Of a stretch of 64,000 bases of DNA, positions 1-64,000 are shown one piece after another (the first letter of the stretch is position 1; each line of letters opens with the position of its first letter). Below the pieces are notes generated by a model. The model ran no database searches. It saw only the letters and a program-made list of their open reading frames with translations, and was not told the origin of the DNA. Made by a program: the position numbers and the translations under genes. Source of the stretch: Acidipila sp. EB88 (GTDB lineage Bacteria > Acidobacteriota > Terriglobia > Terriglobales > Acidobacteriaceae); contig NZ_QWEV01000002.1 of assembly GCF_003858395.1 (NCBI RefSeq), forward strand, positions 1 to 64,000, written 5' to 3'.

Positions 1-1229
1 CACGTTCGCCCGCTCGTTGGCGATCGGTCTCGTGTTGTGAAAGCGTTCGGCCTTGTCGGCGTTGTTTTTCACTCTTGAGCTGCCGGAAATCTCCCCTTTG
101 TGGCGGCTGTCGAACTCGGCTCTGACGTGGGCGAAGGTGGTTTCCCCCATGCCCCGGCGAAGCGCATCCCGCATCAGGGTCCGCTCGTCGATGACGGCCT
201 CCCGCTCGAAATTGCTACTCCGTGCGTAGGTAACGGCTTCTTTTGCCCTGGCTTCCTGCTCGGGTGCCCGGTTTTGTGTCTGGGGTCGCTGTCGAGCCTG
301 GGCCACGATTGTTTCCGGCTGGTTGCCGAACGATACGGCCATGGTCCGATGGGCCTCTAAAACCTGCTCGGGGGAGAGAATGACTTTCTTGTCGCGGGTT
401 GCGTGGGCGGCAATCTGGGACGCTTCCGCTCCGGTGTAGCCGGTCTTCGCAAGATGCTCTTTGATCTGCTGGGACCGGGGCTGGAAGCGTCTAAATAGTC
501 CTGAGAGTAGCCCTTGATTTCGGGCGCTCCACTCTTTCCCGCCTCGATGTCATACCCCAGGTCGCGAAGCTTGTACGTGAGCACCGATTGATACACGGCG
601 GTCGCATAGTTCTGGGTGTCGAACATGCCCCGTTCCTGAAGGGCGCGGGTTGTACCGTCCTCCCGCTCGGTCACATTCATGATGAAGACGTGGGTATGGA
701 GTTGGGGAGCCGCGTAACCTTCGACGGGGCGGGCGGTGTCGTGCTCGAACTTTGCAGCAATGAATTTGCCAGTGGTTTCGGCTGGGTTGTTACCGCCAAT
801 CCTGGCCTGGGTATAGCGCTCCAGCTCGGCGACGGCGGCGGTCACGGCGGTCGCGTGTGCCTCCCGGACTCGTTCGTCGCCGCCCACTAAAGCTGTAAGG
901 GACACCGATTTGGGCGCCGAAAAAGTGGCGTCCCAACCTGCACGATGCTCGACCGCGCTGGTGGTCGATCCGTCTGGATTTTTGTAGTCCTGGGCGGTCC
1001 GATGCTTCACCATCTGCTCGCCGGTTTCGGGATGCTGGCCTTCCGTCAGACGCGTGAAATGCTCGGGATTGACTGCACCGGCGAGGCCCATTTCCGATGC
1101 GAGCTGGCCTTGCCATTCGCCCGCTACCGCGCCGTCTTGTTTGTAATAGCTCTGGGTGCTGGAGGTGAACTCCATGTGGTGATAGGTCTGTGCCTGGCCT
1201 GAATTGAGGGCCTTGGAAATAGTGAGCAT
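1..1229 (-). pseudogene. MobF (TrwC-type) conjugative relaxase, N-terminal part, frameshifted and cut by window edge
   Basis: This is the relaxase that would nick oriT and pilot the strand during conjugation. The N-terminus has a tyrosine pair (SYY, about residue 27), the TrwC-family motif GWDATFSAPKSVSL, and the metal-binding histidine motif QLHTHVFIMN. The intact frame runs to about position 487. It then shifts by one base: the other frame continues with typical TrwC residues (RSQQIKEHLAKTGYTGAEA) and stays open to position 1. The helicase half lies outside the window. The start follows the coupling protein by 18 bases, as trwC follows trwB in R388. The family call is solid. Whether the one-base loss is real or an assembly error is unknown. 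Confidence 0.88.
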
Positions 1230-1247
1230 GGAGTCCTCCTTCCTGGT

Positions 1248-3323
1248 CTATAGATCGCTACTGGGATGGGTGGCTGTGACCATCTCTGGCGGTCCAAAGG
1301 CGGGCACGTTCTCGGGTAGGGGCATTGGACTGACGGTCGGCTCCGTCGTGACTGGCGGGGCTTTCTTCTTCGCTGCTGGCGTGGCGCTCGGGGGTTCCGT
1401 GACGGCTTCGGTCGCCTTGGAGGGCGCGATCGCTACCTGCAGAGCGGCGGCGGCCGGCACGGGCGACGGTTCTGGTTTTGGCTTCGCAGGGGCGAGAGGA
1501 TTTAGCCACATATCGCCTTCTGGAATGTCACGGGCGACGAAAGACGGCGCGATAAGGGGCCGGTCCATGTGGGGGAAGCTGAACCGTGTGACGTTGTTTC
1601 CCAGCTTTAGAAAAGCATGGAGGTCTTCAAGTCCAGCAATCTCCGAACTCATGACCAATGGCTCGATCTGCCGGTCCATGGTGAAGCTCTTGCCTGCCCG
1701 CTTGCCGTCCGCGACGGTCTCCCGAACGCGCTCAATCTCGATGTCTCCGATTAGCTCGGAAGCCCACTTTGCGGCCTTTGGCTCGGCGGTCTTGAGAACG
1801 AACTTGGAAGCCGGTTGGGACAACATCACCTCCGCAAGATGGCCGTAGATCACCTCTAGCTGGGCCTTGCCCTGGTAGCCGAAGATGATGGGGTTGTCGC
1901 TCTTGCGGCCTTTGGTCAATGCGGCGTGGAACTGCGGCAACTTCTGTAAGGTGGCGAGCTCGTCAAGGACAAACCATGCCCGTTTCTGTCCTGGCTGGGG
2001 CAGCGTGAGCAAGCGAAGAATGAGCAAGTCGATCCAAAGCGATTGGAGCGGGCGAAGCGCTTCCTGCTCGGCCTCGGTGCCGGTGAGGAAGATCCATCCT
2101 TCCCGTTTTTCGGACCACGCCGTAGCGCTCCACTCCTTACCGTGGGCCTGCTCCTTGGTGGGCAGGAGTCGCAAGCTGTCGGCTATGAGACCCAGGGAAC
2201 CGAGTACGCCTTGTCGCTGATCGGGAGCGTCTTTCGAGATAAACGCCTCCAGCTCCGTACCCTCTACGCGGCGGTCGATTTCGTCCGGGTTCGACATCCA
2301 CGAAACCAAGTCCTGAGACGAAGGACGGTACTTCATCAGGTGAGCGAATATCTTTTGCGGGGTCTCGGTAAAGAACTCACCGGGCTTGCCGTCCGCTGGC
2401 TGGTACAGGGACGCGGCGATGGTGCGAGCCTCTGCCGGGGTACGCAACTCGGACGATGGCGACCAATAAAAGGAACGAGCGTCTAGGGGATTCAGAATCA
2501 CATCGTTCCGGTCTTCACGGTAGAAACGCTGGATGTACTCGCCTGCCGGGTCGTACACAATGGCCGATTCCCCGCGGTCTTCAATCTGTCCAAGCATCTG
2601 AATTAGTAGGGTCGTTTTCCCTACGCCGGTATCGCCCATCACCTGAACATGCTTGGCTTCCGAACGCAGCGGAAGACGGATGATGACGCCTCTTTCATCG
2701 GTCCGAATCCCCAGCCCCTCCCCTTTCAGAATGGCGTTGAATTGCTTGGGGGCCGACATCACCGGCCCGCGTAGCAGCCGCCCGTATTTCATTTTCTTGC
2801 CCCGTTTGAAGTCCAGCGGCACAGCGAAGCACAGAAGAAAGATCACCACCATTGCCGCCTCCCCGACGGCTAGACCGTAGGCGCTGAGAACATCGTCACC
2901 TCCGAAGATCGCGGCCTTGAACCATCCATAAAGGGCGTCGTCTGACATCTTGCGTTCCGGGGCGCGAACAAAGGTCGTGTAGCCTTCGGCTGTTGCCGCA
3001 GGCGACAACTGGACGTTCAGCTCCTTCCCGTTTGGAAGGATTGTCGAGCCTGGAACAAAGTCCTGGTGCTGTGCCACCCGGGGCGCTTTCTTCCCGCCTT
3101 GGAGAAAAATCAGACGGAAGGAACTGTGCATCTTGAACTGCGCCCCGGCTGCGCTTTTGAGGAAGTCGCCGGTGTATTCACGGGCGAGGAATGGCTTTGT
3201 AAAGTACATCCCGAGAAGCAAACACATGACGATTGGCACGGAAAGAATCATCGTGCCGATGGTGTAGACCGGCACTTGCGGAGGCCAGATAACCGTCTCT
3301 TTACGTCCCCATTGGCTTGCCAT
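1248..3323 (-). CDS. Type IV coupling protein (TrwB/TraD/VirD4-like ATPase)
   Basis: This 691-residue inner-membrane ATPase would connect the relaxosome to the secretion channel and pump DNA. Two hydrophobic segments near residues 22-40 and 150-170 precede a Walker A motif GDTGVGKTT (about residue 228). A Walker B-type motif FVLDELATL follows, then the arginine/glutamine-rich DNA-translocase region. The C-terminal 80 residues are Pro/Ala-rich and low in complexity. It starts 3 bases after the TrwA-like gene and ends 18 bases before the relaxase, so the three are probably one transcript. Confidence 0.93.
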   Translation of the reverse strand: MASQWGRKETVIWPPQVPVYTIGTMILSVPIVMCLLLGMYFTKPFLAREYTGDFLKSAAGAQFKMHSSFRLIFLQGGKKAPRVAQHQDFVPGSTILPNGKELNVQLSPAATAEGYTTFVRAPERKMSDDALYGWFKAAIFGGDDVLSAYGLAVGEAAMVVIFLLCFAVPLDFKRGKKMKYGRLLRGPVMSAPKQFNAILKGEGLGIRTDERGVIIRLPLRSEAKHVQVMGDTGVGKTTLLIQMLGQIEDRGESAIVYDPAGEYIQRFYREDRNDVILNPLDARSFYWSPSSELRTPAEARTIAASLYQPADGKPGEFFTETPQKIFAHLMKYRPSSQDLVSWMSNPDEIDRRVEGTELEAFISKDAPDQRQGVLGSLGLIADSLRLLPTKEQAHGKEWSATAWSEKREGWIFLTGTEAEQEALRPLQSLWIDLLILRLLTLPQPGQKRAWFVLDELATLQKLPQFHAALTKGRKSDNPIIFGYQGKAQLEVIYGHLAEVMLSQPASKFVLKTAEPKAAKWASELIGDIEIERVRETVADGKRAGKSFTMDRQIEPLVMSSEIAGLEDLHAFLKLGNNVTRFSFPHMDRPLIAPSFVARDIPEGDMWLNPLAPAKPKPEPSPVPAAAALQVAIAPSKATEAVTEPPSATPAAKKKAPPVTTEPTVSPMPLPENVPAFGPPEMVTATHPSSDL

Positions 3324-3326
3324 TGT

Positions 3327-3722
3327 CTAACGCTCCTTCGGTTCGGCGGCTGCGTATTGTTCCATCACATCCGTTGCTGCTTTGTGTTTCGTTGTCCGCA
3401 CGGTTGTGAGCACGCCGCTGAACTCTTCGGCGGTCATTACCTTCCCGCAGGCGAGGGGTTTCAGCACGAGATTCAAGAGCATCCGCGTGGCTACAATCTC
3501 GGTAAATAGTGCGTCTCCGCGAGAGTTGCGAGCCTCACGTAGAAGCACCTCCCGCGCCCATTCTCCGAACAGCTTTCCCTGGTCGTTAGCCGCGCGATCA
3601 ACCTCTGCCATTTCGGTTTGCGTAAACCGCACTCCAGTCATCTTGTTGCGTGTTGGCCGCCCTTTACGGCGGTCTAAACGATCCTCTAAGGACAGTGCCG
3701 GTGCTGCATCAATAGCTTCCAT
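3327..3722 (-). CDS. Relaxosome accessory protein, ribbon-helix-helix (TrwA/MobC-like)
   Basis: A 131-residue protein whose central part (about residues 25-65) resembles plasmid mobilisation/relaxosome ribbon-helix-helix proteins: VRFTQTEMAEVDRAANDQG is the likely strand-helix core. By position it is the first gene of an R388-like transfer block (accessory, coupling protein, relaxase). TrwA of R388 binds oriT and represses its own operon. The palindromes immediately upstream (3741-3775 and a half site near 3813) are its likely binding sites. The assignment to TrwA rather than MobC rests on synteny. Confidence 0.7.
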   Translation of the reverse strand: MEAIDAAPALSLEDRLDRRKGRPTRNKMTGVRFTQTEMAEVDRAANDQGKLFGEWAREVLLREARNSRGDALFTEIVATRMLLNLVLKPLACGKVMTAEEFSGVLTTVRTTKHKAATDVMEQYAAAEPKER

Positions 3723-3740
3723 TTGCCCTCCTCAACGCTG

Positions 3741-3775
3741 TTTGCATATGTTTTCGCTCCGAAAACGTATGCAAA
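3741..3775. repeat. 16-bp near-perfect palindrome upstream of the TrwA-like gene
   Basis: The left arm TTTGCATATGTTTTCG (3741-3756) and the right arm CGAAAACGTATGCAAA (3760-3775) match at 15 of 16 positions across a 3-base loop. A third partial copy, CATACGTTTTCG, is at 3813-3824 in the left-arm orientation. A palindrome plus a half site next to a ribbon-helix-helix gene suggests an operator and/or a relaxosome binding site. Confidence 0.75.
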
Positions 3776-3961
3776 CGATGTGCGGCTAAGTGGTTGTCGC
3801 TCAACGCGATAACATACGTTTTCGTTTTAGCTTGAAACTCAACCCTGGAAGGGATGGAGTGTCATCTTCTCCATGTGCGAAGCGCATGCCGTTGCTGTTG
3901 CTCTTGTCGTTGCTGCTGCATCTGCTGCTGTTCTTGCCGCTGATTTTGCTATTGCCGTTCC

Positions 3962-4010
3962 GTGACGCCGTGCGTCACTTCCTGCGAAGGGCGCCAGCCC
4001 CTCGCAGGAA
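3962..4010. repeat. Two adjacent strong hairpins
   Basis: The first hairpin has GTGACGC/GCGTCAC arms (3962-3978, 3-base loop). The second has TTCCTGCGA/TCGCAGGAA arms (3979-4010) with an inner GGG/CCC. They begin 6 bases after the end of the leftward secretion operon, so they may end its transcription, although no T-tract follows. They may equally be part of oriT. Confidence 0.6.
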
Positions 4011-4016
4011 TGCACT

Positions 4017-4301
4017 TCAGCCTGCAGCTACGTGGTTGGCTGGCTTCGGCCCACGCCGCGCTCCTGTGGGCATCGTGGCGGGCCTCTTGATCCGCAGCTG
4101 CGAGGTGATCTTTGGGTCGGTCGAGCGGAACTTCTGGAAGTCGGAATCCTTGCCAAAGGTGTATTCAAGTGCCTTGTTAACCACCTCATCTGGAAGGCAT
4201 TTGACGAAGGCTGCATACTGGTCAACCTGGATTGCGGTTGACTCTTCAAGTGAGCAGGTGATGGTGACTTTGCGGACTTGCTTGATGTCGAGCAGGGGCA
4301 T
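4017..4301 (-). CDS. Small conserved protein of the transfer operon, unknown function
   Basis: A 94-residue protein that I do not recognise with certainty. Residues 10-55 (VRKVTITCSLEESTAIQVDQ and following) look like a strand-helix-helix fold with a ribbon-helix-helix flavour. The C-terminus is basic and proline-rich. It has a good ribosome-binding site (GGAGG, 8 bases before ATG) and follows the VirB11 gene by 23 bases, so it is the last gene of the secretion operon. A DNA-binding role at the adjacent candidate oriT is a guess. Confidence 0.6.
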   Translation of the reverse strand: MPLLDIKQVRKVTITCSLEESTAIQVDQYAAFVKCLPDEVVNKALEYTFGKDSDFQKFRSTDPKITSQLRIKRPATMPTGARRGPKPANHVAAG

Positions 4302-4324
4302 TCTGTGTTCCTCCGGGCTTCTGG

Positions 4325-5338
4325 TTATGCTGCGTGGGTGGGGTTCGTGGTCGCTTCGGTGGCGTCGTCAGCGCGGAAAAGGTCTTCTGTCTCGAAGCTC
4401 TGGGTGGCAAAGTCGTAGCCGTTGACGGCGATAAGCTCTCGTACCCGTCGCCTGCCACTCGGTAGGCGTTCGCAGTACAGAACGAAGTCAATTGCATCGG
4501 CTGTTTCCGAGCGGATAAAGCTGTGATTGATATTCGGGCGTGCGCTTAGGGCAAGGTTCGACAATCTGCTCAATGCATCCCACGCTGATTTCGCGTGCAG
4601 AGTGGTGAGCGTTCCGCCGTGTCCTGTGTTCATTGCCTGCAACAAATCGTTGGCGCACTCGTCGCGTATTTCGCCGAAGATAATGCGGTCGGGCCGGTGT
4701 CGCAGTGCAGCCGCCAACAACGCACTCGGCAGGATCGCAACCTGGCCGGGAATTGCGTCAACGGCTTCCCAGCGGAGGGCATTCGGCTGAAGCACTCTAA
4801 GCTCTGCAACCTGCTCAATCACGATCAGCCGGTCAGTCACAGGAACGTGGTCGAGAATGGCTTTCATCAGCGTTGTTTTGCCTGAGCCTGTACCGCCAGC
4901 GATGATGCCGTTCTTCTTCTGCATAAGGAACTGGACAACTCTGTCCCGCGCCTCCCTAGGGAGGCTTCCCATTTCTATGAGTTGGTCGGTCGTAAACCAC
5001 TGGTTGAATTTGCGGATAGTGAGTGATGGACCGCCGATTGCGGAAGGTGCTCCAACCACCGCCACACGTGAGCCATCCGGCATCCGGGTATTGAGTATGG
5101 GGTTCTGATTCGTGAGATCTTGCCCCATCAGTCTCGCTACGCGCCTGATGCCTGCCTCAAGTCGCTCAATATCGAACGCATCCGTTACCGGAATGTGCTC
5201 GATCACACCGCCCCGGTCGGCATAGACACCAGTCGTTCCGTTCACCATCAAATCGCTGATAGTCGGGTCAAGAATTAACGCCTGAAGGTCGTCCGAAAAG
5301 AACGGTAGAACCTTCTCCCATCCGCTTTCAACGCTCAC
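4325..5338 (-). CDS. virB11: VirB11/TrbB-like secretion ATPase
   Basis: A 337-residue hexameric traffic ATPase of the type IV secretion system, acting on the cytoplasmic face. It shows a Walker A motif GGTGSGKTTLM (about residues 146-156), an Asp-box/Walker B region FGEIRDECANDLLQ, and the His-box segment GGTLTTLHAKS, in the normal order. It starts with GTG, which overlaps the VirB8 stop codon (GTGA), implying translational coupling. Its length is normal for the TrbB branch. Confidence 0.93.
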   Translation of the reverse strand: MSVESGWEKVLPFFSDDLQALILDPTISDLMVNGTTGVYADRGGVIEHIPVTDAFDIERLEAGIRRVARLMGQDLTNQNPILNTRMPDGSRVAVVGAPSAIGGPSLTIRKFNQWFTTDQLIEMGSLPREARDRVVQFLMQKKNGIIAGGTGSGKTTLMKAILDHVPVTDRLIVIEQVAELRVLQPNALRWEAVDAIPGQVAILPSALLAAALRHRPDRIIFGEIRDECANDLLQAMNTGHGGTLTTLHAKSAWDALSRLSNLALSARPNINHSFIRSETADAIDFVLYCERLPSGRRRVRELIAVNGYDFATQSFETEDLFRADDATEATTNPTHAA

Positions 5339-6117
5339 CGGCTCACCTCTGGGCGGAACGTGGAGCCTTGGCCTACAAGCGGATCTACGGAGACGCGGTT
5401 CTCGTGGAATTCGGTGATGGTCAAACCGAGAGGATTGATCGTCTCGTATTGCGGGTTTGTCTTTGCCTGCTCGCTCACCTGGGCGGGATTCAAATAGTAG
5501 GTGAACGAAGCCATCCAGTGCTCCGTTCGCGGCTTGCTGGAGGTCCGCATCGGGTAGATGAGATCGAAGGTCTCAAGGGCCGTTCCTCGGGAGAGGATGG
5601 TGTTCTCAATCTTCTCCTGGGACATCGAGGTAATCGTCACATTGTTGACCTGCACCTCGCTCTGTTCCGTCTGCCCGCTCGTCACCTGGGTGATGAGGTG
5701 GTTCGCATTGTCCTGGCCGATGAGCTGGGCGGCGAGAGCTGAGGAAAGAAAGTAGTAGTTCATGGGGTACTTCTTCGCCATCGTCTCGCGATTGATCGTG
5801 TGTCGGTAGCCAGTCCAATCGGTGAGATAGGTGCGGATTTCACCTTCGCGTGGGCTGTAGTTCAGGTCGGTGTACTGGATCGCCTGTGCCCTGCCCGCCT
5901 CATCAATGCGGATGTAGCGGTTGACGACCGGACGGTGCGAGACAGCGACCAAACCGCCGCACAACAACAGAGAGATACCTGCGAGTGCGCTGATCGCAAT
6001 CTTTGCCATACTGCGCTCGCTATACTGCGCGGAATAAACCTGATTCCCAATCTTGTCGGCCTCGACGTGCTGCCTCGCCGTGAGCGTGCTACCGGGGATT
6101 GCGACGTGTGTGGACAT
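5335..6117 (-). CDS. virB8: VirB8/TrbF-like inner-membrane assembly protein
   Basis: About 260 residues. There is a short cytoplasmic N-terminus, one membrane segment (AISALAGISLLLCGGLVAV), then a periplasmic domain with the VirB8-type pattern (YFLSSALAAQLIGQDN and a late FTYYLNP strand). The start at 6117 is chosen because a strong AGGAAAGGA site lies just upstream. An earlier in-frame ATG at 6177 would add 20 unlikely residues that lie inside the preceding small gene. In the channel VirB8 nucleates assembly and contacts VirB9 and VirB10. Confidence 0.88.
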   Translation of the reverse strand: MSTHVAIPGSTLTARQHVEADKIGNQVYSAQYSERSMAKIAISALAGISLLLCGGLVAVSHRPVVNRYIRIDEAGRAQAIQYTDLNYSPREGEIRTYLTDWTGYRHTINRETMAKKYPMNYYFLSSALAAQLIGQDNANHLITQVTSGQTEQSEVQVNNVTITSMSQEKIENTILSRGTALETFDLIYPMRTSSKPRTEHWMASFTYYLNPAQVSEQAKTNPQYETINPLGLTITEFHENRVSVDPLVGQGSTFRPEVSR

Positions 6118-6256
6118 TCGTATTCCTTTCCTGAATTGCGTGAACGGCTTTGTGTACTCGAACAATGGTGGAAACAAAGACGATGAAGAGCACGGCCAGC
6201 GTCAACATGCGGACTGGCCAGGGGGCGCGTCGGTAGAGCACGATGAGAAACAGCAT
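6089..6256 (-). CDS. Small single-pass membrane protein in the secretion operon
   Basis: A 55-residue reading frame. A basic stretch YRRAPWPVR is followed by a hydrophobic segment MLTLAVLFIVFVSTIVRV. A good ribosome-binding site (AGGAG, 6 bases before ATG) precedes the start, and the 3' end overlaps the VirB8 start by 29 bases, as coupled genes do. It fills the gap between VirB6 and VirB8, where secretion operons often carry a tiny VirB7-like or entry-exclusion gene, but it has no lipobox. Function unknown. Confidence 0.55.
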   Translation of the reverse strand: MLFLIVLYRRAPWPVRMLTLAVLFIVFVSTIVRVHKAVHAIQERNTNVHTRRNPR

Positions 6257-6264
6257 GGCGACTC

Positions 6265-7146
6265 CTAAAGACCTAATGCTGCGGCTGTGGCCGCCCTATT
6301 AGCCATCTCCCCAGCCCTCCCAGCCAGTCCAGCTCCACCGCCGAAAATCATCTGCGTGACGCTTGGGATAAGGAACATATTGAGGATGAAAGCAACGAAG
6401 ATCGTAGTGAACGGAATGAGATTCGCGAGCCACATGGCAACGCTGTAATCACCGTGGAAGGTCTGCGTCATAAAGCCCATGAGGAATTGAGACCAGACGT
6501 AGATAAAGGCAGCTGCAACGGCGCGAATCATCGCGAGGGACAAAAGCACCTCAACGAAGTGCAGGAACTTACCACGGAATGTCTCAGTCAAGTACAGGGG
6601 AACCATCAGTGGGCCGAACAAAGCGGCCACGGCATAGAAGATGAATCCACTGCAATTGATGAGGAAGATGATGCCCGAAGCGAGCCCGAGCAGACCTTCG
6701 ACGTAGTAGTAGCAAATGGTCTCCATCGGGGCGAGGATTGTGGGCATGGGCGTGTTGTGGCCCGCATCCGCCAGCAGTGCCGTCAACTGGTTCAACTGTG
6801 CTTGGTCAAGGATCTGTGAAATAGCAGCGGCAATGTAGGAGAACATGCGATTGAAGCCGAAGCTCGCACCTGGGAGATTGTTGACCCAGTAGTGTTCCAC
6901 CACGAGGCAGAAAAGGAATCTGAATAGGAAGGTGCGCAGCTCATCCAAACTGACGGTGCGATGCCCTCCGAGATGCACCGACCATGACGACATCCGTACA
7001 GCGATGCCAATAAGGATCATGGTCGCAATGAAGGTGAGTAGGATCATCCCGAAGTTCGACAGGGCTCCACCGTTCTGCGTCGTGAGGTTCGTCAAATCCT
7101 GGGTGAACTGGGAGAGCCAATCGACCGCTCCGGGTGTGGGGTTCAT
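6265..7146 (-). CDS. virB6: VirB6/TrbL-like polytopic channel protein
   Basis: A 293-residue inner-membrane protein with about five to six hydrophobic segments, for example GMILLTFIATMILIGIAV near the N-terminus and LIPFTTIFVAFILNMFLI near the C-terminus. A loop between the first two segments and a Gly/Ala-rich tail (FGGGAGLAGRAGEMANRAA) are typical of VirB6/TrbL. It lies between the VirB5 and VirB8 genes. In type IV secretion VirB6 forms part of the inner-membrane path for the substrate. Confidence 0.85.
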   Translation of the reverse strand: MNPTPGAVDWLSQFTQDLTNLTTQNGGALSNFGMILLTFIATMILIGIAVRMSSWSVHLGGHRTVSLDELRTFLFRFLFCLVVEHYWVNNLPGASFGFNRMFSYIAAAISQILDQAQLNQLTALLADAGHNTPMPTILAPMETICYYYVEGLLGLASGIIFLINCSGFIFYAVAALFGPLMVPLYLTETFRGKFLHFVEVLLSLAMIRAVAAAFIYVWSQFLMGFMTQTFHGDYSVAMWLANLIPFTTIFVAFILNMFLIPSVTQMIFGGGAGLAGRAGEMANRAATAAALGL

Positions 7147-7242
7147 AGGGTCACTCTCACGCTTGAAATGTGGAACTTGTTGTTTCGGGTTGAAAGGCTA
7201 GGCGCTGAGAGGTCCAGCGCCAGCCCCAGTACCGCATCTGGC

Positions 7243-8145
7243 TCAGTAATAGGTGGTCCAGGTGGTCGATCCATTCCCCAGATACGTGGGATTGTTCGCC
7301 TGCTGGGTGTACTTGAAGTCCGCGTCGTTGATCGTCATCGAAGCGACGTTGCGCTTCTCCATGTTGGCGACCGCTGCCTGTGCCGCCATGCACGCGTGGA
7401 TTTGCCCCTGCGCGTGCTCTTCTTCCGCACGTTGGGAGTTGGAGACGTTCAACAAATTGAGCTGTTCGACCTCGCTGTTGGTCGCGTCGCTTGTGTCGTA
7501 GACCGACGTGTTGAGGGCGGTATTAGCTGCTAAATTGGCCGTTCTGCTGGCTTGGTATGCTCCGCTTGCTGCGAGGCATTGGCTTGATGCAGCATCCATT
7601 GCCTCGATGTGGGCGAGGGTAGAAAGCCGCTGGCTTTGTCCAACGATTTCCCCGCTCCAGAAGCTCGAAGATGTACCAGAGATCGCGAGATTCATGATCT
7701 TCCAGACAAGGCTTGAGTTCTGAGATTGGCCGTTCAATTGAGATTGAAGACCAGCCGTTTCCCCGTAGGTATTCTGCACACTGCTGTGCAGTAGGGCGTT
7801 CTCTGCCGTACTCCAAATCTGCTTGGAATTGAAATACTTCAGGTTGTTGACGATGGTGTTGTAGGTGGTGACCGATTGCTGATAGATATTCAGCGCGGTT
7901 GTGGCCATTTTGTAGTCGTTGTCGAGCTGCTGGAGGAGCGTAAGGTTCGTCTGCGAACCTGCTGCAACCTCCTGGGCCTGGATCGCAAGTCCCTTCTCTT
8001 CATTGACGATCTGCTGAATGGCGTGAGCCGATTGGGTTGGATCAAAGGTGATGCCGCCGAACTGCGCGTGAGCTGGGACCGCCATTGCGAACGCGGCGAT
8101 TCCGCTAACGAGAGTGAGACTGCGGGCTGCGGTGAGCTTCTTCAT
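7243..8145 (-). CDS. virB5: VirB5/TrbJ-like pilus-tip protein, exported
   Basis: A 300-residue protein with a clear signal peptide (MKKLTAAR, hydrophobic core, cleavage after AHA at about residue 27). It then has a long, mostly helical Gln/Asn/Ala-rich body, as in TrbJ/VirB5 proteins, with two cysteines late in the chain (QCLAAS, HACMAAQ). It is followed by a 96-base gap before VirB6, the longest in this operon. VirB5 caps the pilus and helps recipient recognition. Confidence 0.8.
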   Translation of the reverse strand: MKKLTAARSLTLVSGIAAFAMAVPAHAQFGGITFDPTQSAHAIQQIVNEEKGLAIQAQEVAAGSQTNLTLLQQLDNDYKMATTALNIYQQSVTTYNTIVNNLKYFNSKQIWSTAENALLHSSVQNTYGETAGLQSQLNGQSQNSSLVWKIMNLAISGTSSSFWSGEIVGQSQRLSTLAHIEAMDAASSQCLAASGAYQASRTANLAANTALNTSVYDTSDATNSEVEQLNLLNVSNSQRAEEEHAQGQIHACMAAQAAVANMEKRNVASMTINDADFKYTQQANNPTYLGNGSTTWTTYY

Positions 8146-8157
8146 GGATGGAAACTC

Positions 8158-9453
8158 CTAAAGCGTCGGGTTGACGCGATGATCTGCGTAGGAGGGGATG
8201 AGGATGTCTTTGCCGATGTAGACCCGCGCTCTCGAACCTTCCTTGAGCGTGATGATCGGCAGCCGATTGAGGAAGTGATTGAGTACCTGTTCGCCCTCCT
8301 GGCTGGTTTGCGAGGAGATGCCGTTGCGGATCTGGCTATCGGTTGTTAGAACGCTCCCGTTGTTGCCGATCTGCGCGAGTCCTCCCAGGCCCCCGATTGC
8401 GGCGGCAGCGGCAAACGCTTGCAGATAGCCATGGTCTACCTTGGTGGCAAGGCCGGTGGTCCCGATTTGATCGAGGCCAGCGTACTTGTCGATGTCGATG
8501 GAGAAGCCATCTGGGCAGACGGCACGGTGAAACACTACCGCGAGCTTGTGCTGCTGCTGATTCCCTACTGCTGTGACGGAGCCGATAAGCCGGGTCCCCT
8601 GAGGCAGGAGCAGGTTTTGCCGGTCGTGCGAGTAGTAGTCCGTGGTGAGCATGAGCAGGACCGGGCCTGCCATGCCGCCGTCTACGTGGTTGGTAACAAC
8701 TCCCTCAAGAACGGTGCCCTCGAAGACGCGGTACAGCTTGCCTCCGTACTCATCGAAGTTGTACGCGGCCATCGCGTTCGTTTCCTTCTTTTCGCTTGGC
8801 CTGGAACCTTCCGGCACAGCCGGCGGCTCGCCGCCGCCGATGATCTGATTTGCTATGACGGTTGGCCCGGTGGAGGTCGGTACCTGGCTCGTCGGGATCT
8901 GGCCTGCCGATGTAGCCTCGTGGGTCTGGAAGTCAACAGCTACGGTGTCGCTGTTGAGGGCATCCACTCGGTGCTTCTCACGGTCTGCCGCCTTCTGTTT
9001 CGCCTGGGCGTGCGCCTCTGACTGGCCAGATGTCTGCCTGGGAGCATTTGCGCTTGTGCCGTAGATCGCGGCGCTCTGGGCCGGGGTCATGGGCGCTGTG
9101 CCGTCCGCTTCAGGCGGTGGGATAGGCTGTCCCATAGCCTGTTCTTGCGCCCGCATGCCCTGTTCCTGCGCGTTCATTGCTGCCATGGCCTGTTGAAGCT
9201 GGGCGTGCTCGGCGTCACTCTTCTGGAGCAATGCCTGCTGCTTCTGGAAGTTGCTTACCTGCTGCGTGTCGGCGGTAGACGGGCGAGCGGGCAGAGTGCT
9301 CTTAACAGCTTCCTGCTTGTGGCCGCTGCCGGTGATTACGTTGTAGGCAGTGGAAACCCCAATCAGGGCGACTGCTCCGGTCAAGGCAAGAACGATGGGC
9401 AAGGTCTTGCCGATAGGCGGCTTTGTGGATGGTGCTACCGGGACGGTTCCCAT
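8158..9453 (-). CDS. virB10: VirB10/TrbI-like channel scaffold
   Basis: A 431-residue protein with one N-terminal membrane helix (LPIVLALTGAVALIGVSTAY), a Gln/Ala-rich coiled linker (about residues 60-180), then a conserved C-terminal beta-barrel domain. The segment LLPQGTRLIGSVTAVGNQ and the Gly/Ala-rich antenna region AFAAAAAIGGLGGLAQIG are diagnostic. Its ATG overlaps the VirB9 stop (TAATG). VirB10 spans both membranes and transmits ATP-driven conformational change. Confidence 0.93.
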   Translation of the reverse strand: MGTVPVAPSTKPPIGKTLPIVLALTGAVALIGVSTAYNVITGSGHKQEAVKSTLPARPSTADTQQVSNFQKQQALLQKSDAEHAQLQQAMAAMNAQEQGMRAQEQAMGQPIPPPEADGTAPMTPAQSAAIYGTSANAPRQTSGQSEAHAQAKQKAADREKHRVDALNSDTVAVDFQTHEATSAGQIPTSQVPTSTGPTVIANQIIGGGEPPAVPEGSRPSEKKETNAMAAYNFDEYGGKLYRVFEGTVLEGVVTNHVDGGMAGPVLLMLTTDYYSHDRQNLLLPQGTRLIGSVTAVGNQQQHKLAVVFHRAVCPDGFSIDIDKYAGLDQIGTTGLATKVDHGYLQAFAAAAAIGGLGGLAQIGNNGSVLTTDSQIRNGISSQTSQEGEQVLNHFLNRLPIITLKEGSRARVYIGKDILIPSYADHRVNPTL

Positions 9454-10289
9454 TAGTTGTTCTCCTGGCGGTGAAACTCAACCTTGGACTTGCCGATGGC
9501 GACGTAACCGTTCTGCAGGAGCTTGGGAACGGTGTAGAGGCCGTTTTCGAACTGGAAGTTGATGAGCGAGCCTTTCTTGTCCTTCAGCTCGTAGACCACC
9601 GGGGGCTCTTCAAACTTGCCCTGGATGTAGGTGAACTTTCCGTCATCCCAGATTTGCCGCACACCCAAAGCCTTCGCCTTCGGCTGGTCCCAGCTGTAAT
9701 CGAAATGCAGGTTGCTGGGGTAGGTGCTCTGATACTTCTCCTGAGCGATTTCGGCCGTCTTTTTGTCGGCTGCTGCTGCGGCCTTCGCTTGGGCGACTTC
9801 CCTTTCGAGCCGGTCTTCCTTCTCCTTCACCTCTGCCGCTGGGAGGAATACCGGAGCATCGGCCATCTTCTTCTGGGCGTCCTGGTCGGTCTGCACCAGG
9901 AACACGGTGGCATCGAAGCCTCCGGCCTGGTCTGCCGACACCTCTTTCAGCTCAAGGGTGTAGTCGTTGCCGTGATCGGAGATGATGTGGACGTTGGTGC
10001 TGCTCTTCGCCGCCGCTGCCTTGGGTTTCACGCTCACGAAGCGGCTGGCGACGTGACCGGCATTGAAAATCCAGTCGTCGGTGTTTCCGCCGAAGATCGT
10101 GGCGACCTTCTCCTCCGCTGGAAGCTCAAGGAGCGTCGATTCATTGAGAAGGGTCCGAATCACCGGGGGCGCGGTCGTGGCGCTCACCTGGACAGTTCTG
10201 GGAGCCTTCTGTTGGGCATGGAGGCTGGATGCACCGTAGACACAGACTGCAAAGAACGTGCTCGCGGTGAAGAGTGGATGCGTTTTCAT
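9453..10289 (-). CDS. virB9: VirB9/TrbG-like outer-membrane core protein
   Basis: A 278-residue protein with a signal peptide (cleavage near SLHAQ, residue 25). The N-terminal beta-sandwich contains the VirB9 signature around FNAGHVASRFVSVKP. A helical Lys/Ala-rich linker (about residues 150-190) leads to a C-terminal domain with HFDYSW, VRQIWDDGKFTYIQ and ENGLYTVPKLLQNGYVAIG. It forms the outer-membrane ring with VirB10 and is normally anchored by VirB7. No lipoprotein VirB7 was found here. Confidence 0.92.
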   Translation of the reverse strand: MKTHPLFTASTFFAVCVYGASSLHAQQKAPRTVQVSATTAPPVIRTLLNESTLLELPAEEKVATIFGGNTDDWIFNAGHVASRFVSVKPKAAAAKSSTNVHIISDHGNDYTLELKEVSADQAGGFDATVFLVQTDQDAQKKMADAPVFLPAAEVKEKEDRLEREVAQAKAAAAADKKTAEIAQEKYQSTYPSNLHFDYSWDQPKAKALGVRQIWDDGKFTYIQGKFEEPPVVYELKDKKGSLINFQFENGLYTVPKLLQNGYVAIGKSKVEFHRQENN

Positions 10290-10332
10290 TGGGGCGGTCT
10301 CCCTGGCTGGTTGGTGGTGTAATTGCGAGTAA

Positions 10333-12684
10333 TTAGGCGTCTTCGCCTGCGACGAAACGGGTGATACCGTCCTCCAGTCCCCATCTCTCGATCAAGCGGG
10401 CTCGACGGGCTCTATCCTTGGGCTTGGTGGAAAAGATCGCGTAGCTGCGGGGGTCTAGGTTCAAGGTCACAACTTTGGTGACTCCATCGCGGCGCATCAA
10501 CAGGCCCTCACGCGGTCCAAGGCTCTCGAAGAGGTTCAGTTGCTGCTCGGTCATCTTGAACAGCTCGCCGTAGAACTCCCGGTTGAACGTGGCATCTGGG
10601 AGCAACAGGAAGGACGAACAGGAGTTCACAATCGAATCCGCGTTCTCTCCAAGGTCGTTGGCTGACTGGCCGATGAGAGTGACGCCACCGAGGTTCTTAC
10701 GAACCTGCTTGATACTGGCAAGTGCGCCCTCCAGCAGTTGTTTGTTCTTCATGTTCGAGAAGATCTCCTCGATCACGACATGCTTGGGAACGCCAAGGTT
10801 CTTGGGGTCATACACCACGTCGTCAATCCGACGTAGCAGCCAAATCATCAGCGGTTCGATCAGGTCCGGGTAGTCCTTCGCCACACCCGCAAAATCCCAG
10901 CACTGGATGCGCGAGAGGCTAAGCGAGTCCTCTACGTTGTCGAAGATGGCGTTATAGACGCCTTTCTCAACCCATTTCGCGAGGTAACGCTTCAGGTGTA
11001 GCGGGAGAAGCAGATTGGAAAGTCTGCGAATCTTCCGGTCGATGAGGTACATACCCTGCACCTCTCTGAACACCGCGTCCTCGTCTTCAGGGCTGAGCAC
11101 GGCTCCACTGTTGGTGAGGAGCATCTTCACGAAGTTGTAGAGGAATTTGACGTTCTTCTCGGTCGGCTCCAGGGCGAACGGGTTGACTCGCGGGCCGTCT
11201 AGCCCGATGCGGTCCACCTTGCCGCCGTATAGCTCCACCATGCTTTCGTAGCTGTTGCCTATGTCGAAAATGAACGTGAACCCGTGGTATTTCCGCTCCA
11301 GCGCAAGCATCTGGTTGGTGTGCACGGACTTGCCCGTACCGGGAGGTCCAATGGTGAGCTGCACCCGGACGCCGGACACGTAGGCGTCATGAAAGAACGG
11401 GGTTCCCTGCCGGGTCTCGAAGACGTTCAGGTATTCGCTGTCTAGGTCCTCCGATTTGGGATGGCCGATGGTTGGGGCGAAGACTGGCGAGAGGCGGGCG
11501 TGATGATCCTCTCCAAGCCAAAGGGAAAAGACGTTGTAGCGCTGATTGAAAGGAAACATCGCATAGAAAGCCGAGAGGTTGCCGATGGTCTCCTCGATCA
11601 CCGTGGCCTGCGCGTCTACGAAGGTCCGGTGAACGAGCGGCGTGTTCTCCCTGAGTTCTTCCGCGCTCGCAGCCGAGAGGAGAAGCGTAACGGTGTACTT
11701 GCCCTGAGCCTTTTTACCCAGCTCCTTGACGACGAGACCTAGATCATCAACGCCTTCGGAAGCTGCCTTTGCACCGGCGCCCTGGTCGAGCTGGGCGAAG
11801 TTCTTCCCGGCCATGACGCGCTGGAAGATCCCGACTTTGAAGAAGTCGATCCACTTCTCCTGGGCGCTGATTTCCTTGCGCACTGTGGAGGACGCCTGCG
11901 GCCTCCATGTGGTGCAAAGCACACTGTCACAGGTCAGATTGGTGATGCTGTTGTAAAGGCAAGGCTGGGACGCGGCGGGCGTGCTCGACGCCGAGAACAT
12001 CTGGACGTGGCGCTTTCCTACGCGCAGATGATCGTTGTGCCAGGAGACCGCGCTTGTGGCAATTTGCTGGTCTACGCCCTGGTCGGAAACAAGCGGAATA
12101 TGACCGGCCCATTCTTCAAGGTTGAACAGCTCCGCGAAGAACTTGAAGGCTTTTTCCTTGCCGACAACCTTCAAACCGATCACGCTGCCCAGATGCGTTT
12201 CGAGGATGGTCGCCGCCTTCTGGAGCTGCGAGATGAGCCGGTCGTTCTCGTCGGCCTGATCCTTCGGTCTGGCCGCGAATGGAGACGCCAACTGGGGCTC
12301 CAGGGTGAGGCACCAATGAAGGTCGATCCGACGGAAGTTTGCAGTCTTCGCAAGAAAGTCCAGCCGATGATCCACAAAGGTTTGGGTGATGGGATCGGCA
12401 TACTTCTTCTGGCGCGGGATCTCGAAACCGGAGGTCACGCGCATGTACTGGTAGAGCGCGAAGTCTTCTGTAAGGCCGCGCACGCCGCCTTCAACGCCTC
12501 GCATCTTGGAGGCTATCTCCGAGTCTGTGAGCCCTTCTTCATCCGCTCCATCGACTTCAAAAAGCAAGCCATAGCCGCGTGTTTTGCTCGCGAACACGGT
12601 AGGGGTGACGAAGCGAACGATGGGCATGATGCTGTTCGCGGCCCCAGCGTCGGTGAACCATGGATTAGCGTTTGCGCGGGTCAT
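10333..12684 (-). CDS. virB4: VirB4/TrbE-like secretion ATPase
   Basis: A 783-residue ATPase that energises pilus assembly and substrate entry. The C-terminal ATPase half has Walker A GPPGTGKS (about residue 446) and a Walker B/Glu region HVVIEEIFSNMKNKQLLEGA. It continues with VRKNLGGVTLIGQSAND, as in CagE/TrbE/VirB4. The start overlaps the VirB3 gene by 20 bases. Length and domain order are normal. Confidence 0.94.
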   Translation of the reverse strand: MTRANANPWFTDAGAANSIMPIVRFVTPTVFASKTRGYGLLFEVDGADEEGLTDSEIASKMRGVEGGVRGLTEDFALYQYMRVTSGFEIPRQKKYADPITQTFVDHRLDFLAKTANFRRIDLHWCLTLEPQLASPFAARPKDQADENDRLISQLQKAATILETHLGSVIGLKVVGKEKAFKFFAELFNLEEWAGHIPLVSDQGVDQQIATSAVSWHNDHLRVGKRHVQMFSASSTPAASQPCLYNSITNLTCDSVLCTTWRPQASSTVRKEISAQEKWIDFFKVGIFQRVMAGKNFAQLDQGAGAKAASEGVDDLGLVVKELGKKAQGKYTVTLLLSAASAEELRENTPLVHRTFVDAQATVIEETIGNLSAFYAMFPFNQRYNVFSLWLGEDHHARLSPVFAPTIGHPKSEDLDSEYLNVFETRQGTPFFHDAYVSGVRVQLTIGPPGTGKSVHTNQMLALERKYHGFTFIFDIGNSYESMVELYGGKVDRIGLDGPRVNPFALEPTEKNVKFLYNFVKMLLTNSGAVLSPEDEDAVFREVQGMYLIDRKIRRLSNLLLPLHLKRYLAKWVEKGVYNAIFDNVEDSLSLSRIQCWDFAGVAKDYPDLIEPLMIWLLRRIDDVVYDPKNLGVPKHVVIEEIFSNMKNKQLLEGALASIKQVRKNLGGVTLIGQSANDLGENADSIVNSCSSFLLLPDATFNREFYGELFKMTEQQLNLFESLGPREGLLMRRDGVTKVVTLNLDPRSYAIFSTKPKDRARRARLIERWGLEDGITRFVAGEDA

Positions 12685-12934
12685 AGTAGCTCTTCTGGGT
12701 CCAGCTCAGGCCCCACAGTTGGAACATCTTTGGGTGTTTGCGCACGATCATCCAGCAGATAGCGGTAATCGCAATGAACATGACAATCGACAGAAGAAAG
12801 AACCGAAGCAGGAGAGCCATCAGCGAGGCAATCACAATGCCCATCCAGATAGGCAAACTCAAACCGAGTTTCTGCCGAGATTTGTTGAGGGCTTGATTGA
12901 TCGCCAGTGGCTCTCCACGCTTGGTCATCTGCAT
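12665..12934 (-). CDS. virB3: VirB3/TrbD-like inner-membrane protein
   Basis: An 89-residue protein with a basic N-terminus (MQMTKRGEPLAINQALNKSR), two tandem membrane helices (about residues 28-48 and 49-65) and a short basic tail. It starts 2 bases after the VirB2 stop and its 3' end overlaps VirB4, which fixes it as VirB3. The same frame is open far upstream, but that part overlaps VirB2 and is not coding. VirB3 partners VirB4 at the inner membrane. Confidence 0.82.
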   Translation of the reverse strand: MQMTKRGEPLAINQALNKSRQKLGLSLPIWMGIVIASLMALLLRFFLLSIVMFIAITAICWMIVRKHPKMFQLWGLSWTQKSYYDPRKR

Positions 12935-12936
12935 GG

Positions 12937-13302
12937 CTAGAGGCTCTGTCCGGTGAGAGAAGAAACCCACTGCGGGGCGAAGCCGATGACGATACCAGCG
13001 AACAGACCGCCACCGATTGCCATAAAGCCACCGGAGATGTTGCGGCCCATGAACTGGAACACGCCGAACACGATTCCAATGACGACGGCGAGTGCGCCAC
13101 CGAGCAAGCAGCTCGTCTCGATGGTCTTCATCGCGGAAGTGACACCCGAGACGTCCACCGTGCCCTGAGCGTGCGCGACGAGTGGGGAGATTGCGAGGGT
13201 AAGCAGAACCGGCCCAAGCGTGCGAGCGGCGTCCTTTGCCCGCTGCTTGGTGAAGGTTCTGGAGGCCATGGCTGTGAGGCGGGAATTCATCGTTGCGGTC
13301 AA
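12937..13302 (-). CDS. virB2: VirB2/TrbC-like major pilin
   Basis: A pilin precursor of about 121 residues. A long signal peptide ends at VAHAQ, followed by two hydrophobic helices (GALAVVIGIVFGVFQFMG and GGFMAIGGGLFAGIVIGF) joined by a short polar loop. I chose the TTG at 13302 because AGGAG lies 6 bases upstream. ATG at 13290 is a possible alternative, and a more distal ATG at 13341 has no such site. As first gene of the operon it matches TrbC/VirB2 gene order. Confidence 0.87.
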   Translation of the reverse strand: MTATMNSRLTAMASRTFTKQRAKDAARTLGPVLLTLAISPLVAHAQGTVDVSGVTSAMKTIETSCLLGGALAVVIGIVFGVFQFMGRNISGGFMAIGGGLFAGIVIGFAPQWVSSLTGQSL

Positions 13303-13533
13303 GGGATACTCCTGAAAGTTGCTCGTTTGGGTATGGGTCAAGACACAGAGCCGCGCTCGCGGCTAGTGCACGTTTTCGGTGCGACTGGATTAGGGAGTTT
13401 GGGTTGTTGCCGAATCCTTGCGGCAATCTGTTCAGAGCCGGAAAGCTTCTCGCTTCAAAGCTACGGAAATGGCTTTCTGTAAAGACTCAAACGCTTAGTG
13501 AAGCCGCCTCCTTTCTGTCGTTCAGCAGAACTA

Positions 13534-13566
13534 ATACACAAAACACTGCGGTGTAGTTTTGTGTAT
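13534..13566. promoter_or_regulatory. Operator-like palindrome in front of the secretion operon
   Basis: Perfect 11-bp arms ATACACAAAAC (13534-13544) and GTTTTGTGTAT (13556-13566) flank an 11-base centre that itself contains ACAC/GTGT. It lies just downstream of the predicted -10 box of the leftward promoter, a classic repressor position. The nearby XRE protein is the obvious candidate ligand. That link is inference. Confidence 0.65.
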
Positions 13567-13579
13567 CCTCCACACCGCA

Positions 13580-13608
13580 TTTATAGCGCAACGCCATGCA
13601 CTTGTAAA
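13580..13608 (-). promoter_or_regulatory. Sigma-70-type promoter for the secretion operon
   Basis: Reading leftward, TTTACA (13608-13603), a 17-base spacer and TATAAA (13585-13580) form a near-consensus promoter. Transcription would start near 13573, giving an untranslated leader of roughly 270 bases before virB2. No gene was found in that leader. Confidence 0.65.
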
Positions 13609-13798
13609 CACGTTTCTGTATGGGGGACTTTTGTGCATTCATACACATCCCGGTATGGTCGCGGGTTGTGAACGCACGAACCTGTAGAGAATTCGAGGTT
13701 GCAAGGCTGTTCAGTTGCTAAGATTTGGTGAGAGACCAACAATGCGAGGCATTTATCTGCGCCTCTGAGTAGCGAATGAAGAGGCCCACCAACATCCC

Positions 13799-14092
13799 AT
13801 GCTGCGATACGACTATGAACAATTCCGGATTGCGCTGGGACAACGGATAAAGCAGCTCCGGAAGGAGCGCAAGCTGACGCATCGCGCTCTAGTAAGCGAG
13901 TACGGCTTCCACATGACACAAGTCGCCCGGATCGAGCGAGGAGAAGCGTTCTCTGTCCCAACATTGCTACGTTTGGCAGAAACCTTTCAGGTTCCGGTCG
14001 GTCAACTAATTGAAGGCATTGGCGAAGTGTCTGACGAAGAGGCCAACGCGCAAGCTGAACCGTCTCCAAAGAAGAAGAAATCGCAGTCCTGA
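13799..14092 (+). CDS. XRE-family helix-turn-helix regulator
   Basis: A 97-residue protein with a standard Cro/cI-type domain at residues 8-68. It has LGQRIKQLRKERKLTHRALV, a recognition helix around HMTQVARIERGE, and the trailing PTLLRLAETFQVPVGQLI. The C-terminal tail is charged and lysine-rich. It is divergent from the secretion operon, whose promoter carries a palindrome about 230 bases away, so it may control transfer. It may instead belong to the sigma/anti-sigma pair that follows 122 bases downstream on the same strand. Confidence 0.85.
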   Translation: MLRYDYEQFRIALGQRIKQLRKERKLTHRALVSEYGFHMTQVARIERGEAFSVPTLLRLAETFQVPVGQLIEGIGEVSDEEANAQAEPSPKKKKSQS

Positions 14093-14214
14093 TGCGTTGA
14101 CGACAGCTCAAACGCTGAAAGTTGGGATGTGTATTGTGCATCTACCTACTACACGTGTTGAGCGTCCCGTTTCTGGACACCATCCAATACTGAAATTGTT
14201 GAGAAGAGTGCTGA

Positions 14215-14793
14215 ATGGGCTGGACGCAATTACATCTCGTGGACAGTGAAGGCATGGAAGTATTGCCCTCCATCAAAGCAGGCGTCGAATCAGCGTTCGG
14301 CTGGGTAGTGAGCACGTACCCGAATCTCGATCCCGCTGTCCTCGCAGAGTGGGCCGAGGAGATCGGAAGCGCGATGCAAGAGAACAAGAACACTCACGCG
14401 ACACCGCGCCGTTATGCGTATGCCGCGATGCATGGAAGAGTGCGCGATTACCTGAAGACGCGCGCCTCAAAAGAGACGTCGGAAGGTAGCAGTCTCGAGC
14501 TTGAGAAATGGGCCGGAGTGGACGCTGACGCACAGGCCCGGATTGAGCGCAAAATTTTCTTTCAAGAGCTGGGGACGAAGCTGGAAGAGCGCGACCAGGC
14601 GATTCTTGCTCTCCTGCTTCAGGACGTCACAAGCGCCGCAAGTGTTGGCAAGGTCCTCGGAATCAGCGAGTCAGCTGCCGCTAAAGCCATCCAACGACTC
14701 AAATTACGTATTGCATCTTTTGTAGGTTCCAGCAGAATAAAGAGTGGCGACGCGGGCCATGACTTTCAAAATTTATGCGAGACGAAGGGTTAG
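14215..14793 (+). CDS. ECF-like sigma factor
   Basis: A 192-residue protein resembling a minimal sigma-70 factor. Residues 60-85 (RRYAYAAMHGRVRDYLKTRA) fit a degenerate region 2. Residues 120-160 (LEERDQAILALLLQDVTSAA, then ISESAAAKAIQRLKLRI) fit the region 4 helix-turn-helix. It is followed after 9 bases by an anti-sigma-like membrane protein. The region 2 match is weak, so a sigma-like DNA-binding regulator remains possible. Confidence 0.68.
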   Translation: MGWTQLHLVDSEGMEVLPSIKAGVESAFGWVVSTYPNLDPAVLAEWAEEIGSAMQENKNTHATPRRYAYAAMHGRVRDYLKTRASKETSEGSSLELEKWAGVDADAQARIERKIFFQELGTKLEERDQAILALLLQDVTSAASVGKVLGISESAAAKAIQRLKLRIASFVGSSRIKSGDAGHDFQNLCETKG

Positions 14794-14802
14794 GCAGTCT
14801 AC

Positions 14803-15540
14803 TTGGACCTGATAAGGGATTACTTCCTGGATGCTCACCCAAACCCTGACCGAATCGGGTGTCCGGATGAGAAGACGCTGAACGACCTAGCGGAGGATCG
14901 CTTGCCTCTGGAACATCCTGCACGTCTGCATCTAGCTTCATGCTCCGAGTGCGTGGCGGAATATCTGGGATACCGGGGAGAGTGGAAGCAGGCTCAAGGT
15001 GAGCCTGCCAGCATGGTTAAGGCTGCCAGCCAGCCAGCTCCAACACCCTTGCGACCGCGCCAGAGCCTAACACTTGGCAAGTGGGTTTACGCGCTTGCCG
15101 CCTCAGTGTTGTTGATTGTCGGCGGGACCGCAATCTATGAGCTGAACTCTAAGCCTCCTCATGGCTCTATAGAAGTGGCGTCTAGCAATCCTCGGAACGC
15201 GGCGGTAGACCTGTTTGAAGCGACTACCGCACGCGGAATAGGCAATGAGGACGATGCCGCTCCGCTTCAGCAAGTCACCCTGCCTACTGCTGTGGTTCGT
15301 CTCTCCGTTACGCTTCCGCGTTTCAGCCAGATCGGTGAGTACAGGATCATGGTCTCTACCGATCGTGCGGGTAGCCATGTGGTTGCAACAGGCGTCGGCG
15401 TTGCTCAGGAGACTGTGGGCAAGGTCAGGGTGAACGTTACTCTGGACCTCCGCTCCGCGAAACCTGGGGCGTACTTCTTGGCCACGGTGCGGGGCTCTGA
15501 TAATGGGACGTACTACTATCCTCTGCAAGTTGAACGCTAA
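14803..15540 (+). CDS. Membrane anti-sigma-like protein with HxxxCxxC motif and exported domain
   Basis: A 245-residue protein starting at TTG. The cytoplasmic N-terminus carries the zinc anti-sigma signature HLASCSEC (about residues 45-52). One membrane helix follows (about residues 88-108, WVYALAASVLLIVGGTAIY). The exported C-terminal domain is beta-rich (FSQIGEYRIMVSTD and PGAYFLATVRGSDNGTYYY) and looks like an Ig-like or ligand-sensing fold. Directly after the sigma-like gene, it most likely sequesters that factor at the membrane until a signal releases it. Confidence 0.72.
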   Translation: MDLIRDYFLDAHPNPDRIGCPDEKTLNDLAEDRLPLEHPARLHLASCSECVAEYLGYRGEWKQAQGEPASMVKAASQPAPTPLRPRQSLTLGKWVYALAASVLLIVGGTAIYELNSKPPHGSIEVASSNPRNAAVDLFEATTARGIGNEDDAAPLQQVTLPTAVVRLSVTLPRFSQIGEYRIMVSTDRAGSHVVATGVGVAQETVGKVRVNVTLDLRSAKPGAYFLATVRGSDNGTYYYPLQVER

Positions 15541-15666
15541 GATCGCCGTTCTTGCTTATTAGCAAGGTAACAATTCAGTTTGCCAGATATTTACTTATGA
15601 ACTAACCGCAGCATTCCGAGATAGCCGGGGGGCGTTGCGGGGTGTCCCCGCAGTGGGGGTGCCGGA

Positions 15667-15700
15667 AGAGGTGGGCCGGTCTTTTCGCCGGCGCACCTCT
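15667..15700. terminator. Strong hairpin between convergent genes
   Basis: Outer arms AGAGGTG/CACCTCT and inner arms GCCGG/CCGGC form a 12-bp stem with one mismatch. It sits between the anti-sigma gene and the convergent S41-like gene. A second smaller GC hairpin, GCGGGG/CCCCGC, is at 15637-15651. No T-run follows, so a bidirectional terminator is likely but not proven. Confidence 0.5.
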
Positions 15701-15725
15701 GGAGGCAGGGGGAGACTTCCCCCCT

Positions 15726-16982
15726 TTAGCTTGCACGTGTGTTTGCTGCAGAAACCTGCTTCAGCGCGGAGTCGAGCTGGTTGTCTCGTCCTGCCGTAGC
15801 GTCTGCAAAGGACCACGAAACTTCGACATCGGGCGTGATGCCCTTCCCTTCGATCTGGGTTCCCTTCGCGCTCACGTAAGCCGCTACCGGAATCACGAGG
15901 CGGTAGCCGAACCCGAGCTTGCTGGCTTTTCGAGAAACCAGTCTGCCCGGTGTTCTGGTGCCAACTATGGTGGCTAATCGGTTCTCTTGGGCGAATTGTG
16001 CAACCATCTCGGCTGCTCCGGTCGTATGTTCATTCACAAGAATGACCGTGCTTCCCTGATAAGCCTGAGTTCCCAGACCTTCCGTGTAGAGGTAAACAGA
16101 GGTCTTGCCCATAAACTTCAGAGCGAGACCCGGGATGGCAAGTCTGGAACGTGGAACCTTGCTGAACTTCGGGAAGGTTGACGGATCGATCCGTTTCTCA
16201 GCCATCTCGCGGTTCTTGCTGTAACCGACCGGAAGCCTGTCAGGTGTGAGGTAGCTCATCAACGCGAGCCCTCCAATACCCCCTCCTGGATTGCCTCGAA
16301 GGTCGATGATGAGCTTCTTCGATGCTGCGAAAGATCCGCGGAACAGCCGGTCCAGCTCGTTTGCAAAGTCTATGCCCACCTTCCCCTGGAAAAGGCTGAC
16401 CCGTAGGTATGCCACACCGTTGATGTCGCGACTCGTTACAGCGGTGAGATCGGAATATGGGTTGTCCTTGTACTTTGGATTACCCGTATTGAGAGAAAGC
16501 GTGACGATATGGGAAGGCTGGCCGCGAGACACTGTGACTGGAATCGTGTGCCCCATCTCGAACGGCGGTTCAATCGCTTTGTCGGATGAAGGAAGCATCT
16601 CCTTTCCAGCCGCAGTGAGGAGAACATCTCCGGTCTGCACCCCAGCTTCCACGGCGACACCGCCCGGAAGGACATCCTGGAAGACCCACCGGAGACCACC
16701 TTCGATGGACTGTACCGAAAAGCTTGCGTTGATCGCATTTCGGGGATTGATCTTGGTCCTCTCTGAGAGAAGGCCAAGAGTCCGGGGCGAAAGATCGCTA
16801 AGCATCTCTGTGACTGCCTTCTCGAAGGTATCGGCGTCAGAGGCATCAACGACTGAGGAACGGTGTCGCTGGATAATCCTGTCCCAGGCGCTCTTGTCGA
16901 ACGCTGGATCGAAGTATTTGTCGGACACCAAGGCTTGAATCTTTCCTAGGAGTGTTTCTCGTTGCTCTTTGTTGAGATCCAT
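15726..16982 (-). CDS. S41 (tail-specific protease) family protein with PDZ domain, catalytic residues apparently lost
   Basis: A 418-residue protein without a signal peptide. It has a helical N-terminal cap, a PDZ-like domain (VLPGGVAVEAGVQTGDVLL, about residues 104-122) and the S41 core with LIIDLRGNPGGGIGGL and VILVNEHTTGAAEMV. In active family members the last motif reads xASA(S/A)E with the nucleophilic Ser, and a Lys follows 25 residues later. Here those positions are Gly (TTGAAE) and Arg (TPGRLV). It starts 9 bases after the CHAT gene with its AAGGA site overlapping that stop, so the two are coupled. It may be a substrate-binding pseudoprotease, or may use other residues. Confidence 0.8.
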   Translation of the reverse strand: MDLNKEQRETLLGKIQALVSDKYFDPAFDKSAWDRIIQRHRSSVVDASDADTFEKAVTEMLSDLSPRTLGLLSERTKINPRNAINASFSVQSIEGGLRWVFQDVLPGGVAVEAGVQTGDVLLTAAGKEMLPSSDKAIEPPFEMGHTIPVTVSRGQPSHIVTLSLNTGNPKYKDNPYSDLTAVTSRDINGVAYLRVSLFQGKVGIDFANELDRLFRGSFAASKKLIIDLRGNPGGGIGGLALMSYLTPDRLPVGYSKNREMAEKRIDPSTFPKFSKVPRSRLAIPGLALKFMGKTSVYLYTEGLGTQAYQGSTVILVNEHTTGAAEMVAQFAQENRLATIVGTRTPGRLVSRKASKLGFGYRLVIPVAAYVSAKGTQIEGKGITPDVEVSWSFADATAGRDNQLDSALKQVSAANTRAS

Positions 16983-16991
16983 TTAGTTCCT

Positions 16992-19589
16992 TTACAGAGT
17001 GCCGTTGGGGTCACCAACGATTTGGAAGCTGGCCCAGAAATATGGCGCCAGCCCCTGATTGAGCATTTCGAGCTGAGCCGTACGTAAGGCGTCAACCTTC
17101 CGCTTGTGAGCAGCAAGTTCCATATAGAAGGCTTCCATCACATGCGGCGCGGCGTGGTCGTCCACCTCCCAAAGGGTGGACACTACCGAGTCCGCTCCGG
17201 CTTCGATAAAAGCATTCACAAGGTTTGTCACGCCTGCTTCACCAACGGGACCAACTCCCGTGTTGCAAGCGGATAAAGTGACGAGCCTCGCGTTGAGATG
17301 CAGCCCGCGAATCTCGCGAACTTGGAGCAAACCATCGTCCTCGCCCTCTGCACCATCAGGCGCGAAAACGAGTGATGATCAGTCTGGGTAATCCAGATCG
17401 ACGTAGCCATGTAGAGCGAGATGAACAACCTCTGTGCTCGCGAGATCAAGGTGTTTGAAGTGGGTCTCAGTGGCGTCAGATCCTAGGAGAATAGTGCTTG
17501 GATGAGGGAGGTCCTTCGCGATTGTCTCCACTTCGGCCTGGCTCTCCGGTAAGGGAACCAGTTGACTTCTCTGTGGTCCTGAAATTGCACGGACAATGGG
17601 ATTTCGGTCGTCTGTATGCTGGGTCCAGGCTGCGACACCTACGTATGGAAGTGAATCTAACGATTGCCCCTCCACGCGCTTATTGAGCAGATCGAAGACA
17701 GTTGCCGAAGGCGTTACATCGACGGTGTGTGTAGAAAGCACGTAGGAAGATCCGTCTTTCAAAGCAGCGAAGGGCAGCAGATGCAGGGCTCCATCCGGCA
17801 CGATGATGAGGTCGGTTTTCGCGCTGTACTGCTTCACCGGCTGAAGCAGCTCCCCGAAGAGTTTCCCGGCTAGTGCTGTGTCCTCTTTCTTGGTTGCGAT
17901 CTCCTTCCGGTAGCGATTGGCATCTGCCTCAATCGTGGCTTTGGACGGCAGGCTGTAGGGGGTTACCGAATCGCGTGTGATCGCGAAAGCATATGAAGCG
18001 GGTTCAGCCAGAACGTATTCGATCAGGACAGTGCTGGGGGAGAGCGCCTTTTGTACGGTTGCGAGCCGTACTGGATGAGTAATCGTCTGTTGGGCAAGTG
18101 CGCTCGGGCTGATTTGCAGCTCAGTGTTGTAGATCGCGTTTAGAAGACGGGTTCTTTCCTCTGGGTCCTCGGCCTGGATCAGAGCCACGTTCAGAGCGTT
18201 CAACTTTCGCTCGGCTGGTGTTGTCGCGTGGACTGGCTGAATCTCGTGGTGCTCGATCGCATCGGTTTCAATGCGCCCTCTGACCTTTTCCAGAGTTTGC
18301 AGTGCTTCGTCGTACCGTTTCTGTCCAGCTAGAGAGGCAAAATAGCCGGAATATACGTCGCTCATCTCGGCCAGGAGCTGACGTTGGTTGCCTGCGGTGG
18401 CGGCGTGCTGAAGCATGTTGTCAACGAGCGCCATGCTCTTCCGGTACAGCACGTCAGACTGTCTAGCGTTCCCCATCTTCAATGCAATTTCGGCCTTGAT
18501 TGCGAGGTTTCGCGGAACGATATACAGCTCGTCAGGAATCTCCGTGTTGGCTTGGATTGCGTCGTTGATCGAGGCCAGTGCGCTAGACAGATTGCCTTGG
18601 TGTTCGTATGCCTGGGCGAGCAGTCCCGCTGCATCGGCAACTCCGCGCGGGTTGGTGATGCGGCGAGAGATCTTTATGGCTTCGGAGTAATCTGCTATCG
18701 AAGCGTCCCAGTGTTTAAGGTCGCGATAGATCGAACCTCTAGAGATGTAAACCTGGGTCTTATGGCCGTCGTAGACCGTTCCCTGGAGGTTCGTCAGGGA
18801 CTCATTTGCAAGTCTGAGAGCCGCGTCGTATTGATGCAGACCCTCCAGCGCGTCGATCTTGCCGTAGATGGCGATGGTAGGCGATGCAAGCTCAGGATGT
18901 AGAGCGGCAAGCCTGATCGCCTCGTTCAGAGGCGTCAGAGCTTCTTTGTACCGCCGAACCTGAACCAATCCAACACCGAAAACGCTGGCATATCGCACTG
19001 TGGCCGCAGGGTCGCGCTCTACTTTGGACAAGCCCCATGCTTTCGTGACCTGATCTTTGGCCGTTTCTGTATCCCCAAGAATGAACGCGGCTATTCCTTG
19101 GTCTCCAACGGCGCGGGTCGCCTGAGCTAGATGACGTTGCTTCAAAGCAAGCCGTTCAACCTCCTGCCAGGTCGCCCGCGCCTGAGCTGCGTCATAGTCG
19201 ATCTCGAAGCCTCCAAGAACCGTCAGAAGCCGAAGCCTTGTTTCGGGATCATGGGCAGCTGGAAGCTGCAAGGCTTCAGTCACACGGAGGATGTTGCTCC
19301 GAAGGCTCACTCTTTCGTCGGGCGGTAGCTGGCTGACTGCGGCATAAAGAGCCTTCGACTGCTCGTGCTGAGACTCGAAGAGATGCTCAGCCCTTGCATA
19401 AAGCGGCTGGGCATCCGTCCATCGGCTGTTCCATGCCAAAGCGTCTGCGCGGTCCAGTAAACCTTGGGCTGACTCCGGTGGAGCTGAGCTGTGGTGCGGC
19501 GAAACGGCGTAAAAGTACGCTCCAGCCGCCAGCCCGAATGTCACTCCCAAAGCTACGGCTACTTTCTTGGCCCGACTGCGTTTCGACAT
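16992..19589 (-). pseudogene. TPR-CHAT (caspase-like) protein interrupted by an in-frame TGA
   Basis: An 865-codon frame. It has an N-terminal membrane anchor (VAVALGVTFGLAAGAYFYAV), about 400 residues of tetratricopeptide-like helices, then a CHAT peptidase domain. The catalytic His is in VVHLALHGYVDLDYPD and the catalytic Cys in LVTLSACNTG. Between them a TGA at 17379-17381 replaces what is probably an Arg codon (CGA in relatives); reading continues in the same frame to 16992. The stop removes the Cys half. A second start at 17330 could make only a 112-residue fragment. It heads a two-gene operon with the S41-like protein. CHAT proteases are known from signalling and defence, including the CRISPR Craspase. 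Confidence 0.85.
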
Positions 19590-19977
19590 CTCTCGATTTT
19601 ATGTTTTTTCTTCGCCCTTCCCCAGGCGGCGGAGCCCCTACAAACGTTTACGGGGTTAGTGAGGCACACCCATGCTCTCCGACGCGCTTCTTGATGCCTT
19701 TCTGGGCGATCTGGCACAGCTCTAATCGCAAGCCTCAACACTCTAAAGATCCCTGACCTCGTTCAGCAAAGTCATCTTAAGGTGACCTTGAGCCCTTCTC
19801 AAGTGGATGCATGGGCCCTAGAGGAAGGCTATGCGCGAAAAGGTCCCTTGCATGTCGGGGTTTGTTCTGTGTCGAAAAATGAACGGTGTCTGATCCACAT
19901 CCATCGGCCTTCGAACATCGTGAAAACATCTTGAGATTTCCTGTACAACATGCAATCTCTTGCTTCCTTATTAGGCG
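19590..19977. other. Intergenic region before the iterons
   Basis: These 388 bases between the CHAT gene start and the first iteron show no convincing gene on either strand. Short frames here lack ribosome-binding sites and family likeness. The CHAT promoter should lie near 19590-19650, but I could not pick a clear -35/-10 pair. Confidence 0.5.
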
Positions 19978-21114
19978 AGACCGGGAAGTGCTGAATCTCA
20001 GACTGGGAGGTGCGGGCATTATGACCGGGAGGTGCAAGCACTGCGACTGGAAGGTGCGGAACGTGTGACCGGAAAGTGCTGGGAAATCTTGCAAAATCAA
20101 CAACGGATTGTGGAAAAGAAAATCGTTGAGCAATCTTGCTTCACGAGTTGATTGAAAATGCAGCATTTTCTTAAGGCGACTCGAATTCAAACCCCACTAT
20201 GACCGGGAAGTGCTGGCAAATGTGCCATGGGTAAGTGACCGGGAAGTGCTGGCGAAACGTGCCATGGGAAAGTGACCGGGAAGTGCTGGCCAACGTGCTT
20301 TAGGCAGGTGACTGGGAAGTGCTGCCAATATGCCTCAGGCAAATGACTGGGAAGTGCTGCCAATACGCCACAGGCAAATGACTGGGAAGTGCTGGTCAAC
20401 TTGCTCTAGGAAGTGACCGGAAAGTGCTGACCAATGTGCTTTAGGGAAGTGACCGGGGAGTGCTACCAATGTGCCTCAGGCAAATGACCGGGAAATGCGG
20501 CTGGGAGGCTAGATGCAATCAATCTTGATTGTGGCAGCCGCGCACTTCCAGTCCCGAGACTACATCATTGCTGATCTCCGGATCGTGTCAAAGCATGCTC
20601 TATTTGCATGCATTCGGAAGTGCAACTATCCGCTAACCTCGAAGCGCTAACGCAAACTATTAACCTCCCCATTCGAGTGAGGTAAACGCACAAAAATGTG
20701 GTCCGATTAAGAGGAAGAACAGCCGGTAAATGGAGGCACAGCAATCCTGAAAACACCCCAACATCAACCCTATTTAGGCTAAGGAGTCACCGCTTTTAAC
20801 AGATCCTGCAATTAGGGCATTGTGACTTCAGCGAACGCTTGAACCGATGACTGGGAAGTGCTGAAAGCAAAAGGAAACTGAGCTGCAAGAAAGATGTCAT
20901 TGAAATGAAAGCCAAACCTGACCGGGAGGTGCTGCTACAACGCCTTCTTTGCCTAGTAGCTACATCGCACCAAAGACAAGTGACCTCGAATGAGCTATTT
21001 ACAAAGCAGGGCTCAGATTTTCGGCGATTCTTCTGATGCAGATCAAGGTTCGCACAGGGAACATACCCGAGCCATTTTGACCGGGAAGTGCCGAGCTTTG
21101 ACCCAGGAGTGCGG
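19978..21114 (+). repeat. oriV: Iteron array, candidate replication origin (oriV)
   Basis: About 18 same-direction copies of TGACCGGGAAGTGCTG or close variants. A regular core of nine starts at 20200, 20236, 20273, 20309, 20344, 20379, 20414, 20450 and 20485 (35-37 bp apart). Each core unit also carries a second conserved part (GTGCC/GTGCTTTAGG). Outlying copies lie at 19978, 20000, 20022, 20044, 20066, 20848, 20919, 21078 and 21099. A less GC-rich stretch follows the core at about 20520-20800. The array ends 42 bases from the stop of the RepA gene. This is the layout of a theta-type iteron origin bound by its initiator. Confidence 0.88.
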
Positions 21115-21155
21115 TTTGCTCCACTCACATAAGACTCTAAAACCGCAATTCTAGG

Positions 21156-22133
21156 CTAGGCTTCGTGCCGATTGGGTACTGGTAAACGGCGTGCCGCTCG
21201 GGCCTGGGGCAGGAAGTGCACGCCTGCCTTTGGGGGGCCAATTCGTAAGCCAGCTTTCTCGGCTTCAGCGTTGATCTCCGGCCAGATTGTCTTGAAAACC
21301 GTGATTGCTTCCTTGAACCTCGTGCGTATCCGGCTAGTCACACTGTCTTCCTGCCAAAGTTGCTCGCGAAGGCTTCCCCATGGGATCAGTGTTTCGGTTT
21401 GAGCGGAGAAGCTCCGCCAGTAAAGGAAGATGAGGTGGTCCTGAAGCTGCGATTTTTTCTTCGTAGCTTGGAGGAGTTCGAAAGGAACAGGTACGTGGTA
21501 CTGCAATATCTCCTTGAAGATGCGCTCACCTAAGCGAAAGCCGAAGGTTGGAGTGTCGAGCAGCAGGAGGGATTGCCCGTTCTTGGCCGCCTTCATGTCT
21601 ACGGAAGTCGGCAAGTGCGACTCTTCGATAAAAGGTACAAGCACGGTTGACTCGGTACTTCCCTTCCTGACCACTCCTATGGTCAGGCCGGTAAGCCGCA
21701 AATACCTCTGTTTCAAATCCTTGCGGTTCTTACCGCTGTCGGCCATCCCAACATCTTTAAGAAATTCTGTCGCTGTGTCCCAACTCACAATAGGAGATTT
21801 CGTCTTTATCGCCTTATCTATCATCCAGTGCAAAAGCGTTCGATCGGAGCCATATGGCATACCAATCCCATCAAGTCCTGCACTAAAGGTGACCGAAACT
21901 GTGGAACCATCGCCCAGCCTTGCCCGACGAACAATCTTTGTTTCAGCCGTAGGGCTATAAGGAAGGCCGCAAAGAACCATGGCTTGCGCAATTTGGGTCA
22001 TCTGAATGCCGAGCGCGCCTGCATCCCGCTTCTCGCGTAGGCGCACAAGATCCTGAATAAACCGATCTTTGCTTTGGCTTTCCTCAGCCTGGCGGTCGCG
22101 CTTTTTCGCAAGACTTGGATCATTCTTTATCAT
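21156..22133 (-). CDS. repA: RepA-type plasmid replication initiator
   Basis: A 325-residue protein of the plasmid-encoded RepA family. Recognisable parts are the N-terminal MTQIAQAMVLCGLPYSPT, the central SAGLDGIGMPYGSDRTLLHW, and a winged-helix-like second half. A basic C-terminus (ARAARRLPVPNRHEA) follows. Its stop faces the iterons, which are its expected binding sites. The gene follows the partition RHH gene by 14 bases on the same strand, so partition and replication genes form one operon. Confidence 0.85.
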   Translation of the reverse strand: MIKNDPSLAKKRDRQAEESQSKDRFIQDLVRLREKRDAGALGIQMTQIAQAMVLCGLPYSPTAETKIVRRARLGDGSTVSVTFSAGLDGIGMPYGSDRTLLHWMIDKAIKTKSPIVSWDTATEFLKDVGMADSGKNRKDLKQRYLRLTGLTIGVVRKGSTESTVLVPFIEESHLPTSVDMKAAKNGQSLLLLDTPTFGFRLGERIFKEILQYHVPVPFELLQATKKKSQLQDHLIFLYWRSFSAQTETLIPWGSLREQLWQEDSVTSRIRTRFKEAITVFKTIWPEINAEAEKAGLRIGPPKAGVHFLPQARAARRLPVPNRHEA

Positions 22134-22147
22134 GCGTTGATCTCCGA

Positions 22148-22531
22148 TCAGAGGTAGCGCTGAAGATTCAAGTCGATTGCTTCATTGATTAGGTCTGTTT
22201 GGTTGACCTCGTGTTTCTGCGCTGCTAGCTCGAGTTTGTCCTTCAGGCTCTGCGGCATGCGAAAGCTGACCAAAACTGATCGTTCCCGCTGTTTCTTTTT
22301 TAAAAGCGAGCCATGTTGCCCAAAAGCAATTGGAGAGATGTCGACAGCTTCGCGCGTCTTGACCTGACTTCCCTGTGGCTGCTCGCCTTTCTCTTCAATC
22401 CTCGCTGACCCGGGCATGCTGTCGAGAAGACGAGCTTCTGCCTCAGCTGAGACCGTCGACCTCGATGGTTCTCGCATGATCGTTGGTCTAAGGTTGTGAA
22501 ATGCAGATTTCACTGATGTACGGCTAGACAT
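22148..22531 (-). CDS. Partition-partner ribbon-helix-helix protein (ParG/omega-like)
   Basis: A 127-residue protein with a flexible, charged N-terminal 75 residues and a C-terminal ribbon-helix-helix fold (about residues 84-127). The strand is SVLVSFRMP, and the helices are SLKDKLELAAQKHEV and TDLINEAIDLNLQRYL. It overlaps the 3' end of parA by 22 bases. This matches the small CopG-fold centromere-binding partners of ParF/delta-type ParA proteins, which bind arrays of short repeats and use the unstructured tail to stimulate ATPase activity. Confidence 0.78.
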   Translation of the reverse strand: MSSRTSVKSAFHNLRPTIMREPSRSTVSAEAEARLLDSMPGSARIEEKGEQPQGSQVKTREAVDISPIAFGQHGSLLKKKQRERSVLVSFRMPQSLKDKLELAAQKHEVNQTDLINEAIDLNLQRYL

Positions 22532-23198
22532 TTCGAAATTACCTCCTTGGTGAGTGAAAGTATCTCTTCTGCAGCTTTCGATGATGGTGCGAACTCTACT
22601 ACTGTCTGCCCGCTGGCTGGCGCTTCCGCAAATGGCGTCCGGTCATGAACCTCCGAGTCGAAAATGGCAATGTCTATTCCCTGATCAGCAAACATCGACA
22701 TCGCGCCTTCTTTAGCGCTCCGGCCAAGTCGATTGCTCGCGTGTTTTGCGTTCAGGAGGAGAAAAACCTTCTGCTCCGGCCGCACTGTAGCCACGTCACA
22801 AAGGACGGGAAGCATGATGGAGGTCGCGAGAAAGTCAATCGGTGTCGGCCGGGTGGGAATGATGACAAAGTCTGCAGCAAGCAGGGCAGAACGCGTCACA
22901 GTGCCGAAGCCTTTTTTCTCTGTTCCTGGGGGCAGTCGATGATCACTACTTCGTACGACGAGTTCGCGATCACCTTGGGGAGTTCTTTATGGATCGAAGG
23001 GGTGGACATAGCGATTACATCAAAGTTCAAGCGGCTATCTTCCGAGCGGTTCCGCCACTCAGTAGCACTCCCCTGTGGGTCTGCATCAACTACCAATACT
23101 CGAACTCCTGCCGCTGCAAGGCCGCCAGCAACGTTCATGCATGTAGTTGTTTTGCCGCAGCCGCCTTTTTGGTTTGCTATGGCTATCGTTATAGACAT
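22510..23198 (-). pseudogene. parA: ParA partition ATPase, frameshifted in a five-G run
   Basis: A Walker-type ATPase for plasmid segregation. The first frame (23198 to about 22932) has the deviant Walker [11 protein letters not shown], the switch motif [13 protein letters not shown] and VVIIDCP. The second frame (to 22510) continues [20 protein letters not shown]. One base is missing in a run of five G (22928-22932 on the plus strand); a sixth would restore [18 protein letters not shown]. Total length would be about 230 residues, the size of small ParF/delta-like proteins. A homopolymer position makes an assembly error quite possible. Confidence 0.85.
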
Positions 23199-24364
23199 GA
23201 GAGATGTATAGCAGTAATGCTAGGTGTATGGGTAGACATACATCGCGCTGTACATCACCCGGGTACCAACATCGTTACTCCTTTAAGGCCGGAGTGTCCA
23301 AGATCAGGTCCCAGAGTGGGTAGCTACTGCCCGGCCTGACTGTTGATGTCTCTAGAGAGCTAGACGCGTGACTGTACAGCAAGACATATGTCCTGATGTA
23401 CATAACATTGCACGCGCTGCTAAATGAAAGCTCGAGACAGTCTCCACAAGCCTCTGAGAACAGAGCGCCGTGCCTGCTGCCGTGTCGCAAGCTGATGGAG
23501 CTCCTAAATACCGCGAATCTAGGCTGGCCTGAGCCGCTAAAACAAAGATCCAGAAGGCGTATGTTTTTACGCGTATCTATGTAGCTAGATAGCCAGATAC
23601 TAGTACAGCCTTTTAGGTATACGAGGATACAGCGGTATAGCAGCGAGCCAATACAAGCGGGTAGACAGCCGTACAGCCCTACAGCTATTTAAAAGTATCA
23701 CACATACATATAGCCATATATCCAGACCGACATACGTCTGTACATCTATATGGTCGTACATCTTACACCCATTAGTCCGTTCTGCCATACAGCTGCGAAG
23801 CAGTACGGCAGTACAGCAGTACAGCCACGCCAGAGTATATAAATGCAGCCAGACAGCCAGACAGCCAGACAGCCACACAGCCAGACAGCCGCACAGCCAG
23901 ACATACATCCATACAGCCATGTCGCCATGCCGCCTATGCTCAGCAAGAGTGTCTTAGAGCCACGCAGCACTACATTGCCAAGGCTATACAGCAACACAGC
24001 CAGCAGCGCAGCCATAAGGGCATGTGCACAGACATACATTCATCCATGAGGCGCCTGGATGTGGCGAAAGCTACCTTTTCTACATTGCCCCACATCGATC
24101 GCAGCAAGAACCGACTTGAAGGCCCGCCTAGTAGGCACTAGTGAAAGGCCGTACCTTTTAGCTGCCGAGGGCCGCTAGGCACCAAATAAAGCTGCGTTGG
24201 AGCTTTGATTCACCCAATCACTTCCAAAGTCACCCGGTGAGCCATACAGCGATCCATATTTCTAGACATACAGTTGTACGGTGGTTCGAAGACAGCTGGA
24301 TGCAATGCGCTTTCTGCCGCTCGCACCGTCCTACGAGCCCCATCTTCTACAGCATGCACTTCTC
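23199..24364. other. Long repeat-rich noncoding region upstream of parA, candidate centromere
   Basis: About 1.1 kb without a convincing gene. From about 23,560 to 24,050 it is full of degenerate TACAG/ACAGCC/ACATAC units with short periods of 8-10 bases, for example the GCAGTAC copies near 23,800 and TACATC/TATATGG near 23,740. Frames crossing it would encode only WLSGC/LAVW-type repeat peptides and are artefacts of the repeats. A partition site made of many short repeats upstream of parA is usual for ParA/RHH systems. Confidence 0.55.
23843..23898 (+). repeat. Seven tandem 8-bp repeats (AGACAGCC)
   Basis: Seven consecutive octamers, four of them exactly AGACAGCC, the others ATGCAGCC, ACACAGCC and GCACAGCC. 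The pattern decays into ATACAGCC-like units to the right. The 8-base pitch equals a 4-base box plus 4-base spacer, as described for ParG binding arrays, which supports a centromere role. Confidence 0.7.
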
Positions 24365-24946
24365 CTAGACACAAGAATCCAGCCGCCTAGACCGCTCGTC
24401 CAGTCGCAATCGCTCGAACATTTCCTGCATTTCGTCTACTTCCGGAACCTGGCGGGGCACAGGGGGCGCCTCAAGGGAGGCCTCGATGGAGCCGAGATCC
24501 TGTTCCAGGGCCAGTACGAGCAGGTAGAGGTTCTGGAGCAGGGAAGCGGGATCGGCGCCGCGGATCTCGATCCGGCCGGGCTCGATCTGGATCTCAGGCG
24601 GAAGGTCGCGGAGCATCACGGCGTGGAGGTCCTCGGGGAGGTCGACCTTGAGCGACCGCGGCCGAGGCACAGGTTCGGCGAACAGGAGCCGTTCGCGGTG
24701 GGCAGCAGTGAGGTCGTCCGCAGAGTCGACTGCTTCCAGGTAGCGGAGCAGGGCGGCGCGGGAGACCAGGTAGGTTCCGCCGATGTTTTGGACCTCGCCG
24801 ATGGCGCGCATGAGGGATTGGGCGGTGACGCGCTGGACCGCGAAAACCCGCTCGAGGTCGCGCCGGGTCCAGCTTTCCGTGACAGAATGCCGCACCCGCT
24901 CGGCGATCTCGCCGGCCCGATGCCGCCAGGAAACGGTCCTAGCCAC
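24365..24946 (-). CDS. Conserved protein divergent from the integrase, unknown function
   Basis: A 193-residue protein that I do not recognise. Residues 1-70 look like a DNA-binding helix-turn-helix: ESWTRRDLERVFAVQRVTAQ, then LMRAIGEV and a wing-like GGTYLVSRAALLRYL. The middle is charged. The C-terminal part, VLALEQDLGSIEASLEAP to a basic-acidic end, is helical and could be a coiled coil. It faces the integrase across 100 bases, a layout typical of an integrase with its own excision or regulatory partner. That role is inference. Confidence 0.65.
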   Translation of the reverse strand: MARTVSWRHRAGEIAERVRHSVTESWTRRDLERVFAVQRVTAQSLMRAIGEVQNIGGTYLVSRAALLRYLEAVDSADDLTAAHRERLLFAEPVPRPRSLKVDLPEDLHAVMLRDLPPEIQIEPGRIEIRGADPASLLQNLYLLVLALEQDLGSIEASLEAPPVPRQVPEVDEMQEMFERLRLDERSRRLDSCV

Positions 24947-25046
24947 GTCTTTTGCCTCCAGAGAGCACGCTTCGAGGGTACCCTATTGTTGGCTGACCTG
25001 CCGATAATGCATGTCGTGGATGCTGTAAACTGACCCACGATAAGAG

Positions 25047-26144
25047 ATGCTTCTCAGGGGTCAGCGTGTTATGGTGCCTTTCAAGGTCAAAATAGGCCTG
25101 CCAAGAGGGAGTGCTGTGACCGATAAGGGCAACCAGGACCTAACCTTAAAGCTGAGTTCTCCAGGGCTGGGTTTTGCCAGCATAAAGCCCACCCTTCCGC
25201 GGCTCGCGCCCGACGATCCACTCTGGCGGACGGCCGAGGCTGCCAACCAGTACGTGCTGGCCGCGAAATCCCCCGCAACCCGTCGGGCCTACGCGGCAGA
25301 CTGGCGTCACTTCGGGGCGTGGTGCCTCGAGCACGGTCTCCTGTCGCTCCCGGCGGAGCCCGCGACGGTCGCCCTCTATCTGGCCGCCCTGGGCGCGACC
25401 CATAAACCAGCCACGATCACTCGGCGGCTGACCGCAATCACCGCAGTGCACGGGGAGGCAGACTTTCCATCGCCCGCCAACCTTTCGCATCGCCTGGTTG
25501 CCGACACCCTGCACGGGATCCGCCGGACGCTCGGGACGTCCCAGAAAGCAAAAGAGCCGCTTTCGGTCACCCAACTCGTTAAAGTGCTCGACCACCTCGA
25601 AGGCGGACTGCTCGCCGCCCGCGACCGGGCGCTGCTCTTGATCGGCTTCTCCGGGGGGCTGCGCCGGTCGGAACTCGCCGCCTTATCTATAGAGAAGCTC
25701 GAGTGGCACAAGACCGGGATCACGATCCAGCTCGATCGCTCCAAGACCGACCAGGAAGGGGAGGGCAGGGAGGTGGAGATCCCGATCGGCATCCACCCGG
25801 AAACCTGCCCGGTGCGGGCGCTCCAAAACTGGCTTGAACGGGCGAACCTCAAGGACGGCCGGGTGTTTCGCCGGGTCGACCGCCACGGCAATGTCGGCGC
25901 GGCTCTCGACAAGGACTCGATCGGGGTCATCGTGCAAAGGTCTGTGAAGCGAGCCGGGCTCGCCGCGAAGCACTACGGCGGCCACTCGCTGCGCGCCGGC
26001 TTCGCGACCCAGGCCTATCTGAAAGGTGCGACTGAGCTCGAGATCATGCAGCAGACCGGCCACCGCTCCCTCAGCATGGTCCGTCGTTACATCCGCGAAG
26101 GTAAGAAACTGCGGCAGACTGCGGCCGGGAAGCTAGGGCTGTAG
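25047..26144 (+). CDS. Tyrosine recombinase/integrase, copy 1
   Basis: A 365-residue site-specific recombinase. The core-binding domain spans about residues 65-170 (SPATRRAYAADWRHFGAWC). The catalytic domain has Arg in GLRRSEL, Lys in DRSKTDQ, His and Arg in GHSLRAGF, His in TGHRSLS and the nucleophile Tyr in RRYIREG. The end, AAGKLGL, is shared with copy 2. GTG at 25116 (with GAGGGAG upstream) is an alternative start that removes 23 poorly conserved residues. A CTGACCC/GGGTCAG inverted repeat (25030-25064) surrounds the first start and may be an operator or recombinase site. Confidence 0.92.
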   Translation: MLLRGQRVMVPFKVKIGLPRGSAVTDKGNQDLTLKLSSPGLGFASIKPTLPRLAPDDPLWRTAEAANQYVLAAKSPATRRAYAADWRHFGAWCLEHGLLSLPAEPATVALYLAALGATHKPATITRRLTAITAVHGEADFPSPANLSHRLVADTLHGIRRTLGTSQKAKEPLSVTQLVKVLDHLEGGLLAARDRALLLIGFSGGLRRSELAALSIEKLEWHKTGITIQLDRSKTDQEGEGREVEIPIGIHPETCPVRALQNWLERANLKDGRVFRRVDRHGNVGAALDKDSIGVIVQRSVKRAGLAAKHYGGHSLRAGFATQAYLKGATELEIMQQTGHRSLSMVRRYIREGKKLRQTAAGKLGL

Positions 26145-26270
26145 CCCACTAACAAGCGATCGAAGCAGAGCGTGTGACGAGTAACGTCTGCGAGGGCACG
26201 TCATCTCGGGTGCAAGCAGAAGACTGCCGCCACAGGGGACAACAGGTGGACCTCTAATAGCGCGGTAGAG

Positions 26271-27377
26271 TTGACTTGTCAGCTTTCACAAGGAGCCACT
26301 TTGCCGGATCGAAAGTCAGGCCTCGAAGTATCAACCGCATATCAGGCACTGCTGGAGAGTGTGTCTGACTTGCTCCTGAATGGTCGGCAAAGCGCTGCGA
26401 AATCAGTCAATGCCGTCCTGACGACGACTTACTGGTTGGTGGGTAGGCGCCTTGTTGAGTTTGAGCAGGGCGGCAAGGAGCGGGCGGCCTATGGCTCGGA
26501 ACTGTTGAAGCGGCTGTCCGTGGATCTCCGAAATCAGCTCGGGCGTGGATTCTCAGAACGCAATCTGGAGCAGATGCGCCAGTTTTATCTTCAGTGGTTC
26601 AATCCGCAGACGCTGTCTGCGGATTCTGGTCATCACGTTGGTCGCGGCATTTCGCAGACACCGTCTGCGAAATCGAGTCCTGGACACGTGCCGACTTTTC
26701 CACTCTCCTGGTCCCACTATGTAAGGCTACTCTCTGTACCAGAGCTCACTGTCAGGCGGCACTATGAAGAAGAGGCTCTTCGAGGAGGCTGGTCAGTCCG
26801 CCAACTCGATCGGCAAATTGCAACGCGTTCCTTTCAGCGCTCCCGCACTGAGCAAGCGAAGGGCGAGCGTGCAGAAGGCAGTGTCAACTTCGAGATCAAG
26901 GATCCTTTTGTCCTCGAGTTCCTGAATCTGAAGGATGAATACTCAGAGGCGGATCTCGAAGAAGCATTGATCCGGGAACTGGAGCAGTTTCTCCTGGAGC
27001 TCGGCAATGATTTTGCCTTCATCGCCCGTCAAAAGCGACTGAAGGTAGGGACAGAGTGGTATCGAGTCGACCTGCTCTTTTTCCATCGCAGACTGCGAAG
27101 CTTGATCATCGTGGAATTAAAACTTGGCAAGTTTACACACGCGGATGCAGGTCAGATGAATCTCTATCTGAACTACGCCCGAGAGCACTGGACCAATCCG
27201 GATGAGAACCCTCCGATCGGTCTCATCCTCTGCTCCGAACAGGATGCCGCCGTCGCGCACTACTCTCTTGGCAATCTCGGAAATCAAGTGGTTGCCCGCG
27301 AATATCAGCTGACTCTACCCACGGAAGATGAACTCGTGCAGAGATTAGAAGCGAGGCGTCGGCAGCTTGCATTGTGA
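26271..27377 (+). CDS. DUF1016/YhcG-type PDDEXK nuclease protein, copy 1
   Basis: A 368-residue protein with a TTG start. The helical N-terminal domain (TTYWLVGRRLVEFEQGGKER, LSVDLRNQLGRGFSERNL) is linked to a C-terminal PDDEXK fold. Candidate catalytic residues are Asp in YRVDLLFFHRRL and Glu/Lys in SLIIVELKLGKFTHADAGQM. The linker SWSHYVRLLSV is typical of the family. It follows integrase 1 by 126 bases on the same strand. Family members are linked to restriction-like and mobile-element functions; the substrate is unknown. The linker coding region carries two perfect palindromes. Confidence 0.88.
   Translation: MTCQLSQGATLPDRKSGLEVSTAYQALLESVSDLLLNGRQSAAKSVNAVLTTTYWLVGRRLVEFEQGGKERAAYGSELLKRLSVDLRNQLGRGFSERNLEQMRQFYLQWFNPQTLSADSGHHVGRGISQTPSAKSSPGHVPTFPLSWSHYVRLLSVPELTVRRHYEEEALRGGWSVRQLDRQIATRSFQRSRTEQAKGERAEGSVNFEIKDPFVLEFLNLKDEYSEADLEEALIRELEQFLLELGNDFAFIARQKRLKVGTEWYRVDLLFFHRRLRSLIIVELKLGKFTHADAGQMNLYLNYAREHWTNPDENPPIGLILCSEQDAAVAHYSLGNLGNQVVAREYQLTLPTEDELVQRLEARRRQLAL
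26601..26673. repeat. Two perfect palindromes inside the DUF1016 gene
   Basis: AATCCGCAGAC-GCT-GTCTGCGGATT (26601-26625) and ATTTCGCAGAC-ACC-GTCTGCGAAAT (26649-26673) each have perfect 11-bp arms around a 3-base loop and share the CGCAGAC/GTCTGCG core. They encode the variable QTLSADS and QTPSAKS linker, so the reading frame is kept. Confidence 0.85.
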
Positions 27378-27886
27378 GCCATGTACGCGCATCACACTGG
27401 TCGTGTCCAAATCTTCCGAGCAGCTTGGGAGAGCGCCAGGTATCCATATGACCCAACAGCAGTTCGTTCCCAGCTGCTAACGGTTTCGTAGAGGTTGGGC
27501 TTTGTGGTTGCGTGCTTGCTGCTGGCTGACTTCTTCATGGGCGGCTTCGGCTCTGGAGTGGTTTGGCTGTGCTTGTTCTCGAACGCGCCTTGGCCTAGGC
27601 CACGCCTGCAGAGGTAGCAAGTGCAAGGGGGTGGATTCCTTTCAGGGAGAGCGGCCGCGGCCGCTCTGCACAAGCGAAGCGCGGAAGATGAAGGTGCCCC
27701 CTTGCGCGCGCGAGAGACAGCGTCTCTGAGCAAGTACTTTGTCATGTCCGGCCGCGCAGCGTTCCATTGCATTGTGTCGTTGTTGAGTCGGTAGAGGACT
27801 CCCCTCGCTTTTTCCGCATCGTAAGTGCAATGGAATGAGCGATGTAGGTCTCAGTTGTTCTTCTGAGAATAAGACATTCTCAGAGG
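27378..27886. other. Intergenic region between the two integrase modules
   Basis: About 500 bases with no gene I can support. There is a NotI-like GCGGCCGCGGCCGC tract at about 27,651, and short proline/serine-rich frames on both strands without family likeness. A small frame on the minus strand (27392-27772) cannot be excluded but has no clear start signal. The sequence may contain the attachment site of integrase 2. Confidence 0.4.
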
Positions 27887-28954
27887 TTGAGAGTGGTACA
27901 GTACGCAGAAGGCGTTTTGACGCATAAGGACGCTCAAAGCACTCGGGGGACCACTTTGGATGAGCTTGCGCCGCAGGAAGAGCACGCTTTGCTGGACGTA
28001 CAGGTAGCCGCAGCTCTGGCGGCCGCACCCGACCCGCTGCTTGAACAGGCGGAGCTTTACCTCGAAGCCGCCAAAGCACCCTCGACCCTGCGGGCCTACC
28101 GATCCGACTGGGAACACTTCCTTGGTTGGTGCGAGCACCGCGGGGTCGCAGCCTTGCCGGCCGAGCCTGGCACCGTTGCCCTTTACCTGGTCGCGCTTGC
28201 CGCCAGCCACAAACCTGCCACCATCACGCGGCGGCTGACCTCGATCACCAAGGCACACGCGATCGCCGGGCATCCCACGCCGGCCAAGATGGAGCATGCC
28301 ATTGTGGCCGAAACCCTGCAGGGGATCCGTCGGGAGCTGGGCACCCGGCAAACAGGCAAGACGGCACTCGTCACCGCCGACCTCATCCAGGTTCTGGCCC
28401 ATCTCGACGAAGGGCTGGGAGGCGTACGCGACCGAGCGCTTCTGCTAGTTGGCTACAGCGGAGCATTCCGCCGTTCGGAGTTGGCCACCTTTCAGTTCGA
28501 AGACCTAGCGTGGGTCGACGAAGGCGCGGTCCTGACGCTCCGTCGCTCGAAGACCGACCAGGCTGGGCAGGGAAGAGCCGTCGCCATTCCGCGCGGCAGC
28601 CATGCCCAGACCTGCCCCGTCACTGCGCTCGGCACCTGGATCCGGGAAGCAGCCATCACAGGTGGGCCACTGTTCCGGCCGGTCAGCCGCAGCGGGCATA
28701 TCCGCAACACAACGCTGCATCCGGATTCGGTCGGTGCCATCGTGAAGCGGGTGGTCGCCCGCGCTGGCTTCGATCCCTCGGCTTTCGCGGGTCACTCGCT
28801 GCGTGCAGGTTTCGCGACCCAGGCTGCTCGTAATGGGGCGACAGCCTTCGACATCATGCGGCAGACAGGGCACCGGTCCGTGAACACCGTGTCGCGCTAC
28901 ATCCGTGAGGCGCAGTTGTTCCGCGATTCTCCGGCCGGAAAGCTGGGACTCTAG
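27887..28954 (+). CDS. Tyrosine recombinase/integrase, copy 2
   Basis: A 355-residue paralogue of integrase 1, similar over most of its length (by eye more than half identical in the second half). It has the N-terminal SPTLRAYRSDWEHF-like segment (APSTLRAYRSDWEHFLGWC) and HKPATITRRLTSIT. The catalytic Arg is in AFRRSEL, Lys in RRSKTDQ, His/Arg in GHSLRAGF, His in TGHRSVN and Tyr in SRYIREA. It ends AGKLGL like copy 1. It again precedes a DUF1016 gene, so the pair is a repeated module. Confidence 0.92.
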   Translation: MRVVQYAEGVLTHKDAQSTRGTTLDELAPQEEHALLDVQVAAALAAAPDPLLEQAELYLEAAKAPSTLRAYRSDWEHFLGWCEHRGVAALPAEPGTVALYLVALAASHKPATITRRLTSITKAHAIAGHPTPAKMEHAIVAETLQGIRRELGTRQTGKTALVTADLIQVLAHLDEGLGGVRDRALLLVGYSGAFRRSELATFQFEDLAWVDEGAVLTLRRSKTDQAGQGRAVAIPRGSHAQTCPVTALGTWIREAAITGGPLFRPVSRSGHIRNTTLHPDSVGAIVKRVVARAGFDPSAFAGHSLRAGFATQAARNGATAFDIMRQTGHRSVNTVSRYIREAQLFRDSPAGKLGL

Positions 28955-29020
28955 CGAGCCGGGACTGCATGTCGAGGTGCGGTGCATGACAACCTGGGGC
29001 GCTTACGATAGTGGGAGCTG

Positions 29021-30048
29021 ATGGCGAACGATCTGAATAAATCGAGTGGTGGTACGGAGAGCCTCCTTCATGATCTCCGTGCGCTCATCCAAAGCGCTCG
29101 TCAGAGAGTGCTGCGGGCCGTGGACGCAGTCCAGGTTCAGACATGTTGGGAAATCGGCCGGCACATCGTGGAGTTTGAGCAAGGTGGTTCCGTTCGCGCG
29201 GAATACGGCACTCGGCTTCTGCCGGTGCTGGCTGAGTCGCTCAGCCGAGAGTTCGGGAAGGGCTTCGATGTTTCGAACCTTCGGCACATGCGCGTCTTCT
29301 ACCAGGCTTTTCCAATTCGCGACGCACTGCGTCCTGAATTGAGCTGGACCCACTACCGGACGCTGCTCAAGGTGGAGCAGGAAGCGGCTCGGTCCTGGTA
29401 CATGGCAGAAGCTGCTACGCAGGGCTGGACCACCCGGGCGCTGGAGCGGCAGATCAATACCCTATACTACGAGCGGCTGCTTGCGACTTCCGACCGTCCG
29501 GCAGTGGAACACGAGGCAATGTGCGCGATTACACCCCTCCAGACTCCGAGAGATTTCGTCCGTGATCCAGTCATGCTGGAGTTTCTCGGGCTCCCAGGAG
29601 TCGGCCGTTTGCTCGAAGCGGATCTCGAACGCGCTCTGCTGGACAATTTGCGAGGGTTTCTCCTGGAGCTTGGCCGCGGCTTCGCGTTTGTGGGAAGGCA
29701 GTACAAGCTGAGCACTGAAAGCAAGGACTTCTACGTTGATCTGGTTTTCTAAACTTCCTGCTGGAGTGCTTCGTGCTGTTCGATCTCAAGTCCGGAGAGT
29801 TGACACATCAGGACATCGGCCAGATGGACATGTACGTTCGCATGATGGACGAGTTCAAGCGTGGTGCAGATGACAACCCAACTGTCGGAATCATCCTGTG
29901 CACACAGAAAGACGCCTCCGTGGTGCGCTACTCCGTGCTTCACGAGAGCGAACAGATGTTCGCAAGCCGCTACAGGCTAGTTCTACCCTCCGAAGAGGAA
30001 CTGAGGATGGAGCTGCAGCGAGAACGGGATCAGCTTTCAGATGGATGA
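29021..30048 (+). pseudogene. DUF1016/YhcG-type nuclease, copy 2, frameshifted
   Basis: The first frame (29021 to about 29750) carries the helical N-terminal domain (CWEIGRHIVEFEQGGSVRAE, LSREFGKGFDVSNLRHMR) and LSWTHYRTLL, and ends at FYVDLVF. The second frame resumes at once with the nuclease core (LFDLKSGELTHQDIGQMDMY). One base is missing near 29751, where TAC-AAC became TAAAC. Restoring it gives about 343 residues, the family length. It lies 66 bases after integrase 2. Compared with copy 1 it lacks the palindromic linker. Confidence 0.85.
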
Positions 30049-30125
30049 CCGCTGCGTAGGCTTCCGGCTTCTCGGCTAAGCAGAATTGAGGAAGGTAGCC
30101 GCGACAGTTGCCCATCTAAAGCACA

Positions 30126-30705
30126 ATGCTCAGCAATGTTGGTGATGCCATTCCACATAACTGGGAGGCCCGGCAGTGGGTGGCCATGGGTGACCCGGTT
30201 TTCAAAATACGGGACATCATCAAACGCGAGAACATCGCAGTCTTCTCCAGCAATTGTTCGCTTTACGGGAGCCTTTCGGAGAAAGTGTCTTCTACTTTGC
30301 TGTCGATGGTGCCCACCATCGAAACGTACTCTATAGATGAAAGCTTCCTGAACCTAGGTGAGTTCCGCGAAAGGGAAGTGGAATCTCTCGCGCGTGATCT
30401 TCGCGACCGCGTTCAACGTTGGGTGGGCATCCCGACGTGCGTCGGGATCGCCTCCACAAAAACGCTCGCGAAGGTCGCCAACTTCATCGCCAAGAAACGT
30501 CCGGGGTATGGCGGCGTCTGTGATTTGCGCTCGGCTGCGGTCTGAGCGGAGTTGCTGCCTACCGTGCCCGTCGATGAGGTCTGGGGCATCGGTGGAGCAT
30601 CGGCGGCAAAGCTCTCCAGATTGGGTGTCCAGACGGCCGCCGACCTTGCTGCATTCAACCCGGATGATGCGCGGGCGTTGATGACGGTGACGTGTCAGTT
30701 GAGAA
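30126..30705 (+). pseudogene. umuC-type Y-family DNA polymerase remnant
   Basis: A middle piece of an error-prone polymerase. It includes MGDPVFKIRDIIKRENIAVF, SSNCSLYGSLSEKV, the catalytic YSIDESFLNL, and GIASTKTLAKVANFIAKK. An in-frame TGA at 30543-30545 interrupts it, after which VDEVWGIGGASAAKLSRLGV continues in the same frame. The N-terminal 40 or so residues are missing or degenerate, and the C-terminus is lost at ALMTVT, where a MITE-like element begins. No partner umuD is present. Non-functional. Confidence 0.85.
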
Positions 30706-30989
30706 AATCTACGTCGTTTATATTTTGGAATTATCTGTCGTATTGAAGGATACGACCTTACGGTGGTGCCAAAGACCAGGCTCTCGCGAGCAGCGTCTAC
30801 TGGACTCTGCTTCTAGGATCGGAGTTGGCGATAAGCTGGTAAGTGGTTCACAGATTAGAGCTTATTCCTCGTCTCGCTCGTACCGAGCTTTCCTTGTGAC
30901 ATTGATTGTGTCTCACTTCATAGTCCTCGATCCGCGTAAACAGAGACTTGAATGCGACAAACAATTCCAAAATATAGACGACAGAGATT
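30706..30989. mobile_element. MITE-like element with 43-bp terminal inverted repeats
   Basis: The left end (30706-30748) and the inverted right end (30989-30947) match at 36 of 43 positions without gaps and share the core TATATTTTGGAATT. The 284-base interior has no gene. It begins exactly where the umuC remnant stops, so it may have been inserted there. No clear target-site duplication could be seen. Confidence 0.65.
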
Positions 30990-31221
30990 GTCACAAACGA
31001 CAGCATGACCAAGGGCGGCGAACTCGTCGTTGGTTGGATATTCCGTCCCGTACTCGGGCGTCGCTCCGTTTCGCCGGGGTTGCGCCAGCTCCTTGCAGTC
31101 GTGTCACTGCCCCAGAAAGACTGCGACCACGCCGAAGAGACGGAGACAACTTCAAACATTGAGAAGCCAACTTGCACCATCAAATTGGAACCAAAAATGT
31201 GAACTTACTGAAACAAATATG

Positions 31222-31256
31222 ATCGTGCGCCTCAGACGTCGTTTGAGGCGCACGAT
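31222..31256 (-). terminator. Hairpin terminator-like structure
   Basis: Perfect 13-bp arms ATCGTGCGCCTCA/TGAGGCGCACGAT with a 9-base loop, 75 bases downstream of the leftward exported-protein gene. On the minus strand a T-rich stretch (CATATTTGTTT) follows, consistent with intrinsic termination of that gene. Confidence 0.65.
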
Positions 31257-31330
31257 GCCAATCGATTCAGGGAAATCTGGTACGGACTGACAGCAACGCT
31301 AAGCAAGCTCCAGATCTTCGGTCGATCAGC

Positions 31331-32041
31331 TTAGTTTCGCTGCTCATCTAATACGGTTTTGTGTTCGTTCTCCACGCTCATCCGGCGAATGATGGTTAAG
31401 CCATCGATCCCGAGAAGAAAGGTCGTGCCTGTGTCATCTTTCACGACGCGGTGCTTGACCTGTTTGACGGTGGTGAGCAGGGCTGGGCTCATCGGAGACG
31501 ACGTGTCGACAACCTGGAAGTCGCGAGGCACAGCGCGAACATAGCTGTAGGGTTCGTCCACGCCTAGAAAACCTGTCTCGCCAAGGGACACGGTCTGTCC
31601 CGGGTCGACGAGTGCTGGCACCATGTGCAGGCTTGGCAGCTTTGCCTTATGCAGATCGAGAACCGCAACACCCTTCTCATCGCGAAAGCGGATCAGCTCA
31701 GCATCGCCATCAAGAGGGCGAACGAAGTCGAAAGCACCTGGGACGTTGAGCGGGGTCGAGGTCACGACTCGTATGCGAGCTGAGTCAGTGACGTCAAACA
31801 CGGTGAGACGCGCGCCCTGCTGCTGCTCCACATACAGGTAGGTGTTGCCGGCCGAATCAGCATGGAGGAAGAAGGAATTGCCGGGAGTTTGAGCCTGCTC
31901 AGGAAGGTCATGCGGCTCCATGACAATAAGCTCCTTCGATTGCGAATGCAGCTCCGCTCGGAGGGGAAGAGCAGGGATACAGCAGGCAATTGCGGTGAGT
32001 GCGAGTGAAGCGATGGTGCGCATGCGCGTCTTGTTTGTCAT
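31331..32041 (-). CDS. Exported protein, beta-propeller-like
   Basis: A 236-residue protein with a clear signal peptide (MTNKTRMRTIASLALTAIAC to LRAE). The body has repeated strand-turn patterns (TYLYVEQQQGARLTVFDVTD, FQVVDTSSPMSPALLTTVKQ) that recall LVIVD-type propeller repeats of secreted proteins. No catalytic motif was seen. It is a single gene, divergent from the FAD protein, and ends before a hairpin terminator. Function unknown. Confidence 0.68.
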   Translation of the reverse strand: MTNKTRMRTIASLALTAIACCIPALPLRAELHSQSKELIVMEPHDLPEQAQTPGNSFFLHADSAGNTYLYVEQQQGARLTVFDVTDSARIRVVTSTPLNVPGAFDFVRPLDGDAELIRFRDEKGVAVLDLHKAKLPSLHMVPALVDPGQTVSLGETGFLGVDEPYSYVRAVPRDFQVVDTSSPMSPALLTTVKQVKHRVVKDDTGTTFLLGIDGLTIIRRMSVENEHKTVLDEQRN

Positions 32042-32228
32042 GGTCGTTCTCCTTGTCGAGATCCAGTGTCAACCGCGCGCTAAAGCTGCGTCCAAGAAGT
32101 AAAAGTGATACCCCATAAGGAAAATTGAGAGCGGGTTCCACATCAAGAGCGGCTGGATCAAAGTTTTGCTTATGGCGTATTAACATTTGCGAATTCTCAG
32201 GAAGCTCAGAAGCACCTAGGTTTAAGCC

Positions 32229-33638
32229 ATGAGCAGACGGCAGAGCAAAGTGATCGCGATCATCGGGGGCGGGGTAAGCGGCGCCCTCACGGCATTCCAC
32301 CTCATCCAGCAGCGGGTTAACGCGCGTGTGTTCGTCATCGAACCGCGAGCCCAGCTGGGATTTGGCCTTGCTTACTCCACACCGACACTGCGTCATCTGC
32401 TGAATGTGCCAGCAGGCAAAATCAGCGCATTTCCTGCGGAGCCCGAGCATTTTCTGCAGTGGCTACGCACCCACTACGACCCGCAGGCGACAGCTGCGAC
32501 GTTTGCGCCGCGTGCCGTGTTTGGACGCTACATCAGCTCTCTGATGGCAACCGTGCGCGGCGTGGAGCAGGTGCAAGCGGAGGTGGTCAGTTATCGCGAT
32601 GCCAAGCCTGGAGCGGTTCTCACCCTGAGCGATGGGGCCACCCTGTGGGCCGATTTGGTTGTGCTGGCCACTGGGAACTTCGCCCCGGCACCTTTGCATG
32701 GCATCACGGACACCGCGCGTGCAACGGGAGCCTACGCGCATGACGCCTGGGGTGCCGCGACCTACAGCAAGCTTGACCCTGACTCGGGAGTGACGTTGAT
32801 CGGAACAGGGCTGACCGGGGTGGATGTGCTTTTGCGGTTGCGAGAGGCGGGTCATCGCGGCACGATCACTGCGATCTCACGCCATGGTGTATTCCCGAAG
32901 CACCATGCCGCATACGAACCTTCCCTTGATTGTGCCATCCCTGACGGAACAACACCCACATGCCTCGAGTATTTACGAGCTTTACGTCAGGTGATCCGCA
33001 ACGGGGTAGCCTGGCGCGCAGCGATCGATAGTCTTCGTGCGACGACGAACGATTTGTGGATGGAGTTGCCGCGCCACGAGCAGGTACGATTCCGCCGACA
33101 CCTGCAACGTCGCTGGGATGTGGTGCGTCATCGCATGGCACCATCGATCGCAGATGTGATCGAAGCTGAACTAGCCGCGGGCACACTGATACTGCGAGAG
33201 GGACGTCTAGCTGGCGTGGAGAATCACGCATCCGGTGCGATAGTCATGATTCGCAAGGGCGGCGTGCTGGAGACGATCAAGACTGGTCGAGTGATCAATT
33301 GCACAGGTCCCAACATGAACTACAGGGGTGTCGACTCCGCCTTATTACAGAACCTATTCGCTCAGGGGCTTGCCAGCTCCGGTGCGCTGGGCGGTGGCTT
33401 CCATACGACCCGCCTTGGTGCCCTGATCGGCGCGGATGGCAAGATCTCAGAGAAGCTATTCAACTTGGGTCCGGGCCGCCTCGGCACGTTGCTCGAATCC
33501 ATTGCTATTCCGGAGCTTAGAATGCAGGCAGTGGAAATGGCCGCGCTCCTTGCAGATCGCCTAAAAAGTAATTCCTCTGAGGATTCGCTGCTGATGGCGA
33601 CCTGCCCCCATCTCACGAAGTCAGAGCAGGCAGCATAG
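32229..33638 (+). CDS. FAD/NAD(P)-binding oxidoreductase-like protein
   Basis: A 469-residue protein with an N-terminal Rossmann motif GGGVSGALTAFHL for FAD. It continues with LGFGLAYSTPTLRHLLNVPAG, characteristic of the NAD_binding_9 family, and a second nucleotide-binding signature (VTLIGTGLTGVDVLLRL). Such proteins are annotated as hydroxyacylglutathione hydrolase-like or FAD-dependent urate hydroxylase-like, but the true substrate is unknown. It lies 61 bases before the sulfite-oxidase-like gene, so a shared transcript is likely. Confidence 0.85.
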   Translation: MSRRQSKVIAIIGGGVSGALTAFHLIQQRVNARVFVIEPRAQLGFGLAYSTPTLRHLLNVPAGKISAFPAEPEHFLQWLRTHYDPQATAATFAPRAVFGRYISSLMATVRGVEQVQAEVVSYRDAKPGAVLTLSDGATLWADLVVLATGNFAPAPLHGITDTARATGAYAHDAWGAATYSKLDPDSGVTLIGTGLTGVDVLLRLREAGHRGTITAISRHGVFPKHHAAYEPSLDCAIPDGTTPTCLEYLRALRQVIRNGVAWRAAIDSLRATTNDLWMELPRHEQVRFRRHLQRRWDVVRHRMAPSIADVIEAELAAGTLILREGRLAGVENHASGAIVMIRKGGVLETIKTGRVINCTGPNMNYRGVDSALLQNLFAQGLASSGALGGGFHTTRLGALIGADGKISEKLFNLGPGRLGTLLESIAIPELRMQAVEMAALLADRLKSNSSEDSLLMATCPHLTKSEQAA

Positions 33639-33699
33639 CTTCGAGCTGCGCCTCATCACTGAGTGCGACGAATGTATAACCATCTCAAAGGAGAATGCA

Positions 33700-34776
33700 A
33701 TGGCTGCAAAGATGGCACCCCATGACGCAAACCCGGGCCTCATCATCCGAGAGCGTGAACCAGTCAATCTCGAGTATCCATTCGATCAGTTGGACGAGTT
33801 CCTCACGCCGAACGATCTTTTCTATATACGGAGTCACTTCAAGGCTCCTGCGCTCACCCGAGACACCTTTGAACTGTCCATCTCAGGTGCTGTGCAGAGG
33901 CCTTTTTCGTTGAGCTATAAAGATTTGCTTGCCATGCCATCCGTGACTCGACCAGCGACGCTTGAATGCGCGGGCAACGGGCGGATCTTTCTTGTGCCGC
34001 AGGTAAAAGGTGCGCAGTGGCAGCTCGGTGCCGTCAGTACGGCGCAGTGGACCGGAGTGCCGCTTGTGACGCTGCTTGAACGGGCGGGACTTGACCCGGA
34101 TGCATGCGAAGTCGTGTTTGAGGCAGCCGATAAGGGGAAGCCAAAGGAAGAGCCGGTACCACCCGGAGATACCCAGTACGCGCGAAGCATCTCGCTTGCA
34201 AAAGCAGCCGACACCGTGATCGCATGGGCCATGAATGGAGAAGAGCTTTCAGCTGACCACGGCTTCCCAGTGCGAGCGATTGTGCCAGGTCACTACGGCA
34301 TGGCTTCAGTGAAATGGCTCACTGCCATCCGTGTTGTTGACAAGCCGTTCCAGGGCTATTGGCAGACCTCGGATTATGGATACTGGGAGTACCAGGATGG
34401 AAACCCGGTACGCTTGGCGCTCGGCGCGATGGCAATCAAGTCGGCGATTGCCCGGCCACGCACCCGCGAAGTGCTTACCGCAGGGCAAAGCTACATGGTG
34501 TCTGGCGCATCCTGGGGCGGTGACATCGTCACAGCGACTGAGCTTTCAGTTGACGATGGGACATCGTGGCAGCCGGTCCGTTTCCTGGACGAGCCGCAGC
34601 CATTCGCATGGCGCAGGTGGGAGTTTGCCTGGACCGTCCCAGAGGAAAAAGGCGTATACATGCTGCGATCTAGAGCAACAGACAACGCGGGCAACACCCA
34701 ACCAGAGGAACACGACAAGCGTTTTGGCACGTATGTGATCCATCACACGTTCCCCATAGAAGTGGTGGTGCGATGA
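33700..34776 (+). CDS. Sulfite-oxidase-family molybdopterin enzyme
   Basis: A 358-residue protein with the oxidoreductase molybdopterin domain. The molybdenum-ligating Cys is in LECAGNGR (about residue 89). The substrate and cofactor pocket is around HGFPVRAIVPGHYGMASVKW, and a C-terminal Mo-co dimerisation (Ig-like) domain includes SGASWGGD. No Tat signal is visible, so it may be cytosolic or need a partner. The AcfC-like gene overlaps its end by 4 bases if read from its earliest start, which implies linkage. Confidence 0.9.
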   Translation: MAAKMAPHDANPGLIIREREPVNLEYPFDQLDEFLTPNDLFYIRSHFKAPALTRDTFELSISGAVQRPFSLSYKDLLAMPSVTRPATLECAGNGRIFLVPQVKGAQWQLGAVSTAQWTGVPLVTLLERAGLDPDACEVVFEAADKGKPKEEPVPPGDTQYARSISLAKAADTVIAWAMNGEELSADHGFPVRAIVPGHYGMASVKWLTAIRVVDKPFQGYWQTSDYGYWEYQDGNPVRLALGAMAIKSAIARPRTREVLTAGQSYMVSGASWGGDIVTATELSVDDGTSWQPVRFLDEPQPFAWRRWEFAWTVPEEKGVYMLRSRATDNAGNTQPEEHDKRFGTYVIHHTFPIEVVVR

Positions 34777-34820
34777 CTCGAACAACTAGCGCCCACTGCT
34801 TTACTTGGAACAGCAAGAGA

Positions 34821-35555
34821 ATGAAGAAGGCTGTTGTCGCGATCTGTGCGCTGTCCTATGCAGCGGGCGCTTTCGCGCAAACGCTTCACGTCTATGGTCC
34901 GGGTGGACCGCTTGCACCCATGCAGGCCTGTGCTGCTCAATACACGGCACAGACCCATCATCCTGTCATCGTGACAGGTGGCCCTGAAAAGCAGTGGTTT
35001 GCGGCGGCACAGATGGATGGAGACGTGATCTATGGGGGCGCGGAGTACATGCTGACCCAGTTCGACATGGAGCATCCCGGCTTTCTGCTGGCGGGTAGTC
35101 GCACAGATCTCTACAAGCGCACTGCGGGCATCCTGGTACGCCCTGGAAACCCTAAGCATATCCAGACACTCGCAGACCTTGCGAAGCCTGGTATCCATCT
35201 GCTCGATGTGAGCGGTGCCGGTCAACTTGGACTCTGGGAAGACATAGCCGGAAGGTCTGGTCTCATTGATGGCTTGCAAAGGAACATAGCTATGACGGTT
35301 GCTACGAGCGCCGAGGGAATGCATGCGTGGGCAACGAGGCCACAGCTTGATGCGTGGATCACCTATGAATCCTGGCAGCAGCGAATGCCACAAGAAGCTG
35401 CGCTTGTGCGCCTACCGCCGGAGATGCGCATCTATCGTGGCACGCCAATCGCCTTCACACAGCGGTCCACCTTAAAGGCCGAAGCGAAAGCCTTCCTTGC
35501 TCAACTCCGAACTCCCGCTTGTCATAGCGTGTTCATTCATGCGGGTTGGCAGTGA
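34821..35555 (+). CDS. AcfC-like periplasmic substrate-binding protein
   Basis: About 244 residues. The ATG at 34821 is preferred because it gives a clean signal peptide (MKKAVVAICALSYAAGAFAQ); an upstream frame start at 34773 overlaps the molybdoenzyme. The mature N-terminus LHVYGPGGPLAPM and the segment DGDVIYGGAEYMLTQF match the AcfC/ModA-like group of type 2 binding proteins. The ligand may be an oxyanion, which would suit the neighbouring sulfite-oxidase-like enzyme. No transporter permease is present. Confidence 0.78.
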   Translation: MKKAVVAICALSYAAGAFAQTLHVYGPGGPLAPMQACAAQYTAQTHHPVIVTGGPEKQWFAAAQMDGDVIYGGAEYMLTQFDMEHPGFLLAGSRTDLYKRTAGILVRPGNPKHIQTLADLAKPGIHLLDVSGAGQLGLWEDIAGRSGLIDGLQRNIAMTVATSAEGMHAWATRPQLDAWITYESWQQRMPQEAALVRLPPEMRIYRGTPIAFTQRSTLKAEAKAFLAQLRTPACHSVFIHAGWQ

Positions 35556-35659
35556 AGCTCTTCTCGGGATATTGGATCCATGCTCAGGCTTCACATGTCA
35601 CTTTTGTATGCGCAGTGAAGACCTGGCACATTTATGCAGAAGAGGCCCTGAGATAAGAC

Positions 35660-36031
35660 ATGCCTGAAGCCCATGAAGATCCCAGAATTTACTTCGCGGC
35701 AGAACGTACTTTTCTAGCGTGGCTTCGTACTGGCCTTGGATTGATGGGCATCGGTTTTGCGGTGTCCCGATTCGGACTCTTCTTGCGCCAGATCCACCTC
35801 GGCTCCAATCTTCCGCTTCACTCCACAGGTGTTTCCGTGTATTCAGGCGTATCACTTGTCATGCTTGGCGTCATCGTAAACATAGCCGCAGTTGCATACC
35901 ACGTCCGTACAATCCGCAGGCTGCAGACCGGAACGTGGGAACCTGGCCTTTCTATGAATGCGGTAGTGCTCGCGCTCTTACTTGCCGCCATTGGCCTTGG
36001 CATGGCGATCTTCCTTTTGGTCCTTCGTTAA
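35660..36031 (+). CDS. DUF202 (YidH-like) membrane protein
   Basis: A 123-residue protein with the family start PRIYFAAERTFLAWLRTGLG and three membrane helices (about residues 22-42, 58-80 and 98-121). DUF202 proteins are small inner-membrane proteins of unknown function. It follows the AcfC-like gene by about 100 bases and may or may not be in the same transcript. Confidence 0.85.
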   Translation: MPEAHEDPRIYFAAERTFLAWLRTGLGLMGIGFAVSRFGLFLRQIHLGSNLPLHSTGVSVYSGVSLVMLGVIVNIAAVAYHVRTIRRLQTGTWEPGLSMNAVVLALLLAAIGLGMAIFLLVLR

Positions 36032-36218
36032 CGAAATTGCCCATTCGCGAGAGCTGCAAGGGATGAACGATCAAGCCTGATCAGCTGTTCGGCGCTTTTC
36101 CGTTTGAAACAGAACCCATGCGAAGTTCAGATCACACGCAGCAGACCGCTCCCAAGGTGCGGTCTGCTACGTTGCCAGCTATCGATGTATTCACTGGCTG
36201 GCGATGCTTTCCGCAGAT

Positions 36219-36508
36219 CTAACGCCAGTACCCAGCGTGATACCGGTAGCCACCATGCCAGCGATCATAGTTGCCGGGAACCCAGATGGCGCCGGCACGG
36301 GGAGGGCGACCCCAACGTCCCTGTGTCCAGACATAACGCTGTCCATCCCACCTGTGATAGCCGCGCTGCCAGACGTATCCGGGACGCGGCGGGGACCATA
36401 GTGCTCGACAACTGGCGGCGGGGGGCCGATGCGGATCGCGACCTGCGCCTGCGAGGCGATGGGTACGAGCGAAGCAAACAGGACGACGGCGGCGACTTTC
36501 TTGAACAT
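36219..36508 (-). pseudogene. YXWGXW-type exported repeat protein, frameshifted
   Basis: The start frame encodes a signal peptide (MFKKVAAVVLFASLVPIASQ) and VAIRIGPPPPVVEHYGP. A one-base loss near 36,393 (CCGCCG for CCGCCCG) moves the rest into another frame, which reads RPGYVWQRGYHRWDGQRYVW and ends in HAGYWR. The Tyr/Trp/Gly-rich repeats are the YXWGXW signature of small secreted proteins common in acidobacteria and proteobacteria. Divergent from the histidine kinase. Confidence 0.75.
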
Positions 36509-36633
36509 AACATACCTACTTTCCGGGTGAGGAGCTCGATTGCATGTGTTTCGTTTATGACACAGCACTGCTGCTGTAGTTGCGCACTGGAGGCAAACGT
36601 TAGCTGCTGGCAGGAGCACCGCTCGCCTTCATC

Positions 36634-37911
36634 TTGGCGGTACTGTGTATTGGCACAGCGGATGTGATCTACTCACTTCGCAAGACTGCTGTCAGGAGCG
36701 ATGCGGTCATTTATGCCTTCCGCCAAAGATCGCATTTACTGGATACGCTGCGGGGACTAATGGTTCGATCTGCCCTGTCGCCGGCCAGCGGAAGCGACCG
36801 CGCCATGGATGCGAGCGAATTACCTGTAGCGCATCTTGAGGCTAACGAGGTTCTTGCAGAAATCGGCAAATCCCTCGAAGCAAGTGGCGAGGGAGCTACA
36901 AAGCAGCAGCTCACCGAACTAAAGAGTTCCATCGACGAGTACTGGGACTCTCTACCCAACATCCGTGAGCAGAACGGAAAGCTTCCACCGTCGGTACAGC
37001 AAGCGGCAGGGTCGACTGGCCGAAGGCAGATCAGGCACATCGCTCGCCAGATCAGCGCGTTGAACCGAGAACAGCAGGACCGTGCCGAGACACGAATTCA
37101 GGCCGAGCAGCATCGATTGCAAGGTGAAGTGCTTCTCTCCTCATCACTCTCGCTGGCTGTCGTGCTGGCGCTGATCGTTGGTATGTCCTACCGGATAAGA
37201 AGAACAGAGCGCTATGCCGAGACACAATATGCCAACGTTGTACAGGCTCGAACCGAACTCCGGCATTTTGCGACCCAGCTCGAGCATGCTCAGGAAGAAG
37301 AGCGGCGTACCCTATCGCGTGAGCTTCATGACGCATTCGGACAGACGATGGCGGCAGCACTCGTTGAGCTCAGTCGCATACAGAACGAAATGATCGACGA
37401 CGACGGAACAAAGGCTCAGCTTGCGCGTGTCAAGTTGGAACTCGAAGGAAGTATGCGTTCGATCCGGGATATCGCCCTGATGCTGCGCCCTTCCATGCTC
37501 GACGACCTAGGCCTGGTTCCGGCCCTGCGGTGGCAGGGACGCGAGGTAGCTCGAAGATCGGGACTAGCTGTAAGGGTCAAAGCAGACGATAACAGCGAGT
37601 CGCTGCCAAATGCATACCGAACCTGTATTTACCGCATCGTGCAGGAAGCTTTGCACAACATCGTCAAGCATGCTTGTGCCGCATCTGCTGTTGTCGTGTT
37701 CAAGTGGGCAGACGATGCGCTGGTGTTGACGATCGAAGACAATGGCAAGGGATTCAGTCCGGCGTCAGAAAAAGGTATGGGGCTGCTTGGCATTGAAGAG
37801 CGAGTCGGACGGCTTTCGGGCCATGTGCAGGTAACGTCTCTTATGGGCAAGGGAACATACATCCATGTCACGCTTCCGCTCCCTGTGATGGCAGAAAGGG
37901 AATTGATGTGA
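36634..37911 (+). CDS. NarL-type sensor histidine kinase (HisKA_3)
   Basis: About 425 residues. There are two membrane segments (N-terminus and about residues 170-190) flanking a periplasmic helical domain. The HisKA_3 phosphoacceptor region follows with ERRTLSRELHDAFGQ (His about residue 234), then an ATPase domain with VQEALHNIVKHA and EDNGKGF. The start is unclear: an in-frame stop at 36601 is followed by LLAGAPLAFILAVL, so the true start may be CTG at 36604 or the TTG used here. The 5' end may be truncated. It overlaps the response regulator by 4 bases. Confidence 0.87.
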   Translation: MAVLCIGTADVIYSLRKTAVRSDAVIYAFRQRSHLLDTLRGLMVRSALSPASGSDRAMDASELPVAHLEANEVLAEIGKSLEASGEGATKQQLTELKSSIDEYWDSLPNIREQNGKLPPSVQQAAGSTGRRQIRHIARQISALNREQQDRAETRIQAEQHRLQGEVLLSSSLSLAVVLALIVGMSYRIRRTERYAETQYANVVQARTELRHFATQLEHAQEEERRTLSRELHDAFGQTMAAALVELSRIQNEMIDDDGTKAQLARVKLELEGSMRSIRDIALMLRPSMLDDLGLVPALRWQGREVARRSGLAVRVKADDNSESLPNAYRTCIYRIVQEALHNIVKHACAASAVVVFKWADDALVLTIEDNGKGFSPASEKGMGLLGIEERVGRLSGHVQVTSLMGKGTYIHVTLPLPVMAERELM

Positions 37912-38555
37912 CGATTCATATCGCACTTGCAGACGACCATACCGTGCTTAGAGCCGGACTGAGATCACTTCTAGACCGCCAGCGTGACTTCGAGGTCGTC
38001 GGTGAAGCGGGTGACGGGCGCGAGCTGCTTCGGGTCGTGGATGATACAACTCCAGACGTTGTCGTCACTGACATCGGCATGCCGATGCTGAATGGGACGG
38101 AAGCTACCTCCCAGATTGTTTTGAAACATCCGAAGACACGCGTCATTATGCTTAGCATGCACAGTGACGAAGCCTACGTGCTTCGTGCATTAAAGGCAGG
38201 AGCGCGAGGGTATTTGGTGAAGGAATCCGCTGAAGCAGATCTCATGGCGGCGATCAGAACCGTCCATGCGGGAAAAGCTTTCTTTAGCCCGTCCGTCAGC
38301 GCGTTGCTGGTTGAAGATTACGTGCGCCAGATGCGTGATCGCGGTCTTGAAGATAGCTATGAGCTACTTTCGGCGAGAGAGCGGGAGGTGCTGCAGCTCA
38401 TCGCTGAGGGCCAAAGCAACAAAGACGTCGCGGCACTGCTCGGCTTGAGCGTGTACACCGTAGAGACCCACCGCGGAAACATCCTGCAGAAGTTGAATCT
38501 TCACAGTGTCCCGGAGCTGATCCTCTATGCCGTGCGGAAGGGTGTCATTTCTTAA
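37908..38555 (+). CDS. NarL/FixJ-family response regulator
   Basis: A 215-residue protein starting at GTG, which overlaps the kinase stop (GTGA). The receiver domain has the acidic pair in ALADDH, phosphoacceptor Asp in VVVTDIGMP (about residue 55) and Lys in YLVKES. The C-terminal LuxR-type helix-turn-helix is LSAREREVLQLIAEGQSNKD with VYTVETHRGNI. It probably controls the RND efflux operon that begins 73 bases downstream. Confidence 0.93.
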   Translation: MTIHIALADDHTVLRAGLRSLLDRQRDFEVVGEAGDGRELLRVVDDTTPDVVVTDIGMPMLNGTEATSQIVLKHPKTRVIMLSMHSDEAYVLRALKAGARGYLVKESAEADLMAAIRTVHAGKAFFSPSVSALLVEDYVRQMRDRGLEDSYELLSAREREVLQLIAEGQSNKDVAALLGLSVYTVETHRGNILQKLNLHSVPELILYAVRKGVIS

Positions 38556-38627
38556 TCGGGAACCTGATCAAAATCGGATTCAGGCGCTGTGTGACATTTG
38601 CGATAGACTAGCCCCACTGGACGGTTT

Positions 38628-39014
38628 ATGAACGCATCCTCGACAGAGCGAAGATCCCTGCAGTCGCGCCTTCTCTTCGTCACTTTGATGTTGTTGCTGA
38701 GCTCTGCCGTCTTCAGTTGGGGGCTTCACTACAAGCTTTCTCTATACCATCCTACAACCCAGTCGTCTGCCCAAGAGCCTGCAGCTAAGCTGCTTTCTCC
38801 CGAAGAGCGCTTGACTACGCCGGCGCACCAACTGGCTCAGCCTACGCCTGTTCTGACTCCCATCCTGATCCTGTCAGCTTTGTTCGCTTTCGCGATATTT
38901 CCCACCCGAATTTTGGAAAGGGTGCGACTTACCTCCCGGCATAGCTTAATGAAGCCGAGCCGAGCTCAGGCCTTATTTCGGCGTCCTCCGCCCCCTGCAT
39001 TCTTATACGTCTAG
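38628..39014 (+). CDS. Small membrane protein before the RND efflux operon
   Basis: A 128-residue protein with two hydrophobic segments (about residues 15-34 and 75-92) joined by a polar, proline-rich periplasmic loop. The C-terminus is basic. Its position between the two-component system and the efflux genes suggests a role in the same response. I recognise no family. Confidence 0.55.
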   Translation: MNASSTERRSLQSRLLFVTLMLLLSSAVFSWGLHYKLSLYHPTTQSSAQEPAAKLLSPEERLTTPAHQLAQPTPVLTPILILSALFAFAIFPTRILERVRLTSRHSLMKPSRAQALFRRPPPPAFLYV

Positions 39015-39090
39015 TGGCTGCGATCTAAAAATCGCTACAGCATCCTAAGTACAAGATTGCGAAGCAGTGCTTCGCCTATGGTCAACTCCT

Positions 39091-40410
39091 ATGCGAACGA
39101 TTCGCAACGCGTCTGTGTTGCGCTTTCTCCTGCCTCCAGCGGCCAGCATGCTGCTGGTCGTTGGTTGTCACTCCGATGCGCGCTCTAATAGCGCTCCCGA
39201 AGTTCCTCCAGCAGTGGCTGTGAGTGCTGTGCAGCGTGGCTCTATCTCTCATGTGCTCAGCGTAGCGGGCCAGTTTCAGCCCTACCAGGTGGTTGAAGTC
39301 CACGCAAAAGTTTCGGGTTACATCCGCCGCATTAACGTGGATATAGGCGATCGTGTCCATGCAGGCGAGACACTTGCAACGCTTGAAGTACCTGAGCTGA
39401 ATGCGCAGTATCGCGGCACGCAGTCTGAAGCTCTACGTAGCCAGGACCAGATTGCACAGGCGCAGCATGATGTGAGTCGGGCAGAGGCGCAGCACGCGGC
39501 GCTGCAGGCTAACTATGACCGCCTTGTTCAGGCTGCAAGGGCGCAGCCCGGATTGATCGCGCAGCAGGAGCTCGATAACGCATGTGCGCAAGCCGACGCG
39601 TCGGCCGCGCAGGTCGACTCCGCGCAGGCTGGACTTGCGGCTGCTCGCCAAGGGGCCGACGCTGCCACCGCGGATAAGGAACGTGTCGGCGCACTTCAGT
39701 CGTATACCACCGTTACCGCACCGCTCAACGGCGTCATTCTCTGGCGCTACGCTGACACCGGTGCACTCATCCAGGCAGGAACGAGTTCGGACGTACAAAG
39801 CCTTCCCTTGGTCAAGCTTTCGCAGAGCGACCTACTGCGTTTACGTGTTCCTGTGCCTGAAGACGCAGTCGAGTACGTCCATGTCGGCGATTCCATGCAG
39901 ATAAGGGTGGATGCGCTTGGCCGCTCCATCACGGGCAAAATCGTCCGGTTTACCCGTGACGTGAGCCTTGATACGCGCACCATGCAGACCGAGGTCGACG
40001 TGCCGAACAAGGACCTCAGTATCACGCCCGGTATGTATGCCAACACTTATCTGCAGCTGGCTCATCGCGAAAACATCCTGACGATTCCACTCGGCGCGAT
40101 CCAGGGTGACGGGGCCACCGGCACGGTCCGCGTTCTTGACGCGACGAACCGGCTCGCGACTCGCAATATCCACGTCGGTCTTCGCGGCTCGCTACTGGCG
40201 GAGGTGGTGAGCGGTTTGCAGGAAGGAGATCGTGTCGTGCTCGGTGATGCAAGCGGCAACAAAGATGGAAAGCAGGTGACACCGCGGCTTGAGCATGAAC
40301 CAACGAGCGACATCATGCATGAAGAAGGCGGCATGATTGATCCTCAGGCCGCGCAGCAGGCTTCGCAGCCAGCGACCGACCAGAGCGCACGGAAAGGGAG
40401 CGAGAACTAA
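39091..40410 (+). CDS. RND efflux periplasmic adaptor (membrane fusion protein)
   Basis: About 439 residues. ATG at 39091 gives a 26-residue lipoprotein signal ending in the lipobox VVGC; a GTG at 39067 is possible. The lipoyl half (GYIRRINVDIGDRVHAGETL) is followed by an Ala/Gln-rich helical hairpin (about residues 105-205). The second lipoyl half is YTTVTAPLNGVILWRYADTG, followed by a beta-barrel. It bridges the inner-membrane pump and the TolC-like channel encoded by the next two genes; its stop overlaps the pump start by 1 base. Confidence 0.9.
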   Translation: MRTIRNASVLRFLLPPAASMLLVVGCHSDARSNSAPEVPPAVAVSAVQRGSISHVLSVAGQFQPYQVVEVHAKVSGYIRRINVDIGDRVHAGETLATLEVPELNAQYRGTQSEALRSQDQIAQAQHDVSRAEAQHAALQANYDRLVQAARAQPGLIAQQELDNACAQADASAAQVDSAQAGLAAARQGADAATADKERVGALQSYTTVTAPLNGVILWRYADTGALIQAGTSSDVQSLPLVKLSQSDLLRLRVPVPEDAVEYVHVGDSMQIRVDALGRSITGKIVRFTRDVSLDTRTMQTEVDVPNKDLSITPGMYANTYLQLAHRENILTIPLGAIQGDGATGTVRVLDATNRLATRNIHVGLRGSLLAEVVSGLQEGDRVVLGDASGNKDGKQVTPRLEHEPTSDIMHEEGGMIDPQAAQQASQPATDQSARKGSEN

Positions 40411-43400
40411 TGCCAACCTTTGCCCTTCGCTATCCCTTTTTCATCATCATGCTTTGCCTGATGGTGCTGGTCGTGGGCGTCGTGAACGTCACAACCATGC
40501 CGGTAGACCTGTTTCCCAAGATCGATATCCCGGTGGTTGTAGTTGCTACCTTTTACTCCGGCATGCCGCCACAGCAGATTGAAGCCGACATTACGGACAC
40601 CTTCGAACGCTTCTTTACGCTTGGCGCGAACATCGATCATATCGAGTCACGTTCGCTTACCGGGGTCAGCCTCGTAAAGATTTACTTTAATCCGGGCACC
40701 GACGGAAATGCGGCGCTGAGCAACATCTCAAACCTCGCGATGGCCGATCTACGGAGATTGCCGCCCGGAACGCTGCCTCCTGTCGTTCTCGGTATGACGG
40801 CATCGAGTGAGCCGGTCTGCCTTGTCACCTTGAAGGGAAAAGGGCTGAACCAAACGCAGCTGAAGGACCTGGCGCAATTCCAGGTACGTAACCAGATCGC
40901 AAATGTGCAGGGGGCCTCGGTGCCGCAGCCGTTTGGTGGTCGATATCGACAAATACAAGTGTATGTCGACCCGCTCAAGCTGGAAGCACACAACATGAGC
41001 CTGATGGATGTGGTGGATGGTGTGAACCAATCGAACCTCATCCTCCCCGCCGGCGATGTTCGCATCGGCACGAAGGATTACAACATCTACGCCAACAGCC
41101 AGATGCCAAATGCGGAGGAGATGAACTCCATGCCGCTCAAGTCTGAAGGCAATGCATCAGTGCTGGTAGGAGACATCGGTCACGCTGAAGACTCAGGCGC
41201 GCTTCAGACCAACATCGTTCGTATCGACGGACAACATTCTGTGTATGTCCCGGTCTTGAAGCAGGGCGGCAAGAGCAACACAATCCAGATAGTGAACGGG
41301 ATGCGGGCGGCCATCAAGCACCTGGTAGATATCCCAGATTCTCTTAAGACGGCTGTAGTGTTTGATCAATCCAAATTCGTCAAAACTGCGATCCATAATC
41401 TGTTGAAGGAAGCAGGCATTGGCCTCTTTCTGACCAGCATCATGATCCTGGTCTTTCTTGGCAATCCCCGGGCAACGATCGCAGTGCTTCTTTCCATCCC
41501 GCTTTCGGCGTTGACCTGCCTGCTGCTGATCAGCGGCATGGGTGGCACGATCAACACAATGCTACTTGGCGGACTGGCACTCGCCTTTTCGCGGCTCATC
41601 GATGATTCGGTGGTCGTTTTAGAAAACATCTTTCGCTTCATGGAGGAAGGAAAGGAGCCCGAGGAAGCAGCACGAGAAGGGGGCATAGAAGTGGCCCTGC
41701 CGGTGCTCGCCGCTACCTCGACGACTTCCATCGTATTCTTCCCGGTCTTCTTGCTGAGTGGAGTCAGTAAGTACATCTTTACGGACCTGGCACTCGCGGT
41801 CGTGTTCTCGATCTTTGCGTCCTACCTTTTCTCGATGACAGTGGTTCCGCTGTTTTGCGCCAAGTTCATTCGGATACACAAGGACGACAACGCCGAGAAG
41901 AAGCCAAATATCTTCAAACGATTCGTCGTATGGTTCAACGGCGAGTTTCAGCAGATGCTTGCGGCCTACGAGACGTTGGCATATCGCGTGCTCAGGCACC
42001 CGGGCTGGACAACTGCTGTGCTTCTCGGCAGCATTGCACTCATCCTGCTTGCGCTGAGCCCTTTTGTTGGCCGTTCGTACTTCCCGAGAACAGATCCAGG
42101 GCAGTTCGTGGTCAACGTCAAAATGCCAAGCGGTACACGCATCGAAGTTAGCGATCAGTATGTGGCGCGCATAGAAAATATCATTCGTCAGGTCATTGCT
42201 CCCAAGGACCTCGACATGATCGTCTCCAATATCGGCATCACTCCCGATCTCTCAGCGATCTACACGCCCAATGCCTCCATGGATACGGGCTTCATCCAGG
42301 TTTCTTTCAAAGAAGGTCAGACAGTTGGAAGCTATGCGTACATCGACCGCGTCCGGGCCCGGCTTGCATCGGAAATGCCTGAGGTAGGCACCTATTTTCA
42401 GGCTGGCGGACTCATCGATTCTGTAGTAAACCAAGGGCTGCCTGCACCACTCGATATCCAGATCAGCTCGAATAATCAGGACACAGCATTTGCCACAGCC
42501 AAGCAACTTGCCAACCAGCTGCGTAGCCTGAGCACTGTCAGTCAGGTATACATCCCCCAGGACTTGAAGTATCCGGGACTTGAACTCGACATTGACCGAC
42601 AGCGAGCTAGTCTCATCGGCCTTTCCCCAAAGAACGTGGTCGACAACGTGATCACCGCGCTTACATCGAACGGCGTGATCGCGCCGAGCTACTGGATCGA
42701 TCCCGAGACTGGCAACAACTACATGCTGACCGTGCAATACTCCACTAAGCAAATCGGCACGATGAACATGGAAGAGCTGCAGGACATTCCCCTGCGCGGA
42801 GTGGGCTCCTCTGCGTACACGCCTTTACGCTCGGTCGTTTTCACAAGAAAGATCGATACGCCCACGGAGGTCGATCACTATCAACTTCGGCGCGTGATCG
42901 ACGTCTATGTGCAGCCGAAAACGGAAGCGCTGAACCTTATCAGCAAGCAGGTCAACCAGACGATCGCAGTAGCACACACGATCAAAGGCACGCGGATCAC
43001 CGTTCACGGAGCGGTGCAAAGCATGAACAACTCGTTCGAGCGTTTTGGCTTAGGACTGCTGCTCTCCGTAGCCTTGGTGTACCTCATCCTAATGGCGCAG
43101 TTCAAGTCCTTTATTGAACCGTTCATTATTCTGATGGCTATCCCACCTGGGCTTGCCGGCGTGGTCATGATTTTGCTCTTTACCGGTGCGACTCTCAATG
43201 TCATGTCACTGATGGGTGTCATCATGATGACCGGCATCGTTGTCTCTAACAGCATTTTGATCGTCGAGTTCTCGGGCGTTCTGCGCGGCCAGGGAAACAA
43301 CATGGTCGATGCCGTAGTGCAAGCCTGCAAGATTCGTCTGCGTCCAATCCTGATGACTTCGTTGGCCACTCTCCTTGGCATGATTCCGATGGCTCTTGGC

Positions 43401-43562
43401 CTCGAAGCAGGTAGCGAACAGTATGCACCCCTTGCTAGGGCGATCATCGGCGGCCTTGCTCTCTCCGTCGCGGTCACTGTCTTCCTGGTCCCGGCGGTGT
43501 ACTTGCTGGTGCATGGGACGATAGAGCGTCGTGGCACCGCAAACCCACAGGAGTCAGCATAG
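40410..43562 (+). CDS. RND efflux pump (HAE1/AcrB-like)
   Basis: A 1050-residue, 12-helix inner-membrane proton antiporter. It has two large periplasmic loops, the helix-4 proton-relay motif FSRLIDDSVVVLENI with the paired Asp, and the late helix motif LMGVIMMTGIVVSNSILIVEF. It lacks the CzcA-type metal motif and fits the hydrophobe/amphiphile branch, so drugs or organic toxicants are the likely substrates. It lies between the adaptor and the TolC-like gene. Confidence 0.93.
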   Translation: MPTFALRYPFFIIMLCLMVLVVGVVNVTTMPVDLFPKIDIPVVVVATFYSGMPPQQIEADITDTFERFFTLGANIDHIESRSLTGVSLVKIYFNPGTDGNAALSNISNLAMADLRRLPPGTLPPVVLGMTASSEPVCLVTLKGKGLNQTQLKDLAQFQVRNQIANVQGASVPQPFGGRYRQIQVYVDPLKLEAHNMSLMDVVDGVNQSNLILPAGDVRIGTKDYNIYANSQMPNAEEMNSMPLKSEGNASVLVGDIGHAEDSGALQTNIVRIDGQHSVYVPVLKQGGKSNTIQIVNGMRAAIKHLVDIPDSLKTAVVFDQSKFVKTAIHNLLKEAGIGLFLTSIMILVFLGNPRATIAVLLSIPLSALTCLLLISGMGGTINTMLLGGLALAFSRLIDDSVVVLENIFRFMEEGKEPEEAAREGGIEVALPVLAATSTTSIVFFPVFLLSGVSKYIFTDLALAVVFSIFASYLFSMTVVPLFCAKFIRIHKDDNAEKKPNIFKRFVVWFNGEFQQMLAAYETLAYRVLRHPGWTTAVLLGSIALILLALSPFVGRSYFPRTDPGQFVVNVKMPSGTRIEVSDQYVARIENIIRQVIAPKDLDMIVSNIGITPDLSAIYTPNASMDTGFIQVSFKEGQTVGSYAYIDRVRARLASEMPEVGTYFQAGGLIDSVVNQGLPAPLDIQISSNNQDTAFATAKQLANQLRSLSTVSQVYIPQDLKYPGLELDIDRQRASLIGLSPKNVVDNVITALTSNGVIAPSYWIDPETGNNYMLTVQYSTKQIGTMNMEELQDIPLRGVGSSAYTPLRSVVFTRKIDTPTEVDHYQLRRVIDVYVQPKTEALNLISKQVNQTIAVAHTIKGTRITVHGAVQSMNNSFERFGLGLLLSVALVYLILMAQFKSFIEPFIILMAIPPGLAGVVMILLFTGATLNVMSLMGVIMMTGIVVSNSILIVEFSGVLRGQGNNMVDAVVQACKIRLRPILMTSLATLLGMIPMALGLEAGSEQYAPLARAIIGGLALSVAVTVFLVPAVYLLVHGTIERRGTANPQESA

Positions 43563-43564
43563 CC

Positions 43565-44950
43565 ATGGCGATGCGTTGCTTTCTCGTTCTTTTTCTTGCT
43601 TCCACCATAATCGACGTTGTAAGTGCGGCGGCACAGGCAATGTTCCAACTTCCAGCCGCTCCCTATGCTTCACTGGCTTCCAACACACTCAAGGGGACAC
43701 TAACGACGTCGTTACCGAGTGTGCCTACTACGTTGACGAGTGAGGAAGCAGAGCAGCTTGCTCTCCGGAACAATCCTCGCGTGAGCATCAGTCATCTGCT
43801 TGCACTTGCGCAGCATCAGGTACTGCGTGAGTCACGCGCCGGCGAGTTACCGCAGGCCAATGGTAGTCTGACAGTTGTAGCAGCCAAGGACGGAAGCCGT
43901 ATCGCCTCGGGCGCACTAAATGACTCACGCCTCTTTCAGCATGCCGGAGGTGGTGTGGAAGTCGATCAGCTCTTGACTGACTTCGGTCGCACTTCAAGCC
44001 TGGTGGCAGCCGCGCGTCTTGAGGAGCGCTCTCAGCAGGCCGGCGCGCTGGCCACCCGACAAGATGTGACACTTGTAACAGATCAGGCCTTTTACGATGC
44101 ACTCGAGGCACAAGCGCTGCTCGAGGTTGCGCAGCAGACAGTGAACACCCGTCAGGCGACCAGTGGGCAGGTCGGTCAACTCACCAAGAACAATCTGCGT
44201 TCTACTCTCGATCTGACCTTTGCCAACGTTGATGTGTCCCAGGCGCAGCTACAGCAACTAGATGCGGTTAGCAATGCGAGCGCCGCTATGGCTGCGCTTG
44301 ACGAAGTCCTGGGGCTCGACCACGAGATCAACTACAGGCTGCTCGATGATGGACAGGCACTTACTGCTCCACCTCCGGACGCTCAGATGCTGATCCAAAC
44401 TGCGCTCGCGCAGCGTCCGGATTTGCTAGCAGCTGATCTTCACCGCCAGTCGCAGCAGGTGTTCAGCAAGGCACAAAGTGATCAGAATCGGCCCACCATC
44501 AGCGCACTCGGAACGGTCGGTGGAGATCCTGTGCGTCCAGGACAGTACTTCACATCCAGTTGGGATGGAGCTGTGGGTGCGAATATCAATATTCCTATCT
44601 TTAATGGATTTCTTTTTTCGGCGCAGGCACAGGAAGCGCAGCTTCGCGCCAATGCAGCGAGTGAGCAGACCCGTGAGCTTCGCAACAACATCGTGCGTAA
44701 TGTCCAGACCGCTTGGCTCCAGGCAAACAACGCCTACCAGAGAATCAGCGTGACGGAGCAGTTTGTTCAGCAGACCAACCAGAGTCTCGCTTTAGCGAAA
44801 ACCCGCTATCAGCTTGGGCTCGCGTCTATCGTTGAACTAAGTCAGGCGCAGCTTCAACAGACACAGGCGGCGATCAGCCATACGAATGCACAGTATCAGT
44901 ACAGACTTGCACTCTCCACGTTGAACTACCAAACCGGAGTACAACCTTAG
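43565..44950 (+). CDS. TolC-family outer-membrane channel
   Basis: A 461-residue protein with a signal peptide (MAMRCFLVLFLASTIIDVVS to AAA). The two internally repeated outer-membrane efflux halves are rich in Gln/Ala and predicted to be long helices. It starts 2 bases after the pump gene, completing a tripartite operon. The C-terminal NTLNYQTG-like end (LSTLNYQTGVQP) is normal. Confidence 0.9.
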   Translation: MAMRCFLVLFLASTIIDVVSAAAQAMFQLPAAPYASLASNTLKGTLTTSLPSVPTTLTSEEAEQLALRNNPRVSISHLLALAQHQVLRESRAGELPQANGSLTVVAAKDGSRIASGALNDSRLFQHAGGGVEVDQLLTDFGRTSSLVAAARLEERSQQAGALATRQDVTLVTDQAFYDALEAQALLEVAQQTVNTRQATSGQVGQLTKNNLRSTLDLTFANVDVSQAQLQQLDAVSNASAAMAALDEVLGLDHEINYRLLDDGQALTAPPPDAQMLIQTALAQRPDLLAADLHRQSQQVFSKAQSDQNRPTISALGTVGGDPVRPGQYFTSSWDGAVGANINIPIFNGFLFSAQAQEAQLRANAASEQTRELRNNIVRNVQTAWLQANNAYQRISVTEQFVQQTNQSLALAKTRYQLGLASIVELSQAQLQQTQAAISHTNAQYQYRLALSTLNYQTGVQP

Positions 44951-44979
44951 ATTGCCTTGTGCATATACATTCTTTCTCC

Positions 44980-45125
44980 GAGCAGCCCCCGAAGCACGAC
45001 CCAACTCCTCATCCGCCGTCGTGAGGTACTCACGGACTGTGTCGAGGTTGCCATTTATCCGAGCGAGATAAATCAGGTTCGTCACCGACTCCAAGGGATT
45101 GTTGACCTCATGTGCGATCGAGGCC
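44980..45125 (-). pseudogene. Histidine kinase fragment (phosphoacceptor region)
   Basis: On the minus strand one frame reads SIAHEVNNPLESVTNLIYLA, then DTVREYLTTADEELGRA. This is the signature of a histidine kinase dimerisation helix, with the phosphoacceptor His in AHEVNNP. Nothing of the kinase remains on either side, and the piece runs directly into the 3' end of the phosphatase gene. It marks a past recombination junction between the efflux and fluoride segments. Confidence 0.7.
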
Positions 45126-45659
45126 GCCGAGCTTGCTCAACGACCCAGTTTCGAGCGCAAACAGACGTCCATGCGCAGGCGCGAGTTCAAGCCAGACTGC
45201 GGTGAGAATGCGAAGAATATGTGCATGTGCAAACAACGCGACCGTACCGCCTACGCTTAGGCATCGATCGATGACTGCCTGAGCGCGCATTCCGACTTCA
45301 TCTACCGTCTCGCCTTGGGGCAGGTGACCGGTCCACACCGACCAGCCCGGCGTTTCCCTGCGTATCTCTGCAGTCGTTCTTCCCTCGTAGAGCCCGTAAT
45401 CCCACTCACAAAGATTAGCTTCCACGTGGGCGTAGTCGGCAAGCCCCGCCAGGCGACAGGTCTCCTGCGCGCGTTGCATCGGACTTGTTAAAACCGTGCT
45501 GAACCTTCTGCCATTGAGGTGTTTGCCGATGGTCAGCGCTTGTTCTCGACCTCGTTCGGTCAGCGAAATATCTGTACGGCTGGTATGTGCGCCAGAGAGA
45601 CTCCACTCCGTCTCGCCATGGCGTAAAAGCCAGAGCTGAATTGCTTTCTCATTCTGCAT
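45108..45659 (-). CDS. Histidine phosphatase (phosphoglycerate mutase-like)
   Basis: About 183 residues. The catalytic His is in WLLRHGETEW, the second Arg in SPMQRAQET, the acid in CEWDYGLYEG and the second His in ALFAHAHILRI. AAAGGA lies 8 bases before the ATG at 45659; ATG at 45668 is an alternative. The C-terminus (GSLSKLGGLDRT) is about 15-20 residues shorter than usual and ends in the kinase fragment, so it was probably clipped. It follows the CLC-F gene by 43 bases and may be under the same fluoride control. The natural substrate is unknown. Confidence 0.85.
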   Translation of the reverse strand: MQNEKAIQLWLLRHGETEWSLSGAHTSRTDISLTERGREQALTIGKHLNGRRFSTVLTSPMQRAQETCRLAGLADYAHVEANLCEWDYGLYEGRTTAEIRRETPGWSVWTGHLPQGETVDEVGMRAQAVIDRCLSVGGTVALFAHAHILRILTAVWLELAPAHGRLFALETGSLSKLGGLDRT

Positions 45660-45702
45660 CTGGGTCATCCTTTCTTCTCGCTCCATGTCATGCATCGCCG
45701 TC

Positions 45703-47463
45703 CTAATCCAGCAAGTGCTCGGATCGCTCAATCCTGAGCGCCTCTTCAATCTCTTCTTTATCGATGGCAGCTTCTATTCGAGCTTCTTCCCCTCGCAGGA
45801 ACATAATGCGAATGCTCTTTAGGTGGTTTTGGTTCCGCTTCAGAAATGTCTGTAGCAAGTCTTCCTCGCCTATCAGTTCAAGACACTGAGGCAATTTCGG
45901 CGGCGGTATTTCACTGTTGTCCATAACCAGCTGCTGATTCTTGAGGTAGCCACCGATCACTCGGTGAAGCAATGCTTGCTCGATACCTACCTCCTTCGCC
46001 TGCTGGAGCAGATATGAGCCAAGGTTTTGCGGCAGCATGCGACGCCACCATGAATCGTGTTTAAGAACCTCGGAGGCACTAAAGTAAAGGCGCAGTACTG
46101 CGAGATCAGCCATTTCAAATCCTTTTAGAAGATCAAAATCATCGACGTCAGCTAAAGCATCAATGTCTTCCTCCAGCCTGCCCTTTGCTACAAGGGCGAG
46201 GGAGAGGCCTTCCTCATACACAAGTGCAGAGTGCTTGCTTTGACCTACACGCTGAGCATGGTAGATCCCGGAATGCCCGGAGAACAGATAGCTCACCACG
46301 CAGGCAATCGCCGCGAAAGATCCGGCTTCTGGCCCAAACAATTCAACCGCCATTAGGCTGGAGGAGATGGGTGTATTCGCTGCGCCAGCGAACACGCCCA
46401 CGAAACCCATTGCAGCGAGCAACGACGAAGGAAGCGGGAGCCAGTGGGAGAGCGCATTGCCAAGCGTGGAGCCAATAAAAAAAAGGGGCGTGACCTCCCC
46501 ACCTTTAAACCCTGCTCCGAGAGTCAAAGCCGTGAACCCAAACTTAGCGGCAAAGGCGTACCAGGGCAGGCGGCTGGTAAAGGAAGCCACTATCGTTGGA
46601 ATGCCAAGGCCGACATAGCGAGTGGTATGCGCAGCGAAAACAGCAGCCGCGACGAGTGCGCCACCTAAGAGAGGCCTTGCTGGACCCCAGGCAATATGCT
46701 TCTTAAACCAGTGCGAGATCGCATGCGTAGTCTTTGCAAAGAGCATGGCTGTAAGCCCAAAGCAAATTCCCGCAGTAATGGCGGCTATAAATGTGATGGG
46801 TGTGAGTTTAGAGACGCTCGAAACGACGTAGAGGGTATGGTGGACGCCCCATGCGTGGGTGATGTAGTCCCCAACAAAGGCTCCTACAAAGCATGGAAAA
46901 ATCGCGTCGTATCCGAGTTTGCCGATCGCAAGTACTTCGATTCCGAAGATTGCTCCTGCAAGGGGGGTGCCGAAAACAGAGCCGAAGCCCCCGCTGATAC
47001 CAGCCATGAGGAGAATACGGCGGTCTTTCGCATTGAGCCCGAAAAAGCGTGTCAATTGATCTGCGAGCGAGGCTCCAGTCTGGATTGCGGTTCCTTCTCT
47101 TCCCGCAGAACCACCGAACAAATGTGTCAAGAAGGTACCGAGCAGGATGAGTGGTGTCATTCGCAGCGGAATTGTGGCTTGCGGATCATGCACCTCTTCG
47201 AGAATGAGGTTGTTGCCTGCCTCGACTGACGAGCCCAAATATTTGTACAAGCACCCAACGAAGAGGCCAGCCAAAGGCAACAAAGCAATCAGCCAGCGAT
47301 GTGACTCTCGCAGCTGGGTTGCCCAGGCAAGCGAGACGAGCAGCACTGCAGAAGCTGTACCTGCTAGAGCACCTGCAACTGAGGCGATAAAGAGCCAACG
47401 CACCAAGTCAAACAGGAGGTGCGGCTGCTCGAGTTTTGCCAGGTTTTTTCTGTTGAATTGCAA
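45703..47463 (-). CDS. CLC-F type fluoride/proton antiporter
   Basis: A 586-residue protein with a CLC channel/antiporter core (about residues 20-420) and a C-terminal extension of about 160 residues. The first selectivity region reads EAGNNLILEEVH instead of the chloride GSGIP. The second reads GGSAGREGTAIQ, as in fluoride-specific CLC-F proteins. A fluoride riboswitch immediately precedes it. Translation starts at TTG (47463), with AGGAG 5 bases upstream inside the riboswitch expression platform. It would export fluoride from the cytoplasm. Confidence 0.9.
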   Translation of the reverse strand: MQFNRKNLAKLEQPHLLFDLVRWLFIASVAGALAGTASAVLLVSLAWATQLRESHRWLIALLPLAGLFVGCLYKYLGSSVEAGNNLILEEVHDPQATIPLRMTPLILLGTFLTHLFGGSAGREGTAIQTGASLADQLTRFFGLNAKDRRILLMAGISGGFGSVFGTPLAGAIFGIEVLAIGKLGYDAIFPCFVGAFVGDYITHAWGVHHTLYVVSSVSKLTPITFIAAITAGICFGLTAMLFAKTTHAISHWFKKHIAWGPARPLLGGALVAAAVFAAHTTRYVGLGIPTIVASFTSRLPWYAFAAKFGFTALTLGAGFKGGEVTPLFFIGSTLGNALSHWLPLPSSLLAAMGFVGVFAGAANTPISSSLMAVELFGPEAGSFAAIACVVSYLFSGHSGIYHAQRVGQSKHSALVYEEGLSLALVAKGRLEEDIDALADVDDFDLLKGFEMADLAVLRLYFSASEVLKHDSWWRRMLPQNLGSYLLQQAKEVGIEQALLHRVIGGYLKNQQLVMDNSEIPPPKLPQCLELIGEEDLLQTFLKRNQNHLKSIRIMFLRGEEARIEAAIDKEEIEEALRIERSEHLLD

Positions 47464-47468
47464 GCGAG

Positions 47469-47540
47469 CTCCTACGAGGAATCGTAGGAGTCATCAGCGC
47501 CGGCAGAAGCCAGAGCGGTTCAGGCGAACTCCATCACCTT
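47469..47540 (-). promoter_or_regulatory. Fluoride riboswitch (crcB motif) with ribosome-site hairpin
   Basis: On the minus strand the aptamer (47540-47484) has the conserved GGTGATGGAGTTCGCC, the middle TGAACCGCT and the 3' GCTGATGACTCCTAC. GGAGT and ACTCC can form the known pseudoknot. The 3' CTCCTACG can instead pair perfectly with CGTAGGAG (47476-47469), which contains the AGGAG ribosome site of the CLC-F gene. Fluoride binding would free that site and switch translation on. Confidence 0.92.
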
Positions 47541-47552
47541 GTGCTTTTGGAA

Positions 47553-47581
47553 ATGGTAGGTGATCTCCCAGGCCACGTCAA
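47553..47581 (-). promoter_or_regulatory. Promoter of the fluoride operon
   Basis: Reading leftward, TTGACG (47581-47576), a 17-base spacer and TACCAT (47558-47553). The start point would be near 47546, just before the riboswitch aptamer, so the transcript would begin with the riboswitch. Confidence 0.6.
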
Positions 47582-47789
47582 CAAACAGGAAAGTTCCTGA
47601 GGCGCTCCAGACGGCTCTGCAGGCTCTTGCCGATGCTTAGTTCCAAGTGGTAGCTTTCCCATTAGGTGATGGATTCCACCTTAACCGCCCTCAATCGACG
47701 GGCTAATGATTCCTACCGTCAGGGTGGGAATTTGTCTTCAGGCAGCTCCCACTCTCGAAAAAACTGTTTTGAGAGAGAAGGAAGCGTGT

Positions 47790-47918
47790 ATGAACGACAA
47801 ACTAGAAAGAACTACACCCTTTTGGAAGATAGCTGCAGCCTGGATTGTCGTGGGTGTCCCGTTTGCCTGGGGAGTACTAGAAACGACGAAATCGGCAATC
47901 CGGATATTTCTGAAGTAA
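47790..47918 (+). CDS. Small single-helix membrane protein (MFS-transporter small-subunit-like)
   Basis: A 42-residue protein. The sequence WKIAAAWIVVGVPFAWGVLE forms one amphipathic membrane helix and resembles the tiny proteins annotated as MFS transporter small subunits, which are usually encoded beside an oxalate/formate-type transporter. A good ribosome site (AGAAGGAAG) precedes the ATG. No such transporter is next to it here, so it may be an orphan left by rearrangement. Confidence 0.55.
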   Translation: MNDKLERTTPFWKIAAAWIVVGVPFAWGVLETTKSAIRIFLK

Positions 47919-48410
47919 GTCTTCGAACTTTCAGATATGGGAGCTGCGATCAATATACGTCTTCTGTTCAGGCAGCCTGCACGATTTTCGTTTGAGCCAC
48001 CCGGCAAGCCTGAACATCTCTGTTCCTCTGCGATGTCTGGTAGAGACGATATGCGTTCAAGGATCTCAGTTGCTGCTCCTCGTATTGCATCGACCTCAGC
48101 AGGGGAAAGGTCGCCTGAAAACCTAGTGTAGAAATCAAAGTAGTTTGCCGAGACTCGATAGGAATAGTGTCTCCATTGATCCGCGAATTGCGGTCGCAAG
48201 AGTTTGCACGCTTCCCTAAACGGGCTCGGCGGCTCTCCATGAGAAGCCTGCACCGAGGAAGAGCAATGCGCGGCCCTGTGCTGCGTATGCCAAACCTTCT
48301 TCAAGTTTCACGTGCTGATCCTCCGATCAGGGATGTGCTCTTTGGGTATACCGTATCGCCACGTTGCATCATTGGCTGCAGCCTAGTGGCATAGGGTTGA
48401 TTTTTGGTTT
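47919..48410. other. Intergenic region before the resolvase
   Basis: About 490 bases without a convincing gene. A long minus-strand frame (to 47738) has no family likeness and overlaps the small membrane protein. A CTGATC/GATCAG hairpin is at about 48,320. A loose GCATA/TATGC dyad near 48,390-48,414, just before the recombinase start, could be part of a recombination site. Confidence 0.4.
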
Positions 48411-49046
48411 ATGCTACAGGCAATGCCGAAAGTAGTAAAGCCTAATGCTACACATCACCCGCCGAAGGGACAGACGGTGGGGTACGTGCGGGTGAGCAGC
48501 TTTGAACAGAATGAGAGCCGCCAGCTCGAAGGGCTGGAGCTGGACCGTGTGTTCCTAGATAAAGCCTCGGGCAAGAACATTCAACGCCCGCAGCTCGAAG
48601 CATTGATGAAGTTCGTCCGGGAAGGCGACACGGTTGTGTGTCACTCGATGGATCGCCTGGGCCGCAATCTGGTGGACCTCCGAAAGACGGTTGGCGAACT
48701 GACTTCGCGAAAGATCGGTGTGCGGTTTATTAAAGAGAACCTGACTCTCACCGGCGACGATTCGCCGATGGCGACGCTACTTCTTAATATGATGGGCTCG
48801 TTCGCGGAGTTTGAAGTGGCGTGGAGTCGGGAACGACAGCGAGAAGGGATCGAGCTGGCGAAACGAGATGGCGTCTATAAAGGGCGCAAGCGCTTGCTGA
48901 CGCCGGATCGGGCGGCTGAGCTGACTCGTCGTCTGGGTTTGGGTGAAAGCAAAGCGGCCCTGGCGCGTGAGTTCAAGTTGGATCGGACGACGGTCTACCG
49001 TTACATCGGACGGGCAAAGGCGGAACCTGGAAGGGCAGGGAAGTGA
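48411..49046 (+). CDS. Serine recombinase (resolvase/invertase, TnpR-like)
   Basis: A 211-residue protein with the catalytic Ser in GYVRVSSFEQN. The resolvase core has MDRLGRNLVDL, and SFAEFEVAWSRERQREGIEL leads into helix E. A C-terminal helix-turn-helix includes SKAALAREFKLDRTTVYRYI. ATG at 48423 is an alternative start. This is the small Tn3-resolvase/invertase group that resolves or inverts DNA at nearby sites. It overlaps the next gene by 4 bases. Confidence 0.9.
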   Translation: MLQAMPKVVKPNATHHPPKGQTVGYVRVSSFEQNESRQLEGLELDRVFLDKASGKNIQRPQLEALMKFVREGDTVVCHSMDRLGRNLVDLRKTVGELTSRKIGVRFIKENLTLTGDDSPMATLLLNMMGSFAEFEVAWSRERQREGIELAKRDGVYKGRKRLLTPDRAAELTRRLGLGESKAALAREFKLDRTTVYRYIGRAKAEPGRAGK

Positions 49047-49480
49047 CACGTCTCGTTCAAAGGGTGATGCACTGTCCGTGTGGGAATCCGAGGATCCTAG
49101 CGCTGGGATTGTGCTCGACCTGCTACACGCTGAAACGGCAGGATGAGGAGTATTTCGGCGGTCTACGGGAAGCGGTATTGGAGCGAGACGGCTATCGTTG
49201 CCGGGTTTGCGATGCTTCCGGTCGCGACAAACGATCCATCGTTGTTCACCACCGGGTACCCGGCAAGTCGGTCATGAACATGATGCTCTCACTTTGTCCT
49301 GGCTGCCATGCAAAGATCCACCGTACCAAAGCGGTGCTCTCGGCGATGCCGCCGCTGCTCCTGGAATTATGGCGAGAGCAGCATCCAAAGGGGCATGAAC
49401 AAACAAGCCTGGTCTTCAATGTAAAGAAACCGGGTCCGCAGCGGGTACCGCTCTTTGATTTGAAGAAGAACCAAACGTGA
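49043..49480 (+). CDS. HNH endonuclease-type protein
   Basis: A 145-residue protein with an N-terminal Cys cluster (CPCGNP, CSTCY). The HNH module has CRVCDASGRDKRSIVVHHRV and LCPGCHAKIH, giving two CxxC zinc knuckles and the catalytic His pair. It overlaps the recombinase stop codon (ATGA), so the pair is co-translated. Short HNH proteins beside serine recombinases are common in mobile elements, but the partnership is not characterised. Confidence 0.82.
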   Translation: MTRLVQRVMHCPCGNPRILALGLCSTCYTLKRQDEEYFGGLREAVLERDGYRCRVCDASGRDKRSIVVHHRVPGKSVMNMMLSLCPGCHAKIHRTKAVLSAMPPLLLELWREQHPKGHEQTSLVFNVKKPGPQRVPLFDLKKNQT

Positions 49481-49495
49481 CTTGTCGCGCCACCC

Positions 49496-50104
49496 TCAGC
49501 ATTCGCAGACCGCTCCCTTGCTGGCTTCCCTTGCTTCCTTCAGAACAATGGGCAGCAGAAGCAGCGCGGCCACCGAATCGGCCCACGAGAGATGGAAAAG
49601 AAAGTTTGCCAGAAGCCCCACGAGAGCGATCCACGACATATAGGCGCAGACGTTGCTTTGCGCGGCGTCGGCCTTGAGAGCATGGCTTCCGGTCTCATGG
49701 GCCAGCCTCCTCTTCGCTCTTCCGAGCAGCGGCATGATGATCGCAGCTGCAACCAAGAGCACGATGCCTAATCTGGACGGTTTTGGTTGAAAAGCTGGCC
49801 TGACGAGGCTTAAAGCAGATGTGGCAATGATGTACGTCGCGAGCAGGTACAGGAGTATGCCAGAAATCCTGGCAGCACGTCTTTCCGTTCCCGGTCCCAA
49901 AGCGAAACGCCGAAGAACAACAACAGCCGACATGAGTTCGATGGCGCTGTCTGCGCCGAAGGAGGTTAGCGCAACGCTATGGGCCTGGATTCCTGCGAAC
50001 AATGAAACGCATAGTTCAATCACCATCCAGCCTATCGTGATGAGCTGCAGCCTTTTCACTGTGGAGGTTTGCTGTTCTGATGTGGCTGCGGCGACTCGTT
50101 CCAT
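49496..50104 (-). CDS. Cation diffusion facilitator-like transporter
   Basis: About 202 residues. ATG at 50104 (MERVAAATSEQ, with GGTGGA upstream) is preferred over 50164. Five to six membrane helices are seen, with the CDF-like metal motif around SFGADSAIELMSAVVVL and a second HALKADAAQSNVCAY. The usual C-terminal cytosolic metallochaperone domain is absent. It is the distal gene of the leftward metal operon with the MerT/MerP-like pair. Confidence 0.78.
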   Translation of the reverse strand: MERVAAATSEQQTSTVKRLQLITIGWMVIELCVSLFAGIQAHSVALTSFGADSAIELMSAVVVLRRFALGPGTERRAARISGILLYLLATYIIATSALSLVRPAFQPKPSRLGIVLLVAAAIIMPLLGRAKRRLAHETGSHALKADAAQSNVCAYMSWIALVGLLANFLFHLSWADSVAALLLLPIVLKEAREASKGAVCEC

Positions 50105-50189
50105 GGGCTTCCACCTGACTGTTGTTCTGGAAAGCTCTATGACAAGAAAGGCTTTCAGGTGCATCCTGCCGAGGATGCACCTGGGTTCG

Positions 50190-50621
50190 TTACCGGTCCA
50201 TTCGTTCGAGAATAGGGCCGAGTAGGTATGCGACGAAAAAGCCTCCGCTCCAGATGAGAGCCGATCCCCAAAGGATAACCCGACTTAGCTTGCTGACTTC
50301 TCCGCAAGTGGTTGGGTCATCCGCCGCGCAGACTTCCCCTTGTTGGAGCCGGGGCGCAATGACATACGTCATCACAAAGCTGGCTGTGATGAGCGTTCCG
50401 GCGATGCTGAAAGTCCATATTTTGTGCCGGGAGAGACTTACAAGCCACGGTGCTGCTGAAAGCAGGGAAGCGACAGTCGTTCCCAATCCAAGCAGGACGA
50501 GGATAGAAGGCAGCGCACAGCAGATAAGTGTGCTGAACGAACTGAACAGAGAGAAATAGTTGAGCAGGGCGGCTCGTCTGGCCCTGCGTTCCGGCGCGAG
50601 AGGGAGAGCGGTCGAGGTCAT
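50190..50621 (-). CDS. MerT-like heavy-metal membrane protein
   Basis: A 143-residue protein with three to four membrane helices. The vicinal Cys pair in LICCALPSILVLLGLG is the MerT/MerC-type metal-receiving motif, and a second Cys pair lies in a loop (GEVCAADDPTTCGE). It overlaps the MerP-like gene by 4 bases. No MerA or MerR is nearby, so the metal need not be mercury. A damaged copy of its 3' half lies at 61,131-61,340. Confidence 0.7.
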   Translation of the reverse strand: MTSTALPLAPERRARRAALLNYFSLFSSFSTLICCALPSILVLLGLGTTVASLLSAAPWLVSLSRHKIWTFSIAGTLITASFVMTYVIAPRLQQGEVCAADDPTTCGEVSKLSRVILWGSALIWSGGFFVAYLLGPILERMDR

Positions 50622-51109
50622 TGCGCCTCCGCAATCGTCGTGTAACGCAAGGTATCCGGCACCTTGCCTTTCGCGGCCTGTGGAAGCGTTCCTGAGACCG
50701 TAACCATCTTTCCGAGCAGCGCGGCGATGTCACCAGGAGCAGCGGCTGGTTTTAGAGCAAAACGGTCCTGCGTCCCTGCCACCTCAAAGAAGGGCGCTGC
50801 TGAGGTGCCAGTCACCTTGCCTCGCGCAACGATAGTAGCGTCCTTATGGGTAAACCCGTTCTTCTCCACCGCTTCGTTGAACTGGTGCATGGAAGCGCTG
50901 CTGCCTGAGCTGAGCTTGACGGAAACGAGGCCGGTGTTGAGGTCTACATCGACCGTGTTCACTCCCTGGATGCCTTTCATGGAAACGTGAATGGCGTGGG
51001 CGCACGGCGCGCAGTCCATGCCGAAAACGGTGAGGTTCACCTGTTGATATTCCGCGTGAGCGGCGAGAGTAGAGAAAACGAGAGCGGCTGCTGCGAGAGT
51101 CTTTTTCAT
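50618..51109 (-). CDS. Periplasmic HMA-domain metal-binding protein (MerP-like)
   Basis: A 163-residue protein with a signal peptide (MKKTLAAAALVFSTLAAHAE). A heavy-metal-associated domain follows with the CxxC pair in GMDCAPCAHAIHVSM (Cys about residues 33 and 36). An additional C-terminal domain of about 65 residues (GTQDRFALKPAAAPGDIAAL) is not present in MerP. It probably hands metal to the MerT-like protein encoded next. Confidence 0.8.
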   Translation of the reverse strand: MKKTLAAAALVFSTLAAHAEYQQVNLTVFGMDCAPCAHAIHVSMKGIQGVNTVDVDLNTGLVSVKLSSGSSASMHQFNEAVEKNGFTHKDATIVARGKVTGTSAAPFFEVAGTQDRFALKPAAAPGDIAALLGKMVTVSGTLPQAAKGKVPDTLRYTTIAEAQ

Positions 51110-51120
51110 GGTCAGTCCTT

Positions 51121-51978
51121 TCAATGGGAGCTGTTGTGTGCGGAGAATTTGAGATAGCTGAGGTTGACTGCGAAGCGGACGTGCTCCCGGCCGTAGAGAC
51201 TGTCGGACGCATCCCGGTAAATGGGCGCCTGGACTCCCGCTGAAATCGAAACGGTCTTGAAAATGGCAAGGATCGAGGGTCCTAGCCAAACCGTCGTGGT
51301 GCTGCTGTTCGGAAGGATCGCCCCAGCCGTTCGCACACCGCCGGTATGTTCTCCGGTCAATTCTGCAAAGCCTCGATAGTCCCACTGGTCGTATCCTCGG
51401 CGAAGCTTTGCCGGACGATAACCATAGACACCACTCCACGAAATCGTGTCGGGCCTGCGGCTCTGCGAGGCTTCCGCAAAGCGGGTGTAGCCTCCACCAA
51501 CCCAAACATACTGACTCCTGGAAGCCAAGCCAGTGGCGAGAGATCCCGCAACACCGGGGGCTCGATGCACACCGGCAAGGACGCCGGAATCCTGTTGTGG
51601 CCCCGGCACCACCACCCCAAGGGAGGCGGTGGATTCGATCCGCTTGCCTACGGTCGTGACGGAATGAAGAAAGCGCCATGAGGCTCCGGCTGACCATTCA
51701 CTCCCCGGAAAAATTCGGCTTTCAGGAAGTGATCCATTGCCGAACGTGGCCGGTAGAAAGACGTTCGCGGTTATGTGCGGCGTAATGCCGTAGCCGCACC
51801 CCGTGCCGGTGGACAATTGCGAACCTTTGGACCCACTTCGACCAAAGATTCCGGCATCGCAGCTCACCTCCCCTTGGGAGTTGACAGGCGTTGCATAGCT
51901 GAAGATGGGGCCATGGTCAGAGGCAAAGGCTGTGCTCGTCAGCGCGAACGCACTGGCGAGGACCAGAAAATACTTCAT
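51121..51978 (-). CDS. Outer-membrane beta-barrel-like protein of the metal operon
   Basis: A 285-residue protein with a signal peptide (MKYFLVLASAFALTSTAFAS). Alternating strands rich in aromatic and Gly residues (AGASWRFLHSVTT, YVWVGGGYTRFAEAS) end in the strand REHVRFAVNLSYLKF. It resembles the outer-membrane proteins often annotated as hypothetical in Cu/Hg islands. It starts 11 bases before the MerP-like gene. Confidence 0.65.
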   Translation of the reverse strand: MKYFLVLASAFALTSTAFASDHGPIFSYATPVNSQGEVSCDAGIFGRSGSKGSQLSTGTGCGYGITPHITANVFLPATFGNGSLPESRIFPGSEWSAGASWRFLHSVTTVGKRIESTASLGVVVPGPQQDSGVLAGVHRAPGVAGSLATGLASRSQYVWVGGGYTRFAEASQSRRPDTISWSGVYGYRPAKLRRGYDQWDYRGFAELTGEHTGGVRTAGAILPNSSTTTVWLGPSILAIFKTVSISAGVQAPIYRDASDSLYGREHVRFAVNLSYLKFSAHNSSH

Positions 51979-52055
51979 TTGGAAGCTCCTTCGTTTTGAA
52001 CCGAATGAAACGCAGGCACACTTAGGTATGCAGGTCTCTGGTCAAAGGGAGCGAT

Positions 52056-52412
52056 TCAAATGCGGAGAACGGTCAGTTCTGCAACTAGCAAACCTGGCGG
52101 GGAATGCTCATCGGGATACCGTAGAACCGATGGAGGGATGCTCTGGTCTGGCGCAAAGGACAATACAACCCACTGGACGAAGGCTTGAACAAAGCTGATG
52201 TCCGATGTCGCGACTGGAAGTTGCGGGTGAGTGTCAGCCCGAACCTCCATTTTGCAGCAGCCCGTTTTCGCCATCTCGCCGCAGTTGCCGTGCATGGCAC
52301 GGCAGCAGGCACGCTCTTCGTGGCTCATCCCACTGCCTGTAGCGCAGGCAAGCACCGGCGCTGCCGTGATGAGCAGCAGGAAAATCGCAACGAAGCTGAC
52401 GAGCCGGCGCAC
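52056..52412 (-). CDS. Small exported Cys/Met-rich protein
   Basis: A 118-residue protein with a signal peptide (VSFVAIFLLLITAAPVLAC). Directly after it is a Cys-rich stretch (ERACCRAMHGNCGEMAKTGC) that looks metal-binding. It lies 17 bases after the CopA ATPase gene, so a periplasmic copper-binding role is likely. No named family recognised. Confidence 0.62.
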   Translation of the reverse strand: MRRLVSFVAIFLLLITAAPVLACATGSGMSHEERACCRAMHGNCGEMAKTGCCKMEVRADTHPQLPVATSDISFVQAFVQWVVLSFAPDQSIPPSVLRYPDEHSPPGLLVAELTVLRI

Positions 52413-52429
52413 TGTAATAACTATATTCC

Positions 52430-54862
52430 TCAGAGCTTTGCCGTTCTTAGTCGCAAAGAGTTGGCAATCACAGAGACGGAACTGAAGCTCATGGCTCCGG
52501 CGGCAATCATTGGATTGAGTAGCAGACCGAAGAAGGGGAACAGCACTCCGGCGGCCAGCGGCACTCCAATCGCGTTGTAAATGAAAGCGAAGAAGAGGTT
52601 CTGCCGGATGTTGCTCATGGTTGCTTTGCTGAGGTGTCGCGCTCTAAGAATGCCGCGAAGATCGCCGGTGAGGAGCGTAATGCCACCAGCTTCCATCGCT
52701 ACGTCGGTGCCGGTACCCATGGCAATTCCGATATTGGCCTGTGCGAGTGCTGGAGCGTCGTTCACCCCATCACCGGCCATGGCCACGATTGCACCCTGCT
52801 GCTGATACTTTTTGACGACTTCAGCCTTCTGCTGAGGAAGAACATCGGCTTCGAACTCGATTCCGAGTTTGTCCGCAACGGCCCGAGCCGTGGTCTGGTT
52901 GTCTCCTGTGACCATGATGACCTTGAGGCCTGCCGATTTCAGTTCGCGGATAGCTTCGGAAGTGGATTCCTTGATTGGATCGGAGACGCTGACCAGACCT
53001 GCGGGCTTACCGTCTATGGCAACCAGCATGACAGTCTGACCTTCTTTTCTAAGAGTTTCGGCTTGGGTGAGCATAGGTGGTGCCGGGTCAATGCCCAGCT
53101 CTCGAAACATCTCCGCGTTACCTACAGCGATTTGCTTGCCGGAGATGGTTCCTTTCACACCCTTGCCGGTGATGGAGCTGAATCCCTGCACATCCGTAAG
53201 GGTGAGCTTCTTCGCTTCGGCTCCCTTTACGATGGCCGCTGCGAGAGGATGCTCGCTCGAACGTTCAAGGCTCGCGACGAACTGCAAGAGGTCAGATTCG
53301 CTGGTGCCTGGTTGAGGAAGGACCGAAGCAAGGGTCGGCTTGCCTTCGGTGAGGGTTCCGGTCTTATCGACAATCAGCGTGTTCACCTTACCGAAGGTCT
53401 CCAAGGACTCGGCATCGCGAATGAGGATGCCAGCTCCGGCCCCCCGGCCCGTACCCACCATGATGGCCATCGGAGTAGCCAGTCCCAGGGCGCACGGGCA
53501 AGCGACGATCAGGACCGCAACGGCGTTCACAAGGGCGTGTGCAAAGCGGGGCTGAGGACCAACCAGATACCAGACGATGAAGGTGGCTACCGCTGCGAGG
53601 ATCACTGCGGGAACGAAGAAAGACGCAACGCGGTCGGCAAGCCGCTGGATTGGCGCACGGGACCGCTGCGCCTGACTGACCATCTTGACGATCTGGGAGA
53701 GAAGGGTATCCGCACCGATCCGCTCAGCCCGCATGACAAAGCCACCTGTGCCGTTCACGGTGCCTCCGGTGACTTTGGCCGCAACATCTTTCTCGACAGG
53801 AATTGGCTCGCCGCTGACCATGGACTCGTCAATCGAACTATGTCCCTCCAGCACCACGCCATCGACAGGGACCTTCTCGCCCGGCCTGACCCGCAGCCGG
53901 TCGCCCACCTGAACGTGATCGAGCAGCACGTCGCTTTCGCCACCCTGTTCGTCCAGGCGTCTCGCAGTCTTTGGTGCCAAACCCAGCAGCGCACGAATAG
54001 CACTGCCGGTCTGACTGCGGGCGCGTAGTTCCATCACCTGTCCCAGCAGGACCAGCGCAATGATGACGACCGCAGGCTCGAAGTAGAGCGCGATCTCGCC
54101 ACCTTCCGCATGAAACGATGGAGGAAAGATCTGGGGAGCTATCGTAGCCACGGCGCTATAAAGGAAGGACGCCCCCGTGCCAAGCGCGATCAGCGTGAAC
54201 ATATTGAGGTGGCGGTTCACGACCGATTGCCAACCTCGCACAAAGAACGGCCAGCCACACCAAAGCACGACGGGCGATGCCAGCGCGAACTCGATCCAGG
54301 CCCAGGTCCGGGCTGCCAGCATGTGCTGCAGCGGCATGGAAGGGAAGAGGTCAGAGACCATGAGCGCCAGCAGGGGCACGGCCAAAGCGACGCTGATCCA
54401 AAAGCGACGCGTCATGTCCGTCAGCTCGGGATTCGCCTCTTCCACGGTGGTCTCCCGTGGTTCAAGCGTCATACCGCAGATGGGGCAGTTGCCCGGCTCC
54501 TGCCGGCTGATCTGCGGGTGCATCGGACAGGTGAAATCGCTCCGAGTGGCCGGTGCCTTCATGGTGGCGGGTTCGAGCGCCATGCCGCACTTGGGGCAGG
54601 CACCCGGCCCCATCTTGTGAACTTCGGGGTCCATGGGGCAGATGTATTCGACGTTCTCCTGGCCCTTGGGCGGCAAATCTGCGGATTTTGCAACCGGTTG
54701 CAAATAGCTTTTGGGATCGGCCGCGAACTTTGTGGCACAGGAACGATTGCAGAAGTGGTAGGTCTTTCCTTCAACCTCCTGCGAGCTCACAGCGTCCTGC
54801 GGTTCAATCATCATCCCGCACACGGGATCGCGTACTAACTCAGCTTCTTGAACCTCTGCCAT
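52430..54862 (-). CDS. copA: Copper-exporting P1B-type ATPase with YHS and metal-binding N-terminus
   Basis: An 810-residue pump. The order is a YHS domain ([10 protein letters not shown], about residues 12-55), then two heavy-metal-binding modules ([20 protein letters not shown] and [20 protein letters not shown]). Eight membrane helices follow, with the ion-site motif [10 protein letters not shown] (about residue 455). The phosphorylation site is DKTGTLTEG (about residue 494) and the hinge [12 protein letters not shown]. The CPC motif indicates Cu(I)/Ag(I). It is the core of the metal-resistance operon. Confidence 0.94.
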
Positions 54863-54931
54863 GGCTTGCTCCTGTAAAACTCCGGATGCGGCAGACTGGC
54901 AACACTTCGCCAGTTCACCGCCCCGGGCCTC

Positions 54932-55117
54932 TTACTTCACGAACTGCTGGGGGTTGGCGTCGAACTTGCGCTTGCATCCTGGGGCGCAGAAGTAGTACGT
55001 CTGGCCCTGATACTCGCTCTTGCCCGCCGCTTCGTTTGAGTCGATCTGCATCCCGCACACGACATCCTTCACCATTTGGCTCGTCTCCTTCGTTTTGGTT
55101 CCGCTGCAACAACACAT
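54932..55117 (-). CDS. Small YHS-domain protein
   Basis: A 61-residue protein that is almost entirely one YHS domain: VKDVVCGMQIDSNEAAG followed by YYFCAPGCKRKFDANP. An N-terminal CCC stretch (MCCCSGTKTK) is unusual. It sits 69 bases before the ATPase, whose own N-terminus also carries YHS. A cytosolic copper-carrier role is likely. Confidence 0.8.
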   Translation of the reverse strand: MCCCSGTKTKETSQMVKDVVCGMQIDSNEAAGKSEYQGQTYYFCAPGCKRKFDANPQQFVK

Positions 55118-55161
55118 GGGCTTTTCTCCTTACCCATGCAGACGCACGTGCCCGCTTTCTC

Positions 55162-55734
55162 TTACACCTGGCGTTTACAGGTGCAATCCAGGCATTTGTG
55201 ATCTGCGCACGCACCGCAGACCTGGGTGAGCTTCTTCGCCGCCGCGCGGCGCGCCCGATGCAATCGGACAGAAGCGTTGTTCGGCGTTGTGCCCTCGGCT
55301 TGTGCGAAGTCTGCAATCGACTCGCCTCCAAGATCGATCCGCTCCAGGGCGGTCCGGTACTCCGGCTTGAGGGTCTGGACCACGCCTCCTACGCAGGCGC
55401 ACAGATTCGCCTCGTCCTCGGTTTCGTAGCTCAGGGGAGCTTCCGCCACAAACTGGTCGTGGGCGCGGGTACGGGCAGCGTTCCTGCGGTAGTGGTCTAC
55501 AAGGGCATTCCGCAGCATGCGATAAAACCATGCCACCACGCTTTCGGTGTTCTGAATCTGCCCGCCTTTTTCGAGCGCCTTCGTGTAGGCCGCTTGCAAA
55601 ATGTCCTCTGCAGCTGCGGGATCGCCGACCCGTCGTGTCAGAAAGCCGAGAAATTCCGCCCGGTGCTCCAGAAGCTGCGCGAGGAGAGCACTCGGTTCCG
55701 GCGCGGAGAGTGCGACCATCTCGATAGCCTTCAT
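55162..55734 (-). CDS. CorE-like ECF sigma factor with Cys-rich C-terminus
   Basis: A 190-residue sigma factor. Region 2 spans about residues 25-90 (DPAAAEDILQAAYTKALEKG, AWFYRMLRNALVDHYRR). Region 4 is about residues 118-168, with ESIADFAQAEGTTPNNASVR. There is a CxC motif in the linker (LCACVG, residues 112-114) and a Cys-rich tail CGACADHKCLDCTC. This is the layout of Myxococcus CorE-type factors, which sense copper directly without an anti-sigma. It overlaps the DUF4396 gene by 4 bases and probably switches on this island. Confidence 0.87.
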   Translation of the reverse strand: MKAIEMVALSAPEPSALLAQLLEHRAEFLGFLTRRVGDPAAAEDILQAAYTKALEKGGQIQNTESVVAWFYRMLRNALVDHYRRNAARTRAHDQFVAEAPLSYETEDEANLCACVGGVVQTLKPEYRTALERIDLGGESIADFAQAEGTTPNNASVRLHRARRAAAKKLTQVCGACADHKCLDCTCKRQV

Positions 55735-56429
55735 GCCATCGCCTCTTTCAGTCCTGTTTTCACGAGGATGTAGTTCATGGGATACGCGGTGAAGAAGCCG
55801 GCAATCATGGCGAACTGCATCATGAACCAGTAGCCGGCCTGGTTGGGCTGAAGGTGCGGGTGCGGAAAGATCACGAAGTAGGTAAGCAGCATCCAGCCGT
55901 ACATGCCGAGCTGCCAAGCGGTGATGGAGAATGTGTCGGCTTTGATTGCAGCCCAGATGCCTTCCCAGCCTGAGATGCCTCGCATGGGTGCGATGGTGAA
56001 GTATTGGAAGCCGATGCCGAGCAGCCAGGCCAGGATGTAGTCGATCACGAAGCTGGCCCAGAGGTCCGAACCCCACAGCGTGAGGGCAAAGCCGAATACG
56101 GCGAAGTCGGCGACAACATCCCCGAGGGCGCAGCCTGCACCGCAGTGGCTGGCGGCTACACCGGTCTGAGAGGGTTTCGGATGCTCTTTGGCCTCCTTCA
56201 TCATCCTCTTGTGCTCCTCCTCGGACATGCTCTGCTGCGCATCCTTGGCCTTTTTACGGCCGATGCGGAAATAAGCCCAGAGCGCGAACACGCTTCCGTA
56301 TAGAGCTGTCACCGGCCAGACGATATTCATCACACCCATCTTTTGAGGATGCCGCACGATATCGACTGCGATCACAATGGAGCAAAAGAATGCGATTCCG
56401 AGCGAAATCCAAGCTATCGTTTCGAACAT
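55731..56429 (-). CDS. DUF4396 membrane protein
   Basis: A 232-residue protein with about five membrane helices. A cytosolic charged loop (EEEHKRMMKEAKEHPKPSQT) is followed by a Cys/His motif HCGAGCALGDVVADF typical of DUF4396. Such proteins recur beside copper oxidases and the cytochrome found next here. Its stop overlaps the sigma factor start. A metal-binding role for HCGAGC is inference. Confidence 0.82.
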   Translation of the reverse strand: MFETIAWISLGIAFFCSIVIAVDIVRHPQKMGVMNIVWPVTALYGSVFALWAYFRIGRKKAKDAQQSMSEEEHKRMMKEAKEHPKPSQTGVAASHCGAGCALGDVVADFAVFGFALTLWGSDLWASFVIDYILAWLLGIGFQYFTIAPMRGISGWEGIWAAIKADTFSITAWQLGMYGWMLLTYFVIFPHPHLQPNQAGYWFMMQFAMIAGFFTAYPMNYILVKTGLKEAMA

Positions 56430-56437
56430 GGGTCACC

Positions 56438-56997
56438 TCAATGGGAGTGGTCGTGGGGAGCTTCGCCGTGATCCATCGGCTCCTCCGTGTGAGTTAGCAC
56501 CTTCTGCTCTTCGGCAGGGGTGAGTTTTGGCAGATGTCGGACGTAAGCGACCATCTTCCATGCGTGTTCATCGTCATCGCCGGGTTTCCCGAATGCTGGC
56601 ATCCCCGACCAACGAACACCGTTCTTGATGACCCAATAGAGTTCGCCATCGGACATCTCCTGTGTCTCCTCAGAGCGCAGGTCGGTGGGACGGGGATACA
56701 TGATGCCGTGAAACTTCGGGTTGCCGGTGCCGTCGTCGCCATGACAAACCGCACAATGCTCCTCGTAATGCCCTCCGGCTTCGATCAGGCTTATGCCATG
56801 TGCAGAAAGAGGATTCTGCAGCTCTCGTATCGCTCGGGAGTCGAGCTGTCGTAGGCCTTCATCGCGATGCTGGCTTCCATGTTTGAGGGCTCCGGCCGAG
56901 AGCTGAACCCCCCGTGCCAGAGCACCCCGAAAGCGACGACAACCACCACAACTCCTGCCAGAGCTGTGGCGGCCCAAACGTTGATCACTCGCTGCAT
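56438..56997 (-). pseudogene. Membrane-anchored cytochrome c, frameshifted
   Basis: The start frame (56997) encodes a membrane anchor (VVVVVAFGVLWHGGF) and a linker to about residue 56. A one-base shift near 56,830 moves to the frame reading RELQNPLSAHGISLIEAGGH, then the haem motif CAVCHGDDGTG and the axial-Met region GMPAFGKPGDDD. It ends with a His-rich tail. The repaired product would be about 186 residues. It lies 8 bases upstream of the DUF4396 gene. It may donate or accept electrons for the copper oxidase. Confidence 0.8.
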
Positions 56998-57023
56998 AGT
57001 TCGCTGCCCCCTCGTCGGTTTCA

Positions 57024-58685
57024 TCACTGGTCCGGTCCGGGCGCAGTCGGCAGGTTCATCGTGGTTGAATCCTGACCGATGCTCATGGGCTCGTCCAACC
57101 CGTTCATGAGCGTGTAGTTCTGAAGAGCAATCGCGGCTCGCCACTCCTCGTTGAGGGCCTGGATGTAGGTAAGCTGTAGCGTGAAAAGCATGTGCTGGGC
57201 GGCAAGGACATGAGGATACCCCTGTGCCATCTGTTGGTATTTTGTGACCTCCAACTGGTAAGCGCGCCGGGCGCGGGGCAACATTTCAGTGCGATACCGC
57301 TCTGCGGTGAAGCGGGCCGTCTGATACTGCTGTGCGTAGGGTTCTGCGCGGTTCCGAGTGAGAAGCTGAGTCCGGTTTACATCATGGTGTGCTCGATCCA
57401 GTTCAACCTTCGCCGCTTGAATGTTGCCCTGATTGCGATTCCAGAGAGGAAGTTGAACGCCCGCCTCTGCAAAGCTCATCCAACCTGCCTTGATGTTCGT
57501 CGATCCGAGAGTCTCACCGGAGTACCACTCGCCCGCCTTGAGGTTGAGATTTGGCACTCTCTCTCGCTGTGCAGATTTGACACGAGCCTCTGCAACGGCG
57601 ACGTTGGCTTCCGCCTGCTTCACAGCGGGGCTTTCCTGCGTGTCAGTAACGACCATCCCTTCGGGATCAAGCTCGGGAGGTTCGACGAGGCTGCCGGTTA
57701 GAGGCTGCGGTGCGAGAGAGCTTTGACCCGAGTAGGTTGCGAGCTGAGTAAAGGTAGCCAAGAACATGCGCTGCGCGTTCACAAACTCTACCTTCGCTTG
57801 TTCTGCGGCTATTTCAGCGTTTAACACCTCGGAAGAATCGGCCTGACCGACCCTCTCCAACTCGTGTGCGTTGGTTTGAGCGTCGAGGGCCACTTTAAGC
57901 AGTCGGTCATGGACAACGACTGATTGCTGGGCTGCGAGAGCGTCGAAAAATGCTCGCGCAACGTCGTTATGAATGCGGGCCTTCTGGATTTCCACGGCGT
58001 ACTCATTCGAGCGTCCTTCGGCTCGATAGATGTCCCGCCGCAGAGCGAGCTTCCTTCCAAGGATGAACTCCTGAGAGAAGAACGCCCCTTCTTCGCCTCC
58101 GTGATACTCGCCTCCCCGGATGTGATCTCCCGAATAGCCGACGATTGGATTGGGGGGAAGACCCATCTGGCGGGCCTGTTGCCTGGAACGGTCAACGTTC
58201 CTCTGCGCTTGCGATAGCGTTGGGTTGGTCTTATCGGCCAATGCGAGGAAGTTCTCAACCGTCATCGGTTCCCGGCTAACGACATCCCTCAGCAGTTCCG
58301 GGGCGGGCAGGTCACTGCCTGTACGGAAGTCGATCGCTTCGGGTTCCTGCAACTCCTGGATAGGCAGCTTGGTAGAGCTAGCGTCGCTGGCCGGACCGGG
58401 TTTGCCCTGGGGCTGGTGGGCTTGCTGTTGGAAGGACTGCGTGACGCTATCGGCCGCGGCTTTAGCTTTTGCGTCTCCGGCGTCCTGACTCATGCTCTTC
58501 ATATCGCCAGGCATTGGGTCGGGTACGTTCTTCCTGCGATTCGGTTTTGGAGCCGGAGCTTGTTGAGGTTTCGGCGGCGGTGGGTCCATCTTCATGCCGG
58601 GCATATCCGGCATGGACTGTTGAGCCTGTAGGGTGCAGGCGCTTGCGGCAATGGCGAAGCTAAGCGCCAGATTCTTGATTTTCAT
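57024..58685 (-). CDS. TolC-family outer-membrane protein with Met/Pro-rich N-terminus
   Basis: A 553-residue protein with a signal peptide (MKIKNLALSFAIAASACTLQ). A Met/Pro-rich segment (MPDMPGMKMDPPPPKPQ) is likely to bind copper. Two long helical efflux halves follow (LALRRDIYRAEGRSNEYAVE and others). It precedes the cytochrome gene by 26 bases. No CusA/CusB-type pump genes accompany it here, although a separate RND system lies 14 kb away. Confidence 0.87.
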   Translation of the reverse strand: MKIKNLALSFAIAASACTLQAQQSMPDMPGMKMDPPPPKPQQAPAPKPNRRKNVPDPMPGDMKSMSQDAGDAKAKAAADSVTQSFQQQAHQPQGKPGPASDASSTKLPIQELQEPEAIDFRTGSDLPAPELLRDVVSREPMTVENFLALADKTNPTLSQAQRNVDRSRQQARQMGLPPNPIVGYSGDHIRGGEYHGGEEGAFFSQEFILGRKLALRRDIYRAEGRSNEYAVEIQKARIHNDVARAFFDALAAQQSVVVHDRLLKVALDAQTNAHELERVGQADSSEVLNAEIAAEQAKVEFVNAQRMFLATFTQLATYSGQSSLAPQPLTGSLVEPPELDPEGMVVTDTQESPAVKQAEANVAVAEARVKSAQRERVPNLNLKAGEWYSGETLGSTNIKAGWMSFAEAGVQLPLWNRNQGNIQAAKVELDRAHHDVNRTQLLTRNRAEPYAQQYQTARFTAERYRTEMLPRARRAYQLEVTKYQQMAQGYPHVLAAQHMLFTLQLTYIQALNEEWRAAIALQNYTLMNGLDEPMSIGQDSTTMNLPTAPGPDQ

Positions 58686-58733
58686 GTCTTCTCCTGGACC
58701 CGAAGGTCCAAACTTCGGTGCTTCGATTCAGGT

Positions 58734-60404
58734 CTAGCCGCGCGTACCCTTTTGAGGAGTGGCGTAGAGGGAGACATAGGGATCGTTGGGCCGGTTCGCA
58801 GTGCGCATGGCAGAGACAACCTGGTCGTACTGCTCCGGAGGAAGCACCCGGATAAACGTCATCATGCCTTGCATAAATCGCGACCAGTTCGGTCGAAGGC
58901 CAAGGTTTTCAGGCTTCTCGACCAGCTTGTCCATGTTCATCATCGGACCTTCCATGTACGCATCCTGGGGAAAGTTCGGGACGTTGTTCGCACTTGGAGA
59001 GGTCTCGCCCATCTGGGCCTTCATGCTGTCGGAGCCCATATCGAAGGCGTCGAGATTGCGCTGCTGCTCCTGGCTGAGCTTGATGCCTTTCTTGTTCTGC
59101 TCCTGCATCATGCCCATCATTCCGGCGTCGAGATGGGTGTTCGCCAGTGGACCGTCCGGAGCGGTAGCTTGAGTGCCAGCACCGAGTGATGCAGCGGGAA
59201 TGGCTGGATCTCCGGTAGGCTTCGGGGCACTCATGTCCATGCCTTTCATCCCACCCATGCCCATTCCGGCCATGTCGCCCTTCATCTCGTCGCCGTTCTC
59301 ACCGCGCGGGGTAATCCGTCCATGGCTGTCGTCCCCGCGCAATCCTTTGCCGCCCGGATACCCTGCCATGCGTGTCATCGGACCCGCCTGCGAGGCCATC
59401 TGGTTCATCATGTGGTGCGGGAGATGGCAGTGGAGCATCCAGTCGCCCGGATTGTCTGCGACGAACTCGACGTTCCGAGTCTGGGCCACTCCAACGAGCA
59501 CTGTGTTGCCTGGCCACCAGGCCGTCTCCGGTATGCGGCCCCCTTCAGTACCGGTGGTGTAGAAGGTGTGCCCATGAATGTGCATCGGATGATGATCCAT
59601 GCCGAGGTTTACAAAGCGAATCCTTACGCGGTCGCCCTGACGAACGATGAGGGGCGTGGCCAACGGACCTGCTTTACCGTTCAGCAAGAGCCAGTTGAAC
59701 TCCATCATCATCGTGTTGGGAGTAGTCGAGTTTGCGAGAACCGCATACTCCTGGAGATGGATCGCGAAATCTTTATCGCAATGAGGACGGTAGGGAACTC
59801 GCGGGTGCATGATAAACGCGCCCAGCATTCCGGCAAGCTCCTGCATCGCCATATGCGAGTGGTAGAAGTAGGTTCCTTCCTGCTTGATGAGGAAGTTGTA
59901 CGTAAAACTCTGGCCGGGACGGACCGGCTCCTGGCTGATGCCGGGCATACCGTCGTATCCGATCTGATCTTCAAATCCATGCCAGTGAAGAGAACTGGCC
60001 TCGGGCAATTCGTTCTTGAAGATGACCCGTACCTTATCGCCCTGCGTAACCTGGATCGTCGGGCCAGGTGCGGAGCCATTGAAGCCCCAGACATCGATCG
60101 TTTTATCAGGCGCGATCTGCTGCTTGAAAACGTGAGCCGTTAGGCGAAAAACCTTTACGTCGCCATCCATCTCAAAGGGGAGGTCGCCTACGTCTGTCGT
60201 CACGACCGGGGTAGTTCTCACCGCGCCGCCGCGCGTATCGATCTTTGAAAGGGAGCCGCTGCTTGTGCCTAGATAACCTCCAGAAGCAGCAACCTGGCTG
60301 GAAGTATGAGACTCGTTATGAGTTGTTTCGGCTACGGCGCGGCTTGCAAAGAGCCCCGCACCCAGACCGAAGGTGCTTTGAAGAAAAGATCGGCGATTCG
60401 CCAT
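58734..60404 (-). CDS. Multicopper oxidase (CopA/CueO-like), exported
   Basis: About 556 residues. ATG at 60404 is preferred: GGAG lies upstream and the product begins with a Tat-like signal (NRRSFLQSTFGLGAGLFASR). All four copper-ligand clusters are present: HWHGFEDQ, YFYHSHMAMQE, HPMHIHGHTFY and HCHLPHHM. A Met-rich region (MKGDMAGMGMGGMKGMDMS) suggests copper binding or cuprous oxidase activity in the periplasm. It is upstream of the TolC gene in the same direction. Confidence 0.92.
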   Translation of the reverse strand: MANRRSFLQSTFGLGAGLFASRAVAETTHNESHTSSQVAASGGYLGTSSGSLSKIDTRGGAVRTTPVVTTDVGDLPFEMDGDVKVFRLTAHVFKQQIAPDKTIDVWGFNGSAPGPTIQVTQGDKVRVIFKNELPEASSLHWHGFEDQIGYDGMPGISQEPVRPGQSFTYNFLIKQEGTYFYHSHMAMQELAGMLGAFIMHPRVPYRPHCDKDFAIHLQEYAVLANSTTPNTMMMEFNWLLLNGKAGPLATPLIVRQGDRVRIRFVNLGMDHHPMHIHGHTFYTTGTEGGRIPETAWWPGNTVLVGVAQTRNVEFVADNPGDWMLHCHLPHHMMNQMASQAGPMTRMAGYPGGKGLRGDDSHGRITPRGENGDEMKGDMAGMGMGGMKGMDMSAPKPTGDPAIPAASLGAGTQATAPDGPLANTHLDAGMMGMMQEQNKKGIKLSQEQQRNLDAFDMGSDSMKAQMGETSPSANNVPNFPQDAYMEGPMMNMDKLVEKPENLGLRPNWSRFMQGMMTFIRVLPPEQYDQVVSAMRTANRPNDPYVSLYATPQKGTRG

Positions 60405-60545
60405 GTAAAAGCTCCGGAAACACAGTGAGGCGTAGAGTTCTGGCGTCTCTGGGTAAACGGAGTGATGTGCTGAGATCCAAACAGAATGGAACAAAGCGAC
60501 GCACTCCTACCAGCGACACAGGGTCGGTGAGGAGAGGTCGCTGAA

Positions 60546-60992
60546 TTAAGTGCGGAGAGTAGTGTGAAGAGAAACCGGAGAAGCCCTTTGAACAGGTGGT
60601 GGGCCTCTCACCGGCACAATGCCGCTTGGTACGGCATACGCCTGCGGTAGGAAATATAGGAGAGGAACCTGATGGCTTAGGTCAAGGCTGGTAAATGCCT
60701 GCGCATCGGACTTCAACAAGACAGGTTGCTGGGCGCAGATGTGATGAAGACAACTCTGTGCAGCTCCCGACACAACCGGCAAGCCTGGAATTGCTTCGGC
60801 AACCTGACTTTCGCCCATTCCGGGCATTGCCAACATGGAATGACTGCTTTGGGGAGAGCTGTGCGCCGCTGTGGAATGGCAGCTTGCTCCCGCACTCGCC
60901 TGGTCACAGTGGATCTGGCAAGCGGACGCAAGGGGCGAGAGCGACAGTAGTATCACTGCCAGTAAGCTCGCCAATGTCGCCCGGAAACGCAT
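60546..60992 (-). CDS. Exported Cys/His/Met-containing protein of the copper island
   Basis: A 148-residue protein. ATG at 60992 gives a signal peptide (MRFRATLASLLAVILLSLSP to SAC). The mature part has scattered Cys and His (CQIHCDQ, CHSTAAH, CLHHIC) and MLAMPGMG, consistent with metal binding. It is the promoter-proximal gene, 141 bases before the copper oxidase. No named family recognised. Confidence 0.6.
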   Translation of the reverse strand: MRFRATLASLLAVILLSLSPLASACQIHCDQASAGASCHSTAAHSSPQSSHSMLAMPGMGESQVAEAIPGLPVVSGAAQSCLHHICAQQPVLLKSDAQAFTSLDLSHQVPLLYFLPQAYAVPSGIVPVRGPPPVQRASPVSLHTTLRT

Positions 60993-61130
60993 ATAGATAG
61001 TATCCACTCTCAATCGCTTTGATGCCACTTGGCTCAAATCGATGCTTTTCAGATACCAAACGAAACTAAGACTTCGATAGGATGAACGAGCAAAGTGGGC
61101 TTCACTGTGAATGGAGCCTGCTCGCTTTAA

Positions 61131-61340
61131 CGATCCATGCGTCCACGAATCGGCCCCAGAAAATAGGCGGCGAAGGACCCGCCGCTCCATATAAGGGCCG
61201 ATCCCCAAAGGATGAGCTCAGCTTGCTGATTTCGCCGCACATCGTTAGATCGTCGGCTGCGCAGACTTCACCCTGCTGCAGTCTGGGAGCGGTCACCTAA
61301 GTCATGACAAAGCTTGCCGCTCTTAGTGTCCCGGCGATGC
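61131..61340 (-). pseudogene. Damaged partial duplicate of the MerT-like gene
   Basis: The stretch aligns with 50,195-50,410, the 3' half of the MerT-like gene, at roughly three quarters identity. It retains APRLQQGEVCAADD and, after a one-base lesion near 61,225, LILWGSALIWSGGSFAAYFLGP in another frame. The 5' half is missing. Its left (5') edge falls inside the 3' end of arsC, whose last residues come from this junction. Confidence 0.8.
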
Positions 61341-61736
61341 ATGCAATCCCTCGTTAACCAAAAGGGTCTGCACTCGGCTCCTAATGTCGTTCCGTACCGT
61401 TCTTACATCTTCAATAGGAAGGCCCTTTGGATCACGAAGCGGCCAGTCATCCCGGCGTAGGCCGGGAACGTAAGGACATTTATCGCCGCACCCCATGGTG
61501 ACAAGCAACTGAGCCTCGCGGGCTAGCTCATCGGTGAGCCTCTGAGGTCTAGTGTCGCTTAGGTCGATCCCAACCTCCCTCATAACCTCCAAGACTTCGG
61601 GATGGACGCGCAAACCGGGCTGCGTTCCGGCCGAGATTGCCCGCGCCTTGAGTGGATCGGCAAGCTGATTGAAGAAAGCGGCCGCCATCTGGGAACGACC
61701 GGCATTGTGAACACAGGCGAAAATGATGTTTTTCAT
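61323..61736 (-). CDS. arsC: Arsenate reductase (low-molecular-weight phosphatase fold)
   Basis: A 137-residue enzyme reducing arsenate to arsenite. The active-site loop CVHNAGRS has Cys8 and Arg14, and the relay cysteines are Cys83 and Cys87 in MGCGDKCP. The DP motif is in RDPKG. This matches the thioredoxin-coupled type (pI258-like). The last few residues (ASPGH) come from the junction with the MerT-like fragment and may be foreign, but the catalytic parts are complete. Confidence 0.92.
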   Translation of the reverse strand: MKNIIFACVHNAGRSQMAAAFFNQLADPLKARAISAGTQPGLRVHPEVLEVMREVGIDLSDTRPQRLTDELAREAQLLVTMGCGDKCPYVPGLRRDDWPLRDPKGLPIEDVRTVRNDIRSRVQTLLVNEGLHASPGH

Positions 61737-61751
61737 AGGTCTCCTTAGTTG

Positions 61752-62636
61752 CTAGACCGCCTGGGGCTTGATGGCGTAGACCTTGACGCTGGCTGCGGCG
61801 GCGTTCACGTCGTATTGCGAGAGGAGCGTCGTCAGCTCCTCGTGTAGGGAAGGCTCAACGGATGCCGAAGTACAGCAAGCGTCTTCAATGACCTGGAAGG
61901 GGCTTCCCGCGTCCATGCTTGGAGAGCAGCAACCTGCCTGATTCTCGACCTTGGCATAGGCGTTGAGGTCGGCTCCGCTGTCTACGATCTCTACGTGCTT
62001 GAAGCCAGCAGCGAGCAAGCCTTCGCGGTAATCGTCAATCAGGATCGCCCCTGCGATGCAGCCGACGTAAGCCGCCATGCTCTGAGCAACCGCCTCAGGC
62101 AGATCGTGCTTCAACGCTATATCGCTGATTGCAACGCGGCCTCCCGGCTTGAGAACACGGGCGATTTCACGGAAAACGGCTGGCTTGTCCGGCGCAAGGT
62201 TGACGACGCAATTCGAGATAACACAATCGACCGAAGCGTCCGGAAGTGGAATCTGGTCGATGGTGGACTGAAAGAACTCAACGTTTGTGTAGCCGCCCTT
62301 GTGCGCGTTCTCATGCGCCCGCTCGATCATCGCCGTGGTCATGTCGATGCCGATGGCCCGGCCCTCTGGACCAACCATCTTCGAGGCGAGAAACACGTCG
62401 AGGCCGCCGCCCGAGCCTAGATCGACCACAACCTCTCCAGCTCTCAGATGAGCCGTTGCCGTGGGATTTCCGCAGGATAAGCCCATATTGGCTCCTGCCG
62501 GGATGGACGTCAGCTCGTCGGCACTGTAGCCGAACGCTTCGGCAACGGCCTTCACGCCTGCATGGTCGTTCGATAGGGTGCTCTCTGCTACTGCTCCATA
62601 CTTCGACTTCACCGAATCCAAGAGCTGCTCCGACAT
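61752..62636 (-). CDS. arsM: Arsenite S-adenosylmethionine methyltransferase
   Basis: A 294-residue protein starting at 62636 (GGAGG upstream). The SAM-binding motif [15 protein letters not shown] and the conserved Cys residues in [15 protein letters not shown] and YVGCIAGA (arsenic ligands in ArsM) are present. The tail holds CCSP and CCTS pairs. It methylates arsenite to volatile forms. It precedes arsC by 15 bases and is divergent from arsR. Confidence 0.92.
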
Positions 62637-62666
62637 AACCGCCTCCGAGTGATATCTGCTTTGGCG

Positions 62667-62705
62667 ACTATATGGCTTGCGTTCGCATACGTCAATGCGT
62701 ATACA
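62667..62705. promoter_or_regulatory. Overlapping divergent arsM/arsR promoters with dyad operator
   Basis: Leftward (arsM): TTGACG (62695-62690), 17 bases, TATAGT (62672-62667). Rightward (arsR): TTGCGT (62677-62682), 17 bases, TATACA (62700-62705). The dyad ATACG-N6-CGTAT (62687-62702) covers the arsM -35 and runs into the arsR -10, so one bound repressor could silence both. The arsR ATG lies 6 bases after its -10 box with no ribosome site, suggesting a leaderless message. Confidence 0.68.
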
Positions 62706-62711
62706 TGACCT

Positions 62712-63125
62712 ATGGCAGCGAAACAGGCGTACAACGTGGAACGGTTCTTTCAGGCTCTCGGCGATCAGACGCGGCTTCGGCTGCTGAACCTGATGGGCGA
62801 CCAGGAGATCTGTGTCTGTTACTTCGTCGAAATCCTCGGCGGCCCTCAACCGAAGATTTCCCGGCATCTCGCATACCTCCGCAGCGCCGGAATAGTCTCG
62901 GCACGACGGGAAAGCAAGTGGATGCACTATCGCATCGTCATGCCGCCGCACATCGGTGCTGCTCAGATCCTGAAGCAGACTCTCGGCTGGTTAAAAGAAG
63001 AGAAGGCCATGCAGGCGGACAAGGCGAGGCTCACGAAAGCCTGCTGTTCGCCATCGAAGTACGCCCTCCTCGAAGGCGCTCCGCTCCCGATAACCCTTGA
63101 CGCTGCACTCTGTGAGGTTTGCTAG
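62712..63125 (+). CDS. arsR: ArsR-family arsenite-responsive repressor
   Basis: A 137-residue winged-helix repressor. The arsenite-sensing CxC is in EICVCYFVE (Cys34 and Cys36), like the sensor cysteines of E. coli ArsR. The recognition helix is around [19 protein letters not shown]. The C-terminal tail has further Cys (ACCSPS, CEVC). Its stop overlaps the GTG start of acr3 (TAGTG), so the pair is coupled. It should bind the dyad in its own promoter. Confidence 0.93.
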
Positions 63126-64000
63126 TGTCTTCCGCTCCCATCACTCAAGGGCGCGCCTGCGCTCCGGTTGCCCGCAAGAAGCTCTCGTTTCTCGACCGAT
63201 TCCTTACGCTCTGGATCTTCCTGGGGATGGCCATCGGGGTGGCCATCGGCCACTTCGTCCCCTCGTCTGCAGGGTTCGTGAACCGCTTTCAGACTGGCAC
63301 GACCAACATTCCGATTGCGATCGGGCTCATCATCATGATGTTCCCGCCGCTGGCCAAGGTTCGCTACGAGAAGCTGGGAGAGGTCTTCCGCAACAAGCGC
63401 GTCCTAGGCCTGTCGCTCGTGCAGAATTGGATCATCGGGCCGGTGCTCATGTTCCTCCTGGCCACCGTTTTCCTCAAAGGCGAGCCTGCCTATATGCGTG
63501 GTTTGATCCTGATCGGCATCGCCCGCTGCATCGCGATGGTTCTGGTTTGGAATGAACTTGCCGAAGGAGATACGGATTACGTCGCCGGACTTGTAGCCAT
63601 CAACAGCGTCTTTCAGGTTCTCTTCTATAGCCTTTACGCCTGGGTCTTCCTGACCGTTCTTCCGAAGTGGTTTGGCCTGGAGGGAAGTGTCGTTCCTATC
63701 GGGATCGGCCAGATTGCAAAGAGCGTGGGCCTCTACCTGGGAGTTCCGTTCGTTGCTGGCTTCATCACTCGGTACGTGCTGATCCAGGCGAAGGGTGAGG
63801 AGTGGTATCGAACCCGCTTCATCCCGCGCATCAGCCCTTTCACCCTGATCGCGTTGCTCTTCACGATCCTGGTCATGTTCTCGCTAAAAGGCGACCTCAT
63901 CGTGCGACTGCCGCTTGACGTGGTTAAGATCGCGATCCCGCTCATCATTTACTTCCTCATCATGTTTCTGGTGAGCTTTTGGATGGGCAAAAAGCTCGGT
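63125..64000 (+). CDS. acr3: ACR3-family arsenite efflux permease, cut by window edge
   Basis: A 292-codon N-terminal part. It starts with GTG overlapping the arsR stop. Hydrophobic helices follow from about residue 26 ([19 protein letters not shown]). The family signature [19 protein letters not shown] carries the conserved catalytic Cys (about residue 135). About eight of ten helices lie within the window; the frame is still open at position 64000. It exports the arsenite made by ArsC. Confidence 0.93.

Follow-up and report, generated by a model that had tools for sequence, protein, structure and literature searches.

A predicted sigma/anti-sigma pair and TPR-CHAT protease beside conjugation genes in Acidobacteriota: a candidate regulatory switch of mobile elements

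The gene cluster and its conjugative setting

What is the role of a predicted sigma factor, a membrane anti-sigma-like protein and a caspase-family protease encoded together beside a set of conjugation genes? The arrangement is found in Acidipila sp. EB88 (GCF_003858395.1), within a stretch of 64,000 nt (NZ_QWEV01000002.1, positions 1-64,000, forward strand), referred to below as the window. ORF and Pfam evidence placed five genes where a first-pass annotation of the sequence had located them. On the forward strand, an XRE-type HTH regulator (13799..14092; Pfam HTH_31, PF13560, 39.3 bits) is followed by SIG, a predicted ECF-type sigma factor of 192 aa (14215..14793), and by ANTI, a predicted membrane anti-sigma protein with a HxxxCxxC domain, one TM helix and a C-terminal beta-sandwich (14803..15540, a TTG start being assumed). 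The reverse strand carries an interrupted TPR-CHAT gene (16992..19589) and a gene for an S41/PDZ-like protein without a signal peptide (15726..16982; PF03572). In the sequence, 9 nt separate the CHAT stop codon from the start ATG of S41, and translational coupling of the two is plausible. In the plasmid clade the sigma operon begins with this XRE gene, which occupies the equivalent position in loci L006, L041, L058, L063, L064, L066 and L068.

Divergent from the XRE-SIG-ANTI genes, the start of a T4SS operon (9456..13341, reverse strand) comprises a virB2-like ORF (12937-13341, no Pfam match), VirB3, VirB4 and VirB9 (PF05101, PF19044/PF03135 and PF03524, respectively). The rest of the transfer region (357..9453, reverse strand) encodes, according to Pfam, VirB10, VirB8, a T2SSE-type (VirB11-like) ATPase, a TrwB coupling protein and a TrwC relaxase, together with two ORFs without a Pfam match. 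With a relaxase (TrwC), a coupling protein (TrwB) and T4SS genes (VirB3, VirB4, VirB8, VirB9, VirB10 and the T2SSE-type ATPase), the region qualifies as a conjugative element. The other flank of the cluster harbours a RepA-like gene that reaches only 17.5 bits against a cut-off of 27, and iteron-like repeats. The conjugation and replication flanks reported in the first-pass annotation were thus confirmed, but the cassette is more than the accessory cargo inferred there: in relation to the T4SS operon, SIG and ANTI occupy a regulator-like position.

Predicted properties of the four proteins

The family profile of SIG aligns to ECF sigma chains across the sigma2 and sigma4 regions (positions 44-190; 6dv9, E 1.4e-9; 9isn, E about 1e-9), which supports its prediction as an ECF sigma factor; the single sequence is weak (TIGR02937, 35.0 bits, under the cut-off of 42.9). 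The AF2 model of SIG has a mean pLDDT of 82 and its best Foldseek rows are sigma factors, yet with E > 0.001 and TM-scores near 0.3. ANTI yielded no match in a Pfam profile search and displays the features of a ZAS-type membrane anti-sigma factor, namely a HxxxCxxC motif beside a TM helix and a gene adjoining a sigma gene. The motif is present in 28 of 29 aligned ANTI members, a TM helix is called by hydropathy in 40 of 42 rows, and the AF2 model contains a helix at residues 92-116 and strands over residues 131-244. ANTI is predicted to bind and inhibit SIG.

The TPR-CHAT gene forms an 868-aa frame interrupted by a single in-frame TGA (17379..17381, reverse strand), with no frameshift, and its CHAT peptidase domain scores 208.8 bits overall. 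The first part (17382..19589, reverse strand) encodes an N-terminal signal-anchor-like segment, TPR repeats (Pfam TPR) and the first half of the CHAT domain with its His motif (64.5 bits); the part beyond the TGA (16992..17378, reverse strand) encodes the C-terminal portion with the Cys motif LSACNT (PF12770, 116.6 bits), the two motifs of the His-Cys dyad being separated by the TGA. The frame is uninterrupted in close relatives such as L006, whose S41 protein is 95% identical to that of the window, and the part 3' of the TGA shows a dN/dS of 0.075 against L006. By pattern, the Cys motif is found in 56 of 60 rows and the His motif in 55. Barring readthrough of the TGA or an error in the sequence, the copy in the window would stay off. 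The topology of CHAT and ANTI was called from hydropathy and charge only: of 46 CHAT proteins, 31 pass the threshold for a signal anchor at the N terminus, the segment being called in L041, L058 and L063 and not in L006, and in the window an anchor-like segment is seen by eye. The CHAT protein is predicted to be periplasmic.

The S41 domain is well recognized (98.6 bits, cut-off 24). Alignment to 7rpq and 7rqh, the sequences of which differ (Ser/Ala) at the nucleophile, places Gly at the nucleophile Ser position and Arg at the catalytic Lys position of the window protein, which therefore lacks the catalytic Ser (and Lys, CTP-type) of an S41 peptidase and has been aptly called a pseudo-S41. Of 63 aligned rows, 53 retain the Ser and just 3 carry Lys at the catalytic Lys position. 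The protein is conserved although the clade of the window has lost the Ser (dN/dS 0.11 against L006). Predicted to be cytoplasmic and devoid of catalytic residues in the window, S41/PDZ is an unlikely trigger, a role that the first-pass annotation had considered.

Gene linkage and a shared promoter-like element

Conserved co-occurrence of these genes, a test set beforehand, was found among 63 S41 genes collected from 250 genomes of the class (Terriglobia), six named loci and the window. CHAT is located in the fetched region for 60 of the 63 S41-type genes (52 on the same strand within 500 bp), ANTI near 43 and SIG near 38. All four genes are found together at 35 loci in five different orders, and linkage kept in several gene orders points to genes that work together, not to a neighbourhood passed on by descent; this part of the initial interpretation stood, and the CHAT/S41 operon of relatives is not always apart from SIG-ANTI. 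ANTI was not seen at 20 of the 63 S41 loci, many of which end at contig edges, but L009, L065, L076, L078 and L092 do not.

Of 62 cassette loci, 16 have a VirB4-like gene, as do 8 of 18 S41-free ANTI loci (20 were fetched, L116 repeating L093 and L117 being without ANTI), whereas none was detected in the 20 CHAT loci picked as controls apart from these S41 and ANTI hits. A listed VirB4 lies within 12 kb of 18 of 58 ANTI genes, where random placement predicts 0.11 (assuming a mean genome of 4.9 Mb); a full ANTI was located within that distance at just 18 of the 101 VirB4 loci listed, so that most such T4SS are without ANTI. The SIG-ANTI pair is divergent from virB genes at 19 loci, two of which are the same sequence and two (L087 and L110) without a called SIG. 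In a held-out set of seven ANTI relatives from outside the class, found by ANTI alone in 297 genomes of the phylum, five are divergent from virB4-9-10, L144 also possessing TPR-CHAT and S41 and L143 possessing S41, and the remaining two have the arrangement SIG-ANTI-TPR-CHAT. The sigma/anti-sigma/CHAT arrangement without T4SS also occurs in the wider phylum (L120, L122, L148 and L149).

Some members of the family share a promoter-like element, which lies in front of SIG, virB and a subset of CHAT genes. The best leave-one-out match of the whole locus falls within 500 bp upstream of SIG at 22 of 38 loci, in runs that are not fully independent because the starting matrix was built with most of these loci. 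Outside the training stretches, the element precedes the T4SS operon in L083 (28.7 bits), L086 (27.9 bits) and L103 (25.0 bits), and a control sequence of 312 kb contains no match of at least 16 bits. Matches above the 99% null were found upstream of 0 of 57 S41 and 0 of 15 VirB4 genes. With the final matrix, the 64 kb of the window contain no match of at least 11 bits, and the plasmid-clade loci tested (the window, L041, L058 and L063) have no strong match near SIG; among the 38 other loci, too, the top match of 14 lies elsewhere. Of 51 matches of at least 15 bits in cassette loci, 12 precede no profiled gene; the element is also found upstream of 3 of 22 TonB-receptor-like ORFs.

A candidate protease-controlled switch and its alternatives

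The reading that we put forward, with the chances of its being right about even, is a regulatory switch of the mobile element, in which CHAT cuts the membrane ANTI and the freed SIG turns on the adjacent T4SS operon. ANTI would hold the ECF-type SIG inactive at the membrane until an envelope signal, the likely trigger, activates the periplasmic TPR-CHAT protease of the caspase family; this would cut the periplasmic half of ANTI, host proteases would complete the release, and the freed SIG would read the promoter-like element and turn on the conjugation operon beside it. The predicted cytoplasmic S41 protein may be an accessory that removes or holds the cytoplasmic ANTI fragment, and in the clade of the window, where the catalytic residues are lost, it would be at most a binding protein.

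TPR-CHAT would probably cut ANTI; the predicted topology and weak co-variation across 23 non-redundant loci are consistent with this. SIG co-varies more with the cytoplasmic half of ANTI (0.43) than with the periplasmic half (0.27); TPR and the CHAT domain co-vary more with the periplasmic than with the cytoplasmic half (0.48 and 0.36, and 0.36 and 0.17, respectively). Co-variation is modest and shared ancestry alone yields some of it. SIG correlates as well with TPR (0.50) and S41 (0.45) as with the N-terminal half of ANTI (0.43). No direct link between the CHAT domain and either ANTI half emerges from the full partial matrix (0.05 and -0.14).

The proposed design resembles several known systems. 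In CASP/Craspase type III-E CRISPR, as here, a TPR-CHAT gene stands by an ECF sigma factor and its inhibitor, and the TPR-CHAT protein Csx29 cleaves Csx30, relieving CASP-sigma, according to the passages of PMC10028731 on this system, some of which also discuss anti-sigma proteolysis of the RseA/RsiW type. A similar relief of the inhibitor is predicted here, but this inhibitor is membrane-bound, combines a HxxxCxxC domain with a beta-sandwich, and is linked to S41 and to genes for conjugation. Assignment to the Csx29 family was rejected, the intact proteins of L006, L058 and L069 scoring 19.3, 31.7 and 15.0 bits, respectively, against NF041237 (cut-off 300), and no CRISPR-like array was detected at 9-24 kb of the window, only iteron-like repeats. 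RseA and RsiW are membrane anti-sigma factors under regulated proteolysis. As predicted for ANTI, they have a single TM helix that joins a sigma-binding half in the cytoplasm to a half in the periplasm, whereas the dedicated adjoining protease here would be TPR-CHAT rather than a PDZ serine protease, and the genes are borne by a mobile element. ICEBs1 has an ImmR/ImmA switch. In the equivalent switch of ICE TnSmu1, a protease carried by the element itself is proposed to free the conjugation genes for transcription (PMC10233336), through a metalloprotease and a cI-like repressor in place of the caspase-family protease, anti-sigma and sigma factor proposed here. EACC2-linked systems likewise combine a caspase-family gene, an ECF sigma factor and a TPR protein, with a transcriptional output proposed (PMC8195603); that paper does not use the term anti-sigma, and its sections treating these systems present other adaptor domains and describe no conjugation link.

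A non-exhaustive literature search on Acidobacteriota, which are a major phylum of soils, turned up no paper on the activation of conjugation. We tentatively extend the switch, with more doubt than confidence, to plasmids and integrative elements of this phylum as a CRISPR-independent envelope caspase relay, in which periplasmic TPR-CHAT would cut ANTI and commit the element to conjugation. This would be the first instance of DNA transfer controlled by a caspase-family protein, and the T4SS-free sigma/anti-sigma/CHAT design would be ancestral in the phylum and taken over by mobile elements. If the switch exists as proposed, caspase-family proteases serve as gene-transfer switches outside CRISPR, and CASP-sigma would be one branch of a wider TPR-CHAT/anti-sigma design. 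Loci with intact CHAT, without CHAT in reach, with the S41 Ser kept or lost, and with predicted promoter sites provide a ready test set.

It is rather unlikely that CHAT is instead the output, host site-1/site-2 proteases freeing SIG, which would then turn on the T4SS and a CHAT-S41 effector directed against the host or competing elements. CHAT proteins act as effectors in other systems, and the promoter-like element is found above the 99% null upstream of 8 of 58 TPR-CHAT ORFs (e.g. L069, L073 and L089) and of none of 23 CHAT controls; the other 50 ORFs have none above that null, however, and a trigger under positive autoregulation would look identical. Some SIG-ANTI pairs adjoin T4SS or regulator genes while the fetched stretch contains no CHAT (L101, L104, L106, L109 and L110, some cut by contig ends), so that the pair may work without it; the co-variation of TPR with the periplasmic half of ANTI counts against CHAT as the output.

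Control of the T4SS by SIG itself is questioned by another, unlikely explanation, compatible with the cutting of ANTI by CHAT, whereby the element is a repressor operator, SIG-ANTI is one of several controlled genes and SIG does not read the T4SS promoter. The core CCCCTCTATATATAAGAGGGG, with a TATA-like -10, is close to an inverted repeat and, being nearly palindromic, may be such an operator; in the plasmid clade, which is without the element, an XRE gene is present and repeats of the TTGTGTA/TACACAA type lie ahead of virB2. The element nonetheless has a polarity, a TTTTCC-like box flanking it on a single side, and it co-occurs with SIG-ANTI; no single repressor family was noticed in passing beside all of them.

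A defence role, one option of the first-pass annotation, found no support and is less likely than the T4SS switch. We consider it quite improbable that the cassette is defence or programmed-death cargo in which SIG-ANTI controls only the CHAT effector and the T4SS is near merely because the site is a hot spot. CHAT proteins do occur in defence systems, PADLOC gives weak matches to TPR and BovA profiles, and DUF1016/YhcG-type nuclease genes are present in the same element, but PADLOC matches neither ANTI nor S41 and gives just weak HTH-type matches for SIG. Moreover, divergence from virB is also seen for SIG-ANTI pairs that have no CHAT in reach (L101, L104, L110, L145, L146 and L147), and the three T4SS operons preceded by the element in L083, L086 and L103 lie away from SIG.

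Finally, it is very improbable that S41 acts as the anti-sigma protease while TPR-CHAT does no more than sense: the Ser is widely retained and S41 lies downstream of SIG-ANTI, in the same orientation, in L058, L063, L064, L066, L068, L075, L077 and L079, but the Lys is rare, the protein remains conserved where the Ser has been lost, and the lack of a signal peptide puts S41 in the wrong compartment for the first, periplasmic cut.

Composition and conservation of the cassette

The genes for a predicted ECF-type sigma factor (SIG; 14215-14793, + strand), a predicted membrane anti-sigma factor (ANTI; 14803-15540, +), a caspase-family TPR-CHAT protein (16992-19589, −) and an S41/PDZ protein (S41; 15726-16982, −) form a real, conserved and unnamed unit of Acidobacteriota mobile elements. 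S41 was searched for in 250 genomes of the class, from which 57 regions were fetched, with five partial matches left out and two outgroup rows dropped; adding six named loci and the window itself brought the set to 63 S41 genes among the matches listed. The first-pass annotation had suggested looking for co-occurrence of these genes in other genomes; among these listed matches, 60 S41 genes have a CHAT gene nearby (52 on the same strand within 500 bp), 43 have ANTI and 38 have SIG. L060 and L062 are identical and represent one sequence. Because the loci were picked by S41, the sample is uninformative on the frequency of CHAT without S41; CHAT genes occur in 175 of the 250 genomes. All four genes are present in 35 loci, not counting the duplicate L062 and L056, which has two cassettes; their order is that of the window (18 loci), SIG-ANTI-CHAT-S41 (8), SIG-ANTI-S41 convergent with CHAT (5), SIG-ANTI-S41-CHAT (3) or CHAT-S41-SIG-ANTI (1). 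The strongest indication of a working unit is this repeated reordering while linkage persists. One genome, G082 (9.6 Mb, 9% contamination), harbors ten ANTI matches along with seven genes of the S41 type, an expansion if it is not contamination.

The single SIG sequence matches TIGR02937 weakly (35.0 bits, cut-off 42.9), and the SIG family profile aligns with ECF sigma factors across sigma2 and sigma4. The Pfam search with ANTI yielded no match; in the protein collection 820 relatives were retrieved at E 1e-10 (7999 candidates scored), and precomputed Pfam domains are missing from all 120 that were listed. The HxxxCxxC motif is present in 28 of 29 ANTI members and a transmembrane helix in 40 of 42 rows, the other two being fragments. 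In the AF2 model of ANTI (mean pLDDT 84) the N-terminal part is helical, and a further helix (92-116) and a beta-sandwich (131-244) are seen.

By threshold, 31 of 46 TPR-CHAT relatives possess a positively charged N-terminus followed by a hydrophobic segment, so both the TPR and CHAT domains are predicted to face the periplasm; among the remainder, several show by eye a shorter signal-like stretch, others are without an N-terminus, and L006, a relative of the window, falls under the threshold. Among S41 rows, an N-terminal hydrophobic segment was found only in two outgroup proteins (L096 and L097). Of 63 aligned S41 rows, 53 carry Ser as the nucleophile and nine have Gly instead, including the window and its close relatives, in line with the earlier designation of this protein as a pseudo-S41; three of the 63 have Lys at the CTP Lys position. 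Named relatives of the S41 gene belong to Acidobacteriaceae, Sulfotelmatobacter, Bryobacterales and unclassified Acidobacteria records. The dN/dS between the window and L006 is 0.11 for S41, so the protein without catalytic residues is still conserved, and 0.075 for the CHAT part beyond the in-frame TGA (17379-17381), so this stop would be recent, an error or read through. No further CHAT match was found in the window's assembly.

Replicon context and association with conjugation genes

The window occupies positions 1-64000 of a contig of 82,254 bp in an assembly of 4.48 Mb (88% complete; largest contig 4.25 Mb). Its transfer region, on the − strand, encodes a TrwC relaxase, a TrwB coupling protein, a T2SSE-type ATPase, VirB8, VirB10, VirB9, VirB4 and VirB3, and is divergent from XRE (13799-14092), SIG and ANTI on the + strand, with which TPR-CHAT and S41 are convergent. 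On the other side lie six iteron-like repeats (20200-20518; core TGACCGGGAAGTGCTGGC) at a spacing of 35-37 bp apart from a single gap of 71, which support a plasmid origin, and beyond them a RepA-like gene (21156-22133). The cassette is thus located between conjugation and replication genes, as originally described, and the combination of transfer region, repeats and RepA-like gene makes the window look like part of a conjugative plasmid. A short array of 8-bp units (CAGCCAGA; 23838-23929) separates the rep region from the genes that come after it. Farther on are two integrase-like ORFs (25047-26144 and 27887-28954, both +; integrase-profile matches), and behind each lies a gene for a DUF1016/YhcG nuclease (26271-27377 and 29021-29752). 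The same genome, G000, contains two more VirB4-like genes (C1:17325-19676 and C5:634344-636671; 62% identical), and the window copy is its sole full-length ANTI among the matches listed, a second match being weaker.

A VirB4-like gene was detected in 16 of 62 cassette loci, 8 of 18 ANTI loci without S41 and none of 20 CHAT controls (CHAT loci chosen away from these S41 and ANTI matches), and integrase-profile matches in 15 of 62, 1 of 20 (L116, a repeat of L093) and none of 20, respectively. In the place lists, VirB4 lies within 12 kb for 18 of 58 ANTI genes, versus 0.11 expected; conversely, no more than 18 of the 101 VirB4 genes listed have a full ANTI. The 18 S41 loci with any VirB3/4/9/10 in reach include CHAT in 17, ANTI in 16 and SIG in 15. 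SIG-ANTI is divergent from virB genes at 19 loci (L087 and L110 with an ANTI call only) and, at 13 others, from a putative DNA-binding regulator gene (L047:3520-4563, L079:11257-12063 and 11 further loci), which at L047 matches a D5-like phage regulator family. These regulator loci constitute a second element class, some with integrases, and the promoter-like element described below precedes several of the regulators.

In a held-out test, ANTI alone was searched against 297 genomes across the phylum (E 1e-15), giving seven loci outside the class. Five have SIG-ANTI divergent from virB4-9-10 (two with a VirB3 profile match), L144 among them also carrying TPR-CHAT and S41, and L143 S41; the other two are SIG-ANTI-TPR-CHAT. 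The cassette is placed like a conjugation regulator.

Candidate mechanism and related systems

Beyond the gene map, we infer a mechanism that is about equally likely to be right or wrong. SIG would be sequestered at the membrane by ANTI; the periplasmic TPR-CHAT would sense a signal and cut the periplasmic half of ANTI, release being completed by host intramembrane and cytoplasmic proteases; and freed SIG would activate the transfer operon as well as its own. S41 would be a cytoplasmic accessory, and the switch would be off in the window. The caspase-family protease is the likely trigger.

Distance-matrix correlations over 31 loci are 0.88 for SIG/ANTI, 0.85 for ANTI/CHAT, 0.77 for SIG/CHAT and 0.73 for S41/CHAT; with near-duplicates removed (23 loci, rank correlation), between-protein values drop to 0.17-0.52. 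In this reduced set, SIG correlates at 0.43 with the N-terminal half of ANTI versus 0.27 with the C-terminal half, whereas TPR (0.48 versus 0.36) and CHAT (0.36 versus 0.17) favor the C-terminal half, the SIG and CHAT contrasts keeping their sign in every jackknife. To the contrary, SIG correlates just as well with TPR (0.50) and S41 (0.45) as with ANTI, and the full partial matrix links the C-terminal half of ANTI to TPR (0.29), not to the CHAT domain (0.05). These values, which include shared ancestry, fit weakly with a chain SIG - ANTI - TPR-CHAT.

The closest known system is type III-E CASP, where Csx29 cuts Csx30, the inhibitor of an ECF sigma factor (PMC10028731). The present cassette differs in that no CRISPR-like array was found at 9-24 kb of the window, its inhibitor is a membrane protein, and intact TPR-CHAT relatives score 15-32 bits with the Csx29 model, in the CHAT part (cut-off 300). 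SIG- or ANTI-profile matches lie directly upstream of CHAT in 6 of 20 CHAT controls (L120, L122, L126, L129, L133 and L134), and L131 and L135 have additional weak SIG matches at other places. SIG-ANTI-TPR-CHAT operons of other CHAT subfamilies (L120:4637-9167, L122:8640-13247, L148 and L149) lack T4SS or S41 genes of these types in the fetched stretches. The sigma/anti-sigma/CHAT design is thus broader than the conjugative elements, a more general theme in the phylum. Neighborhoods of caspase, ECF sigma and TPR genes are already published for other families (PMC8195603); the literature search found no publication describing this cassette.

A promoter-like element upstream of SIG

Expectation-maximisation on SIG upstream stretches recovered an element composed of TTTT-CC, approximately 14 bases, then CCTCTTATATA and GGGG. 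Leave-one-out whole-locus scans were partly dependent because the starting matrix had been built on 26 loci, most of which are among the 38 scanned; they placed the best match upstream of SIG, at no more than 500 bp, in 22 of the 38, slightly beyond that limit in L056 and L110, and elsewhere in 14. The final matrix gave 51 matches of at least 15 bits in 1.01 Mb, located upstream of SIG (15), VirB3 (9), the regulator (9), VirB4 (1), VirB9 (1), TPR-CHAT (2) and an integrase (1), by S41 (1), or at none of these genes (12), sites facing virB or regulator genes also being dependent since the SIG-virB and SIG-regulator stretches entered the training on both strands. Controls (312 kb) gave one match of at least 14 bits and none of at least 16. 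T4SS-operon sites outside training scored 28.7 bits in L083 (9 kb from SIG), 27.9 in L086 and 25.0 in L103. Upstream stretches exceeded the 99% null for 8 of 58 TPR-CHAT genes (plasmid clade, i.e., the window and close relatives, left out) versus 0 of 23 CHAT controls, for none of the internal negatives (S41 0/57, VirB4 0/15), and also for 3 of 22 TonB-receptor-like ORFs. Among held-out loci, the element was the top match by SIG in L146 (21.2 bits) and the second in L145 (12.8) and L147 (13.3); none was found near SIG in L143, L144 and L149, and the top match of L148 lies inside ANTI.

The element was not found in the window, nor in the tested plasmid-clade loci, and its core is close to palindromic; it is therefore possible that it is instead a repressor operator. 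Inverted repeats of the TTGTGTA/TACACAA type occur in the window at 13530-13700, before virB2-XRE, and similar ones upstream of CHAT in L058, L063, L064 and L068; these may be XRE operators tying the two plasmid-clade operons together.
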